Assembly (NCBI RefSeq): GCF_009905375.1
Contig: NW_027419901.1
Coordinates: 120,904-184,903 of the forward strand
Length of the DNA stretch: 64,000 bases
Direction of reading: 5' to 3'
Source: Apium graveolens
Taxonomy: Eukaryota; Streptophyta; Magnoliopsida; Apiales; Apiaceae
The notes beneath the pieces were generated by a model. The model worked only from the letters and a program-made list of their open reading frames with translations, was not told the origin of the DNA and searched no databases. Within the stretch, counting starts at the first letter, position 1, and the number at the start of each line of letters is the position of its first letter. The translations under genes and the position numbers were made by a program. Positions 1-64,000 of this stretch are shown piece by piece.

Positions 1-468
1 CACTCCAATTAACATTAGTTCATCATGTAATTCCACTTCCTCAGTATCGTTATAAATGTCATTGAGCCGTCTATAACGTCTAGTCTCGCTTTCTTCTTTG
101 GAGAGTTGACTGGAGTCAGGCACAGGTGCTTAAACTGGTGTTGCAATTTCGAAATTATCATTCACTGAAGTTGTTGCTTCGAAATCGCCATTATTCTCTT
201 CACCTGAATTTCCTTCGATTAAAACAAGTGATCCTTGTGCAGAATTTTCTTCAGACTCTTGTTCCCAGGGCCAACTTTTATTTTCTTCAAACCCAATATC
301 TCTACTAACATGTAAAGAATTTCTTCTTGGGTTATACAACCTGCAAACTTTGGTTCCTGGTTCTTTTCCTAAATAAACCAATATTTTACTTCGATCATCT
401 AGCTTACTCACATGCATATTAGGTATTTTCATATGAGCAATGCATCCAAAAACTTTCAAATGTGCAAG
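1..468 (-). pseudogene. Copia fragment: integrase C-terminal region and following linker
   Basis: Read on the minus strand this encodes the end of a copia integrase: HLKVFGCIAHMKIP, then a segment ending near YNPRRNSLHVSRDI, then an acidic Glu/Ser-rich linker. That order is typical of the stretch between integrase core and reverse transcriptase. The frame stays open from about 468 down to 130, but no catalytic domain is inside the window. The same sequence recurs at 43986-44453, where the rest of the element is visible. It is cut at 468/469 by a CACTA element at the same place as in the second copy, so the two copies were duplicated together after the CACTA inserted. It is a remnant, not a functional gene. 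Confidence 0.85.
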
Positions 469-2052
469 CCCTACAAGAAAAAAGTCAATAGACATCGTTT
501 TTTGACTGATGTCTATGTTATTTGTCAACCGATGTCTTTGTCGGTGATGTCTATTCTAGACATCGGTTAAACACCGATGTCTGTCAGAACTTACACATCG
601 GTTTTAAGCTTAATTACTGATATATATAACCCTCATAGACATCGTTTTTTTTATTTTAGACATCAGTTCTTAGCCAATAAAAGTGCTGTTTAATAGTTTT
701 CAGACATCAGTTTTTATCTAATAAAAGTGATATAATCCTAGTATTTATACATCAATTTTTTCTTTAAAATTATGATGAATTTAAACCCAACAAGCACCAA
801 ACCAAAAAAAAGGGAAAAATGAACTAACAATACACTTATATTAACCAACATTATCAAGTATAAATTGTTCTTACAAAACCAACCAAAATCAAAGTAATAA
901 TTATTGACCAGCTCAAATATTAAGTACATTAGAAAACTAATAAGCTCAAAATCAAAATCAATGTTGAATTCTAGTATCCCCAAAGGTAGATATGGAACTG
1001 AAATGATTAACATAACAAAGCTCTCCTTACAAATGGTTCGCCCATGTCCTAAAAATTCATTTGCTGTGAGATGCATATCGATATTTTCAGCATATTCATG
1101 TCATCAATGTCCCGCAGAACAATCATCAGAGCTGGGTGTCAGTGATCGCACTTGTTCTTAACATACCTGTAATTTTAAATGACATACCAATACAGGATTT
1201 TGGAGGTAGATAAGTGTGATATATGACCAATTAGAAAGAAAAATATGTACCTCATGTGCTCTTTTATTTCATCATTGCAGTCTTTTTTATCGTTCCTTGG
1301 ATACATTAACCTGTAGGAACACAAAGATGAAGCATAAAAATCTCAGTCAGTCTAATTTTACAAGCAACTCAACTTAATTAGCAAGTTTAAAGCTTATTTG
1401 ACTTCTATACAATAATTCAATTACAAAAATAATATAAAATTATTTAAGCACTATCACCGTGGCTTTGGCCAATTTATTTGATTTCAAGTTTGGAGAGTAC
1501 AATATGAACACATCTGAGATGGTCACCTAAAAAAGAAATAAATTCCTACTTGCAATATAAGGAATTCTAATTCTTATATACATATTCCAGAGAAACAATA
1601 ATTGATAAAGTACCTGAGATGACTCAGAATCATCCGGGATGCTTTAGCGCAGTTTCTTCGTGCATCCAGTACAACATGCACATTTACATGACTAACCATC
1701 GGTTCCTGTTTTTATTTATATAAATAAATGATATCTTAACTCTAAAAAAATGGAGATGATGGTAAAAAGGATGGCATGTTGTTGTTTATATATATTAAGG
1801 ACAAAGAATTAAAGAAATGCATCAACTTCTCATGCTGGAATTCACCAACTCCTAGTCCAACTCGCACCATGCACTTCAGAATTGGTGATATTATATTAAA
1901 AATCGAGTGGGTATTTCTCTAGATATATGATCATAGTAAATAAAGGATTTACTTTGGTCATAAACTATACGTTTCTCTCTAGTTCAGGAAATCTCTAATG
2001 CTTTTTATCCATTCTTGTCCAAGTTCTATGTCAAACAGTCAAATATCATGCC
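469..2052. mobile_element. CACTA element (family A), truncated copy
   Basis: It starts with a mutated terminus (CCCTACAAGAAAAAAG, where the intact copy has CACTAC) preceded by AAG, the 3-bp target duplication seen around the intact copy at 44454. The first ~250 bases carry many inverted and direct copies of the subterminal motif ACATCGGT / ACCGATGT, as expected for CACTA transposase-binding regions. No transposase reading frame is present. The element breaks at 2052, so its right terminus is missing. Confidence 0.8.
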
Positions 2053-2545
2053 ACCTAGATTCGCTAAAATAGAATGCCCTAGTTTGTTCAAAGTATATTG
2101 AGAATTGATATTGTAGAACTGCTATATAGTTACTTGCTGAGTTTTCTACTCACTTGTTTTATCTTTATCTAACCATGGTAGTTAAGCAAGAAGATGGCCA
2201 GGCTTAGGCGCACTGCTCGTAAGAGCGTACCTGGTGGTCCCTACCGTGTTGAGGGCTTCCGGTTGCCAGAGCAGGTAGTGGTTGTTATGAGTGAGCTCGC
2301 GCCTAGAAAGAGGAGTATTAAGATGCAATGGGTTATCTGTCGGTTCCCAGCCGGAATCGATATTGATTATTTAATAATATTTTGGGTTTGTAAGTTATAT
2401 TTTATGATTGGTACGTAGTTGTAATCTTGTCTAATACTTTATCCCGTTGATCCTGTTAGTAGTTAATCGGGGTTTATGCATACTTAATTATTAGAATAGA
2501 GGTGTGTGAGTCCTCATTTCCTAACCCCGAGATTGAGGGCGTCAC
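2053..2545 (+). mobile_element. Ty3/gypsy LTR, 3' portion only
   Basis: The segment ends in GAGATTGAGGGCGTCACA, nearly the same 3' terminus as the solo LTR at 49444 (in reverse, GAGGGCGTCACA). It also shares an internal CTTGCTGAG...CACTTGTTTTA block with that LTR. Its 3' boundary abuts a unit of the tandem array, so it probably inserted into the array. The 5' part was lost at the 2052/2053 junction. It carries the small ORF at 2194. Confidence 0.7.
2194..2418 (+). CDS. Small ORF with histone H3 tail-like N-terminus, inside gypsy LTR
   Basis: A 74-codon ORF starts at an ATG in good plant context (AAGATGGCC), 352 bases before the LTR end and in the sense orientation of the LTR. Its first residues, MARLRRTARKSVPGG, align with the histone H3 tail (MARTKQTARKSTGG) and keep the ARKS block that contains H3 Lys9. 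Further on it has an APRK motif, also present in the H3 tail. The rest matches nothing I recognise and ends hydrophobic, so only the first ~45 residues may matter. A second LTR in this window has an even closer H3-like ORF at the same relative place (9971-10054). It could be a captured histone fragment, a functional peptide, or chance. The resemblance is observed; function is unknown. Confidence 0.5.
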   Translation: MARLRRTARKSVPGGPYRVEGFRLPEQVVVVMSELAPRKRSIKMQWVICRFPAGIDIDYLIIFWVCKLYFMIGT

Positions 2546-2815
2546 AAAATCCATATGGTTGGATCATTGAAAAATGTTTTTTTTTTAAAATCGAAACACC
2601 AATTCAGGAATAAACACTAGTTAGGTGTACTAGTCAAACTGAAGTTTGACTATTAAAATAGCAAACCAAATATAATTATTTTTATATGAAATTTTGGTTA
2701 TATCACTAAGATATATACATATGGTTGTACTAGTCAAACTGAAGTTTGACCGTTAAAATGGAAAACTAAATAAAATTATTTTGATGTGAAATTTTGGTTA
2801 TATCGGTAATAAATA

Positions 2816-3094
2816 CTCCCTCCGTCCCGGCCAATTGTTTTCATTTGGTTCGGCCACGGAGGTTAACAAATCTATATAAAATAGTGAAAAAGAGGAAGAA
2901 AAGTGAGTGAAGTAGTGGGACCCATTAATTTTTAATATATAAAAAGGAGATAGTGGAGTAAAAGTTGTGTGAAAAGGGAAAAAAGTGTGAAAATGGTGGG
3001 ACCATTTACTATTTTTGGTAAATTTTGAAATATAAAGAATTGGATGGGACATCCCAAAAAGAAAAGTGTAAAGAAATGGTTGGGACAGAGGAAG
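2816..3094. mobile_element. Stowaway-type MITE, copy 1
   Basis: This 279-bp element has CTCCCTCCGTCCC-type terminal inverted repeats (right end GGGACAGAGGAAG, slightly mutated) and TA on each side, the hallmarks of Stowaway/mariner MITEs. It is non-coding; reverse-strand ORFs over it are incidental. It lies within a unit of the tandem array, just after the GGTTATATC step. Confidence 0.9.
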
Positions 3095-4523
3095 TATATA
3101 TCTATTGACATCCATTTGGTTATATTGTTGAAAAATATTTTTTAAACAATCGAAAAACCAATTCTGAAATAAATACTAGTTAGTTATACTAGTAAAACCG
3201 AATCTTGACTGTTAAAATGGAAAACCAAATAAAATTATTTTGATATGAAATTTTTGTTATATTAATAAGATATATATCTATTGACAGCCATAAGGTTGGA
3301 TCGTTGAAAAATATTTTTTAAAAAAAATCGAAACACCAATTCTGGAATAAACACTAGTTAGTTGTATTAGTCAAACTAAAGTTGGACTATTAAAATGACA
3401 AACCAAATTAAATTATTTTGATATGAAATTTTGGTTATATCACTAAGATATATATATCTATTGACATCCATATATTTGGATCATTGATTTTTTTTTTTTT
3501 AAAATCGAAACACCAAATTTTGGAATAAACACTAGTTGGATGTACTAGTCAAACTAAAGTTTGACTGTTAATATGGCAAACCAAATAAAATTATTTTGAT
3601 ATGAAATTTTAGTTATATTACTAAGATATATATATCTATCGACATCCATATGGTTGGATCTTTGAAAAATATTTTTAAAAAAATTGAAACACCAATTCTG
3701 GAATAAACACTAGTCAGTTCTACTAGTCAAACTAAAGTTTGACAGTTAAAATGGCAAACCAAATAAAATTATTTTGATATGAAATTTTAGTTACAACACT
3801 AAGATATATATCTATCGAAATCCATATGGTTGGATCGTTGAATAATATTTTTTAAAAAAATTGAAAAACCAATTCTCGAATAAACACTAGTTAAGTGTAC
3901 TAGTCAAACTGAAATTTGACAGTTAAAATGGCAAACCAAATAACATTATTTTGATGTGAAATTTTTGTTATTCACTAATATATATATATATATATATATA
4001 TTAACATCCATATGGTTGGATCGCTGAAAAACATTTTTAAAAAAATCGAAACACCAATTCTGGAATAAAAACTTGGTAGATGTACTAGTCAAACTAAAGT
4101 TTGACTACTAAAATTGGTAAACCAAATAAAAAATTTTATATGAAATTTTGGTTATATCACTAAGATATATATATCTATCAACATCTATATAGTTGGATAA
4201 TTGAAAAATATTTTTAAAAAAATCGAAACACCAATTTTAGAATAAACACGAGTTAGTTGTACTAGTCAAACTGAAGTTTGACTGTTAAAATGACAAACCA
4301 AATAAAATTATTTTGATATGAAATTTTGGTTATATCACTAACATATATATCTATCGACATCCATATGGTTGGATTGTTGAAAAATATTTTTAAAAAAATC
4401 GAAACACCAATTCTGGAATAAACACTAGTTAAGTGTACTAGTCAAACTGAAGTTTGACTGTTAAAATGGCAAACCAAATAAAATTATTTTGATGTGGAAT
4501 ATTGGTTATATCACTAATATATA

Positions 4524-4803
4524 CTCCCTCCATCCCGTCCAATTGTTTACATTTGGTTCGGGCACGGAGGTTAATAAATATGTATAAGGTAGTGAAAAAG
4601 AGAAAGAAAAGTGAGTGAAGTAGTGAGACCCATTGATTTTTAATGTATAAGAAGGAGATAGTGGAGTCAAAGTAGTGTGAAAAAGGAAAAAAGTGCGAAA
4701 ATCGTGGGACCCATTTATTATTTCTGGTAAATTTTGAAATGTAAATAATTGGATGGGACATCCCAAAATGGAAAGTGTAAAGAAATGGTTGGGACAGAGG
4801 GAG
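4524..4803. mobile_element. Stowaway-type MITE, copy 2
   Basis: A 280-bp copy with ends CTCCCTCCATCCC and GGGACAGAGGGAG, flanked by TA. It sits at the same position in the array unit as copies 1 and 3 and is the most diverged internally of the three. Confidence 0.9.
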
Positions 4804-7011
4804 TATATATCTATTAACATCCATTCGGTTGTTGAATTTTTTTTTTAAAAAGTCAAAAAACCAATTTTAAAATAAACACTAGTTAGTTGTACTAGTCAAA
4901 CTAAATCATGACTGTTAAAATGGAAAACCAAATAAAATTATTTTAATATAAAATTTTGGTTATATGACTAAGATATATTTCTATTGACAACCATATGGTT
5001 GGATCGTTGAAAAATATTTTTCAAAAAATCGAAACACCAATTCTGGAATAAACACTAGTTAGATGTACTAGTCAAACTAAAGTTTGACTGTTAAAATGGC
5101 AAACCAAATAAAATTATTTTGATATGAAACTGTTGGTTATATCACTAAGATATATATCTATTAACATCCATATGTTTGGATAGTTGAAAAATATTTTAAA
5201 AAAAATCGAAACACTAATTCTGGAATAAACACTAGTTTGGTGTAATAGTCAAACTAAAGTTTGACTGTTAAAATGGAAAACCAAATAAAATTATTTTGAT
5301 ATGAAATTTTGGTTATATCACTAAGATATATATATCTATCGACATCCATATGGTTGAATTGTTGATAATTTTTTTTAAAAAAATCAAAACACCAATTCTG
5401 GAATAAACACTAGTTAGTTGTACTACTCAAACTTATATCTATCGAAATCCATATGGTTGGATCATTGAAAATTATTTTTTAAAAAAATCGAAACACCAAT
5501 TCTGGAATAAACACTAGTTAGGTGTACTAGTCAAACTAAAGTTTGACTGTTAAAATAACAAAACCAAATAAAATTATTTTGATATGAAATTTTGGTTATA
5601 TCACTAAGATATATATATATATATACATACATATGGTTGAATAGTTGAAAAATATTTTTTAAAAAAATCTAAACACCAATTTTGGAATAAACACTAGTTA
5701 TTTGTACTAGTCAACTGAAGTTTGACTGTTAAAATGATAAACCAAATAAAATTATTTTGATGTGAAATTCCGGTTATTTCAATAATGTACATATATATAT
5801 ATATATAGTGACATCCATATGGTTGGATCGTTGAAAAATATTTTAAAAAAAATCGAAACACCAATTCTAGAATAAACACTAGTTAGGTGTACTAGTCAAA
5901 CTAAAGTTTGACTGTTAAAATGGCAAACCAAATAAAATTATTTTGATATGAAATTTTGGTTATATCACTAAGATATATATATCTATCGACATCCAGATGG
6001 TTGAATTGTTGATAAATATTTTTAAAAAAATCGAAACACCAATTCTGGAATAAACACTAGTTAGTTGTATGAGTGAAACTTATATCTATCGAAATCCATA
6101 TGGTTGGATCATTGAAAAATATTTTTAAAAAAAATCGAAACACCAATTCTGGAATAAACACTAGTTAGGTGTACTAGTCAAACTGAAGTTTGACTGTTAA
6201 AATAGCAAACCAAATAAAATTATTTTGATATGAAATTTTGGTTATATCACTAAGATATATATATATATACATATGGTTGGATAGTTGAAAAATATTTTTA
6301 AAAAAAATCTAAACACCAATTTTGGAATAAACACTAGTTAGTTGTACTAGTCAACTGAAGTTTGACTGTTTCATGATAAACCAAATAAAATTATTTTGAT
6401 GTGAAATTCCGGTTATATCACTAATATACATATATATATATATATATATATAGTGACATCCATATGATTGGATTGTTGAAAAATATTTAAAAAAAATTGA
6501 AACACCAATTCTAGAATAAACACTAGTTAGTTGTACTAGTCAAACTGAAGTTTGACTATTAAAATGGCAAAACAAATAAAATTATTTTGATATGAAATTT
6601 TGGTTATAGCACTAAGTTATATAACTATCGACATCCATACGGTTGGACCTTTGAAAAATATTTTTTTAAAAAATCGAAATACCAATTCTGGAATAAACAC
6701 TAGTTAGGTGTATTAGTCAAACTGAAGTTTGACTGTTAGAATAGCAAACCAAATAAAATTATTTTGTTATGAAATTTTGGTTATATCACTAAGATATATA
6801 TATATATATATATATCTACATACATATGGTTTTTCGTTGAAAAATATTTTTTTTAAAAAAATCGAAACACCAATTCTGGAATAAACACTAGTTAGTTGTA
6901 TTAGTCGAACTGAAGTTTGACTGTTAAAATGGCAAACCAAATAAAATTATTTTAATATAAAATTTTGGTTATAGCACTAAGATATATATCTATCGAAATC
7001 CATACGGTTGG

Positions 7012-7834
7012 ATCATTGAAAAATGTTTTTTTTTTAAAAATCGAAACAACAATTCTGGAATAAACACTAGTTAGGTGTATTAGTCAAACTGAAGTTTGAC
7101 TATTAAAATAGCAAACCAAATAAAATTATTTTTATATGAAATTTTGGTTATATCACTAAGATATATAAATATATATATATATATCTACATACATATGGTT
7201 GTACTAGTCAAACTGAAGTTTGACCGTTAAAATGGAAAACCAAATAAAATTATTTTGATGTGAAATTTTGGTTATATCGGTAATATATACTCCCTCCGTC
7301 CCGGCCAATTGTTTTCATTTGGTTCGGCCACGGAGGTTAATAAATCTATATAAAATAGTGAAAAAGAGAAAGAAAAGTGAGTGAAGTAGTGGGACCCATT
7401 GATTTTTAATATATAAAAAGGAGATAGTGGAGTAAAAGTTGTGTGGAAAGGGAAAAAAATGTGAAAATGGTGGGACCATTTACTATTTTTGATAAATTTT
7501 GAAATGTTAAGAATTGGATGGGACATCCCAAAAAGAAAAGTGTAAAGAAATGGTTGTGACAGAGGAAGTATATATCTATTGACATCCATTCGGTTATATT
7601 GTTCAAAAATATTTTTTAAACAATCGAAAAACCAATTCTGAAATAAATACTAGTTAGTTATACTAGTAAAACTGAATCTTGACTGTTAAAATGGAAAACC
7701 AAATAAAATTATTTTGATATGAAATTTTGGTTATATTAGTAAGATATATATCTATTGACAGCCATAAGGTTGGATCGTTGAAAAATATTTTTTAAAAAAT
7801 CGAAACACCAATTCTGGAATAAACACTAGTTAGT
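7012..7834. repeat. Higher-order duplicate of array block ~2561-3360
   Basis: The block shares with ~2561-3360 the same truncated unit (CATATGGTTGTACTAGTCAA), the same MITE and the same variant downstream units (AATAAATACTAGTTAGTTAT). The offset is about 4.47 kb. A second higher-order period of about 645 bp relates ~5235-5880 to ~5880-6525. Confidence 0.75.
7290..7568. mobile_element. Stowaway-type MITE, copy 3
   Basis: A 279-bp copy almost identical to the one at 2816, with the same right-end mutation (GAGGAAG) and the same array context on both sides. This shows it arose by duplication of array sequence rather than by a new insertion. Confidence 0.9.
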
Positions 7835-7854
7835 TGTACTAGTCAAACTGAAGC

Positions 7855-8184
7855 TAATTTAACGGATGTCTGATCTAGCATTTCATATCGGTTTATTCGA
7901 AAGAATTTCAATAAATAGCTTTTAGAGCTTGTAGGTTTCATGTTATAATGGATAAATACCTCATAATATACTCATTTTCACCTAGAAATACTGTAATATA
8001 AGCTAAAATTTATTGCAAAGACATCATATTTAATCTTAAAACCAATGTATAGCACTGTAATAGACATCGGCTGTTAATCGATGTCAAAGGCTGATGATAT
8101 TTAACATCACACGCTAAAATATCGGTTCAGATTTTTTTTAACATCGGTTCTCAACCGATGTCTGATGCTATATTTCTAGTAGTG
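7855..8184. mobile_element. CACTA right terminal region (family B)
   Basis: It ends in TATTTCTAGTAGTG, the exact inverse of the left end CACTACTAGAAATA at 55677. The last 130 bases hold repeated ACATCGGT/ACCGATGT subterminal motifs in both orientations. The tandem array begins immediately inside it, and no matching left end is seen nearby. Flanking 3-mer on the right: TTA. Confidence 0.75.
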
Positions 8185-8399
8185 TTAATCTAAGACTCGT
8201 GAGCCCTTTTTTCTTCTAGTTGCTTTAGGTTTCTAAGTGTGCACCTAATTAATTTCATTAACTCCCCTGCCTTTTAGTTAGTTCTATGGATTTTTTGAGA
8301 TTGGTTTACACTATATTAGTGTGGAATATTAACACTTCTCATGGTTGATAAAATTACTGAAATAAGCATATTACTTTATGTTTGATGGTGCCTTTTACG

Positions 8400-9248
8400 G
8401 GGGCAAATGTAATATATTTTATTTTCTTTTTTTGTAGGTAGCATTTCAAGGAAAGATGAATTTGTGTATTTGGCTTTGAGAAGAAAAGAATTGTGTGCAA
8501 CGTACAAATAATTGCTCAAGGACATTATATTTTATTGGATTTAGTGGCTTCTACTTAAGTTTTGTCATGTATTGTACGATTCAATATGACTTTGTTAGTT
8601 GTGCTTTTAGTGTTTTAATGTATTTTTCTGTAATTTATTATATTTGAATATTATTCCAATTATAGTAAAATAATATGAGTTCTTCCAATAATTTCGATTT
8701 TTTTTGTTTGAAATTGATGGAATTTAAACCGAAAGCTGAAAATTGCTGGAAACTGAAAAATCAGAATTTGGCTATTCTGAAAACAAACTTACAACGATTT
8801 TTCATCACATATTCCGTCGTAAGTTGGCCCAACTCCCAAACTACGACATTCGTTTTTGTCGGAAGTTACTAATTTATGACGTATAATTGAGTTGTAAATT
8901 GATGTTTTATTTTATCAAAGGTGGGTCTCATAAGAAAACATCCGACGATTCCTCCGTCATAAGTAACTAACTTACGTAGATATTTTTTGTCACGTCGTAA
9001 CTTACGTGAAAAAGTTACTACACGTAAGTTCATAACATACGACGTAATATATTCCCTCGTAAGTAGATTTATTATTTTATTGCGAACGTGGGGCCCTGCT
9101 TCCTAACTTCAGAAGCAATTTTATTTTTTGACGGAAAATTGAACATACTACTCGAGCAAAAACGACGAATTTGTTCCGTCGTTAATGCCTCAATTACGAC
9201 GATATCAGTTCAAAAAAATCTTTATAAATGGCCTGATTTCTTGTAGTG
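8400..9248. mobile_element. CACTA 3' region and right terminus (family E)
   Basis: It ends in GATTTCTTGTAGTG, inverse of the common CACTACAAGAAATC terminus. From about 8795 there are repeated ACGACG / ACTTACG / CGTCGTAA motifs typical of a subterminal region. Upstream, TTTTTTTGTAG at ~8434 followed by a short exon-like stretch and an AT-rich tail resembles the last exon and 3' UTR of a CACTA gene. The left end is not visible. The 65-codon ORF at 8675 runs into the subterminal repeats and is not considered a gene. Bases 8185-8399 show nothing recognisable. Confidence 0.55.
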
Positions 9249-9767
9249 ATTGCAGCATGAACGTGCTCTTTCATTTGATAATTGACCTTGTTAATGCAAA
9301 ATATGTGTTATCATTACACACATAGATTAAGAATCGGGCACTAACAATATTTGAGCCAATAAATTACTATTTATGATCATATTTAAAATTCCTAAATATC
9401 TGACCATTACAATTTAACATTTTACTCCTTTCCTTTTAGCCTTTTCTTTGTTTTCTCTTCTCATCAGGCATAGGTGATAGGGGTGAACGCGGATCAGATT
9501 GGTCGGGTTAGAGGATAAAAATGACCCAACCCACTTACTTGGGTTTGTAAAAATTTCAACTGGTCAACATAAAAATATACTTTTGACCCAACCCTATTAT
9601 TTATATATTGGGATGGATCCTGTTTGTTCGGATTGGGTTAAACATAAAAACTAACATTAATATGTGACCAATGAAAATTTTATATACAATTCGAAAAATG
9701 AAATTGCTTTTCACATGTGAGCTTGACTAGAAGACCAGAATAGGAAAAATTGATGATCGAACATAAA
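9249..9767. other. Non-coding sequence with a possible hAT-like remnant
   Basis: TAGGGGTGAACGCGGATC near 9478, followed by repeated GGGTTGGG/CCCAACCC blocks, resembles ends of non-autonomous hAT elements, but no matching inverted end was found. The last ~75 bases are close to 52760-52835, so this was once a dispersed repeat or shared flank. No gene is visible. Confidence 0.3.
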
Positions 9768-9970
9768 TGTCACACACCAAACTACAACACACACACACAC
9801 ACTGAATAAAAGAGAACCATAAATATTACAAACTTATAAGTCCAAAGGATGATAATGATCTAATAGAACCCAATCAAAATAATAAAAATCTCAAGATCTT
9901 TACAAGTTCAGAGTTTGGAACAACCCTTCTAACTAATATCACGATTACATACTGGCGGATTCCGCCTATA

Positions 9971-10054
9971 CTATATATATTCTACCTGCGCCCTCAAATG
10001 GTCTTCACCCTTCCTACCGGTTGACTTACGGGCGGTCTGCTTTGTACGAAGCAT
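9971..10054 (-). CDS. 27-codon ORF mimicking the histone H3 N-terminal tail
   Basis: On the minus strand ATG at 10054 opens MLRTKQTARKSTGRKG and ends at TAG (9973-9971). Eleven consecutive residues, RTKQTARKSTG, equal residues 2-12 of mature histone H3, including Lys4, Lys9 and Ser10. Beyond GRKG the similarity stops. The ORF lies in the sense direction of its LTR, 287 bases before the LTR end, nine bases after an apparent splice acceptor (CTGTTCTACAG at 10064-10074). The gypsy LTR fragment at 2053 has a related ORF in the same relative place. A chance 11-residue match is very unlikely; a captured histone fragment or a selected mimic are the alternatives. Whether it is translated is unknown. 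Confidence 0.6.
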   Translation of the reverse strand: MLRTKQTARKSTGRKGEDHLRAQVEYI

Positions 10055-12869
10055 GATTGCTAGCTGTAGAACAGGGTTAAACACAAGGAAATGAGCTACA
10101 ATGCTCACAAGTACTAATCATTCTATTATGCAAAATATTATCTCAAAATCACGAGTTCATAAATCAAGGGGTTATGGATACTTGTAAGAATGACAATAAG
10201 AATCATGAAGTTATAATATGAAGATTTGGTAAAATTATAGCAATTGAAACATGGTATATGGAATCATGATATCGGGCAACATGTTATAGTATAAAGGGGT
10301 AGAATCATAATAATCGAAATATGGCATATGGTATCATGGCATCAGGCAATCATGTTATAAATATCAAATCATCAAAATCATTTTAGGATGCTACGAATTA
10401 TAGCCGGTGATCAGCCGCGAAGTATTCCCGAACCTCGCTGGGTTCTAAAATATAATGGGATCCCTAGGCTATACGTGAGCCTATCAATAACGTGAAAATG
10501 ACTTGTGTCTGGTTCCAATCCACTAAGATAAGAAAATATTTATTTTATTTTTATTGATTTATAACATGGATGCTGGGGAAAGATTGGGTATCAACATAAT
10601 TGAATTAGATTCAAGGGAAGAACATTTGAAGGTAAAGTACAAATTAAGTTAAGAGTGATTAACGAAAGTATTTGAAATAATTATGGGCATGGGGTTGTTA
10701 TAACTAAGAATTCATTTAAAATGTATATATATGCAACACTTATAAGAATAAAGAGGTAAGTAACTTGCCAACAATTATACGCATAAGAAAGTAGTAACTT
10801 GCCTTTCAAAGTTCTAAGATTATTCGATCTTGATAGCACGAGTCTTCCCCTTCGCTTCGGTAGCTACACATTATATTAACCTCATTACTATTCACTCTTC
10901 ACCGACTTATACGCCTATAAGCTTCTAGACTAACCTTTACCCATATTATAACTATGATTATACAAACTTATGATTACACATAACTTAATCGCATACAATT
11001 AAAGTAATCCACATAGTCACATAATCACGTAATGGCATGGCATATGATACTTAGCTATTATCACCTAAATCTCTATGCACGTAAGCAAATAACACATAAG
11101 AACTATCACTAATGCTTCACTCTATCTATTCTGACCTTAACTTAAACCAAAAGATGCTATGCAACAGTCAGACCCTTCACTTTTAAGTCCCCAAACACAA
11201 CATACACCACTAAAGTTGCCTAATGCCACTCGAGGGGTGCTCCTCGGGTGCCTTGGTTAGAATGGGGTGTTTCCACCTTGGGCCTTCACTCTAAATCATT
11301 TCCTAGAGGGTGCTAAGACTCTAAAATAACTTCTAAAGTTGGTAAGACTGAAGGGCCTTACTCCTAAAGGTTTACAAAGATCAATACTCTCACCGAAGTT
11401 CCCTGCCAGCATCAATTTGCACTACCTGTGCTCTTTTGCAAAAATATCAACTTCGACATAGGGCCTTCGAACAAAACCACTTCCCGTGGATTCCTAAGAC
11501 CTAACCTAACTCTCAGATTTGGTTTCAGGCCAAGGCCTCACCTAGGCCTCTCTAGGATTTGCCCCAAAATTGACTCTGCCCAACCCCCACTAGAATTCAA
11601 ACTGTTCTGTTTTTACTTACATAAAACCCACTTTTCTCATTCAATTTTTAATTCTAAAGGCTTTTTAAGCTTCCTAGGGATGCATTATACTTATTTAAGC
11701 CAAGGCCCCGTGAAGTACTACCCTATGGCATGGTTATAATCGACCAAAGTTCAAGTTTACCCAGCCCTGCCCTGTTCTGAGTTGCTATCGGTTATGGGGG
11801 TGTGCACCTACCTAAATTCCAGTTTCTTACGGAACCAAGGCTACTGGACTCAAGTATAACTCAAGTCCTAACTCCAGTAAACTTAGGCCTAGCAAGGCCT
11901 CACAAAAACTCACCTAAAACTGCCTATACTTTTGGTGAAAAAGTCTGCTACTTAGTACCTAGTGTACCTCCTTCCACCTTAACTCCCATTCCAACACCAA
12001 AACCAACATGCAAGCACACAAATATATCCTAAAGTATACACAACCCTATTAACTATTATTTTATGGAAAAATAAGAGCATAACTTAGCCATAATAGTTAT
12101 TTACCGAGGCAAAAACAAAGAGCAGAGCAGAGCAGATTTTACATGTGAACTTCTAAGCAAATTTTCGAACCAAAAACATATGTTAATAACTTGATGGCTA
12201 CAAGATTTAATTTTAACTTATTAAGGCACATAGCATATTATCATTTTAGAGCAAAAAAATCATGGCATGCATTGCACAAAAACTCAAATTTAAGTCACAT
12301 AGCACATTTGTTCGAAATATCACCTATACTACGACATGCAGGCATTAACTTCAGCTTTTAGTGTAAAAATCATGGCATACAAGGATAGAAAATTTGTAAA
12401 AATACATTTTAAAAGAACAGAGGTTCTTTAAAAGTCACATGTAAATCTTCTTTCTTCTTGGAAAACAAATTAAACTAAATACAAACCATAAAATTCATTC
12501 CGCTCCTTAGGAGTCATTGCCGAATGCTTGAGGCCAAGATTATGGCTTGAAAGTAGAAGCAAAACACTTCATCAAGACCATCTCTTGCTTAAGTTTTATA
12601 AGCCACAATTAGTTCAACTCTAGATTCACAAGAATCAAAGTTAAACACTTGGCCTTAACTATATGCAACTAATAAACTAATCTTGAATGATGATATAGAA
12701 CCAAGTGAAATTGTCCTTTGCTTAGAGGAGTTGAAAGATGCAAGAAGGTGAAGAAATGAATAAGAAAAAAATGAGAGGGGAGGAGGGTGTAGGCACGGCC
12801 GAGAGGGAGGGGTAGAGAGAAGCGAGAGTGGAGTGAGGTGTTGGTGAAGAAAATGAAGTGAGTGGAGTG

Positions 12870-12881
12870 TATAAATTTATA
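12870..12881 (-). promoter_or_regulatory. Putative LTR TATA box
   Basis: TATAAATTTATA is palindromic. The minus strand below it is a CT-rich leader (CACTCACTTCATTTTCTTCACC and so on), typical of a plant 5' UTR and consistent with minus-strand LTR transcription. Confidence 0.5.
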
Positions 12882-13346
12882 TGGATTTTAAACTTAATAT
12901 TTTGTCCTTCATCCACCAGTAGCCAACTTTTGCATGCAAGGTTTTGATTGGTCTTTTGCTTGATCAAATGGAGTTAGTGGGGAGTGAAAGGATAGTCCTA
13001 TCCTTGACCTCTATTTGAGTGGAAATTGCATGTAAGGGTACACTTGTAATTTATAACTGTTAGGAATATATGTGCATTAGTTTGATGATATGTTTAACAA
13101 AACACTTAAGTAGAAATCTAGTGTTTGTAGCCTCAACGGATAAGACCACTTTGGCTATCCGTTGATGGTGTAGCTTTACTTAGAAATAAGTCTAGTGTTG
13201 TAGCATATTTCAGTCTCTGAATTTGAGATATAATTCTTAAATGTTGAGGAAAATTATAAGTCATGTTGACTACTAAAGGATATGCAGATAGGAAGGCCAA
13301 TTATAAATATTTCATGCCTTGTAATTTTGTATAAATGAAATGGTGT

Positions 13347-13514
13347 CAACGGATAACTTAAAGACCTTCAACGGATGAGAAACAAAGCTTCAACGGATGT
13401 CTCTAAAGCTTCAACGGATAACATCCTTCAACGGATGAGTGCATCAACGGATAGAGCTTCAACTGCTAACACATCAACGGATAAAGCCATCAACGGATGA
13501 AGGCTTCAACGGAT
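13347..13514 (+). promoter_or_regulatory. Cluster of nine CAACGGAT motifs upstream of the LTR TATA box
   Basis: Same-orientation copies start at 13347, 13369, 13391, 13412, 13429, 13445, 13475, 13491 and 13507, about 16-30 bp apart and 130-300 bp upstream of the TATA box. CAACGG fits the MYB consensus YAACKG, so an enhancer bound by MYB-type factors is a reasonable inference. Confidence 0.6.
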
Positions 13515-13641
13515 GTTCTGTTAAATAGCAGTTGACAAGTGGTAGTTGTACCTACAAACAGAGGCACATGGGTTGACAGAGACAACTGAGATGTGGTAGC
13601 CTATTTCAGGAACATCAGAAAAAGCAGCCGTTCTACTCTAG

Positions 13642-13647
13642 TATAAA
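13642..13647 (+). promoter_or_regulatory. LTR TATA box
   Basis: CTAGTATAAAGAGGC contains TATAAA; transcription would start about 30 bp downstream, marking the U3/R border. The same sequence is at 25782-25787 in the 3' LTR. Confidence 0.7.
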
Positions 13648-14116
13648 GAGGCAATAGTCAACAATGCACTGGAGTAAAATGGAGAAGAAACAAGTGGAGA
13701 ACTTATTTTATTATTGTACATTTATCTTTGTCTTCACTTGTAAAACTTGGTGTTATATAAACCAAGTAGCAGCTAGTAATTAGAAAAGAATTTTTCCAGA
13801 GCTGTTTAGAAAAATCTTGAGAAAAATTATCTAGTTTGTACTAGGATGCAGCTGTGATCAACTTCTTGAATCACAGATTTTCTGAAATACCATCTCTGGT
13901 GGAACAACAAATCCAACAGAAAAGTTTTTAAGGTCTGTTGTGTTCTGTACTTTTGTGCTTGAATATATATCTGTCTGTATTAGCTTAAAGCAATTCACAC
14001 ACTTGTTTATCTTAAACACACAGCCTTTGAAACTGCTCAAAACTTGAAAAAGTTTTGAGATTTACATTCAACCCCCCTTCTGTAAATCTCATTATTAGTT
14101 CACTAGGAATAACAAT

Positions 14117-14128
14117 TGGTATCAGAGC
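14117..14128 (+). promoter_or_regulatory. Primer binding site (initiator tRNA-Met)
   Basis: TGGTATCAGAGC lies two bases after the 5' LTR. It is the standard plant copia primer site, complementary to the 3' end of initiator methionine tRNA. Confidence 0.95.
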
Positions 14129-14175
14129 AGGCTCTTGACACACAAAGAGTTTAAAGTTCTTGGAAACTAACAAAG

Positions 14176-16590
14176 ATGAGTAAGAAGGATATTGGAGTAA
14201 AAATCCCAGTTCTTGACAAAGACAGTTATCATCATTGGAAGGTGAAAATGCACCTTCATCTACTCTCCCAAGATGAAGGTTATGTAAACTGCATTGAAAA
14301 TGGTCCTCACATTCCCCACAAAGTAGCCACAGTTGCTACAGCCACAATTGTTGTTGGTCAATCCATTCCAAAACCTAGAGCAGAATGGACAATGGAAGAC
14401 ACAGAAGAAGTCCACAAGGATAAGAAGGCTATGAACATTTTGTTTAATGGTCTTGACAAGGATATGTTTGATAATGTGATAAATTGCACAACTGCCAAAG
14501 AGGTTTGGGACACAGTTCAGCTACTGTGTGAAGGTACAGAACAAGTAAAAGAAAACAAAATGCAGCTTCTCATTCAACAGTATGAGTATTTTCATTTTGA
14601 AGAAAATGAATCTTTAAATGACACATTCAATAGATTCCAAAAGCTGTTGAATGAACTGAAGCTGTATGGTAGAGTGTACCAGGTGAAGGATTCAAATCTT
14701 AAATTTTTAAGATCGTTGCCAAAGGAATGGAAACCCATGACTGTCTCCTTGAGAAACTCTCAAGATTATAAGGACTTCACTCTTGAAAGATTATATGGAA
14801 TCTTGAAGACTTATGAACTAGAGCTGGAACAGGATGAGGTATTGGAGAAGGGAAGAAAGAAAGGAGGTTCAGTTGCCTTGGTAGCTGAAAATGAGAAAGA
14901 ATGCAGACAAGAAACTGTGAGATCAACATTAAACTCCAAAGATGGCACAAGCAAATCAGAATCAAGCAAGGGTAAGGAGCAAGTTGCTGAGAATGAAGAC
15001 AACTCCAGCCAAGATGACTCTGATGGTATTGATGAGCATCTTGCATTTCTGTCCAGAAGATTTGCAAAGATGAAATTTAAGAAAAACACTAGAGCCACTA
15101 AACCTCATAAGAACATGGTGGACAAATCCAAGTTCAAGTGTTTCAATTGTGGTATAAGTGGACACTTTGCAAGTGAGTGCAGAAAGCCAACTTCTGAAAA
15201 GAAGAAATTTGACCAAGTAGATTACAAAAAGAAATATTTTGATCTGCTCAAGCAAAAGGAGAAGGCTTTCATTACTCAAGAAAAAGACTGGGCAGGTGAT
15301 GGAGAAGAAGAGGATGAAGATGTAGAATATGTCAACTTGGCTCTCATGGCTGATTCTGAGGAAAATGAAGTTAGTTCATCAAGCAACCAGGTAATCACTA
15401 CTGATTTAACACAGCTTACTAAAAAAGAGTGCAATGATGCTTTTAATGACATGTCTACTGAATTGTATCACTTGCGTGTGTCTCTTAAATCTCTTGCTAA
15501 AGAAAATAGTAGGATTAAAGAGAACAATCTATTTTTAAGTAATAGAAATGCTGTGTTAGAAGATAAGTTGATTGACCTAGAGAAAACTAAGCTACATTGT
15601 ATATCTGTTGAAAATGAACTAGCTGAATCTGTAAAGAAAGTAGAAATACTTTCTAATCAATTAGAGAGAGAGCAAGAGGTGATTAAAGCCTGGAGGACAT
15701 CTAGGGATGTTAGTGCTCAAATTATCAAGGTACAAGGAATTGAATCATTTTGTGAGGCTGCCTGGGATAAAAACAAAAAGAAAATGGAATTAATTGATGG
15801 GTTGTCAACGGATGTGGAATCAACGGATGATGAAAATTATCCGTTGAAGGAAGAAAAGGAGCATCCGTTGAAGGTTCCTCAATTAAAACAGGCAGATGTT
15901 TCTAAAAGTGAAAATCTAAAGAAACTCAACAAAAAGTTTGGTTCAACTTCCAAGAACTTTGTCAAAGAAGAAGCAAGCACATCCAAAGATTTCAGTAAGG
16001 TGAATATAGGACACATGACCTTAGAACAGTTAAAGAATAGGCTCAAAGTGGTTGAGGATAAAAAGGAAACTAAAAGGAAATCTAATAGAAATGGGAAGGT
16101 AGGGGTTAACAAACATAACAATTACACACCTGATAAGTATGCTCCTAGAAAAAGCTGTGTGCATTGTAATAGTGTTAATCATCTATCTGCTAATTGTAAA
16201 TCTATTAAGAAAACTCCCATACCTGTACCCTCTTCCATGCCTAATATGTCTGCATCACCTCTGCATGCTATGCCTGTTATGTCTCAACAGATTCCTTATG
16301 CACATTTTGCAAACATGCCATATTTTAACAATCCTTATCTTGCTGCATTCAGTATGCCTGAAATGCCATACAATATGCCTATGTGGAATAACATGTTTGC
16401 ACAATCCATGCCTTATCAAATTCCAAATGTGCTAAATGATTCTGTGACTAACCCTACACCTCAACCAACTACATCTAAGATCAAGGTTGACTCAAAGTTA
16501 CCTAAGTCTAAAGATGCAGGAGGAATGAAGTCTAGGAGAAAGGCTAACATGAATGGACCCAAGGAAACTTGGGTACCAAAATCAACTTGA
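14176..16590 (+). CDS. gag: Gag polyprotein of the copia element
   Basis: This 804-residue protein would form the virus-like particle. Residues ~20-215 match the copia gag/UBN2 type domain (YHHWKVKMHLHL near the start, later EVWDTVQLLCEG and FNRFQKLLNELK). A CCHC zinc knuckle starts at Cys322 (CFNCGISGHFASEC), and a second cysteine motif at Cys661 (CVHCNSVNHLSANC). Between them a Lys/Glu-rich coiled-coil stretch spans about 400-560. Around residues 544-566 the DNA contains four CAACGGAT motifs read as STD or PLK. A Met/Pro-rich segment precedes the C-terminus. The ATG follows the primer site by 47 bases and is the first good start. It ends in TGA, and pol is in a different frame. Confidence 0.95.
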   Translation: MSKKDIGVKIPVLDKDSYHHWKVKMHLHLLSQDEGYVNCIENGPHIPHKVATVATATIVVGQSIPKPRAEWTMEDTEEVHKDKKAMNILFNGLDKDMFDNVINCTTAKEVWDTVQLLCEGTEQVKENKMQLLIQQYEYFHFEENESLNDTFNRFQKLLNELKLYGRVYQVKDSNLKFLRSLPKEWKPMTVSLRNSQDYKDFTLERLYGILKTYELELEQDEVLEKGRKKGGSVALVAENEKECRQETVRSTLNSKDGTSKSESSKGKEQVAENEDNSSQDDSDGIDEHLAFLSRRFAKMKFKKNTRATKPHKNMVDKSKFKCFNCGISGHFASECRKPTSEKKKFDQVDYKKKYFDLLKQKEKAFITQEKDWAGDGEEEDEDVEYVNLALMADSEENEVSSSSNQVITTDLTQLTKKECNDAFNDMSTELYHLRVSLKSLAKENSRIKENNLFLSNRNAVLEDKLIDLEKTKLHCISVENELAESVKKVEILSNQLEREQEVIKAWRTSRDVSAQIIKVQGIESFCEAAWDKNKKKMELIDGLSTDVESTDDENYPLKEEKEHPLKVPQLKQADVSKSENLKKLNKKFGSTSKNFVKEEASTSKDFSKVNIGHMTLEQLKNRLKVVEDKKETKRKSNRNGKVGVNKHNNYTPDKYAPRKSCVHCNSVNHLSANCKSIKKTPIPVPSSMPNMSASPLHAMPVMSQQIPYAHFANMPYFNNPYLAAFSMPEMPYNMPMWNNMFAQSMPYQIPNVLNDSVTNPTPQPTTSKIKVDSKLPKSKDAGGMKSRRKANMNGPKETWVPKST

Positions 16591-16594
16591 TTGA

Positions 16595-19500
16595 TTTTAT
16601 GGTGTGCAGGGAAACAGAAGAAATCTATGGTACTTGGACAGTGGCTGTTCAAGACACATGACAGGAGATTTCTCCCTGCTCACAAAGTTTAAGGAGAAAG
16701 CTGGCCCTAGCATAACCTTTGGAGATGACAGCAAAGGGTTTACTATGGGATATGGCTTGATTTCAACAAGGAATGTCATCATTGATGAAGCTCCATTAGT
16801 TGATGGTCTCAAGCACAACTTACTGAGCATCAGTCAACTATGTGATAGAAGGAATACAATTTCCTTCAATTCTGAAGTCTGTGTTGTCACCAGTAAGAAA
16901 GACAACAAAGTGGTTCTAACTGAAGTTAGAAAAGGAAATGTGTACTTAGCTGACTTCAACTCTACTGATGCAGAATCTATTACTTGTCTCTTCAGCAAAG
17001 CAAGTCCAGTTGAAAGTTGGCTATGGCACAAGAAGCTATCCCACTTGAATTTCAAGACAATGAATGATCTAGTCAAAAAGGACTTAGTTAGAGGAATTCC
17101 TCTAGTTGAATTCTCAAGGGATGGTTTGTGTGATGCTTGTCAGAAAGGCAAACAAAGGAAAGCATCATTCAAAAAGAAGCTTGAAACAACAATTGATGAA
17201 CCATTACAACTGCTACATATGGATTTGTTTGGACCAGTCAATGTATTGTCAATTGCAAGAAAAAGATATTGCTTAGTGATTGTAGATGATTTCTCAAAGT
17301 TTTCATGGGTCTATTTTCTTGGATCAAAGGATGAAGCAAGTGAAATCATTATCAATCACATCAGGCAAGTCAATAATCATCCTGACTTGAAGGTTAGGAA
17401 TATCAGGAGTGACAATGGAACTGAGTTCAAGAATTTAACAATGAAGCTATTCTGTGAAGAAATTGGAATCATGCATGAGTTCTCAGCTCCAAGAACACCT
17501 CAGCAAAATGGGGTAGTTGAAAGAAAGAACAGATCTTTAATTGAGGCTGCTAGAACAATGCTTGAAGAATTAAAGTTACCAACATATTTCTGGGCTGAAG
17601 CTGTTAATTGTGCCTGCTACACTCAGAATATTTCTTTGATCAATCAAGCTAAAAGCATGACTCCTTATCAGTTGTTCAAAAAAAGAAAACCAACTCTAAA
17701 CTTTCTTCATGTCTTTGGATGTAAATGCTTTATACTGAGAAATCAATCTGACCATAAAGGGAAGTTTGATGCAAAGGCTGATGAAGGGATATTTGTTGGT
17801 TACTCAGCTGGAAAATCTTATAGGGTCTACAATCTAAGAACCAACATTGTTATGGAATCTGTGCATGTTGTGTTTGATGATAAAAAGATTGATGGACTAA
17901 CAGATGAGGGACACCATGAGAGACTCAAATTTGACAATATTGAGATATATTGTGATGATAGTGAAGAGGAGACTGATGGAGATGACACTTCAAAAGGGAT
18001 TCAAAACATGCCCTTGGATAATGCACAAAATTCTGCATCCGTTGATAGAGGCAATGCAGTATCCGTTGAAAGACATAGTGCATCATCCGTTGAAGTACAA
18101 AATGAAGCATCCGTTGATCATAGTTCATCAACGGATAATCGATTTACATCATTAGTTGATAGAACTCCAAGTTCCCTGCAAAGGACCAACAACTCAGGGG
18201 GAGTTTCAACTAATCAACACTCTGTCTCACATCATGACAATACTGAGGCCACCTCATCTAGAGTATATCTTCCACCTCAAAGGAAATGGACCAAGAATCA
18301 TCCCTTTGAACTGATCATTGGTGATGCATTATCTAAAGTGCAAACAAGAAAAGCTACTCAAGATGAATGTCTGTATAGTAGTTTTCTATCTCAGGAGGAA
18401 CCTAAGAAAGTGGAAGAAGCTTTATTGGATCCAGATTGGATATTAGCTATGCAGGAAGAGCTGAACCAATTTGAGAGAAACAAAGTTTGGAAGCTGGTAC
18501 CCAAACCAAAGAACAAGAGTCCTATTGACACAAAATGGGTATTCAGAAACAAGATGGATGAAAATGGCATTGTCATAAGGAATAAAGCCAGATTGGTTGC
18601 TAAAGGCTATTCTCAACAAGAGGGAATAGATTTTGATGAGACATATGCTCCGATTGCAAGACTTGAAGCCATCAGAATTTTTCTAGCCTATGCAGCCCAT
18701 GCCAATTTCAAAGTCTATCAAATGGATGTCAAGAGTGCATTTCTAAATGGGAAATTGGAGGAAGAAGTTTATGTAAGTCAACCTCCAGGGTTTGAAGATT
18801 CAAATTTTCCAGACTATGTGTATTATCTATTGAAAGCACTCTATGGACTGAAGCAAGCACCTAGAGCCTGGTATGAAACCTTATCAAAATTCCTTTTGGA
18901 GAATCACTTCACTAGAGGTACTGTTGATAAAACTCTCTTCTTTAGGAATGTTAATGGCTCTAGTATACTTGTTCAAATTTATGTAGATGACATAATATTT
19001 GGATCTACAGATGATAAGCTTTGTAAAAAGTTTGCTAATCTAATGCAAAGTAATTATGAAATGAGCCTGATGGGAGAACTAACCTATTTTCTTGGTTTAC
19101 AAGTTAAACAAGTTAGTGATGCAATTTTCATTAGTCAAACTAAATATATTTATGATCTTTTAAAGAAGTTTGACTTAATAGAATGTTCATCTACAAAAAC
19201 TCCCATGGCCACTGCCACCAAACTTGAATTAAATAAGACTGAAAGGTCTGTGGACATTACAAGTTATAGAGGCATGGTTGGTTCACTTTTATATCTAACT
19301 GCCAGTAGACCAGATATAATGTTTTCTACATGTCTCTGTGCTAGATTTCAAGCTGACCCTAAAGAATCTCACTTAGTAGCTATTAAAAGAATTTTCAGAT
19401 ATCTCAAGGGGACTCCAAATCTAGGAATTTGGTACCCTAAAGAGTCTGGTTTTGATCTAATTGGCTACTCAGATGCAGACTATGCAGGTTGCAAAATAGA

Positions 19501-19924
19501 CAGGAAAAGTACAACAGGCTCCTGCCAATTCCTGGGAAACAAGCTTGTATCATGGTTTAGCAAAAAGCAAAATTCAGTCTCTACTTCTACAGCTGAGGCT
19601 GAATACATTGCTGCTGGAAGTTGCTGCTCTCAAGTGTTATGGATGAGGAATCAACTCCTTGATTATGGACTACATGTTGATAGAATTCCTATTTTTTATG
19701 ACAACACAAGTGCCATAGCCATAACAGAGAATCCTGTGCAGCACTCAAGGACCAAGCACATTGATATCAAGTACCACTTCATTAGGGAACATGTGATGAA
19801 AGGTACAATGGAACTTCATTTTGTTCCAAGTGAACAACAAATTGCAGACATATTTACCAAGCCACTTGATGAATCAACATTCACAAGATTGGTAAGTGAG
19901 CTAGGTATGCTTAATTACTCTTAA
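16595..19924 (+). CDS. pol: Pol polyprotein: protease, integrase, reverse transcriptase, RNase H
   Basis: It is open from 16595 with no ATG before the protease; counting from GTG at 16604 gives 1106 residues. The aspartic protease motif is [14 protein letters not shown] (Asp12). Gag-pre-integrase is [11 protein letters not shown] with CDACQKG (~138-180). The integrase D,D,E is at HMDLFGP (~205), RSDNGTEF (~268) and QNGVVERKN (~304). Reverse transcriptase has [30 protein letters not shown] and YVDD (793-796). RNase H has SDADYAG (~956), STAEAEY and [15 protein letters not shown]. Catalytic residues appear intact. Five CAACGGAT motifs lie in the linker between integrase and RT (18037-18136). 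The frame differs from gag and opens only after the gag stop, so expression needs splicing, recoding or reinitiation; TTATGGTGTGCAG at its start looks like a splice acceptor. Confidence 0.95.
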
Positions 19925-20011
19925 AATTCATGTCCTTATTGTAATTTGATTTGAAGCCTGAAATGTATTAGCTGCAAGAACAAATTTGATTTTTAACATA
20001 GAGTATTCCAT

Positions 20012-20163
20012 CAACGGATATTCCCTATCCGTTGAAAGTCAAAATTGTTCTGTCAACGGATGTTCATTATCCGTTGAAAGTCATATACATTTCTGGAATT
20101 TTTATCCATCAACGGATAAAACTGAAGTGCTCTTCAACGGATGACAGTTTACCTTATCCGTTG
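20012..20163 (+). promoter_or_regulatory. Second cluster of CAACGGAT motifs, upstream of the third ORF
   Basis: Seven perfect copies start at 20012, 20054, 20110 and 20135 (plus) and 20027, 20069, 20156 (minus), with degenerate CCGTTGAT copies to ~20226. They lie 200-350 bp upstream of the TATA-like box at 20364, mirroring the LTR arrangement. The stretch 19925-20480 between pol and the third ORF has no other coding content. Confidence 0.6.
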
Positions 20164-20363
20164 AAATATCACATCAGTCGATTCAAGTGTTTCACAGCCG
20201 TTGATTCTATTGTCTTAACCGTTGATACTCATACATACAGCTGTATGTATTTGTTTTAAAGGTAGTTTTCAGAATACTTACAGTTTATTCTTAAACGGCT
20301 GAAATTCACTTACACATATTTATTGTTTAATCTCTTATTTATGTTTTTTTTTATTTGAGAAAG

Positions 20364-20370
20364 TATATAA
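20364..20370 (+). promoter_or_regulatory. TATA box of an apparent internal promoter
   Basis: GAAAGTATATAAGCCC contains TATATAA. It is followed by a ~110-base CT-rich leader and an ATG in strong plant context (CAACAATGGCACC) at 20481, which looks like an ordinary plant promoter and 5' UTR. Confidence 0.6.
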
Positions 20371-20480
20371 GCCCTTCTGATTTTTCATTTTTACTTTACG
20401 CTTTCTTAAAATTTCAAAGCTTTTACCATTTTCTCTCTGCAAAACCTTCAAGTTATTCTCTGCAATTTCTACTCACAACA

Positions 20481-23400
20481 ATGGCACCAGTAGTAAAGAT
20501 TATGTCTCAATATGGGTTTATCTATGAGAAGAACAATTTCATAGCTTTGGTAGAAAAGAATGAAGCCCACTCAGATTATCACAAAATGATGGACTTCATC
20601 AAAAACTGTAAACTTAGCTATGCAATGCTGGAAGCCCCAACGATTTACTGTGAAGTAGTTGAGGAGATTTGGACATCTGCTGAGTTCAACTCCATAGATA
20701 TGACTATCTCCTTCACTCTCAAAGGTAAAAATCACTGTGTTAACTGTGATGAATTACTAGCATGTTTTAAATTACCTGAGAACAATGCCATGATACCACA
20801 CACTGATAATGATGTATCCAGCATGTTAGATTCCATAGGTTATTCTCTTAACTCTGCTAGTTTAGGGAGTATTAGAAGAAAAGGCCTTAGGAAAGAATGG
20901 AGTTTTCTTGGGGATGCCTTTATCAAGGTTTTCTCTGGGAAAATTAGCAATTTTGATGCCATAACTTCATCTCTTGTTAATATGCTCTATATGCTTGTTT
21001 CTGATAGGTATTTTAATTTTAGCAACTATATTATGCTAGAATTGGGTACTAGATTAGGTAACAAAGCTAATAGACCTAATAACATCTATTATGCTAGATT
21101 CTTTATGTTATTGGTTAACCATGTTGCTGAAGGTTTGGTCATTACGAATGAGAATAATAAACTCAAGTGCTGGGCACAAGAGAAAACAGTTCTTGCAGAT
21201 TTATTGAGAATGGATCTCAACAGCAGTGTGCCATTGGTATATTTACCAATCATGAATGCACCACAGGTAGGTGAGGTAATTGCTTCTACAACTACCACTT
21301 CTTCCAACCCCTCTATTTCTTTATCTTCTAGTGTGGCCATGGAATCTGTGACAATGCCCCAACAGATTCCTACCAAGGTCACCAAAACTAAACTTTCAAA
21401 ATCAAAGACAAAGAAAACCACCTCTGTTGTTTCTCAAAAGACAACAGTTGTAACACCTACCATTAACCCTGAGGGGAGTGAACAGGGTGTGAGTGGTGAG
21501 GGGAGGGGTGAACATCAAAGAAACCCCCAGGATAAGGAAGGAGAGAAAAGTGCATCCCAAGCTAGCCAAGCCACAGTTTCTCAAAAAGCTGTGGTGGTTG
21601 AAAAGGTTACTAGCATATCCCTAGCTGCATCCTCCCAAAAGGATGTAACTATTGAAAATAGTTCCCAACCAGGAACACACAAACGAGGGAGGGACACTAA
21701 AGCCAAACACTCACCAACAAAAGCCTTTATTAGAAGAAAGAGAGCTAGAACCCAATCTTCTACACAGGGTGCACACACTGCACAGATACATCCATCTGTA
21801 TCTATGCGTTCTCAAACTCAGTTTGATGTGGCTCCAACAAATGTGGAGTCACAGCCCCATTCTCTCACAATTAACACACATCAATCATCACACACTTCTT
21901 CACCATCTCTAGATGTGGATATGTTATTCCCATCAATTCCTGATTCTCCCTCTTTACAACTCAGGGATGAGCCCCACTCAAATACAGGTGATCATCATCT
22001 TTTAGATGATTTGTTGGATCACCCCCAAATTCTTTCAGATGTAATTGAAGGATCTGTATCACCAAAACTCATATCAATCTACACAGATTCAACAGTTATA
22101 TCACTTTCAATTTCTACTTCTTTTCCTTCTTCAACGGATATCACTCATCCGTTGACAAGTGGTTGTTCTTCAACGGATAAGCTTAACAGCAGTTATCCGT
22201 TGATACCATCAGTTTCACCTTCAATGGCTATTCCTCATCCGTTGATAGTCTCTACACACACAACTGAAACAATTCCAAGTGTAGAAGACTTGATTACTGT
22301 ACAATCACTTCTAGGACTGAGGGAAGGGAGTGACAATTTGAGTGAGAGGCTGGGTTGCTCCCAGGCAAAAGGAGAGATTGAGAGCTCAAATATGCATTCT
22401 ATTTCTTCCAGCATGGCAAAAGTAAGTGAGAGGAGTACCACCTTAGTAGGTGAAGGTGAGGGAGTGAGTTGTGTGAGCCAGGGGGAGCCCCTGATGCAAG
22501 AACATAGAGAAAATGAGAGAAAGGTAGGTGCAACAGATATAAGGATGGATCCAGCCATTGCTAGTGAGTCAATGATTGTGAATGATGCTGAAAAGGAAAG
22601 ACAATTTCAGCAACATTACAAAGCTGTAATTGATAACATTTCCTTGGATGCTGACACTTTTACTCATCCTGTTTCAGCCTATCAAGTATTGGCTGCACAG
22701 GGCAATGTGGAGGCAGAAAAGACACTACATCTAGTACATACAACAGCATCTCTTCAAAGGGACAAAACTGCTATTAACAAGATGCCTTCAACAGCTGGTA
22801 AGTCATTTGAAGAATTTGGAGTAAATTCTGATGATGATGACTTTGTTTCTTCTGATGGAAGCATGAACTTAGGGGGAGATAAAGGCCCTAGTTCTATTCC
22901 AAATCTACCTGAATGGGCTTTCACAAAGGAGTCTACAACAGGGCAATTAAATGTCTCCTTAGTCAAACAAATCAGTACTATCAGACAGGCCATTCAGAAA
23001 ACTTCTCATGCTGGTACAAAGGCTATCCTTACAGCTCACTTGGACTCACTGCATCTCATGAAGTTGCAGCAAGTAAAACAGAATCTGAGTGTGGATGAAC
23101 TCAGAAAGGATATTGCTGACTTGAAATCCTACAATTCTGAAAAATTGGATTCAGTCATGCCCTTTGGTACAATTCAGGACATTTTGTTGAGATTGAAAAA
23201 GGAATCAAATACTGAAAAGTGGCTGGCCAAATTGGAAGACAGAGTTCAATTTATTGAAGATTCTGTGGCCACCATTCTTCACAACCAACAATCTCAAACA
23301 AATCTACTTATGCAGCTGGCAAAAGCACAGGGCTTGACCCCTCTCCTTGATGATAACAAAAAAGGGGAGAGTAAAAGGGAAGGGGAAGGAGAGCCATCTA

Positions 23401-25010
23401 CAAAAATCCAAATATCTAAAGTGCTAGTTCCTGCCATCACTACTTCTCCAATCATTCAAATCAAAGGAAAGCCTGATGGAATTGATTTAATCCAGCTAGC
23501 AACAGCTGAAATTCAAGTGAAAGAGCAAATGAGGAGAATTGATGAAAGGATGCAACAATTGTTTGGCTCAACACAAGATAAATCAATATCTGTGAAATAT
23601 AGCACAAAGGTTGAACCAATCAACATGGAGCACAAGCCAGAAAGGAGAAATAAGGTTGGAGAGACTTCTTTCAAGAATCTAAAACCTATGGTTCTCAAGC
23701 CCAACACCAGATCCAGCAAGGACTCCACAAAGAACCCTCTTGACTTTGCTCAGATGAAAGAAGTGGACTTTCCTCTTCCAAAGCCTGATGAAGAAAAAGT
23801 TTTGGGTACAAGCATCATAAAACACAAGGAGACCATGGATGAGGCAGTAAGGAGAAATATGGCTATTATCTTTAGAGAGGGAAAGAGCATATGTGTGATG
23901 CAAGGACATCCCAAATTCTCAATAGCCAAGAGGGAAGAAACCAAAAGGTTAAAGAAAGAAGCTGAGAAACTCAAGGCTGACAAAAGAGCACAAGCAAAGC
24001 TTGAACAAAAGCTAAAGTCAAGTCTAGTTGAAAATGAGAAAGGAATTGAAGTCAGGGGTGAAGACAAGATTGCAAACTTAGATGAGGTTTTTGGGAGTAT
24101 ATTTGGTGAAAGCATGGAGGAAAAAGAGAAATGGCAGAAGGGAAACAGAAGAAAGGCCAAGGCACATAGAAGGAGTGAAGGCAACACTGAAGAAACTAAA
24201 TCTCTACCTTCCATACCTGAACCCTTTGTTGCTGATCCCACTATAAACATTCATGATGAACCAATCATCCCAAAAGAGGAACCTATTGATTGGGACACCA
24301 TCAATTTGCCTACCTTTTTAACCACTCTTCCACTACCAAAGAAACAGAAAAGAAAATCCAAATCTACACCTCCCCTAAACTCTAAGAAATTCACTCAAAA
24401 ACACAAACCTAACCCTAAGCCACCCATTTCTAAAGATGATTATGTTCACATCTGTGACATAAAAGAAATTTCAGACATTGAACTCTATCTGGATGAGCTG
24501 GAGGATGTAAGGGGAATTGCTGCTTACAGACAGCTACCAGAGAGATTGGTGTTCAGATACAAAGGAGCTGGGGAAAGAACATGGCCTCTCTACAGGATTC
24601 TGAATGAAGGCTACTCTACCTTGATCAGAGTCTTTTCAGCCATACAAAAGGATTCTGGCTTTACCAGGACTGCCAAGACTGAAATTCTCAACAAGATTGC
24701 CAACATAAGGAAAACTTGGAGGGAGCCCAATGCTTTGCCCAGAACCTTACTCATTCAAGAAAGGGGAACTACAATTCACAAATCACCTCATTGGTTGATG
24801 GAATTCAGAGATGATAAAGGAGTCAGAAGATTTTTCAGACTTGAAGACCAACTCAAGATTGCCAGCAATGAAACTCTCAAAGAAATGCAATCTAAGTTGG
24901 ATATCAGTGATGAAGATGAAGCTGAATTCTTCAGACAACTCCAACTCCAAATTGAGGAAAATGACAAAGGGCTAGGAAAGAAAACCAGGGATCAAAGAAG
25001 AAAAAGATGA
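20481..25010 (+). CDS. Third ORF of the copia element (additional ORF, function unknown)
   Basis: From ATG 20481 it encodes 1509 residues; the frame is open 42 codons further up, but that part overlaps the TATA box and leader. The N-terminal ~230 residues form a globular domain (DYHKMMDFIKNCKLSYAM, EIWTSAEFNS, LRKEWSFLGDAF, SDRYFNFSNYIMLEL). To my knowledge this resembles a domain in extra ORFs of asterid copia elements. The middle is Ser/Thr/Pro-rich and low complexity, with five CAACGGAT motifs (22132-22244), then helical, Lys/Glu-rich segments likely to form coiled coils. A C-terminal domain has RLVFRYKGAGERTWPLYRIL and IRKTWREP. No signal peptide or transmembrane segment is visible, so it is not obviously envelope-like. 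It lies downstream of pol with its own apparent promoter. Confidence 0.85.
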   Translation: MAPVVKIMSQYGFIYEKNNFIALVEKNEAHSDYHKMMDFIKNCKLSYAMLEAPTIYCEVVEEIWTSAEFNSIDMTISFTLKGKNHCVNCDELLACFKLPENNAMIPHTDNDVSSMLDSIGYSLNSASLGSIRRKGLRKEWSFLGDAFIKVFSGKISNFDAITSSLVNMLYMLVSDRYFNFSNYIMLELGTRLGNKANRPNNIYYARFFMLLVNHVAEGLVITNENNKLKCWAQEKTVLADLLRMDLNSSVPLVYLPIMNAPQVGEVIASTTTTSSNPSISLSSSVAMESVTMPQQIPTKVTKTKLSKSKTKKTTSVVSQKTTVVTPTINPEGSEQGVSGEGRGEHQRNPQDKEGEKSASQASQATVSQKAVVVEKVTSISLAASSQKDVTIENSSQPGTHKRGRDTKAKHSPTKAFIRRKRARTQSSTQGAHTAQIHPSVSMRSQTQFDVAPTNVESQPHSLTINTHQSSHTSSPSLDVDMLFPSIPDSPSLQLRDEPHSNTGDHHLLDDLLDHPQILSDVIEGSVSPKLISIYTDSTVISLSISTSFPSSTDITHPLTSGCSSTDKLNSSYPLIPSVSPSMAIPHPLIVSTHTTETIPSVEDLITVQSLLGLREGSDNLSERLGCSQAKGEIESSNMHSISSSMAKVSERSTTLVGEGEGVSCVSQGEPLMQEHRENERKVGATDIRMDPAIASESMIVNDAEKERQFQQHYKAVIDNISLDADTFTHPVSAYQVLAAQGNVEAEKTLHLVHTTASLQRDKTAINKMPSTAGKSFEEFGVNSDDDDFVSSDGSMNLGGDKGPSSIPNLPEWAFTKESTTGQLNVSLVKQISTIRQAIQKTSHAGTKAILTAHLDSLHLMKLQQVKQNLSVDELRKDIADLKSYNSEKLDSVMPFGTIQDILLRLKKESNTEKWLAKLEDRVQFIEDSVATILHNQQSQTNLLMQLAKAQGLTPLLDDNKKGESKREGEGEPSTKIQISKVLVPAITTSPIIQIKGKPDGIDLIQLATAEIQVKEQMRRIDERMQQLFGSTQDKSISVKYSTKVEPINMEHKPERRNKVGETSFKNLKPMVLKPNTRSSKDSTKNPLDFAQMKEVDFPLPKPDEEKVLGTSIIKHKETMDEAVRRNMAIIFREGKSICVMQGHPKFSIAKREETKRLKKEAEKLKADKRAQAKLEQKLKSSLVENEKGIEVRGEDKIANLDEVFGSIFGESMEEKEKWQKGNRRKAKAHRRSEGNTEETKSLPSIPEPFVADPTINIHDEPIIPKEEPIDWDTINLPTFLTTLPLPKKQKRKSKSTPPLNSKKFTQKHKPNPKPPISKDDYVHICDIKEISDIELYLDELEDVRGIAAYRQLPERLVFRYKGAGERTWPLYRILNEGYSTLIRVFSAIQKDSGFTRTAKTEILNKIANIRKTWREPNALPRTLLIQERGTTIHKSPHWLMEFRDDKGVRRFFRLEDQLKIASNETLKEMQSKLDISDEDEAEFFRQLQLQIEENDKGLGKKTRDQRRKR

Positions 25011-25185
25011 TTTGCTCATGCTAGAGGAGCACCCTTGAAAACACTGTAAATCTTCAATTACCTTCTAGTACATACACTTTTGCAGCACTTTTAAATTTCT
25101 ACTTAGTTTCAGTTCATATATTTGTTAAGTGTTTTGTTATCATCAAGTTAACCTTGAATTTATGTCTACAATTCTTATAGACATA

Positions 25186-25197
25186 AATAGGGGAGAT
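25186..25197 (+). promoter_or_regulatory. Polypurine tract
   Basis: AATAGGGGAGAT abuts the start of the 3' LTR, the expected place for plus-strand primer formation. Confidence 0.85.
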
Positions 25198-26254
25198 TGT
25201 TAGGAATATATGTGCATTAGTTTGATGATATGTTTAACAAAACACTTAAGTAGAAATCTAGTGTTTGTAGCCTCAACGGATAAGACCACTTTGGCTATCC
25301 GTTGATGGTGTAGCTTTACTTAAAAATAAGTCTAGTGTTGTAGCACATTTCAGTCTCTGAATTTGAGATATAATTCTTAAATGTTGAGGAAAATTATAAG
25401 TCATGTTGACTACTAAAGGATATGCAGATAGGAAGGCCAATTGTAAATATTTCATGCCTTGTAATTTTGTATAAATGAAATAGTGTCAACGGATAACTTA
25501 AAGACCTTCAACGGATGAGAAACAAAGCTTCAACGGATGTCTCTAAAGCTTCAACGGATAACATCCTTCAATGGATGAGTGCATCAACGGATAGAGCTTC
25601 AACTGCTAACACATCAACGGATAAAGCCATCAACGGATGAAGGCTTCAACGGATGTTCTGTTAAATAGCAGTTGACAAGTGGTAGTTGTACCTACAAACA
25701 GAGGCACATGGGTTGACAGAGACAACTGAGATGTGGTAGCCTATTTTAGGAACATCAGAAAAAACAGCCGTTCTACTCTAGTATAAAGAGGCAATAGTCA
25801 ACAATGCACTGGAGTAAAATGGAGAAGAAACAAGTGGAGAACTTATTTTATTATTGTACTTTTATCTTTGTCTTCACTTGTAAAACTTGGTGTTATATAA
25901 ACCAAGTAGCAGCTAGTAATTAGAAAAGAATTTTTCCAGAGCTGTTTAGAAAAATCTTGAGAAAAATTATCTAGTTTGTACTAGGATGCAGCTGTGATCA
26001 ACTTCTTGAATCACAGATTTTCTGAAATACCATCTCTGGTGGAACAACAAATCCACCAGAAAAGTTTTTAAGGTCTGTTGTGTTCTGTACTTTTGTGCTT
26101 GAATATATATCTGTCTGTATTAGCTTAAAGCAATTCACACACTTGTTTATCTTAAACACACAGCCTTTGAAACTGCTCAAAACTTGAAAAAGTTTTGAGA
26201 TTTACATTCAACCCCCCTTCTGTAAATCTCATTGTTAGTTCACTAGGAATAACA
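25198..26254 (+). repeat. 3' LTR of the 13.2-kb copia element
   Basis: 1057 bp, the same length as the 5' LTR and differing at about 10 sites, all substitutions. One substitution destroys the CAACGGAT copy near 25569 (CAATGGAT), leaving ten. Confidence 0.95.
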
Positions 26255-26259
26255 ATAAC

Positions 26260-26795
26260 TATTAAAAGTATAATTTAAAAGAATGATTTTTAGTAATTAA
26301 AATACAAATCCATAAATCACCAAATAAATACCATAAATACTATGAGATTTTAGAAATTTAATAAAATTGTTTTAAGAAAATATAAAAAAAAAATTCGAAC
26401 AAAAAAATTTATATTAAAATAATTTTTCACATATTATTATACTAACAAACAAATCATAAAAAATATACTTAACACATTATAAATTACACAAATAATTGCA
26501 ACTAACTTGATTATATTCAACAATACTAAACTAAAAATTATCGTCTGATCGCAACTATTCAAATATTACTAAATCGCGAGAAATCCCTATTATTTACTAA
26601 TCGAGTAGCGATAATATTACTCGCGTACAAAATTTACACGCTTAAAATATATCAGCAACACTCGCAATGCCATACGACAAAATTATACACAATATATAAC
26701 GAATTGGCATAATCGGCCTTATAACACATAATATTTAGGAATATATATATGTATCGCATTTATAAAAATAACTCTAATATTTACCGGTCGTCACA
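26260..26795 (-). mobile_element. Ty3/gypsy long LTR, remaining (5') part
   Basis: AT-rich continuation of the LTR at 9768-13057, read on the minus strand from TGTGACGACCGG at 26795. The distal boundary rests on the TG...CA ends and a 4-of-5 target duplication (ATAAA/ATCAA), so it is tentative. Confidence 0.5.
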
Positions 26796-27339
26796 ATCAA
26801 TAGGAAGGAATGCTCTTATGAAGGTACCTGTTTTGACCTACTTTTACCTCGTGGAACATGTGTTCTTCTATAAATGGATAATCTTGTACACTAGCTACTT
26901 TAAAATAGATTTTGATGTGTACTTATGTTAACATTTTAACCCATGCTTCATTAGTATCAACTTTATTAGAAATTTTCTTGTATACCGCATCAATAAGGCC
27001 CATTGGGCGCCTATCAAGATTATTACAAATCTTCATAACCTCAAACTCTAATACAACTTGTTGGAACGCGAAAAAGAGACATAATTCCAAAATAATATGA
27101 CACTATACATTCTAGGCCGAACCTGCGCAGATTTGTTTTTGGATTTATATGGCTTCTCCATAAAAAAAAGAATATTCTCTAATTTTCTTGATGTAGTACT
27201 TTGATTGACACATACCCCATACCAAATTATCCTTGTCAACGAATAACTACAAATACCTTGTTCTTTTTCATAGAATCGATTTGTTCGCATCCTGTACCGC
27301 CGATATTTCTGCAGAACCCATTATATGTACATTATTAGG
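26796..27339. other. Unassigned sequence
   Basis: No recognisable gene. On the minus strand broken frames contain protein-like pieces (for example RRPMGLIDAVYKK near 27000), which may be an old coding fragment, but I cannot assign it. Confidence 0.3.
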
Positions 27340-30300
27340 AAGACTTTTGATACAAGGCAACAAATAAAAAAACCAGCTTCAATGAAGGATGATGACTACA
27401 TGAACTATTATAAAAGAAGGAACCAGCTTCAATGAAAGATGAAGAATGGAATCTATTTAATAGGCAGGCTCTTGGGTTATCAGATTAACTTTGGCGAAAA
27501 ATGTTGCTTCCAATATCGTCAAGGAAACGAAAACTTATGGTTTGGTCAAGGTTTTGTAAAATATGTTTGAGAAGCCGTATGCTTCAAATAAGGGGTATTA
27601 GAATCGCTTGTTAGTTTCCACAAGATTGAATGAAGGAGATCGTGTTGCTGACCATGTGAATGAATTTGATTTTATCCTAGCAAGATTGGTATCAGTTGAT
27701 ATTAAATTCCATAATAAAATACAGGCCTTGTTTTTGGAGTACTCATTATGAGACAGTTGGTCAGGTTTTTTCACTACTATAATTAATTCATCCGGGAGCA
27801 GTAAGATGACTTTTGCTGGAGTTCGAGATTCGATTCTTGGAGAAGATATTCATAAAGGAAACTCAGAAGAGTTGGCAGGTTCCTTGTTCAAGGCTGAGAG
27901 TAGAGAAAGAAAGTTTATAATGGGGTACGATACAGACGTAGCAAATCAAAGTCACAAAAGAGAGGACAAACTAAAGATCTCAAGAATATTTTTTATTGGA
28001 ATTGTCAGAAGAAGGGGTACTTCAGGAATCGGTGCACAGCTCAAGTGATCCTAAAGGAAAGAGTAAAGAGGATAATTAATCTAACATAGTTAAAAAAGTG
28101 GTGGATGATGATACTTTGATTTGTTGTATTACATGTTTCCTTAAATCATGGTTATATATTGAGATGCATCATTCCATGCTACCCCTTCCAAGGATTTAAT
28201 GTTAAATTTCATATGTCGAAATTTTGGTAAAGTCCGTCTTGTTGATGACGAGACATTGGATATTGTGGGCATTGGATCTATTAATCTCAAAACCTCTTTG
28301 GGAACTAGCTAGATGTTGAAAGATATAAGGTACATTCTTGGACTGAAGAAATTGTTGCAATCTGTAGTCAGTTAGATAAGGAAGGTTATCGAGTTATAAA
28401 GAGCAATCTAGTTATTGTTCGTGGAGAGAAAAAAAAGGGACTTTCTACATTGTTGAAGAATCAAACTATAAAGCAAATATAGTTGCTGATGAGATTGGGT
28501 CTTTAACTTTATGGAACCAGGGTTTGGTCATATAAGTGAAAAGGGTATGAAGTTGTTAACTTCGAAGGGGAACATTCTAGTGTTAAAAATGTGGAAATTG
28601 GGTTCCGTGAGCCATATTTTCTTGGAAAACAGAAATGTGTTACTTTTAAAAAATCAGGTAGGACCCCGAAACCTAAGAAGTTGAAGCTAGTTCATATAGA
28701 TGTATATGGTACAACGACAGTTGCGTCTTTGGGCGGATCTCACTACAATGTCACTTTAATTAACGATTTCACTAAAAAAGTATGGGTTTATTTCTTTAAA
28801 AATAAATTAGATGTGTATTCTACTTTCAAGAAGTGGAATACTGAAGTTGAAAATCGGACCGATTTGAAGGTGAAGATTTTGATGTCAGATAATGATGGTG
28901 AATACAGTAGTGATGAGTTTAAAAGCTATTGAACAGAATTTGGGATTAGAGTGATTAAAAATATTCCAGAGACAACACAACAAAATGGTGTTGTAGAGCG
29001 CATGAATAGAACCTTAAATGAGAGGGCCAATAGTATGAGATTACATGCAAAATTGCCAAATATGTTTTAGGAAGAAGTAGTTAAAATAGCAGTGTATCTC
29101 ATAAATAGAGGACCTTCAAGTTCATTAAGGTTAAAGAATCCTGAAGAAGAGTGGCTGCAAAAGAAGGTAAATCTTTCACACTTGTAGATGAGTTTTTGGT
29201 TGTATTTCTTATATGCGTGTTAAATATTATTACATGGATAAAATGGATCTGAAAGCAAAGAAGTGCATCTTTATTGGTTATTGCTCAGATGACATGGGTT
29301 ACTGTTTTTAGGATTAACTGACGAAGAAGGTCGTTAGAAGTGGAGATGTTACTTTTAGTGAGAATGCAGTGTATAAGGATAAACTTGTAGACGATTCTGA
29401 GTTTATAAAGGAACAACCTGAGAAATTGAAAGTAGTGCTTGAAGATATTAAATAAATAGATCTGCATGCAGGAAATAGTGGGAGTTGGTAGAATGTCCAG
29501 GACAGGGTTCCAATTATCCGACAGACTGAGGTAAGAAAATCTAGGATAATTATGAGGCCACCATAAAGATATCCTCCTCCAGTATATTATATGTTATTGG
29601 TGAGGACAAAGAGTCTCAGTGTTATTCAGAGGTAGTACATGTAGATAATTCAATTCAGTGGAAATCAGCCTTGGATGAAGAGATGAGTTCTCTTGAGAAG
29701 AATGAGACATGGTCTTTAACAGAGATACCAGCAGGGAATTAAGATTTACATAGTAAGTCGGTGTTCAGGATCAAAAAAGAATATGATGGCAGCAAAAGAT
29801 ACAAGGTGAGGTTAGTAGTCAAGGGTTATCAACGGAAAAAGTGTAATTACTATATTGATATATTTTCCCCAGTTGTTAAGATGACTGCAGTTAGAATTAT
29901 GTTAAGTATTGTGGCTGCAGAGGAGTTACATTTAGAGCAACTGGATGTTAAGATCGTGTTCTTACATGGTGATCTTGAGGAAGACATCTAAATGGTTCAT
30001 CCAAAGGGATTTTAGGTAGTTGGGAAAGAAATCCTTGTTTGCAAGCTTATGAAAATCTTGTATGGTTTAAAGTAATCACCAAGGCAACAGTACTTGAAGT
30101 TTGACAGCTTAATGATGAAGAATGGGTGCACGAGGAGTGTATGGATCATTGTTGTTACTTTAAACAATTTGATTCATATTATATCATATATTTGTTATAT
30201 GTTGATGACATATTGATAACATGATTTAACATGAGGAAAATAAACAGGCTAAAGAGACAGATGTGGGATGTGGGATGAGTTTGAGATGAAGGATATGGGT

Positions 30301-31253
30301 GCAACAAAACAGATACTTGGTATGAGAATCATAACGGATAGAGTTGAAGGTACTTTAAAATTATCTCAGAAGAAAGATTTGAGAAATTGTTGCAGATATT
30401 TAGTGTCCAGGATGCAAAGACCATAAGTAAATCATTGGCGAGTTACTTTAATCTCACGAAGAAGCAATCACCAAAAATGGATGAAGAAAAAAAAGATATG
30501 GCTAAATTTCTCTTTGCGTTTGCAGTTGGCAATTTGATGTATGCTATGGTGTGTAAAAGGCCATACATTACTCATGTAGTGGGAGTCGTTAATAGGTTTT
30601 TGTCTAATCCAGAAAGAGAGCATTGGGAAGCAGTCAAGTGGTTATTACGCTACTTGAAAGGAACATCCAAGGCTGTATTATATTTCAATAAGAAAAATGT
30701 TATCGTCCAAGGATTCCCTGAAGCAGATTTGGGTGGATGTTTGGATACAAGAAAAAGTATAATGGGTTATATTTTTACTTTGGGTGGCACCGCAGTTAGT
30801 TGGATATCTCAACTTCAAAAGAGTGTTTCTCTTTCAACCACTGAAGCAGAATATATGCTATCTCAGAAGCTAGAAAGGATATGATTTGGTTGAACAGTTT
30901 TCTTGAGGAGTTGGGCAGGAAAGAGGGAGATAGTGCTTTGTATGGCGACAGTCAGAGTTCTATTCATCTTGTGAATAATCTTGTGTTTCTTGCTAGGAAG
31001 AAGCATATTTAGCTAGATATCACTTTACAAGAGAGTTGATAAGCAATGGTACTTTGTCCTTAAAGAAAATCCTTGCAGATATGTTCACTAAGGTGGTAAC
31101 CAATAAAAAGTTGAAGCTTTGCGTAACTTCAACTCGCCTTCAAAATTGATTGATGAGAGGGCGTTGCACTAGTTAGAGTTATTGATTAGAGTATTGATTA
31201 TACTATATTCACAAGAGTGAAGTGAAGATGTCATCAGACTCCATGTTGAAGAT
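27340..31253 (+). pseudogene. Decayed copia retrotransposon (gag-pol remnant)
   Basis: A plus-strand copia pol can be followed through many stops and frameshifts. Gag is at ~27480-28050 (RVADHVNEFDF, then FAGVRDSILGEDI). The integrase core is at 28591-29150 ([39 protein letters not shown]). Reverse transcriptase is at ~29650-30240 (VFRIKKEYDGSKRYKVRLVV, LEQLDVKIVFLHGDLEEDI, LLYVDDI). RNase H is at ~30540-31090 (GYIFTLGGTAVSWISQLQKS, STTEAEY). The motifs suit the Tork-like copia group. The zinc knuckle and protease are barely recognisable, and no 5' LTR or primer site is present. It cannot make functional proteins. Confidence 0.85.
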
Positions 31254-31569
31254 TGTTGGGTTCGTGGAGTCTATTAATTAAGTCCATGAAAATATACTAT
31301 TTAGATTCAGATTCAGGTTAGATTAAGGATTGGTCTACTTTTCACATTTGGAGTATTATTCGATTTAAACCCAATTTCTTCTCTTATAAATACTCATGCA
31401 ATTATAAAATCATAACATAACGAATTGTGAGAGATAAATACAAAATTAGTGCGGCTTGTGGAGTAGGAATTTCCGAACCACATAAATATTTGTCGTGTGT
31501 GATTGTCATTTATTTTCTTGTTCTTATTTATTCACTTTGGGTTTTGCTTTCATTGTTGTATAATCAATA
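31254..31569 (+). repeat. Probable 3' LTR of the decayed copia
   Basis: It begins TGTTGGGTTCGTGGAG shortly after RNase H and contains a TATA-like CTTATAAATACTC at ~31383. The end near TATAATCAATA is uncertain because no partner LTR is in the window. Confidence 0.5.
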
Positions 31570-32289
31570 ATTGTAGATCTGTTTATTATAGCAGGAGATA
31601 ATTTTGACAATAAGAAAAGTGTGTATCAAAGTAGAGAAAGAGAAAGGAATATTTATTTTTTGTAGGGTAAAGAGTGTTAAGTGCATCGTAAAGTGAAAAT
31701 AATTTTTTTTCATATTTTGTACATTAATTTTTTTATTCTCTCTACAATTATATAACCTAAAAAAATAGGGCCCTTGTATGTTTAAGCCCAAGCCCTTTGT
31801 CACTACTATCCTAACGACCAGACTTGCTTATAAATTTTAAATTTTATTTCTACAGTTTGGTTTTCCTTACTTCTATCTCATTTTATCATAAATTGTGATG
31901 CTTTATTTGATAATTTCTAAATGCTTTAACAATATGATGATAAGTTACATAGTTGTTTAACATATAAATATTATCAATTTTCCAATATTAAGAACACAAC
32001 TTCTACTTACATAGATCGAAAATATAAATTCCTTTTAAGCTAATACTTATATTCAATCTAATTAGCTAATACACTCTGAAAATATAATATTGTAAAATCT
32101 AAATAGATTGCTAAAGTTAATTAATCTAATAAGATACCCACATAAAAATACATTAATTCCGACCCGATTAGTTCCTTTAACCATAACCGAGTTTAACCTT
32201 GATTAATTAACCGCCGTCAGATATACATAAGATCAACCAATCTGATCCGTTGATATAGTATGATACTTATATATATATATCACATCATG
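31570..32289. other. Upstream intergenic sequence
   Basis: AT-rich with no gene. Around 31880-32015 a stretch (AAATATTATCAATTTTCC...AACTTCTACTTACATA) resembles 41735-41850 on the other side of the split gene. A TA-rich TATATATATATC near 32270 could serve as its TATA region. Confidence 0.35.
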
Positions 32290-34034
32290 TTTTCATTTTA
32301 GGGTTTTATACCCCCTTACCGCCACTCTCTCTGGTTCATATATCTTATCAAACCACCTCTTTCTTTGGCTTAATCTTTTCATTTCTCCTGCAACTATTTA
32401 TAAAATTAACTAGTTTATACATCCAAGAGGCTGGTTAGATAGTTGTTTATGTGTATTTATGTCAAATCGCGAGATATATAATCACTTCCCTTTTCCATTC
32501 AAACAATCAAGTTTGCAAAACTGGTCTCTAGAAGTTTATCATATTTTATGAATATTTTCAATCCCATCCATATAATAAATCTCATTTTCCATTCTTTACA
32601 TTATCCCTCGGTACACTTCCGACCATCTCCTTCTTGGTATGTATCTCAAAATTTTACAATCTCTTTAAATCGATATATGTGCTAAAGTATTAATTATGTA
32701 CAAATGTAAGTCTTTCTTCATCAGTTGATTACATCCTATATAGCACAACAATATACCAACAAGAATCTCAAAACATTATGTCACCATGTTATGTTCTATT
32801 TTATTTATACGTAATTTATTATTTTTTACTGGTTTGCGAATTTTTACAGATTTTTAGTATTCCGCGACACCGATAATTTCATGAAAATTGAATTGCATCA
32901 TGACTTTGCTCAAGTTTGAAGGTAAGTTATATTTAAATTTCTTAATTTGGACGATAAATGTATAGTGAATTTTCATTGCCTTGGTTAGGTATGATTGAAA
33001 TAAAAATTTTGAGTTTATATTTTTCTCAAACCGAAACGAATTTAGTTCAGATTTATTTTGCTCTTAAATAAAAAATGAATCCATATTCGAACTTAGTCGA
33101 AAATTTGAATATTTATATATAGCATATTGTTTCTTTTGTTCAATTTCTAATTCATTTTCAAATATCCATCAATTGTGTCCTGTGACTTAATGACATCAAT
33201 TTTGGATATTGGTGTAACGAGATTTGGATCAACCTTACGTATTTACTGAACATGATCTTTCCCCAATTTGATATGAGTTTTCTCCTCAAAATACATATAA
33301 TAAATATTCAGTATTCCATCATGATTTGAAAATCTTTATTGCTCAAGTGATTTATACGTCTTTACTTATATGTGTATGAATTATTTGCAGTAAACAATGA
33401 AGTAAATGCTCCAGAAAAGATGGATGTCTCTGCACACTACAAGAAATTTGCAATCACACAACACCTATGAAACAACGGTCGACCAAAAAACCGTTGCCCC
33501 AAATTAGGAGACGACGGAGATTTTTTTTTTTTATGAATAACTGTTGTTAGACAACATGTAGAACAACGGTTATAGCAGTTTTTCGAAAGACTTGTTTCTG
33601 TGGCATCCTCTTATTGAGGTAGACAACAGTTTTTAAATTGCACGGTTGTCATAGATCTTTAACATAACAGTCCAAAACCGTTGTTAATAAGCTAACTTAT
33701 TGTAATCTCGGATAATGGTTTTGGACTAATTTGAAAAAATAGTTGTTACAAAATATACATATAAACAACGGTTTACGGAATCTGTTGTATAAAGGAGTCA
33801 ACAGAGAAGCATCATACAACGGTTTTACAATTTTGACAGAATAACTGTCGTCTGTTTACAAGAAATCATGGCACCACCTGATAGGTGGAAATTATTTCAC
33901 TTGGATCGCTGAGTTGGCGAAATGAGAGTCGTTGATTGATTTTACTTGGATTGCTTAGTTGGAAGAATGAGAACCGTCGATTGTGAGAATTTATCACACA
34001 ACGGTATTTTGCAGAAATCGTTGTGTAACATCTA

Positions 34035-35660
34035 AAATTCAGATTGGTTGATAATTAGCGAAATAATCTTTTCAAATGATTTTTTAGACGATCCAACCTT
34101 ACGGATGTTAACATATATTGATTTTAGCCATGTAAAAAAATAATAAAAAATTTCAAAATTTATCTTGCTTGACTTTATAAGGAAAATGAGGTAAAAGTAC
34201 GACTCCCTAAAACAAGATTCGTTGCCGATTAACGAAATAAATTTTTCAAATGATTTTTTGGATGATCCAACCGTACGGATCTTAACATATATTAATTTTA
34301 GTCACGTAAAAAAATAAAAAAAAATCAAAATTTATCTTGCTTGAGTTTTTAAGGAAAATGACGTAAAAGTACAACTCCCTAAAACAAGATTCGTTGCTGA
34401 TCAACGAAATAATTTTTTAAAATGCTTTTTTGGACAATCCAACCGTACAGATGTTAAAATATATTGATTTTAGCCATGTAAAAAAATAATAAAAAAATTC
34501 AAAATTTATCTTGCTTGACTTTATAAGAAAAATGAGGTAAAGGTACAACTCCATGAAACAAGATTCAATGCTGATTAACAACATATTTTTTTAATGATTT
34601 TTTGGACGATCCAACCGTACGGATGTTAAAATATAATGATTTTAACCATGTAAAAAAATAATAAAAAATTTTAAAATTTATCTTGTTTGAGTTTTTAAGG
34701 AAAATGAGGTAAAAGTACAACTCCCTAAAACAAGATTCGTTGCCGATTAACGAAATAATTTTTTCAAATGATTTTTTCGATGATCCAACCGTATGGATGT
34801 TAAGATATATCAATTTTAGTCATAAGAAAAAATTATTAAAAAATTTTAAATCCATCTTGCATGTGAGGATTAGAAAAATCCGGTAAAAGTACCCCTCCCG
34901 ACAAGAAGACTCGTTCCCGATTTACAAGATTAATTTTTAAAATGATTTTTTAGACGATCCAACCATACCGATGTTACGATATATCAATTTTATTCATTAG
35001 AAAAAATTATTAAAAAATTTGAAATCCATCTTGCATGTCAAGATTAGAAAAATCCGGTAAAAGTAGTCGAGACTGGTTCCCGATTTACTAGATTAATTTT
35101 TAAATTGATATTTTCGACAATCCAACCGTACGGATGTTAAGATATATCAATTTTAGTCATATGAAAAAATTATTAAAAAATTTGAAATCCATCTTGCATG
35201 TTAGGATTAGAAAAATCCGGTAAAAGTACCCCTCCCGACAAGAAGACTCGTTCCCGATTTACAAGATTAATTTTTAAAATGATTTTTTAGACGATCCAAC
35301 CATATCGATGTTAAGATATATCAATTTTATTCATTAGAAAAAATTATTAAAAAATTTGAAATTCATCTTGCATGTCAAGATTAGAAAAATCCGTTAAAAG
35401 TACCCCTCCCGACAACGAGACTCGTTCCCGATTTACAAGATTAATTTTTAAAATACTTTTTTCGACGATCCAACCGTACGAATGTTAAGATATATCAATT
35501 TTAGTAATATGAAAAAATTATTAAAAAATTTGAAATCCATCTTGCACGTCAGGATTATTAATTCATTTTTTCAATGATCCAACCATACAGATACGAAGAT
35601 ATATTGATTTTAATCATACGAAAAAATTATTAAAAAATTCAAAATAATCTTTTATGTGAG
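34035..35660. repeat. Tandem array of ~175-bp units inside CACTA family C
   Basis: About ten units, each with GATCCAACCGTACGGATGTT followed by a run of ATATAT.AATTTTAG, an A-rich stretch and ATCTTGCATG. Units near 34900 and 35235 share a longer block (CTCCCGACAAGAAGACTCG), giving a two-unit period of ~338 bp. The reverse complement core (AACATCCGTACGGTTGGATC) resembles the unit of the array at 2546-7854. Confidence 0.9.
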
Positions 35661-36291
35661 GAAATACTGTATTGAGATATATCGATTGTAATCATAAAAA
35701 GAATTATTCATAAAATTTTAAATTTATCTTGTATGATTTTTTGTTGAAAATCGAATAGAAGTGCAACTCAAAAAAATAAGACTATTTCTTGATTAATTAA
35801 TTAATTTCTTAAAAAATGCTTTTAGGGTCATCTTGCAAAATGTTAATATATATTAATTTTTTTTATGTAGAAAAATAATTTAGAATTTTCAAATTTGTTT
35901 CGAATAATTTTATATAGAAAATTATGTGAAATTATTTAAAATAAAAATTATTCTATTAATATAAAGTAAAATACAAATAAGTATTTAATTATAATATATA
36001 AATAAAAAAATATTTTATGATTTTTTTCATTTTCACACAATTTTTTCCTCCTTTAATTTTGATTTCCCCCTTCCTTCTAATTTTTATTTCCCCCTACTTC
36101 TCCCCTTCCCCTTTCTTAGATCTGACCCCTCTTCTTCTCCTCTTCTCCTCTTCTTCTCGTGCTTGTCTCTACTCTTCCATCTCCCTTAACCATCTCCCTC
36201 ACCCAATCTTGTTTCTCTTTAACAAAATTGCATATGAATTCAGCTTCTCAAGTAGAAAAATGAAGGTTGGAATTTCTAATCTCCTTGATTA

Positions 36292-36427
36292 GACCTTTCA
36301 AGCTCACGGCATGACTGATGAGTAGCTGTTTATCATTTGCAAGGTTAGGTTTTTGGGGTTCTGATTTGACCTTTCAAGCTCACGGCATGACTGATGAGTA
36401 GCTGTTTATCATTTGCAAGGTTAGGTT
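36292..36427. repeat. 60-bp direct duplication
   Basis: The stretch beginning GACCTTTCAAGCTCACGGCA occurs at 36292-36351 and identically at 36368-36427, separated by 16 bases, within the leader-like part of the CACTA. Confidence 0.9.
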
Positions 36428-36696
36428 CTATGTTTGTTGTGCTTAATTTACTCCACGGGAACAACTTCTATTCCCAACTTGCAGATTAATAATTGAATAA
36501 AAATCAAAGAGAAAGGATAGTCTCTGGCTCAGGGATGTCAAACACATTGTCAATGTCAAAACTCAACTGCGCTCTCACTCGTCACAACTGTACCAGGAGG
36601 TCTGAAACTTGTTACCCTCTTTTTTCTTTTTATTATTATTGTTGAGTTATAATTTCCAGCTTATCTTGTAATTGCTGATTGATTCTAGTTTTATAG

Positions 36697-37167
36697 TCCG
36701 TAGATGATGAAAGTGAGGGCGGGTTCTTAAAACTGAAAACAACCAGTGAGTGGCTTCTTGGTGACAACACTGCACCAGTCAATAAGAAAGTAATGTATGA
36801 GGTTAGTTGTTCCTTAAGTTTTTCAATCTTCCTGCTTCTATGTTACAGTATCATTACTCCTATTCATTTGCTTCATAAAAAGTCACATCAGTCATCAGTA
36901 TTAGCTTTTAGTCTACTAAACCCCTTATACTTGTAGTCATGTAACAGGAATCTTCATCGCCAGTCATTCAAGAAACTCTTCAGTTTCCTATCCAGGTTCA
37001 TATTTTATGTTAATTGTTGGATTTTTGATATACCCTTTTGAATTCTTGATGAATCTTGCTGACCCCTATTTGTGATTTGTGTGATTTCAGAAAGTTAGTT
37101 GTGGTATTGGAGGAATTGGTATTGGCCATACAGTAAAAAATGAATTTTGTTCTTCTTGTTCTTACAA
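36697..37167 (+). pseudogene. Three exon-like fragments captured in CACTA family C
   Basis: Three open segments have matching splice signals. 36697-36801 encodes VDDESEGGFLKLKTTSEWLL and onward for 35 codons, between ...TATAG and GTTAGT. 36948-36995 encodes ESSSPVIQETLQFPIQ, between ...AACAG and GTTCAT. 37091-37167 encodes KVSCGIGGIGIGHTVKNEFC and onward, between ATTTCAG and GTATGT. Codon phase is kept across the first two introns. This looks like part of a real plant gene copied into the transposon, but I do not recognise the family. No start or stop is present, so it is a fragment. Confidence 0.6.
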
Positions 37168-37739
37168 GTATGTTTCGTCCCCCTTTAATTTTTTAATGCC
37201 AATATGTATGGGATCATGTTTATGTACTAATCAGGTGAATTGGATTTGTGTTTTTAGGGAATTTTATTTTTGGTTTAGTGAATGTTGGTTTATGTACTAG
37301 TATTCTGACAAACATAATTTAAAGTTTGGATTTTTTGGTGTTTCCTAGTGTATTTTTGTAGAATTTTGAATGTATGTAGTCTGTATGTATGAGAATGGCT
37401 GGCGAGCATTTTAAATTCTTTATGGTGAAAATTGTAAATGTCCTTGTACCTGGCCCTGCATATGTTGACACAGGGCTTATCTAGCGTTAAAATCTTATAA
37501 AAATGAACAATTTGGTTATAAAATTTCATGACTTAGGAACTATTTTGTTGCAAGACTTTTAGTGATTTGGAGTTCGGACATTGATATTAAAATAACAGGC
37601 AGGTAAGTCTTGCTACCACTCTTTTATGTTTAAATAAAGAAATTTCTGCACTATTCTTACCCTTATTTGTTCAAAACACTTCACCTCTTTAGCTTCTTAA
37701 CTGATTTTTTTCAAAATCACATCGATTAAGTGATCTTCC

Positions 37740-37920
37740 GAGGGTTTTGACCTACGGTGGCCACCAGAGATTTCAAGTTGAATTGAGGCCTAGAGAGATG
37801 ACGATCGTGTCTTGGAAGAAGCTTGTCAAGGACGCTAATCGAGCTGTTGAGAAAGACAAATCGACTGCCAAAGAGATGCCAATTTTTGAGAAACCTGTTG
37901 TGGAGGCCCCCGTTGATTCG
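37740..37920 (+). pseudogene. Captured exon resembling the N-terminus of plant ubinuclein
   Basis: An open segment reads HQRFQVELRPREMTIVSWKK, then LVKDANRAVEKDK, ending at a plausible donor (GATTCG|GTCTGT). To my knowledge plant ubinuclein/wound-responsive proteins (HIRA histone-chaperone complex) start with a very similar RQ-F-VELRP-E-T-VSWKKL-KD block. No ATG of that gene is kept and the downstream exons are absent. It lies in the transposon with the fragments at 36697-37167 but need not come from the same gene. The assignment is from memory. Confidence 0.5.
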
Positions 37921-40900
37921 GTCTGTATTTCTTGTCAGTTGTATTGTTCTTTTTTTATTGTTTTGGAGTTGAATTTATGGAAACTTCGATTCATTTTGGT
38001 TGCTTTTACTGAATCTGTCATTTCCGAATATGTGTTCTGTTTTGTTTTTATAATTTCTATGAATTGAATTGGTATGTTATGTGAATTTACGTGATACTTA
38101 ATGTGTTTCGTGGTAGTTTTGAGTGTTTGGATTATGGGTGGTGATTTTGGCTTTTATGAGTGCTGGTTTCGGAATGATGTCAACTTCTTGTTGGTTTAGA
38201 ACTTGTCAAGGCGTAGCTTCCCCAGTATTTAGAAATATCAATTCCTGGGGTTCCGCATGATGCTGTTTGAGTTTTCATTCGATTCTTGTACTGAAATTGG
38301 TAAGAATTTTGCTTCATATTCTTGAGATGCTACCCTCAGTATACCTAGACAATTGAAGTTACATTTTCTCTTAGAATTGATCCCTTCTCGATATAATATT
38401 AATTTAAGGAAGAACACCATAAAAAAATGTATTTGGTTGTATAACTTTGAATCCTTGATACTGCTATTTGCTGACCTTCAAACATTCTTATGTAGCTATG
38501 AAGTAGACGCCCCTAGGCTTAGCCTGTATATACAAGTAAAAGTTGTCCTATAATAGGTGATTCAAGGAATTGTTTTTTGAACGGAAGGGTAGATACAGAT
38601 TTTCTCAAGTGGAGATGGCAGCCTGATACTTGTCAAATTTCGAGGGTTAATCTAAAGTTGTTTCTTAAGATTGTTAGAGGCAAATCCATGGCGTTCAGAG
38701 GTAACTCTGTTGCTAGAAATCACATTGAATCACGTAATATTTGTTAGATATCAAAAATTAGTGTTCTTTTATTAAGTGAATGTTTCTATCTTTATTATAA
38801 ATTTGTATATTAGATACCCTCCTGGCCATGATATTGCTTGTAGTGGTTGATGTTTATTATCTCTGTAATGCTACTGAGTGTATCTACAAATTGGGTGAAG
38901 GCATAATATTGTTAATTATAGGTTTTACTCTTTAATTTTATTTTTTTCTGCCTTCTTTTTAACTGTTCTTGATGTTCTATATATTCTTCTCACATTTAAT
39001 TCTTGATGCAGCAAACCTTCATGTATATATGATACTTGGAACAAGAACTTGGTGGGCAAGAACAAGAACTAAGACTTGGTGTGCTAATTGGAATGATCAT
39101 TCTCTTGCTTGTTTGGAAAAATAGACTAAATACCTATGCAAACTATTTATTGTGTACCTTAATAAGCATGTTTAGAAATAAATTTTTTAAGTTATAGTTG
39201 TAATTCTTGTAGAGAACCTTTGTATTGTTGATTTAATTTCAATTGTGAAATAACAATTGGATTACCATAATACCATTTTATTTTAAAATTGGTTTATTTT
39301 AAATAATGAGATTAATTTTCTAAAGAGTTGTGCACATATTTAAAAAAAAAACTGTTGTTTAAAAAAGTTCCAACAATGGTTAATATAGAATACCAGTTGT
39401 GCCTTCTTGATTCTAACAAATATTGAAAAACGCTGAATAGACTACAAAAAATCTACCTTTTAGACAACGGTGCAAAATTGTTGTGTGTTTATAAATTTCT
39501 TGTAGTGATAGCTAAAACACAATACCCAAAAAACAAAAAACCGTTGCCTAAAGTATCTCTTACATTTGTTTCTTAATAAAAACCATTGTATAACTAGATG
39601 AAATAAGTACATAAACTGTTGTAGGAGTCAATTCTCATAACACTATTTTTAACTATTGTGCCGGTAAATTGTTACAACGGCTAAAAAACTGTTGTTTGTA
39701 GAATATTATAGAGGGTCATATGCGTTGTGTGAATAAAAAGAGACAAAGGCTTTATATTCAGTTGTGTGATGTATTTGTTACAATGGTGTGTAACCGTTGT
39801 ATGAGTTCCAAACACACCGCCCCTCGATAGACAACGAAAAATTCATCTTTTAGACAACGGTGGAAAAGCATTGTCTGATTCAATATTTCTTGTAGTGGCA
39901 CCATGGTTTTCCTATCGGTAATACTCTTTCATATATTTTTCATTTATTCCAAAATTTTCAACACTACATTTTATATATTTTTATTATGTTGCTCTTATAT
40001 GTACCCTTACATGTACCCTCGTATGTACATGTTACCAATCCCATGCCAATATATTGAAATTGAATTATTACAAATAAAGTTGGATGTAAACGTGTATATG
40101 GTGAACAACCCGGCCTGATAATGACATGCTTTATTACGAACTTGAACTCAAACATAAGAATGTGTGAGCTAACGAGCTCGGGCCGAGCTCTTAGCATTGG
40201 TGGCTTGAGCTCGGCACGAGATCATTAGACTTGAACCTGGCTAGTTAAATCTCAAAAAATTGACATATATCCTGATTATTAACGAGAGAAGAAGAAAGTG
40301 AGAAAGATGACGGCTGGGCGGATCATTGTAACGAGAAAACGAATGATGTTAGTTATATATACACAATTATTCTATATTTTTTTTGACAATATAGAAGAAT
40401 ACGAAGATAGAAGATAGAAGAATTATTTAGAATCGTTTGTAGTTTATCCTGATTAAAGGATCAACTAAAAATGTACTATTTCACTTAACTAACAAGGATC
40501 TTTTAGAAAGGCTCTTACAATAATATATATACAGAAGCATTTGCATCAGATGGATCAACTGATAGACGGAGTTTAATAATACATTAGTTCTTTGCTACTC
40601 GATAATTAATAAAATTATACTCCATCAATCCTACACCATACTACATGACTTCTAGTGACCTCAGAAAAATGACTACATGGAGTAGGCAGCTATATACATC
40701 TTTAAAAAATTCAAATGATTAACGTATGTTTCTCACCTTTTTCTGTTGCTCCTTATTTCCGTCCTTCACAAAATTCCTCAAGATCTTATGGCATAAAACT
40801 ATCGGGGCCAACCCGTAGACCTAGATTGCTTGGTGGTCTGGAAGGTAACTCTTCTTCTATGAACATTGGCTTAAAGAGAAAAATGAAAATGATCATAAAA

Positions 40901-40978
40901 GAAGATTCAAGCGATGAAGATGATGAGTACTACCAATGTGATCTTCGTGGATCTGCCGGCTTAAACAGGACACCCTGA

Positions 40979-42201
40979 ACCATTCAGTATAACTCCCTCA
41001 TAAAATTTGAAGGTTTTCAATTTACTATGAAAACATGCTCCAATTTTTGGTTGAGATTTGTAGTGTTGTTAATATTTGACTGGTAATTGATTTGTAGTGT
41101 TATCTAATGTATTTTAGGCTTTACTATATTTTTTAGTTGACTCATATATTTTACTTGAATTTGCAGAGGGAACTTGGAAATGGTAGGCAGTCCAGAGAGA
41201 ATGCCAAAATCTAGTGAGCAAAACAAGATAGAAAGAATTCTGAGGTTCCCATGTTGCAAATTCTAGGAAATTTACAAGATCATTTCATGGTGTGTCACAA
41301 GTGAAATAATAGAGACAAGGATACTGAAATTACTAGTGGTTCTTTTTTATCTACATATGTCATCTGAATTGTTGTCTTTATAGATTCAGAATTTGATGAG
41401 ACGATTATGAAATACATGTGCTTTATATATAAGCTTCTGCAACTGATCGATCAAATTTGAAATTTAATTAGGATTAATAGTTGCTGATTTGTTATGTTGC
41501 GTAGATAGTATTTATATGGTTGATAGAGCTGCTTACTAAGAAGATGACTACAAGATACATGTTCTTTCTACATCAAAAATAAGTTGCAGTACAAAACATT
41601 GATGCTTTATAAGAACTAATTTCAGAATATTAGTCTACCACTACCATCAAGCTCATTGATTCCTACTTTCAGGTTGTAACTTGTACATACGTCAACTTTT
41701 TTTCAACAATTTGATTTTATTTACTTATATTTCATTTTATCAAGAGTTGTGATGATTGCTAATGCCTATGTTGATCAAATAACAGAGTTATTAAATATAG
41801 AAAATATTATCAGTTTCCCAATATTAACTATGTAACTTCTACTTACATATGAACCAATTCCTTATTGAAAAACGCATTTCAATATACATGTATATAATTA
41901 TCATGTTGATTAATGGTTAATATCAATAAACAAAGCAAACTCCCTCATTAGAGAACGCTATAATGGTTTAACCCCACAGGATATAATGTATTTAAGCAAT
42001 TCTACTCTTAAAAGTTTTCACCATTGATTTTATTCTCATGATAGTCTTAAAAAAGGTTATGCCAAAAATCATTTATAAACAAAAAAAATTATATAAAATA
42101 TTTTCACAACAACATAAAAATAATTGTTTTAAAAATTTTAATGTTAAAATGATTTTTAAATTGAACACTAAATATAAGTTATAAATTATATGTACTATTC
42201 T
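40979..42201. other. Region downstream of the split gene
   Basis: A possible extra spliced exon follows TTGAATTTGCAG at ~41165 (AGGGAACTTGGAAATGG), perhaps 3' UTR. The rest is AT-rich without genes. 41735-41850 resembles 31880-32015 upstream of the gene. Confidence 0.3.
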
Positions 42202-42518
42202 TGTTGAATAACAAAACTTGTATACACAACACACACCTGTGTAATTTGAAATGATAAAGAGTAATACTGATATGTTTATTTCTTGTTGATAGAAAACTGA
42301 GAGCATACACGCAGAATTTAAAAAAAAATAGCTGAAAACTGCTTCCTACAAACTAGCAACTCTCACCTAAAAAATCTCCCACGCTCCTAACTGCTCCATA
42401 ACTCTCCAACAAGCTACTGACTCATTCTAATACTACAACGTGGCTAACAGATGCCCATTTATTAAAAAAAAATCACAACTTAAAATAAATAAATAATAAG
42501 TTTAGATAAAATCCAACA
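42202..42518 (-). repeat. 3' LTR (317 bp) of the nested copia
   Basis: It matches 52537-52736 over its first ~200 bases (GTATACACA...CACACCTGTGTAATTTGAAA, CTACAAACTAGCAACTCTCA). TG...CA ends and the adjacent polypurine tract fix its limits. Confidence 0.8.
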
Positions 42519-42540
42519 AAACACCCCTTAATCTAAACTT

Positions 42541-44108
42541 ATGCAGCCAACTTCTTCATGCCAAGAAACTCACGCATTCTCTCAAACTTGACAGCTGCAA
42601 GCGCCTTTGTCAGAATGTCTTCCTTCTGCTCACTAGTGTGTACATGCTTGAGTTTGATCTCTCCTTTCTCATGCATTCCCGGATAAAATGGTACCGAATG
42701 TCTATATGTTTACTACGACCATGGAAAAATTGAATCTTAGCCAAATCTATAGCAGACCTGTTGTCCACATAGATTATTACAGGGCCTGGTTTCACATCAA
42801 CAATCTAACTGAGTAACTTCGGTAACCAAACTGCTTGACTTGCTGCAGCAGTGGCAGCCATGAACTCAGCCTCACAAGATGAGAGTGCTACACACATCTG
42901 TTTATGAGACAACCAAGTTATTAAACTGTCATCGAGATAGAACACCATACCCCCAGTACTCTTCCTGTCTTCTATATTTCATCCCAAATCACTATATGCA
43001 AAACCATATAAAATGTAGTTTCCCGAGCCTCTCACATAATTCAAACCATATTCCAGAGTTCCTTTTACATATCTTAATATTCACTTCACTACATTATAAT
43101 GAAGAACTGTGGGTCTGTCCATATAACGACTAACAATCCCTACTGCAAATTCTATCTCAGGACGGGTATGCACCAAGTATCAAAGGCCTCCTACCATACT
43201 TTTAAATTGAGTAGGATCAACTGGCTTCCCATCTTCATCTTTTTGTAGCTATAATCTCTCCTCCATTGGATATTTTACTGGGTTGCACTCCAATAAACCT
43301 GCCTTCTGCAGAATTTTCTTCACGTATGTTGTTTGCTTCAACTCTATGCCATCCTTCCCTTGCTTAACCTCAATTCCTAGATAATGTGAAAGTCTTCCCA
43401 GATCACTCATCTCAAAGTTTCATCCTTATATCACTTTGTATACACAGCTGGTTCATACAGACTCTTGATGCAACCCAACTTTTTTAGGCACAGGGTAAGC
43501 TTCGCGTACCAGGCCCGTGCAACCTGTCTCAAACCATATAAAGCTTTTACCAACTTATAGACAAGATGTTCCTTTCCACTTTTTATAAACCTTCCGGTTG
43601 GCTCACATACACATGCTCACTGAGTTTTGCCATTGAGGAAAGCATATTTTACATCAAAATGATGAATCTCCTAACTGTTCTTAGCTGCGAGTGCCAACAA
43701 CAGCCTTACCCTTTCCAACCTTGTTACCGAAGCGAACAACTCTTCATAATCCACACCTTGCTTCTGAACATAGCCCTTTGCTACAAACTGGGCCTTGTAC
43801 TTACTAATTTTTCCTTTTGTGTCCTTCTTCAAATTGTTTACCCACTTTAACCCAATGGGTTTGTGTCTAGTAGGCAACTCCACCAAATTCCAAGTGCCAT
43901 TTCTTTCTATAGCTCGGATCTCATTTTGCATTGCTTTTTCCCAACATTTTTCTTTAATTGCCAGACTATAACATACTGGTTTATCCACTCCAATTAACAT
44001 TAGTTCATCATGTAATTCCACTTCCTCAGTATCGTTATAAATGTCACTGAGCCGTCTATAACGTCTAGTCTCGCTTTCTTCTTTGGAGAGTTGACTGGAG
44101 TCAGGCAC
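42541..44108 (-). pseudogene. Copia reverse transcriptase and RNase H (broken)
   Basis: From the right, an open segment (44108-43671) carries the RT start: LIGVDKPVCYSLAIKEKCWE, then IGLKWVNNLKKDTKGKI and FVAKGYVQKQGVDYEE. The middle of RT (43670-42860) is readable only across stops and shifts. RNase H follows: CEAEF near 42870, then [11 protein letters not shown] and [17 protein letters not shown] at 42795-42610. Not functional. Sequence style matches the copia at 57105-60204 more than the 13.2-kb element. Confidence 0.8.
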
Positions 44109-44204
44109 AGGTGCTTAAACTGGTGTTGTAATTTTCGAAATTATCATTCACTGAAGTTGTTGCTTCGAAATCGCCATTATTCTCTACACCTGAATTTCCT
44201 TCGA

Positions 44205-44453
44205 TTAAAACAAGTGATCCTTGTGCAGAATTTCTTCAGACTCTTGTTCCCAGGGCCAACTTTTATTTTCTTCAAACCCAATATCTCTACTAACATGTAA
44301 AGAATTTCTTCTTGGGTTATACAACCTGCAAACTTTGGTTCCTGGTTCTTTACCTAAATAAACCAATATTTTACTTCGATCATCTAGCTTACTCACATGC
44401 ATATTAGGTATTTTCATATGAGCAATGCATCCAAAAACTTTCAAATGTGCAAG
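44205..44453 (-). pseudogene. Copia integrase C-terminal part, right up to the CACTA insertion
   Basis: It encodes AHLKVFGCIAHMKIPNMHVS and YNPRRNSLHVSRDIGF, then the acidic linker, where this copy has a one-base frameshift relative to 130-468. The CACTA element begins at 44454, and the rest of integrase continues beyond 47602. Confidence 0.8.
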
Positions 44454-47400
44454 CACTACAAGAAAAAAGTCAATAGACATCGTTTTTTGACTGATGTCTA
44501 TGTTATTTGTCAACCGATGTCTTTGTCGGTGATGTCTATTCTAGACATCGGTTAAACACCGATGTCTGTCAGAACTTACACATCGGTTTTAAGCTTAATT
44601 ACTGATATATATAACCCTCATAGACATCGTTTTTTTATTTTAGACATCAGTTCTTAGCCAATAGAAGTGCTGTTTAATAGTTTTCAGACATCAGTTTTAT
44701 TCTAATAAAAGTGATATAATCCTAGTATTTATACATCAATTTTTTCTTTAAAATTATGATGAATTTAAACCCAACAAGCACCAAACCAAAAAAAAAGGGA
44801 AAAATGAACTAACAATACACTTATATTAACCAACATTATCAAGTATAAATTGTAATTATTATTGACCAGCTCAAATATTAAGTACATTAGAAAACTAATA
44901 AGCTCAAAATCAAAATCAATGTTGAATTCTAGTATCCCCAAAGGTAGATATGGAACTGAAATGATTAACATAACAAAGCTCTCCTTACAAATGGTTCGCC
45001 CATGTCCTAAAAATTCATTTGCTGTGAGATGCATATCGACATTTTCAGCATATTCATGTCATCAATGTCCCGCAGAACAATCATCAGAGCTGGGTGTCAG
45101 TGATCGCACTTGTTCTTAACATACCTGTAATTTTAAATGACATACCAATACAGGATTTTGGAGGTAGATAAGTGTGATATATGACCAATTAGAAAGACAA
45201 ATATGTACCTCATGTGCTCTTTTATTTCATCATTGCAGTCTTTTTTATCGTTCCTTGGATACATTAACCTGTAGGAACACAAAGATGAAGCATAAAAATC
45301 TCAGTCAGTCTAATTTTACAAGCTACTCAACTTAATTAGCAAGTTTAAAGCTTATTTGACTTCTATACAATAATTCAATTACAAAAATAATATAAAATTA
45401 TTTAAGCACTATCACCGTGGCTTTGACCAATTTATTTGATTTCAAGTTTGGAGAGTACAATATGAACACATCTGAGATGGTCACCTAAAAAAGAAATAAA
45501 TTCCTACTTGCAATATAAGGAATTCTAATTCTTATATACATATTCCAGAGAAACAATAATTGATAAAGTACCAGAGATGACTCAGAATCGTCCGGGATGC
45601 TTTAGCGCAGTTTCTTCGTGCATCCAGTACAACATGTACATTTACATGACTAACCATCGGTTCCTGTTTTTATTATATAAATAAACGATATCTTAACTCT
45701 GAAAAAATGGAGATGATGGTAAAAAAGGATGGCATGTTGTTGTTTATATATATTAAGGACAAAGAATTAAAGAAATGCATCAACTTCTCATGCTGGAATT
45801 CACCAACTCCTAGTCCAACTCGCACCATGCACTTCAGAATTGGTGATATTATATTAAAAATCGAGTTGGTATTTCTCTAGATATATGATCATAGTAAATA
45901 AAGGATTTACTTTGGTCATAAACTATACGTTTCTCTCTAGTTCAGGAAATCTCTAATGCTTTTTATCCATTCTTGTTCAAGTTCTATGTCAGACAGTCAA
46001 ATATCATGCCAAGCAACTCGGGCATAAATAAGGATAACCCGTAAATATCTTTCATGTTGATACTTTTTACAAGATACTACATATAATGACTTTACTTTTC
46101 ATAAAACAACATCTTGCACATCATATTCAATAATTTAAATATGATTCCAATCATGAACTGAGCACTTTAAGTTCCATGTGATCAATAAAATTCTTAAAGC
46201 AGAACCTAACTTGATGTTCTATAATGATTTTACACATTCATAAAGCGGGCCAAGTTGTACAATCAAGATGACCGAAATTATTTCAAATGATTAATACAAT
46301 TTTCATGCAACATTCATTTATGCAATAATGAAGGCAACATGCTTGTATTCTGTACCCAAACTTAATATATTATAGAGCACATCGCACCCGAAATTATCTT
46401 AAACACTTCTATAATATTCAATGAATTGGTTAAAAATAGGATGAGTCATTAAGCTGAAATTTACTATATTTTTCTCATAAAACATACATGCAGTAGCTCC
46501 AAGCAACAGCCTCTGCGGAATTCTTATCTTTCCCGATTTAGAAGAAAAACCTGTGACCGCACAAGGTTAAGACTTAGGCCCAAGAAACAAAAAAAAACTA
46601 TAATAACTACATACATACCTTTCAGTTTGTTGCTGCCATTACACCTAATTCACAACTCAAAAAAACAATTATAAGAACAAAGTGTTCTTAGGATGGTCAC
46701 CTCAAAAAAATCAAACATGAATAATTAACTAAAAAATTAAACAACTTAAATTAACCTCAACAATCTTAGAGAAATCTTACTTGTCAGTTCCATGATTCCG
46801 GATTTGCTCCAGTAATATCATCTTTTCTGAGACACAAACATTATACACCAAATCAAAATCGAGTCCAAGTACAAAGGTCCGGTAAAAAATAAATTTAAAA
46901 TAATTAGGGTATAACAAGTAAATGAAACCCCCAATTTAAGAAATTAGGGTTTTGATTTTAAAACCCCTAATTTAAGAAATAAGGACTTTAATTTAAAAAA
47001 ACTTACCAATTAAAAGCAGGAGCACAAAGATGGTGAGTAAAGAAGACCCTATTGGTGCAAAGCAGAAACCCATCGATGGTGAGTAGAACACAACAGTGCA
47101 ATGGTGATGGTGATAGTGATAGTGAGTAGCAGCAAAGTAGAGCAGAGCACGAGTAAAAGAGAAGCATATGTGAGCAGAGCATCGATGGCAGTGGTGAAGG
47201 TGATTTGTATGGAAGTAATGGTGGAGAGAGTATGGTGAGACGCGAGAGAGAGATGTGCGAGAGAGGGGGTTTTGCGAGAGAGAGATGTGTGAGAGAGAGA
47301 GGGTATGGTCAATTTTTTAGTTTTTAATTTTTTTAGTTTTTCTACTTTTTATTCGATGAGGGAGAAAAGAATAGGTATAAAGGGCGGAAATTTTGAGAAT

Positions 47401-47602
47401 ATTTCATTAAGGGGGGAAATAAAAGAAAGGAAAGCGCGCTGAACTTTTTTTGGGAATTTTAGACATCAGTTGTTAAATAATCGATGTCTTCAAACAACAA
47501 AGACATCAGAAAACACGGATGATGTGATTACATCTTTTAACATCAGTGGCATCAGCAACCGATGTGTAATGTGTGATGTCTATTTAACTTTTTCTTGTAG
47601 TG
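44454..47602. mobile_element. CACTA transposon (family A), complete and non-autonomous
   Basis: 3149 bp with terminal inverted repeats starting CACTACAAGAAAAA (imperfect over ~28 bp, to AATAGACATC), flanked by the 3-bp target duplication AAG (44451-44453 and 47603-47605). Subterminal ACATCGGT/ACCGATGT motifs occur at both ends. No TNP2 domain is present. The minus strand at ~47330-46990 looks like a CT-rich leader exon ending in a donor (AATTG|GTAAG). An 85-codon plus-strand ORF at 44862-45119, also intact at 904-1161, has no recognised domain. Confidence 0.93.
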
Positions 47603-47605
47603 AAG

Positions 47606-48226
47606 ATTTGGTATTTTACCAGACTATGATTCGTACAGAGTCTTGCCAACGAGTACACGAGTGGCAAGCGATTCAGAACATATATTGAGTGCCTCACTGC
47701 TTCCCCCAAAAACTTGCACGACATATTTTTTCTTTCAAAATGCTTCTCACCATTTCTATAACAATCCTATTTCTCCGCTCCACCACCCCATTTTTTTGCG
47801 GAAATAAGGGGATGTGTAGTGCCTTCACACTGGCTCTCTCGTTAGAGCAAAACTCTCCCCGCCCCTGTCTGTCCTAAACACTTGATTCATCATTCAGTTT
47901 GATCTTAACATAAAGCTTAAACTTTTGGAAAGGTTCAAATGCCTCACCTTTGTTTTCAAAAGTAAACCACATCAATCTGGTAAGTCATCTACCACAAGAA
48001 AAAGTACCTGTTGCCATCCAGGGGTAGGTGGTGATATAGGACAACAAATATCTCCGTGCACAAGGTCTAGGACCTTTGAAGCATTAAAAGTTGTCTGCTG
48101 TGGGAATGAATTTCTGGAATGTTTTGACATTAAACACCCTCTACAAATTTCTTTAGGATCAACAACCTTCGGCAGGCCATATGCCATCTCCTTCTCAGAC
48201 ATAAGAGTCATGGTTTTGAAGTTCAC
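47606..48226 (-). pseudogene. Copia gag-pre-integrase and integrase core (broken)
   Basis: From 48226 downward: MNFKTMTLMSEKEMAYGLPK, the zinc-binding CRGCLMSKHSRNSFP, then LDLVHGDICCP, the first catalytic Asp region of integrase, and VVDDLPD. Further down, FRTDRGGE (second Asp) is recognisable before stops accumulate. It joins the C-terminal part beyond the CACTA insertion. Confidence 0.75.
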
Positions 48227-49443
48227 GTGTCAAAGTCTGTGGTGCCATAGCCATGACTCTTCTTATATTTTTTCCATTAAACACGCTGATTTGTTCCCTC
48301 TCGGTGATCAATATATAAAACATGTTATTTAAGCGTTTTACTTTTATTAGCAACCTCTCAACCTTATCATTGACCCACAAATAATTCCCATGCAAAATTA
48401 CCTTACAACCTTCCTCCTCCAATTGTCCTAAATTCATGATATTGTTGTAGAGACTAGGGATGAAATACACTTCTTGGAGCCCATGTTATTCACCATTCTG
48501 GCAGTAATACTCACATACCCCTTTCCCTTTATTATTATAGTTGAACCATCGCCAAACCTGACTTCCCCAATCACAATTTCATCTACATCAGCAAATTTCA
48601 ATCGTAACCCGGTCATATGATTGCTTGATCAGTTGTCGAGATACCACAGGTTAGACTTCATCCTCGTTTCAGCCCCCTGCTTTAATTTTGGTATCATATT
48701 CTTTTCGTCTAGCAGAAACATGTTCTTTTCTTTTTCATCACACTCTGTTAAGAGTAATGCTGGCTCATCATCATCAGCTTGAATCAAATTAGCTTCTTAT
48801 TTTTGTTCTTTCTTACACTTTGATTTTCAACATTCTGAGGCAAAATGTCCCAAGATACCGTAGTTGAAGAACCTCACATTACTTTTATCTCGACTTCATG
48901 GATTCTCATCCTTGTTTCGATACTCATTGTCATGCCTACCCTTCTGGTTTAGTGACGGTTTCTTTAACCACTCCTCTCTTGTAAGCAACAATTTCTCATC
49001 AGATGCTTCTTTATTTGACCACTCCTCTTCTGTCAAAAGCAGTTATTTTCCAAAAGTCTCTGTTAGCCCACAAATTCGCTCCTCATAAGCTTTTAGTCGC
49101 CCTACTGTTTCTTCCAATGTCATCTCCTCAAGATGGCCAAACTATTCAATCGTAGAGGCAATTTGGAGGTATTTAGGTGGTACTACTCTCAGATGTTTTT
49201 AACAACATATGACTCTTCCATCATCTCCCCTAGAACCCGTATGTTCGTCACAATTCTACACAACTTCATGCCGAAATCATCAATTTGTTCTGTATCTTTC
49301 ATGCTCAAGGACTCCAGCTCGGCTCTTAAGTTCTGTACCTTAGCCTTTTTTACTCTGTCAGCCCAAACACACATGGTTTTAATGGCCTCCCACCCTCTTT
49401 AGCCGATTTCTATTCTGCAACGGACAACAGAATGTCCTCCGGG
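48227..49443 (-). pseudogene. Copia gag C-terminal half and protease remnant (broken)
   Basis: 49374-49189 encodes AKVQNLRAELESLSMKDTEQ and LCRIVTNIRVLGE, the gag/UBN2 signature. Near 48830-48880 a zinc knuckle is degraded (FFNYGILGHFASEC, first two cysteines lost). 48616-48434 (LRLKFADVDEIVIGEVRFGD and so on) fits the protease-side linker. The N-terminal gag part lies beyond the solo LTR. Confidence 0.7.
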
Positions 49444-52278
49444 TGTGACGCCCTCCAAACTTGGGGTCTAGATTTGGGGGTCACTAATCGATAAACCAAA
49501 GTATAATAACACAACAAAATAATATAATAAAAATGACCCCTTGCATGCAACTGGATCGATCACTGGTTATAGTATGGAACAAACACTAATAGAAACCAAG
49601 TGTTTATTAGAAAATATAAGTCTAATTAGTTTTACAAACTCTTCAAATTTTATTAAAACCTCTAGACTATTCAACATCCCAAACATCTACCTGTAAAACT
49701 CACCACACTATTCAAAAGCACTCGACTTCTGATCATACCAGGAACTCAGGCCTGCTCTGGCCTAGCTGAAAGAATCAGAATAATAAACAAGTATGAGTGA
49801 AAGAAATGCTCAGCAAGCAGTATATAGCTTATGATTTAAAATAACAACATACATCTGATAAACAAAACCAAACAACACTACCTGAACAAGGGGTACCCAA
49901 GGCACATATCGGCCTAGCAAGGTATTATATCTTGTATAATACATAGCTCACACTAGACCGCCACCACGTCCTCTTACGCAACCATCCAATCCATAAAAAC
50001 AAATTTTCATCAAAGGAGTCAAATCAAATGACATCCGTACCAACACAACTCTCCATTTCTCATGGTCCAGAGTTATATCAACAACCGATGGCGAAATAAC
50101 TTAAACAATTAGTTATTCATTAATCAGAGCTCAAATTGTCACTCTATAGAGTAATTTATAGCGAAATGTAAACCGTTTAACTATTCTAAACTTAGAATAG
50201 TATAGAAACTGATATAATAGAGTTCAGAGTCAATATCACTTGAATGATAAGTGAAGATATAGATATTTGCATAACAGGATTCCTAATAAACATCACTGGA
50301 ACAATAAGTGAGGGTAGGAATACTTGCCTGGTATGCTTGATAACCTTTCACTAAAACTCTGGCTTATAGCTGCTGGCTACTGACTCCGCCTCATACTTGA
50401 CTGCACTCCTTGCTACTCAATTCTCTAAACGAAATGACTATCTTAATTAATAGAACTGAACTCAATTGACGTAACTATGCGTCTTGATGTCTACCCCATC
50501 ATTTATAATTAATCATGGCATTTTAAAACTGTAAACAGATAGCACTTAATCATGTTATTCATATAACAGATATTCATATTTTTCATGTAATACATAAATC
50601 AGATAGTCCACAGATAGGTTTCAGAACGTTCAGAATAGAAATCAGATCAATAACAGTGTTTATCGATTAAATACTAACTCAGACTCATACATAATTCAAA
50701 TACCATTGCATTACAAAAGAAATTAGGCCTCGAAAGCATTTTTATTGAGAGCATAATGGTTTTCTGAGTCTATACGCGTTCGCTTCGTATTAAATAGATA
50801 AACGTTTTATTTATTACGAATAAAATAAGAAATAAATAGAAATAAATAAATTAATAATAATATTAATTGATTTTTAATACCAATTTATAATTTTTAAAAG
50901 TTTTAAAAAAATAATTTTTAGGAATTATTTGAATTAATTATAAATAATTTATATTTATTTAACTATTTAGAGAAAAAAATTAATTGATTAAATAATTTAA
51001 TCAATTAATTAAATTCATCAAACCTGGACCAAACGAGTTTGTTTTTAATCCTAATACGTTCTAAATTATACAAGGAACCCAGAAATGTGATTATCGTCGG
51101 AGCATCATCCACCCGTCAACAACTCCAGCCAGAAACGACTCCCTCTCCGACGAGCTCAACTTTATCCGGCCAACACCTCAAACTCCTTGATTTCTCACCC
51201 AAAACAAACGTTCAATACATAAAATTAAAGACCAGAACATGCCTAAACTATTGGTGTTTATTTTATAATCAAACAATCAAGAACAAATTCAAACAATTCA
51301 AAATTCAACTATATAAAACTAAACATTTAATTTTTACTAAATCGAACCTAATTACTAAAATTATATACACAAATCAGTCCTTTATATCATAACATGGATG
51401 CTCATAACATCAAAAAAGTCCAAACAATCATCAATTACTTAGTTCGAAATTCGTCGATTCCGACGAACAAAGTTGGATCAGAAATCCGACCTTAGTACAC
51501 GATTTTGGCATTGATTTGCTTGTCTTAACCACAGCGTTATTCCGGTATCAATACCAATACAAACAGGTATGTAATCAGATCAGAAATTGCTACCCTTGAA
51601 ATATACTTTCGAGACTATGAGATAAGGAAGAAGACTGTGTTTATCTGTTTTGGTTTCTGATTTTTTTATTAAATCATACAGATAAACATTGAGGCTATTT
51701 ATACTCAGTAACTTATCCCGATAAATCACAAATCGGTGACTCGATCTTGCATTTTAAAATAAAAACCCGAAATTAATAATTTATGGGGAATAACTTTAAA
51801 AATAATTAAATATAAAATTTATATCAAAATTCCCCAAAAATTTCGAATAATTTAAAAATGCAAAAATTATGGGTATTAGAAATTCATATGATTTTATAAA
51901 AAAATGAGAAACCAATTTTGTGGGCTTCGACATCCTAGTGGGGATCCCGGTCCGTTGATTTTTGAAAAACAGAACAACTCCTAAATTATCAGAAAACCCC
52001 GAAAACACGTAAATTAAGTACATTCAACTGCACATAAAATGAGATAAAATGAGTACCTAGATAAAAACGCAAATAAATACGAGTCCAGATTGCAAATTGA
52101 TTCATACAAATGCATTTTAAACACATATTAACCAATCAAAAAGTTTTCTGGTCCACACGGGAACACATACAACAGTTATAAGACATAATATCAGGGCAAT
52201 AATCATTTTAACTTATATAAACCCACAATATTTATTTAATTAACATAGAAAATTCAAATAATTTTCCCAAATATTACA
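49444..52278 (-). mobile_element. Ty3/gypsy solo LTR
   Basis: 2835 bp from TGTGACGCCCTCC to AAATATTACA with a perfect 5-bp target duplication CCGGG (49439-49443 and 52279-52283). It splits the gag gene of a copia element. The minus-strand TATAAATA near 51700 with a pyrimidine-rich leader downstream sets its transcription direction. It shares its 3' terminus with the fragment at 2053-2545. The position where the other two LTRs have the H3-like ORF holds only a degenerate sequence after TTCTTTCAG|CTAGG (~49765). The plus-strand ORF at 51039 is incidental. Confidence 0.9.
51696..51703 (-). promoter_or_regulatory. Putative TATA box of the solo LTR
   Basis: TATAAATA on the minus strand is followed by a leader-like stretch (CAGATAAACACAGTCTTCTT). 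Confidence 0.5.
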
Positions 52279-52283
52279 CCGGG

Positions 52284-52536
52284 ATTCCCTAAAAAATGAT
52301 TGCCAATGCCATTTTATCTATTCGTGCCTCGACCTGTTTCTTGTCGTCAGACTCCAATGCCTCCCACACGCCTTGTGCCTCCATGAAACTTTCAATTTTA
52401 GTGACCATGTCGTATAGTTATGCCTTGCCAGCATGGGAGAACTGAGTCCGATCGATCCCTCCTTTGGTTTTGACACTTCCATAGTTCCCGTCTTTGTCAT
52501 ATACTTGGGCATACACGACCAAGCTCTAATACCAAA
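52284..52536 (-). pseudogene. Copia gag N-terminal piece and primer binding site
   Basis: 52512-52318 encodes a gag start, MPKYMTKTGTMEVSKPKEGS, followed by LARHNYTTWSLKLKV, the usual copia gag N-terminal pattern. The remainder is out of frame and resumes across the solo LTR. TGGTATTAGAGC (minus, 52534-52523) is the tRNA-Met primer site. Confidence 0.75.
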
Positions 52537-52736
52537 TGTTGATTAACAGAACTGGTATACACACACACACTTGTGTAATTTGAAACGAAAAAGGGCAAAA
52601 CTTATTTGTTTATTTCTTGCTGATAGGAAATTGAAAGCATACAAGCAGAATTTAAAAAAAATAGTTGAAAACTGCTTCCTACAAACTAGCAACTCTCACC
52701 TTAAAAATCTCTCACACTCCTAACTCCTCCATAACT
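52537..52736 (-). repeat. 5' LTR of the nested copia, truncated
   Basis: About 200 of 317 bp remain; similarity to 42202-42518 stops at CTCCATAACT. The outer target duplication is therefore lost. Confidence 0.75.
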
Positions 52737-54699
52737 GGAAGACATGGGAGCATACAATTCCAAATTGAAATTGTTTTTGACATGGGAGCATGACTGGAAG
52801 ACCAAAATAGAAAAAATTGATGATCGAACATAAAGTTCTGTATATAAATATTCAAAAGATTATTCATCAATATCCACTATTTAAAAAAATAAACAATCAT
52901 ACTACTATTATGATTTAAACAAAGTTCATTGAAAAAAGACATATCCTTGGTCAAGTATTTTGAGTATACAATTGCAGTAGCTTCTTTACCTGACATAAAA
53001 CTATTTCGAGGATTTTACTGTAATAATGTATTTAACTTTAGTTATGACTTATTTTATATAATGTCTGTAAATTACTTTATAAATAATATATATGTATGTA
53101 TGTATACAAAAATGATTAAGTAAAACCAAATTTAAAATGGAAACTAAAAAATAACCTAAGCCACTGTATGTATATAATATAAGGGCCCCTAAGCACTACA
53201 TGAATTAAATTAAACCCTCCCCTACAAAATCCCAGTTTTTCCCCTTCATTTTTAATTTAATTTTCCCATCAATCGGTGAGTTTTTTTAAAAAAAACTGAC
53301 ATCACTGTATTTTTCTTCATCTCCCAACGATCAATTTGCATACCATATGTGATATGTTTCAATGTGATTCATAAATTTTTTATTTTACCTTTTAATTTTC
53401 ATTATAAGAGAGTTTTTATTGAAGTAGATTATATATAATGATATAATGTATATAATGTAACGGGTTGGGTTGTGTTGGATAGAAGTCAAAATTTTTTAAA
53501 CTCTAACCCAACCCAATCCATTCGGGTTAAACAAAAATGAATCCATTAATATTTCGAGTTGATCGACTAAAAAACGGGGTGCGTTAGTTCGGTTTTACGG
53601 TTATTCGGGTTTTTGTTCACTCGAGCATACAAACCCCAACAAGTTATCTACAAAAAAATAAAAAAAGCTATAGGGAAAATGTAAAGGAACATTACGTTTT
53701 TTCTCCTCTGTTCCGATTTTCTGCGGCCCCTTTGAAATCCATGTGAACTAAAAAACATATATGTTAGGAACATACCACACATCCTTTTATTCAAGCATTA
53801 TTCTCTTGTTATAGGCATTGCATGTTTTCAAGCTCCAAAATAAGAATGTTTTGCCTTCATTTTATTGATAGAATCTAATTTTTTTTTGTTTCAATTTATT
53901 TCTCTACAGTGCTACTCCTCCACTTGTGCAAATTGGAAGGTATAAGTAACTTGTAACCAGCAAACTCACGACATAATGCCATAGAGAGCAAACTTGACAA
54001 ACATCCAAACTCGTGAATACCTCAAACAAATGAAATTGAGAATATTGAATATATCAATATGAATCTTGGACAGCAAGACTAACTTCAAATCCCTTTATTT
54101 TCTAAACGGAAAGGAAAAAAATATTAAGGATTCATATGTAAGGATATCTTTTCAAAGAAGCCTAGTCACCTATAATCACTGGGCTATATTAGAATCAGTA
54201 ACGAAGACCCAATAACCCAAAGTAGCTCAAGAATGGAAGTTCCTAAGTTCTATTTTTAGCAAGTATTTGGTCTGGTTGAACTTATCAGATGATAATGGAA
54301 CATATGTAATTAATGTTTAGATCACAAGCCTACCGCTTATACTTTGAGATTCTACTTTCATTATGAATATAAAAAAATAAGTCAAAAAGAAAAGGCTACT
54401 TGTCAGTTAAGCTCATTTTAGACTTTATCTTCTAACGACATTTAAGATACAAACAGACAACGACGCCAAGGTGGTGGTATTTACATTAGGGAGGATTAGA
54501 CTAGGATTTTATTTTCGGTGCATTGTAAATTAATGAATAATATTTATTGTAACTTATGCATAAATTCATAATTGTATGATATGTCCAATTATTTTATCTA
54601 TATATTTAATATGTCGACTTAATTACTTGTTTAAATATCTGAATGATTTAATTTATATGGATGTGTACATGAACTTGATATTGCTGTGACATATTCTTT
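52737..54699. other. Non-coding, AT-rich sequence
   Basis: 52760-52835 resembles 9693-9767. Around 53460-53640 GGGTTGGG/CCCAACCC blocks and an ATTCGGG motif recall non-autonomous hAT elements, without clear ends. No gene or intact element was recognised. Confidence 0.3.
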
Positions 54700-55024
54700 C
54701 GCACCTCTAAAAATATTTGCTACAGAGTTGGTCGCAACTTGTGGAAATCCATAATTATGTTTGTGACGGAATCCGTGGCAACATATGAGTAATTTACGAT
54801 AGAGCATATGTGGTAAGTTCGTGAAAGTTGCGATAGAGTCGTCTGTAATAATATTTTATGTGAAATTGGAGCCCATCTTAATCTTGTGACAAAATAACAA
54901 TTTGTCACAGAATAAAAATTTAAGACTCTGACATTTGTGACATATTTTTTCCGTCAAAAGTGGGGAAAATTGTGACATATTCTTTATATTAATTTAGTCA
55001 CAATTACCGTATCCCCTTGTAGTG
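54700..55024. mobile_element. CACTA right terminal region (family F)
   Basis: It ends in CCCCTTGTAGTG, inverse of CACTACAAGGGG, with repeated TTGTGACA/GTCACAA subterminal motifs over ~300 bases. No left end is visible. Confidence 0.5.
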
Positions 55025-55676
55025 ATAATAGCAAATAAAAATAGATTGATTGGTAAAATCATTACTCCATGTACTATCTTTTCCCTAGGTTTTATAAACT
55101 ATGAAATATGGAGACTTAGTGATCTAGGATTCTTGGAATTATTTGCATAGTCCTCAGTATAAGGATGTACATTTCTCCTTTTACCATCATTATAAGTAAA
55201 TCGTCTATTGTCAATGTGCCTAGGTTTCTATATCAACCGTGTTTCACACAACATCATAATATATGATGAATAAAGTGATCCTGACAAATATTGTCAAGTA
55301 CATGTCGTTCTGGTTTTAAGTGACAAACACCCTAAATGGAGCCTGTTGGACTATCTATGGCTTGTTCTGATTTGATATAAACCTTGTGGTAATTTACGTA
55401 TCCAAATATTAGTATTCTCCTTGTTCGTAATTAGTAGAGATACATGTAGCTTTTATCTAACATATTTTGGTTTACGATTCTCAAATTATTGTATTGATCC
55501 CCTCTTGTAGATTTCAAATGGTCTTGGATTCATTTGTGGATTGGTACTGCTCGCAGTGTATGCCTGGATATCGTATTTTTATTGTAACACTCCAGGTGGT
55601 GATGATGAGAGAAAGACAAGTATGAGGTGCAGTTCCCCGCAAACACAATTTAGTTTTTGATGAGTTCATGGTTTTA
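55025..55676. other. Unassigned non-coding sequence
   Basis: AT-rich, with no recognisable gene, repeat or element end. Confidence 0.3.
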
Positions 55677-57104
55677 CACTACTAGAAATAGTAGATACGA
55701 CATCGGTGCTTAGACATCGACATGTAATGCACCCGATGTTAAATCCCTGTTTAACATCGGTTTAGAAAAAAGTGATGTTAAATATGAATACCGACATCGG
55801 TCTCACATAATAGGCATTGTCTATGTTCAGAAATTAAAAAGGTCAAATATATGCTTTTAACTTTAACATCGACTGAATTTGTTAACCGTTGTCTATGATC
55901 ATTTTTAAAAAATAAAAATTTACATATCTTTTTTCCCACGGTTTCTATACACTTTCCCCCCTTTAACAGTAACAAATTATTCACTTTATCCTTATTCCCC
56001 CTTTTCTAAAATATTTTCACCCTCCTCTCTTTCTCTCCCGCGACCCCCCTCTCCGCCGCCTCTTTTTCATCTATCTACCGCCTCTTTCTCGTCCGTCCGG
56101 CCGCCTATCTTTCTCATCACTCATCAGTCCCCCGTTTCCCTCTTAAAACCCTCACCCATGTATCATCTCTTTCTATCCTTTGGCATAAACCCTAGTTTAA
56201 TCCCCAATTCAAATTTTAGCTTTGGAGCTTCAAATTGAGCTTCAAACTAGTAAGATATACTTTAGTAGAAGCTTTGGGGCTTGAAAGGAGTTTTGGAACT
56301 TTGAGGTTTTGGAGCATCATGAGATTCACAGATTTGGAGCTATGGAGCTTTCTGTAAGACATTCTTCTATCTTTTTTTTATGATTTAACTAGTAAGAAAC
56401 GTATTGAAGAAATAATATATCATTTTTATATCTTTTCTTTTGTGTATGTATGTAAGAAACATTTTTTGGGGTTTTATGTTCTATTCTTTGGGGTTTCTTT
56501 TGTGCTTGTTTGTGTTTATATTTAATGTGGTTTCTTTATTATGGATTGTCGTATTTTTTTTACATTTTTGCTCTATTTTTGGCAGAATGTGTATTTAATT
56601 ATATGATATTCTCAAATCTAAACTTTTGAACTAAAGCTATAGAGCATAATTTGGAATTTTAAAGTTTGAATTTTTAAGGTATAGCTGCCTTTGCTAATTG
56701 CTAAATATGTTGTGTTTGTGTTATGGTCATATGTTCATAACTAAAGTTTCTATGTATTGTATTTTTATGTATATGATGTGTGTATCTGGCTACTTTGTCC
56801 CCCTTACTACTTTGCAGGTGTTTAACAATAGTTTGGACGAGACTGTCTATTTTCAGATGTTGTTGAATCGAGAAACTGTGCCCAACTCTCTTGTTATGAT
56901 ACAACCATCACTTATCTCATATTCATTTAATGGCATGCCTGAAGCAGTTATATTTGATGCGGCATCGATTGCTGCAAATTGTATTTTTTGTTGGACTCAT
57001 ATTTTAGTATGGTTATATTTCATGGAATGACAATAGCGTAGTGGAGAAATATGGGCTACGAAGATTGGTGGTTTGTGATCAGCATGGCTCCTGATACAAT
57101 ATAT
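55677..57104. mobile_element. CACTA left part (family B) with captured gene fragment
   Basis: It starts CACTACTAGAAATAG, the inverse of the terminus at 8184, with ACATCGGT/ACCGATGT motifs over ~230 bases. It then has a CT-rich leader-like stretch (55980-56160), introns, and an exon-like SEC23 piece. The right end is not found; a minus-strand copia begins at 57105 and probably inserted in it. Confidence 0.75.
56818..57063 (+). pseudogene. Captured SEC23-like exon fragment
   Basis: After acceptor CTTTGCAG the frame reads [20 protein letters not shown] and [14 protein letters not shown], then FDAASIAAN. This matches the conserved C-terminal (gelsolin-side) region of SEC23, the COPII coat subunit that activates SAR1 at the endoplasmic reticulum. 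After a frameshift near 56985 the sequence continues as [16 protein letters not shown], then a stop (TAG where SEC23 has Gln) and WRNMGY. The frameshift and stop, and the CACTA context, show a dead captured copy. The family match is from memory but the motif order is distinctive. Confidence 0.8.
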
Positions 57105-57402
57105 TGTGAATAAGCAAAACACAGAGTAGTTGATTAGTGGTATGGAAAACTCATAATTGGATTAAAGTTTACAAGGATGGAAAACCAGTACATATAGCTG
57201 GTCTAACAAAACATGTCTAACAGATCATCAACAAATTAGGGAATCACGTCCTAATTTATCTCCTACTTATTTGTTTCCTAAACACACGTAACAGCCTCAA
57301 TGACCAAGTCTGTAGCACAACGTTCACTACTGATAACATTGATTTATTTATAAATACCTAAAATAGATGAGTAAATATTATTAGATTAATAGTAATCCAA
57401 CA
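57105..57402 (-). repeat. 3' LTR of the second minus-strand copia
   Basis: Inner limit fixed by CCAACA plus the polypurine tract. Outer limit is judged from similarity of its start (GTGAATAAGCAAAAC) to the 42202 LTR start (GTTGAATAACAAAAC). Confidence 0.55.
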
Positions 57403-57518
57403 TACTCCCCATTAATCTAAATATTCTCCAAATTTTTGACTCCCAGTAAACTCCTCATTTTCTCGAACTTTGTCACTACCAAAGCATTAGTTAATATATC
57501 AGCTCGCTGCTCGTTCGT

Positions 57519-58986
57519 TCAGACATGCTGTATGATAATCAAACTTTGCTCAACACAATCACGAATATAGTTATACCGCAGATCAATGTGGTTGCTCCTT
57601 CCGTGAAAGACCGGATAGCGTGCTAAATCCATAGCAGACCTGTTGTCTATGTACAATGTAACTGGACCTGGTTTTATACCCATGATATGACCCAGAACCC
57701 GTTGCAACCAGATTGCCTGGCAAGCAACACCGTGGCTTCCATAAACTCTGCCTCGCATGATAAAAGTGCCACACACCGTTGCTTTTGGGAGACCCATGTA
57801 ATCAAGTTTTCATCGAGACAAAAAGCCATTCCTCCCGTGCTTTTCCGATCATCTAAGCTGCCTGCCAAATCACTATCTGAAAACCCAGATAGAATGTAAT
57901 TGCTTTTCCCTTTTATATACATAAGACCATACTTGAGTGTTCCATTCAAGTAGCGATAAATTATCTTTACAGCATTCATATGTATTTCTTTAGGCCTCTC
58001 CATATATCTACTAACAATTCCTACAGTGTAAGCGATGTCTGGCCTTGTCTGCACTAGATACCTTAATCCACCTACAATGCTCTTAAAATGTGTAGAATTC
58101 ACAGGTTCGCCCATTTTGTCCGTGTGAAGTTGCAGCTTGTAATACATGGGGTATTTAACAGAGTTACAATCTGCCATCCCTGCCTTCTCAAGAACCTTCT
58201 TCGCATAAGTCGACTGTCTCAATTCAATAAAACATGTGCCTTGAGTTACTTCAAATGCTAAATAATATGATAATTTTCCAAGGTCGGACATGTCAAATTC
58301 ATGACTCATCTCCCCCTTAAATTTGGCAATGTGCGACAGGCTCGTGTCGGTTACCAACAAATCATCAACGTACACACCCATAATCAACGAATGATCACAT
58401 TCTTTCTTTGTATAAACATCATGCTCAAACGGGCATTTAACTAAACCAAGCTGTAATAAGCATTGATTCAGATGGGAGTACCATGCCCATAGGGCTTGAC
58501 GAAGGTCTTACAATGCTTTGAGAAATTTATAAACCTTGTGCTCAGAGCCTTGTTGCATGTAACCTTTGGGCTGTGAAACATATACCTCTTCCTGGATAAT
58601 TCCATTGAGAAAGCTGATTTGACATCGAGATGATGGACCTCTAAATCATGTTTCACCGCAAGTGCCAAAAGCAGTCGTATTATTTCAAGTCTAGTTACAG
58701 GGGCTAACACTTCTTCATAGTCGTTCCCATGGCGTTGCACATAACATTTAGCCACGAGACATGCTTTGTGCTTGGTTACTTTGCCATTTTGGTCTTTCTT
58801 GAGTTTGTAAATACACTTAAGGTCTATAGCTTTGTGACCTGGAGGTAAATCCGTCAGCTGCCAAGTTTTATTTTTCTGGAAGGAATCAATTTCACGATCC
58901 ATAGCCTTTTTCCAAATACCATCTTCGACTGCTTGTTCAAAACACATAGGTTCATCAATGCCCATCAATAGAAGTTCATCTGCCAA
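57519..58986 (-). pseudogene. Copia reverse transcriptase and RNase H (frameshifted)
   Basis: 58986-58468 holds the RT N-terminal half (IDLKCIYKLKKDQNGKVTKH, EVHHLDVKSAFSMEL). 58387-57674 holds the catalytic MGVYVDDLLV, then RPDIAYTVGIVSRYMERP and RNase H (SGFSDSDLAG, CEAEF). 57797-57519 finishes RNase H in another frame (YIDNRSAMDLAR, HGRSNHIDLRYNYIRDC). At least two frameshifts and one stop separate them. The YVDD active site is preserved, but no continuous protein can be made. Confidence 0.85.
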
Positions 58987-59203
58987 TTCGACTTCTGTGG
59001 TGTGGTCATAGATATCATCGAGAGATCTGAATCACAGTTGCTGTTCACTGCTGGTAGTGTACACACTTGAACCTGTTGATTTTTCGTTTATGGACTGGGC
59101 ATTCAAGGTGTGGCTAGTGAAGTTCGAGGTGTGGAGACCGAAATAGGTAAATTTAGCTCAGCCCCCCTTCTCCAGATTGACCAGTTTGCTCTAATGTATA
59201 ATT

Positions 59204-60082
59204 CTACAGAATAAAATTACCTCCCCTGTCTGTTTGAGAATCTAGTATAGTCTCCCAGTCCCATGGCTTACTTTCATTGAACACCACGTCTCTACTAACA
59301 TGAATGGTACTTGTGTTTGGATTGTACAGGCGAAAAACCTTCGTCCCTGGTTCTCTACCGAAATGCACCATCACTTGAGTTCTATTGTCGAGCATTTTGG
59401 TATGTGCAGTGGGAATCTTCATATAGGCTATACATCCAAAGATTTTCAAATTGTCTACATTTGGTTTCTTCCCGAACCAGGCCTCGTGAGGAGTGATAGT
59501 TGACAATGCTCGGGTTGGCAGCTTATTTAAAACAAAGAAGGCATGAGTGATAGCCTCCCCCCGTACTGTGCTGGTACGTTTATCTCTTTAAGCATGCTCA
59601 TGGCCATGGCCACTACAGTGCGATTACAGCACTCTACGACCCATTTTGTTATGGTGTGTAGGGCGTAGTGTAATGTCGCAATATGCCGTGTCCCTCACAA
59701 AATGAATTGAAATCTTTAGAGCAAATTTCTCCTCCACGGTCTGTTCTTAAAACTCGAATACCCTGTGGTGCACCATTCTCAACAAATAATTTAAATTTCT
59801 TAAAACAATTCAAAGCTTTATCCTTCGTTCTAAGCATATAGGGCCACATAAATCTAAATGTATTAATTCTAGAGTAATTTTTACAGAAAAATTTTACTGA
59901 GTTGGAAAAGGCTTACGTGTTTGCTTTGACATGAGGCAACCATCACAAGTTTCATTTGGTTGGTTGATATGGGGCATTCCATGAGCCATGTGGTTCTTAG
60001 ACATCAACTGCATTGCCTTGAAATTTACATGTTCGAGACGTTTGTGCCACAACCAAGCTTCCTCCTCGCTCTTGGTTAACAA
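59204..60082 (-). pseudogene. Copia integrase and gag-pre-integrase (broken)
   Basis: 60082-59894 carries EEEAWLWHKRLEHVNFKAMQ and CDGCLMSKQTRKPFP (His/Cys zinc module). 59849-59649 carries VLRTDRGGEICSKDF, the second catalytic Asp of the integrase core. 59506-59204 carries the integrase C-terminal part (HEAWFGKKPNVDNLKIFGCI, RDVVFNESKPWDW). The first Asp and the Glu region are obscured by stops. Confidence 0.8.
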
Positions 60083-61219
60083 GCAGTGGTGTTCAACTTC
60101 TTTGATATGATTTTATAAAGTCAATTTGCAGACCTTTTGACATGAATCAGCAATCTCCCACAACTGTCATAGACCCACAAAATTTCACCATTCATAACCA
60201 CTCGCACTACAAGAAAAATGCAATCAGACAATGGTTGAAAGACAACGGTTAAAAAAATACCGTTGTCCTAAAAAATACAACAACGGTGAAATGATTTTGA
60301 AAAAAAAATAGTTGTGTGAGCTTAAAGACAGACAATAGTTATCTATTAGTTCAAAAACTGTTGTCTTTGTTATGCCCTCCCATGGAATCAGACAACAGTG
60401 TGCAAACTAAAAGGTTGTCTTAGAATACTAAGACAACACGCTAGAACTGTTGTTAAATAACAACCATTTATCAGATTAAGACGATGGTTTTGCTGCTTAT
60501 GTTGTGTAATTTGGACAAGTTCTTATTCTTACCCTTGTCTCATTAAAAATCAAACAACTGTGCGTTTATACCATTGTTAAAAGGAAAGGCCACAGATAAT
60601 GGTCTTTTAAAGCATTATATTTATAAGATTTACACGACGGATTTATAACGCGTTGTCTAAACACCACACTTTAAAAGATACTTTTAGAGGTTGTTTTGAA
60701 TTATTTATTTTTTATTCTCCCTCCTATTTTAATTTAATCTCCCACAAAATTTTAACAACTCAGCAGTTTACTTTTTTCATCTATCAACTAATAGACAACG
60801 GTTTGAGATGTAAAAAACTTGTTAGAAACTTAAACACACAATGGTTTGGTTCTTCATGCATGTTGTCTAAACTCTAGGTAGAAGATGGTTTAATAGATTA
60901 TCTATAAACTGTTGTCTCTGAGTAATGTTAAAATGAAAAAAATGAGTTGTATATATATTAAATCCCCAGAAAATTAATCCAAAAGTAGCCAACCAATGAC
61001 TACCTAACAAAATATCATCCAACCAATATAGACTAGCAAAAACCCTCAATCAAGTTGGCAAATCAGAATATTTCCTCAAGTCAACAACTAATTTCAATTG
61101 GATAATTCACAAACCAAATTACTTATTAACATGTTATGTAAGCTTACTTATCACACCCAACAAATAATTACTTATTGCAGAATTTCACTCGTCAAAGCAA
61201 GTTCACTTATGGAATTATG

Positions 61220-61650
61220 ATGGAAGAGATAACAACACGAGATGAAAGTAGTAATATATGTCCAGCTGAGCAAAGGGTGTTGCCAAGTGGAGGTGTAAGT
61301 GCTGATGGACCTCCGACAACCCTCAGTGGCACTGGCATTGACCGAATGGCATTCTTACAGGCTAATATAACAAGAGACAACACAAAGTTTGTCAATGGAG
61401 CAATTGTGGGTGAAAGAAATGTATTCCAGGTAAGCAAATTGATAAAAGTTCATAAATAAGTAAAATATCAAGAGTATTTCTTGAAGAAACTTGATGAGTT
61501 GATGTTAGATGATTACTGAGTATTTTCTTCCTCGCCGTGTCTTTCTAATACCCGTGTTCTTGACTTTTTCTGCAGCTAGAGCAGCGTCTTTTCATTGGCA
61601 GTAAGTTCCCATTTTTTAATCGTCACCAGTTGACTTGGACCAAATTCCTC
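61220..61650 (+). pseudogene. Exon-like fragment on the strand opposite the transposase
   Basis: An ATG at 61220 opens MEEITTRDESSNICPAEQRV, followed by a Gly/Ser/Pro-rich stretch and ITRDNTKFVNGAIVGERNVF, ending at a good donor (TTCCAG|GTAAGC). After TTTTTCTGCAG (61575) the frame resumes LEQRLFIGSKFPFFN. I do not recognise the protein. It could be a captured host fragment or a second gene of the CACTA element. The open frame at 61630-61902 has no clear splice exit. Confidence 0.4.
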
Positions 61651-62294
61651 CAGCTGAAGACAGTGGAAGAAGGTGCTGGTAACCCTCCACCCCCAGTAAC
61701 AAGTTGTTGGCAGAGAAGAAGCAGGGTATCATATATGAACACCTTATTCGATCAGAATTCCAACCAAAACCTTGACAAGCGACCAACAGTTTTAATTAGG
61801 CATGTCCATAAAACCAATAATGCAATCAAACAGGCTTTTCCACGAAAATGGGCAAAAACGGGAAACAATGAAATCCGGATCAATAATCACATTGGTCACT
61901 GAAAGAAAAATAAAAAAACTGAACATGGTTACAAATTTAAGATTAACAGGGTTTATGGCCCATCAACACTACTGTCCAATAATTAGATGACACTGAATCC
62001 AACATATAAATGCCAGACAGTCCAAACAATCAGAAAATGGGAGCGATAAATTAGAAAATGACAAATTCCAGTATGATAAATCATTTATAAAAATTAAAAA
62101 AACTGCTAACTTCATATATATTAAAACAGTAATCGTAATTGACACTGATTAATTAAAATTATCAAATTTTGGCAAATAATAATTCGAGAAATAAAAAAAG
62201 ATTTACGAATAAATAAATTATAGAAGGCAGAGAGGTAACTCATGCTGGGGTAATTTTCTAGACAATTTAACTTAAAAGAAGGTAATTTTTACCA

Positions 62295-64000
62295 TCATGG
62301 GAGTTGAATCCATTCATCTTCGTCCCGCATATAACTAGCTTTTTCCTCATCAAGTTCGTCAACATTGGGAAACATTGGCAAGTGCAGCTCATTCTCAAGT
62401 TCTATTTCTACTGATCCATCATTTTCATCGTCACATTGTTCATAACAGTTCTTTTCCGGTAATTTCACATGACATACCAATGTTTTTCAAGAGGATCATC
62501 AATGTAACAAACCTGCTTAACATGTTTCCCTAGCACGAACGGATCATTTACGAAACCTAATTTGTTCAAATTAACAATTGTATATCCCAAGTCATCTACC
62601 TTAACCCCCTGGTTCATATCTACCCAATTACAACGAAATATTAGGATCTAATTTTGTTATAGTCCAACTCCCATATACTTGTTATAACTCCATAGTAGGT
62701 CTGTGAAGTATGTTCAATATTCTTCTCCTTACCCTGTACAAGCATTGTATCTGCAACGACACAGACACCACTACACTGAACTTGTCGAGTGTCATCACGC
62801 TCCTTGGTGCTAAACGTAACACCATTGATTCTATATCCGCTAAATGTAGGGACATTCTTGTTGGGCCCTTCAGCAATCCACCTTATCTCCTCAGGTATGT
62901 TGTTATGGTCATCCAACAATTCTGATTGAATCTATTTAAAACAAATTGATAAATATTAATTATGATGTTTGCTTAAATAAACAAATAACAAATACATTTA
63001 CCAGGAAAAAATATAAACTAGGCCTATTTATGATGTTTTTATTCAAATAACAATTATACCTTTTTCCTGAACCATTTATGAAATTCTGCATTTTGCTTGT
63101 TTTTAAGCCAGACTTCATCATTTTCATGTTGTTGGTATCTTGTCATCAAAGATGCCATATGCTCGCTGCGAGAAAAATCACTTTCTTTAGTATATTAATC
63201 AAAGTGCATAAAATAATGAAATAACACACACTTAAATATCACTAACTTACTCAAAATATGGTCTAATGTTTGTTGTATTTTGGAGAAAAACAAAATGTGC
63301 TAGATGCAAGTCCTCATCGCTCGGCTTTATCAATGTCGCACCAGATAGAGGTCTTGCATTCTGCTCATACTTTGCATTTTGAGACACTCCTACGGTAGAT
63401 TTTTCAAAATTCACCAAACACTCCACCGCCTCTTCGGCAACGTATGCCTCAGCAATACACCCTTCGGGATGAGCCGGGTTCCGTACATATCCTTTAAACG
63501 CTTTTAGATATCTCTCGAAGGGATACATCCAACGAAGGAATATTGGCCCACAAAGTTTAACCTCTCTCACGAGATGAACTGAGAGATGGATCATCACATC
63601 AAAGAACGAAGGGGGAAAGTGCTTTTCAAGCTGGCATAATGTTTCCACTAACTCACTCTGCATTTTTTCCAACTTGTCTACATCGATCACTTTACTGCAA
63701 ATTGCCTTAAGAAAAGGCAAAACCTAATAATTGTGCACCTGACTTGTTTTTGTAATACTGATCGAATTGAGATTGGAAGCAAATGATGCAATATCGTGTG
63801 ACAATCATGAGATTTCATTCCAACAAGCCGAAGATTTTCCATGTTTACAAGATTCTTAATATTTGAACAAAATCCATCTGCCAACTTCATTTTAAGAAAT
63901 GATGAGCAAACTGTTTTTTTTTCTGCATGCGTTAAGTTCCATGATGCCAACGGTACCTTTTCTTTCTTTCCAGGAGTCTTAGGTCTCAGCTCCGTTCTTT
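62295..64000 (-). pseudogene. TNP2-like CACTA transposase, C-terminal half (broken, partial)
   Basis: Minus strand, 5' end outside the window. 63950-63687 reads SWNLTHAEKKTVCSSFLKMK and MKSHDCHTILHHLLP. A frameshift near 63700 leads to 63720-63247, a DUF4218 domain (HFPPSFFDVMIHLSVHLVRE, RWMYPFERYLKAFKGYVRNP, EGCIAEAYVAEEAV). An exon at ~63185-63060 (EHMASLMTRYQQHEND, HKWFRKK) has intact splice signals. 62919-62641 begins DUF4216 (FSGYRINGVTFSTKERDD, QTYYGVITSIWELDY). After further shifts, VDDLGYTIVNLNKLG and YIDDPLEKHWYVM are readable down to the acidic end at 62295. The DDE catalytic half is not in the window. At least two frameshifts make this copy probably inactive. Confidence 0.85.

Follow-up and report, generated by a model that had tools for sequence, protein, structure and literature searches.

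Plants silence retrotransposons through H3K9 methylation, and to our knowledge few element-encoded countermeasures to this silencing are known in plants. Histone mimics are known from viruses; in influenza NS1, for example, an H3-like sequence is present in the parasite's protein as a short C-terminal motif.

In the grass retrotransposons Retrosat2, RIRE3 and RIRE8, gag-pol is preceded by an ORF0 which, in the available part of its description, was not found outside the grasses and evolves faster than pol (PMC3485330). In fungi, a hAT DNA transposon captured an H3 gene and, according to the excerpted text, its P. fijiensis copies except the original one are inactivated by RIP (PMC6710886). The chromodomains of Tekay elements show the motifs (K/R)-X-(L/T)-R-X-(k/r) and EEXTWEXE, and the accessible portion of the same paper states that group II chromodomains of plants lack the cage residues and that an interacting factor was not found (PMC3350952). 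The word 'histone' occurs 0 times in the excerpt of a review on gene capture by plant transposons (PMC13317346), and part 1 of 3 of a review on aORFs names no histone-like ORF (PMC7264820). In the open-licence literature we found no retrotransposon bearing an H3 tail or another histone mimic, an absence of little weight, and no paper on an ORF0 in Tekay elements. Elements with an ORF0 are already known; judged from sequence, a spliced ORF0 that bears an H3 tail would be new, and we describe such a candidate in celery.

Results

We looked at a 27-codon ORF on the minus strand (9971..10054) of a 64,000-nucleotide stretch of celery DNA, which was analysed as a whole and is called the window below. 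Read without splicing, this ORF gives MLRTKQTARKSTGRKGEDHLRAQVEYI and stops at 9971-9973. The preliminary description had reported a match to the H3 tail here, and RTKQTARKSTG is indeed identical to H3 residues 2-12. With the window ORF as the query, the alignments to PDB H3 chains began at the first residue and the best E was 0.0067, the E-values being weak because the query is short. When the window was compared with H3 in six frames, the longest common word had 11 residues, against 4 (1/40), 5 (31/40) or 6 (8/40) in 40 Markov-resampled windows, and a 20-mer from the H3 block occurred once in the window with 0 occurrences expected (100 shuffles). These figures suggest that the identity to the H3 tail exceeds chance. 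A protein search with the 48-aa stop-to-stop ORF gave no match, and a search of viral contigs gave 0 matches. Seven H3 loci in bacterial MAG contigs shared 27-32/39 bases with the window copy; they look eukaryote-like and are probably contamination.

The ORF had been placed in the sense orientation of an LTR, 9 bases after a splice-acceptor-like word and 287 bases before the LTR end, and this setting was borne out in all its parts. The acceptor-like CTGTTCTACAG (AG at 10064-10065) and the 9-base leader CTAGCAATC precede the ATG (10055..10074, minus strand). The 3' part of the LTR (9768..13057, minus strand) ends in ...GTGTGACA at 9768, and the 5' part (26255..26795, minus strand) starts with TGTGACGACC at 26795, beyond a copia element inserted inside the LTR on the plus strand (13058..26254; gag PF14223, RVT_2, integrase), which lies outside the finding. 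This insertion has the target-site duplication ATAAC (13053-13057 and 26255-26259), and the 99.06% identity between its two LTRs marks it as young. The 5-base flanks of the H3-bearing LTR are TTGAT and TTTAT, which may at best be a mutated duplication. No primer-binding site was seen after the LTR in the window, and the second exon presented below (exon 2) is absent from the 64-kb window. Since both are missing, this is a solo LTR; it lacks exon 2 and is thus unable to make the protein of ~150 aa considered below.

Other features of the window were observed alongside. Downstream of the copia pol, a 1559-aa open frame (20331-25010, plus strand) had no Pfam match at E 0.001; it is possibly env-like or an extra ORF of a SIRE-type element. 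The 3' flank of the LTR (9684-9767) is repeated at 52752-52834 with 88% identity. The LTR together with the same flank recurs over 1787 bases in L032 (C5:308.07 Mb, 98.8%) and L033 (C2855:106 kb, 97.5%), which we read as larger locus duplications. Positions 1-2053 and 43986-46011 form a ~2-kb same-orientation repeat (97.4%), and satellite-like arrays lie at 2517-7853 and 34041-35557, with periods of ~178 and 172-174 bases.

A genome search with the 84-base ORF returned 444 first-look places, and the best 40, which were scored, were 94-100% identical. We examined 28 of these best 40 matches, namely 8 loci from the search (window copy included) and 20 that were fetched; their ranking followed similarity to the ORF, which makes the counts favourable to it. 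The coding part of exon 1, with the H3-tail mimic MLRTKQTARKSTGRKGEDHLRAQ (9986..10054, minus strand), was present at the same place in 28/28 family copies, window copy included. The ATG was kept in all 28, and along the block R2 was kept in 27, T3 in 28, K4 in 27, Q5 in 26, T6 in 27, A7 in 24, R8 in 26, K9 in 28, T11 in 28 and G12 in 23. S10 was kept in 25/28, the others having T in two cases and a stop in one. Exact RTKQTARKS was found in 14/28 copies and exact RTKQTARKSTG in 10/28. The residue after Met was V in 22, L in 3, I in 2 and F in 1, and position 14 was Q in 20/28 and K in 8/28; the window, with Leu after Met and K14, shows the minority state at both. Removal of the Met by methionine aminopeptidase is allowed by V but not by L in this position, so most copies would yield VRTKQTARKS, which differs by one residue from ARTKQTARKS of H3. 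The AG before exon 1 was found in 26 of the 28 copies and was missing in L051 and L058; a figure of 28/28 from a looser acceptor word was discarded, as that word accepted both lost forms too. On the other side of exon 1, a donor-like GTAGAA (9980..9985, minus strand) comes right after GCGCAG; the donor search word CAG|GT, which was unanchored, was found in 41/48 loci, 3 of them without exon 1. In L034-L038 the ORF was 96% identical against 81-90% for the rest of the LTR; these copies were ranked by the ORF itself, so this is no evidence of conservation.

Exon 1 has 23 codons and ends in GCGCAG|GTAGAA. Twelve of the 28 copies then have a leader with a GGTTTAGAGTC-type word, and in several leaders TTGGTATCAGAGC or a near form lies directly 5' of it; this TTGGTATCAGAGC-type word resembles a tRNA-Met primer-binding site. 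Beyond the primer-binding region there is a T/A-rich stretch, followed by the acceptor TTGRCAG|CAACGTGC. In the 5'-LTR copies, the exon 1 donor and the exon 2 acceptor join in phase 0, and in one such copy, L037, exon 2 is open over 128 codons, from QRAHSSSS... to ...EEEEAQDDF and a stop. The exon-2 acceptor was placed in seven copies (L037, L043, L046, L049, L050, L053 and L055): exon 2 is open in L037 and in L049 (to the end of its piece), reaches ~112 codons before a stop in L043, and has earlier stops in L046, L050, L053 and L055. After the stop of exon 2, L037 has an acceptor-like TTTCAG and a separate gag ATG, with a stop 7 codons on; in L082, reading from the corresponding gag start continues and gag matches follow. 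This arrangement suggests a separate sense ORF upstream of gag-pol. The possibility that exon 2 is the N-terminus of Gag was rejected, since the frame of exon 2 closes with a stop codon and gag possesses a separate ATG past a further acceptor-like word.

A better reading of the window ORF is the first exon of a putative spliced gene. The 27-codon reading is probably not a real product, because the donor-like GCGCAG|GTAGAA comes directly after codon 23. A free peptide of 27 aa, as proposed in the preliminary description, is thus unlikely and was set aside: the donor at codon 23 joins exon 2 in frame, the junction is present in five database proteins (gene models), and the H3 block would better fit the N-terminus of a protein of ~150 aa.

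Copies were also collected through exon 2. This exon matched 6886 first-look places in the genome, 150 of which were scored (70-100% identical), many of them containing stops. We took places at about every seventh position down the list, counted by eye and with known ones skipped; this gave 23, from which 3 were left out, and the remaining 20 had been chosen without knowledge of exon 1. An H3-like exon was found upstream, behind a similar acceptor-like word, in 17/20 of these places, and was not found upstream of exon 2 in L061, L074 and L075. Both K4 and K9 were present in 17/17 of the copies found in this way and the ATG in 15/17, with losses in L059 and L076. Exact RTKQTARKS was present in only 3/17, and a stop lay inside the H3 block of L072 and L078. 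The exon-2 acceptor word matched 12/20 loci, with the AG intact in 11.

A second celery family was met among 22 sampled 10-kb stretches. One of its copies, L029, is a solo LTR with the target-site duplication ATGTT and carries MVRFKKTVRKTCNADAYVRAQVE, followed by a stop, at the same place; it keeps 6/11 of the first H3 letters and reads MVRFKKTVRK. L067 belongs to the same family (MVRFKQTARKTCDADAYVRAQ), which carries the H3 block with T3F and S10T.

We then searched 5.8 billion proteins with exon 2 (8 matches) and with a four-row exon-2 alignment (20 matches). The named proteins among the 20 from the profile search were all from Heracleum or Apium, two genera that belong to different tribes of Apioideae. 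Five of the 20, all gene predictions, join an H3-like exon to exon 2. The Heracleum predictions P0003, P0007 and P0010 start with MVRTKQTARKSSNGV...IAQ|Q(R/C)AHSSSS and have H3 residues 2-10 unchanged, and the celery predictions P0011 and P0018 read MV(R/I)FKQTARKTC...RAQ|Q(S/R)AHSSSS. A further celery prediction, P0008, has MVSTKQTARK joined further in, and the H3-like exon was missing from the remaining 14/20 exon-2 matches. P0003 is 67% identical to exon 2 over 92% of its length. When the first celery family was compared with Heracleum, MVRTKQTARKS was identical at 11/11 positions and the remainder of exon 1 at 3/12 (Fisher p 3.4e-4 for one pair, aligned by eye). Separately, P0019 was observed to be a divergent relative of exon 2, with 31% identity to P0003 and the same Q|QR..SSSS start, which suggests a wider reach of ORF0.

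Concerning conservation, the preliminary description had named loss of the ATG or of the RTKQTARKS block from other copies, or neutral drift of the frame, as results that would speak against a role. A clear loss was not found: the ATG stands in 28/28 of the best ORF matches and 15/17 of the copies reached through exon 2, and the block recurs in the second celery family, with T3F and S10T, and in Heracleum with residues 2-10 unaltered. Drift is another matter, since substitutions within the family were near neutral, with 17 departures at first, 12 at second and 18 at third codon positions (12 copies); no selection was visible in these copies and the changes were not concentrated at third positions. 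Such a pattern is expected because the copies are mostly dead. Gap-free identity within the family was computed on 14 of the 20 exon-2-chosen copies (L061, L074, L075, L067, L076 and L078 omitted) with approximate bounds, and gave 0.892 for the H3 block, 0.863 for the remainder of exon 1, 0.857 for the upstream LTR, 0.851 for U5, 0.886 for the leader and 0.878 for exon 2, so that in these 14 copies the conservation of exon 1 barely exceeds that of its flanks, if at all. Between the window copy and L029, with the gap placed by eye, 15/22 aligned codons differ, 4 of them synonymously; two Arg codons differ at two bases (CGT/AGA and AGG/CGA), and both Arg and the frame are kept. With the same gap, the substitutions were placed at random 20,000 times: a peptide score as high as the real one arose in 3 cases and an identity as high in 167, and 14,218 contained a stop. 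Between families, pN/pS was ~0.5 on 10 codons, which is weak. The case for selection would rest on the cross-genus pattern, and the pattern of mostly dead copies is no proof of selection.

The type of element was determined on open pieces of two elements. Retrotrans_gag, RVP_2 and RVT_1 were above the cut-off, and rve had E 6.5e-7 with 30 bits against a cut-off of 32.6. SH3_Tf2-1 was detected in two pieces (E 1.3e-23 and 2e-23), and a Chromo match below the cut-off (E 0.0039) in 1/10 pieces. L080 has the Tekay motifs RTLRNK and EEAMWELE (T to M), and L083 has RILRNK and EESTWELE, with a stop just before. Ty3-type gag, protease, RT and integrase appear to be present and, by its domains and motifs, the element is assigned to the Tekay-like chromodomain retrotransposons.

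Finally, we looked at the predicted protein. The model of P0003 (12 sequences) had a mean pLDDT of 68.9, with residues 1-32 below 50, followed by four helices. Exon 2 gave nothing above the cut-off against Pfam, and a histone fold after the tail was not found, since Pfam matches to exon 2 up to E 1 included no histone. From the model, the H3-like tail appears exposed and the body behind it helical.

Discussion

We observed the anatomy of the two exons, their recurrence among copies and the conservation of the H3 block across genera. We infer transcription, splicing, translation, binding and purpose of ORF0 as follows. A Tekay-like chromodomain retrotransposon of Apiaceae would have an accessory gene ('ORF0'), with the window ORF as its exon 1. 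Transcription would start in the 5' LTR; a first splice would use the acceptor ahead of the ATG, and a second would lead from the donor after codon 23, over the LTR end and the primer-binding region, to exon 2, all of these being candidate sites. The second splice would remove the primer-binding region, so its product would be a subgenomic message and not a genome. The predicted protein of ~150 aa would start with MVRTKQTARKS..., continue with QRAHSSSS... and a helical body, often end in an acidic C-terminus, and be separate from Gag, whose own ATG lies further on. Its N-terminus would be a disordered, exposed mimic of the H3 tail, with R2 to K9 kept, and could act on host writers or readers of the H3 tail, around K9, either as a handle or as a decoy. 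Blunting of the element's silencing would be the likeliest use, and steering of complexes to heterochromatin a less likely one. The residue after Met was never A in the families seen, and readers that cage Ala1 should be disfavoured in this situation. With V where H3 has A at position 1, partners centred on K9 would therefore be favoured over readers caging a free Ala.

We give somewhat better than an even chance to this explanation as a whole, in which ORF0 carries the H3-tail mimic on its helical body and engages host writers or readers of the H3 tail. Against a decoy, nucleosomal H3 would be in large excess over it; against the mimic, group II chromodomains lack the cage residues in the part of the paper at hand (PMC3350952). 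The more pointed statement, that plant chromodomain retrotransposons of a whole lineage encode a dedicated H3-tail mimic, a spliced ORF0 that shows VRTKQTARKS on a helical scaffold and misleads or captures the H3K9 silencing machinery, is tentative, and we hold it a little less probable than its opposite.

The N-terminus of ORF0 might be only a basic tail for nuclear import or nucleic-acid binding, with its likeness to H3 reflecting origin or convergence. The tail of H3 acts as an import signal, and L029 with MVRFKKTVRK retains mainly the basic positions. In Heracleum, and mostly in the first celery family, the non-basic T3, Q5, T6 and A7 are kept as well, which exceeds the need of a simple basic signal, and the H3 likeness ends near S10-T11. 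We consider this reading unlikely.

It is equally doubtful that the ORF0 tail is methylated at K9 by the host, bound by heterochromatin proteins (chromodomain or SRA-type) or by the element's own integrase, and used to target the pre-integration complex to heterochromatin. The C-terminal Chromo match, below the cut-off at E 0.0039, and the Tekay chromodomain motifs are in line with such targeting; the missing cage residues of group II chromodomains, as given in the excerpt of PMC3350952, are not.

A chance capture might also have brought an H3 fragment into an ancestral LTR, where it would travel along in the 5' leader and be kept for its RNA (as splice sites or an enhancer) and not for a peptide. 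Origin from a host gene is plausible from the letters: among 11 stretches at celery H3 gene starts that were compared with copy L036, the closest two (L087 and L089) shared 29/33 bases after the ATG and 8/11 third positions, and capture of the start of a host H3 gene would fit this likeness. Other celery H3 starts went down to 1/11 third positions, which speaks against capture. The near-neutral changes within the family fit a fragment kept without its peptide, and H3 capture by transposons is on record in fungi in the available text of PMC6710886. An RNA signal does not account for Arg being kept while its codons differ between the window copy and L029, for the H3 block outlasting the remainder of exon 1 between genera, or for the in-frame junction of exons 1 and 2, and we regard a fragment of this kind as quite improbable. 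As an observation apart, celery has a large cluster of divergent H3-like exons at C7:180.04-180.48 Mb and on contigs C684, C685, C1422, C2988 and C4164, with dozens of matches to H3 residues ~79-135, mostly 76-84% identical and many in open frames of ~65 aa.

That the ORF, which is short and might be picked out by any reader after striking words, resembles H3 by chance is next to impossible, given an 11-residue word against 4-6 residues in 40 resampled windows and the return of the block in family copies, a second family and a second genus.

If the preferred reading of ORF0 as an H3-tail mimic is true, a transposon would encode a histone mimic, and one element would bear both a domain of the histone-reader type, on its integrase, and a histone-tail decoy. 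In a family whose first-look places run into the thousands in one genome, a conserved H3 tail borne by the element's protein would offer a direct handle on the encounter between element and silencing, and peptides, existing RNA-seq and proteomics make this cheap to test. Dicot elements would also gain an ORF0, and an LTR would be seen to contain a coding exon that is spliced across the primer-binding region and that gene and repeat annotation could readily overlook.

Compared with described systems, the celery element would share with the Tekay (Del) chromoviruses the Ty3-type gag, PR, RT, IN and SH3, together with a candidate chromodomain that is divergent, lies at the C-terminus and shows the Tekay motifs, and the accessible part of their description mentions no H3-tailed ORF0 (PMC3350952). 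With the grass ORF0 elements it shares an extra sense ORF between the 5' LTR and gag-pol and LTRs of ~3 kb or more; the two are likened by position and description, not by sequence homology, and in the available text on the grass elements 'histone' and 'intron' each occur 0 times and no LTR-borne exon is described (PMC3485330). The fungal H3 amplification has in common a transposon with H3-derived sequence in many copies but, in the part of the paper at hand, concerns an H3 gene, whereas in celery the tail only is present, in frame with an element-specific protein (PMC6710886). Unlike the motif of NS1, the celery mimic is ~10 residues long, lies at the extreme N-terminus in register with H3, and belongs to a retrotransposon.
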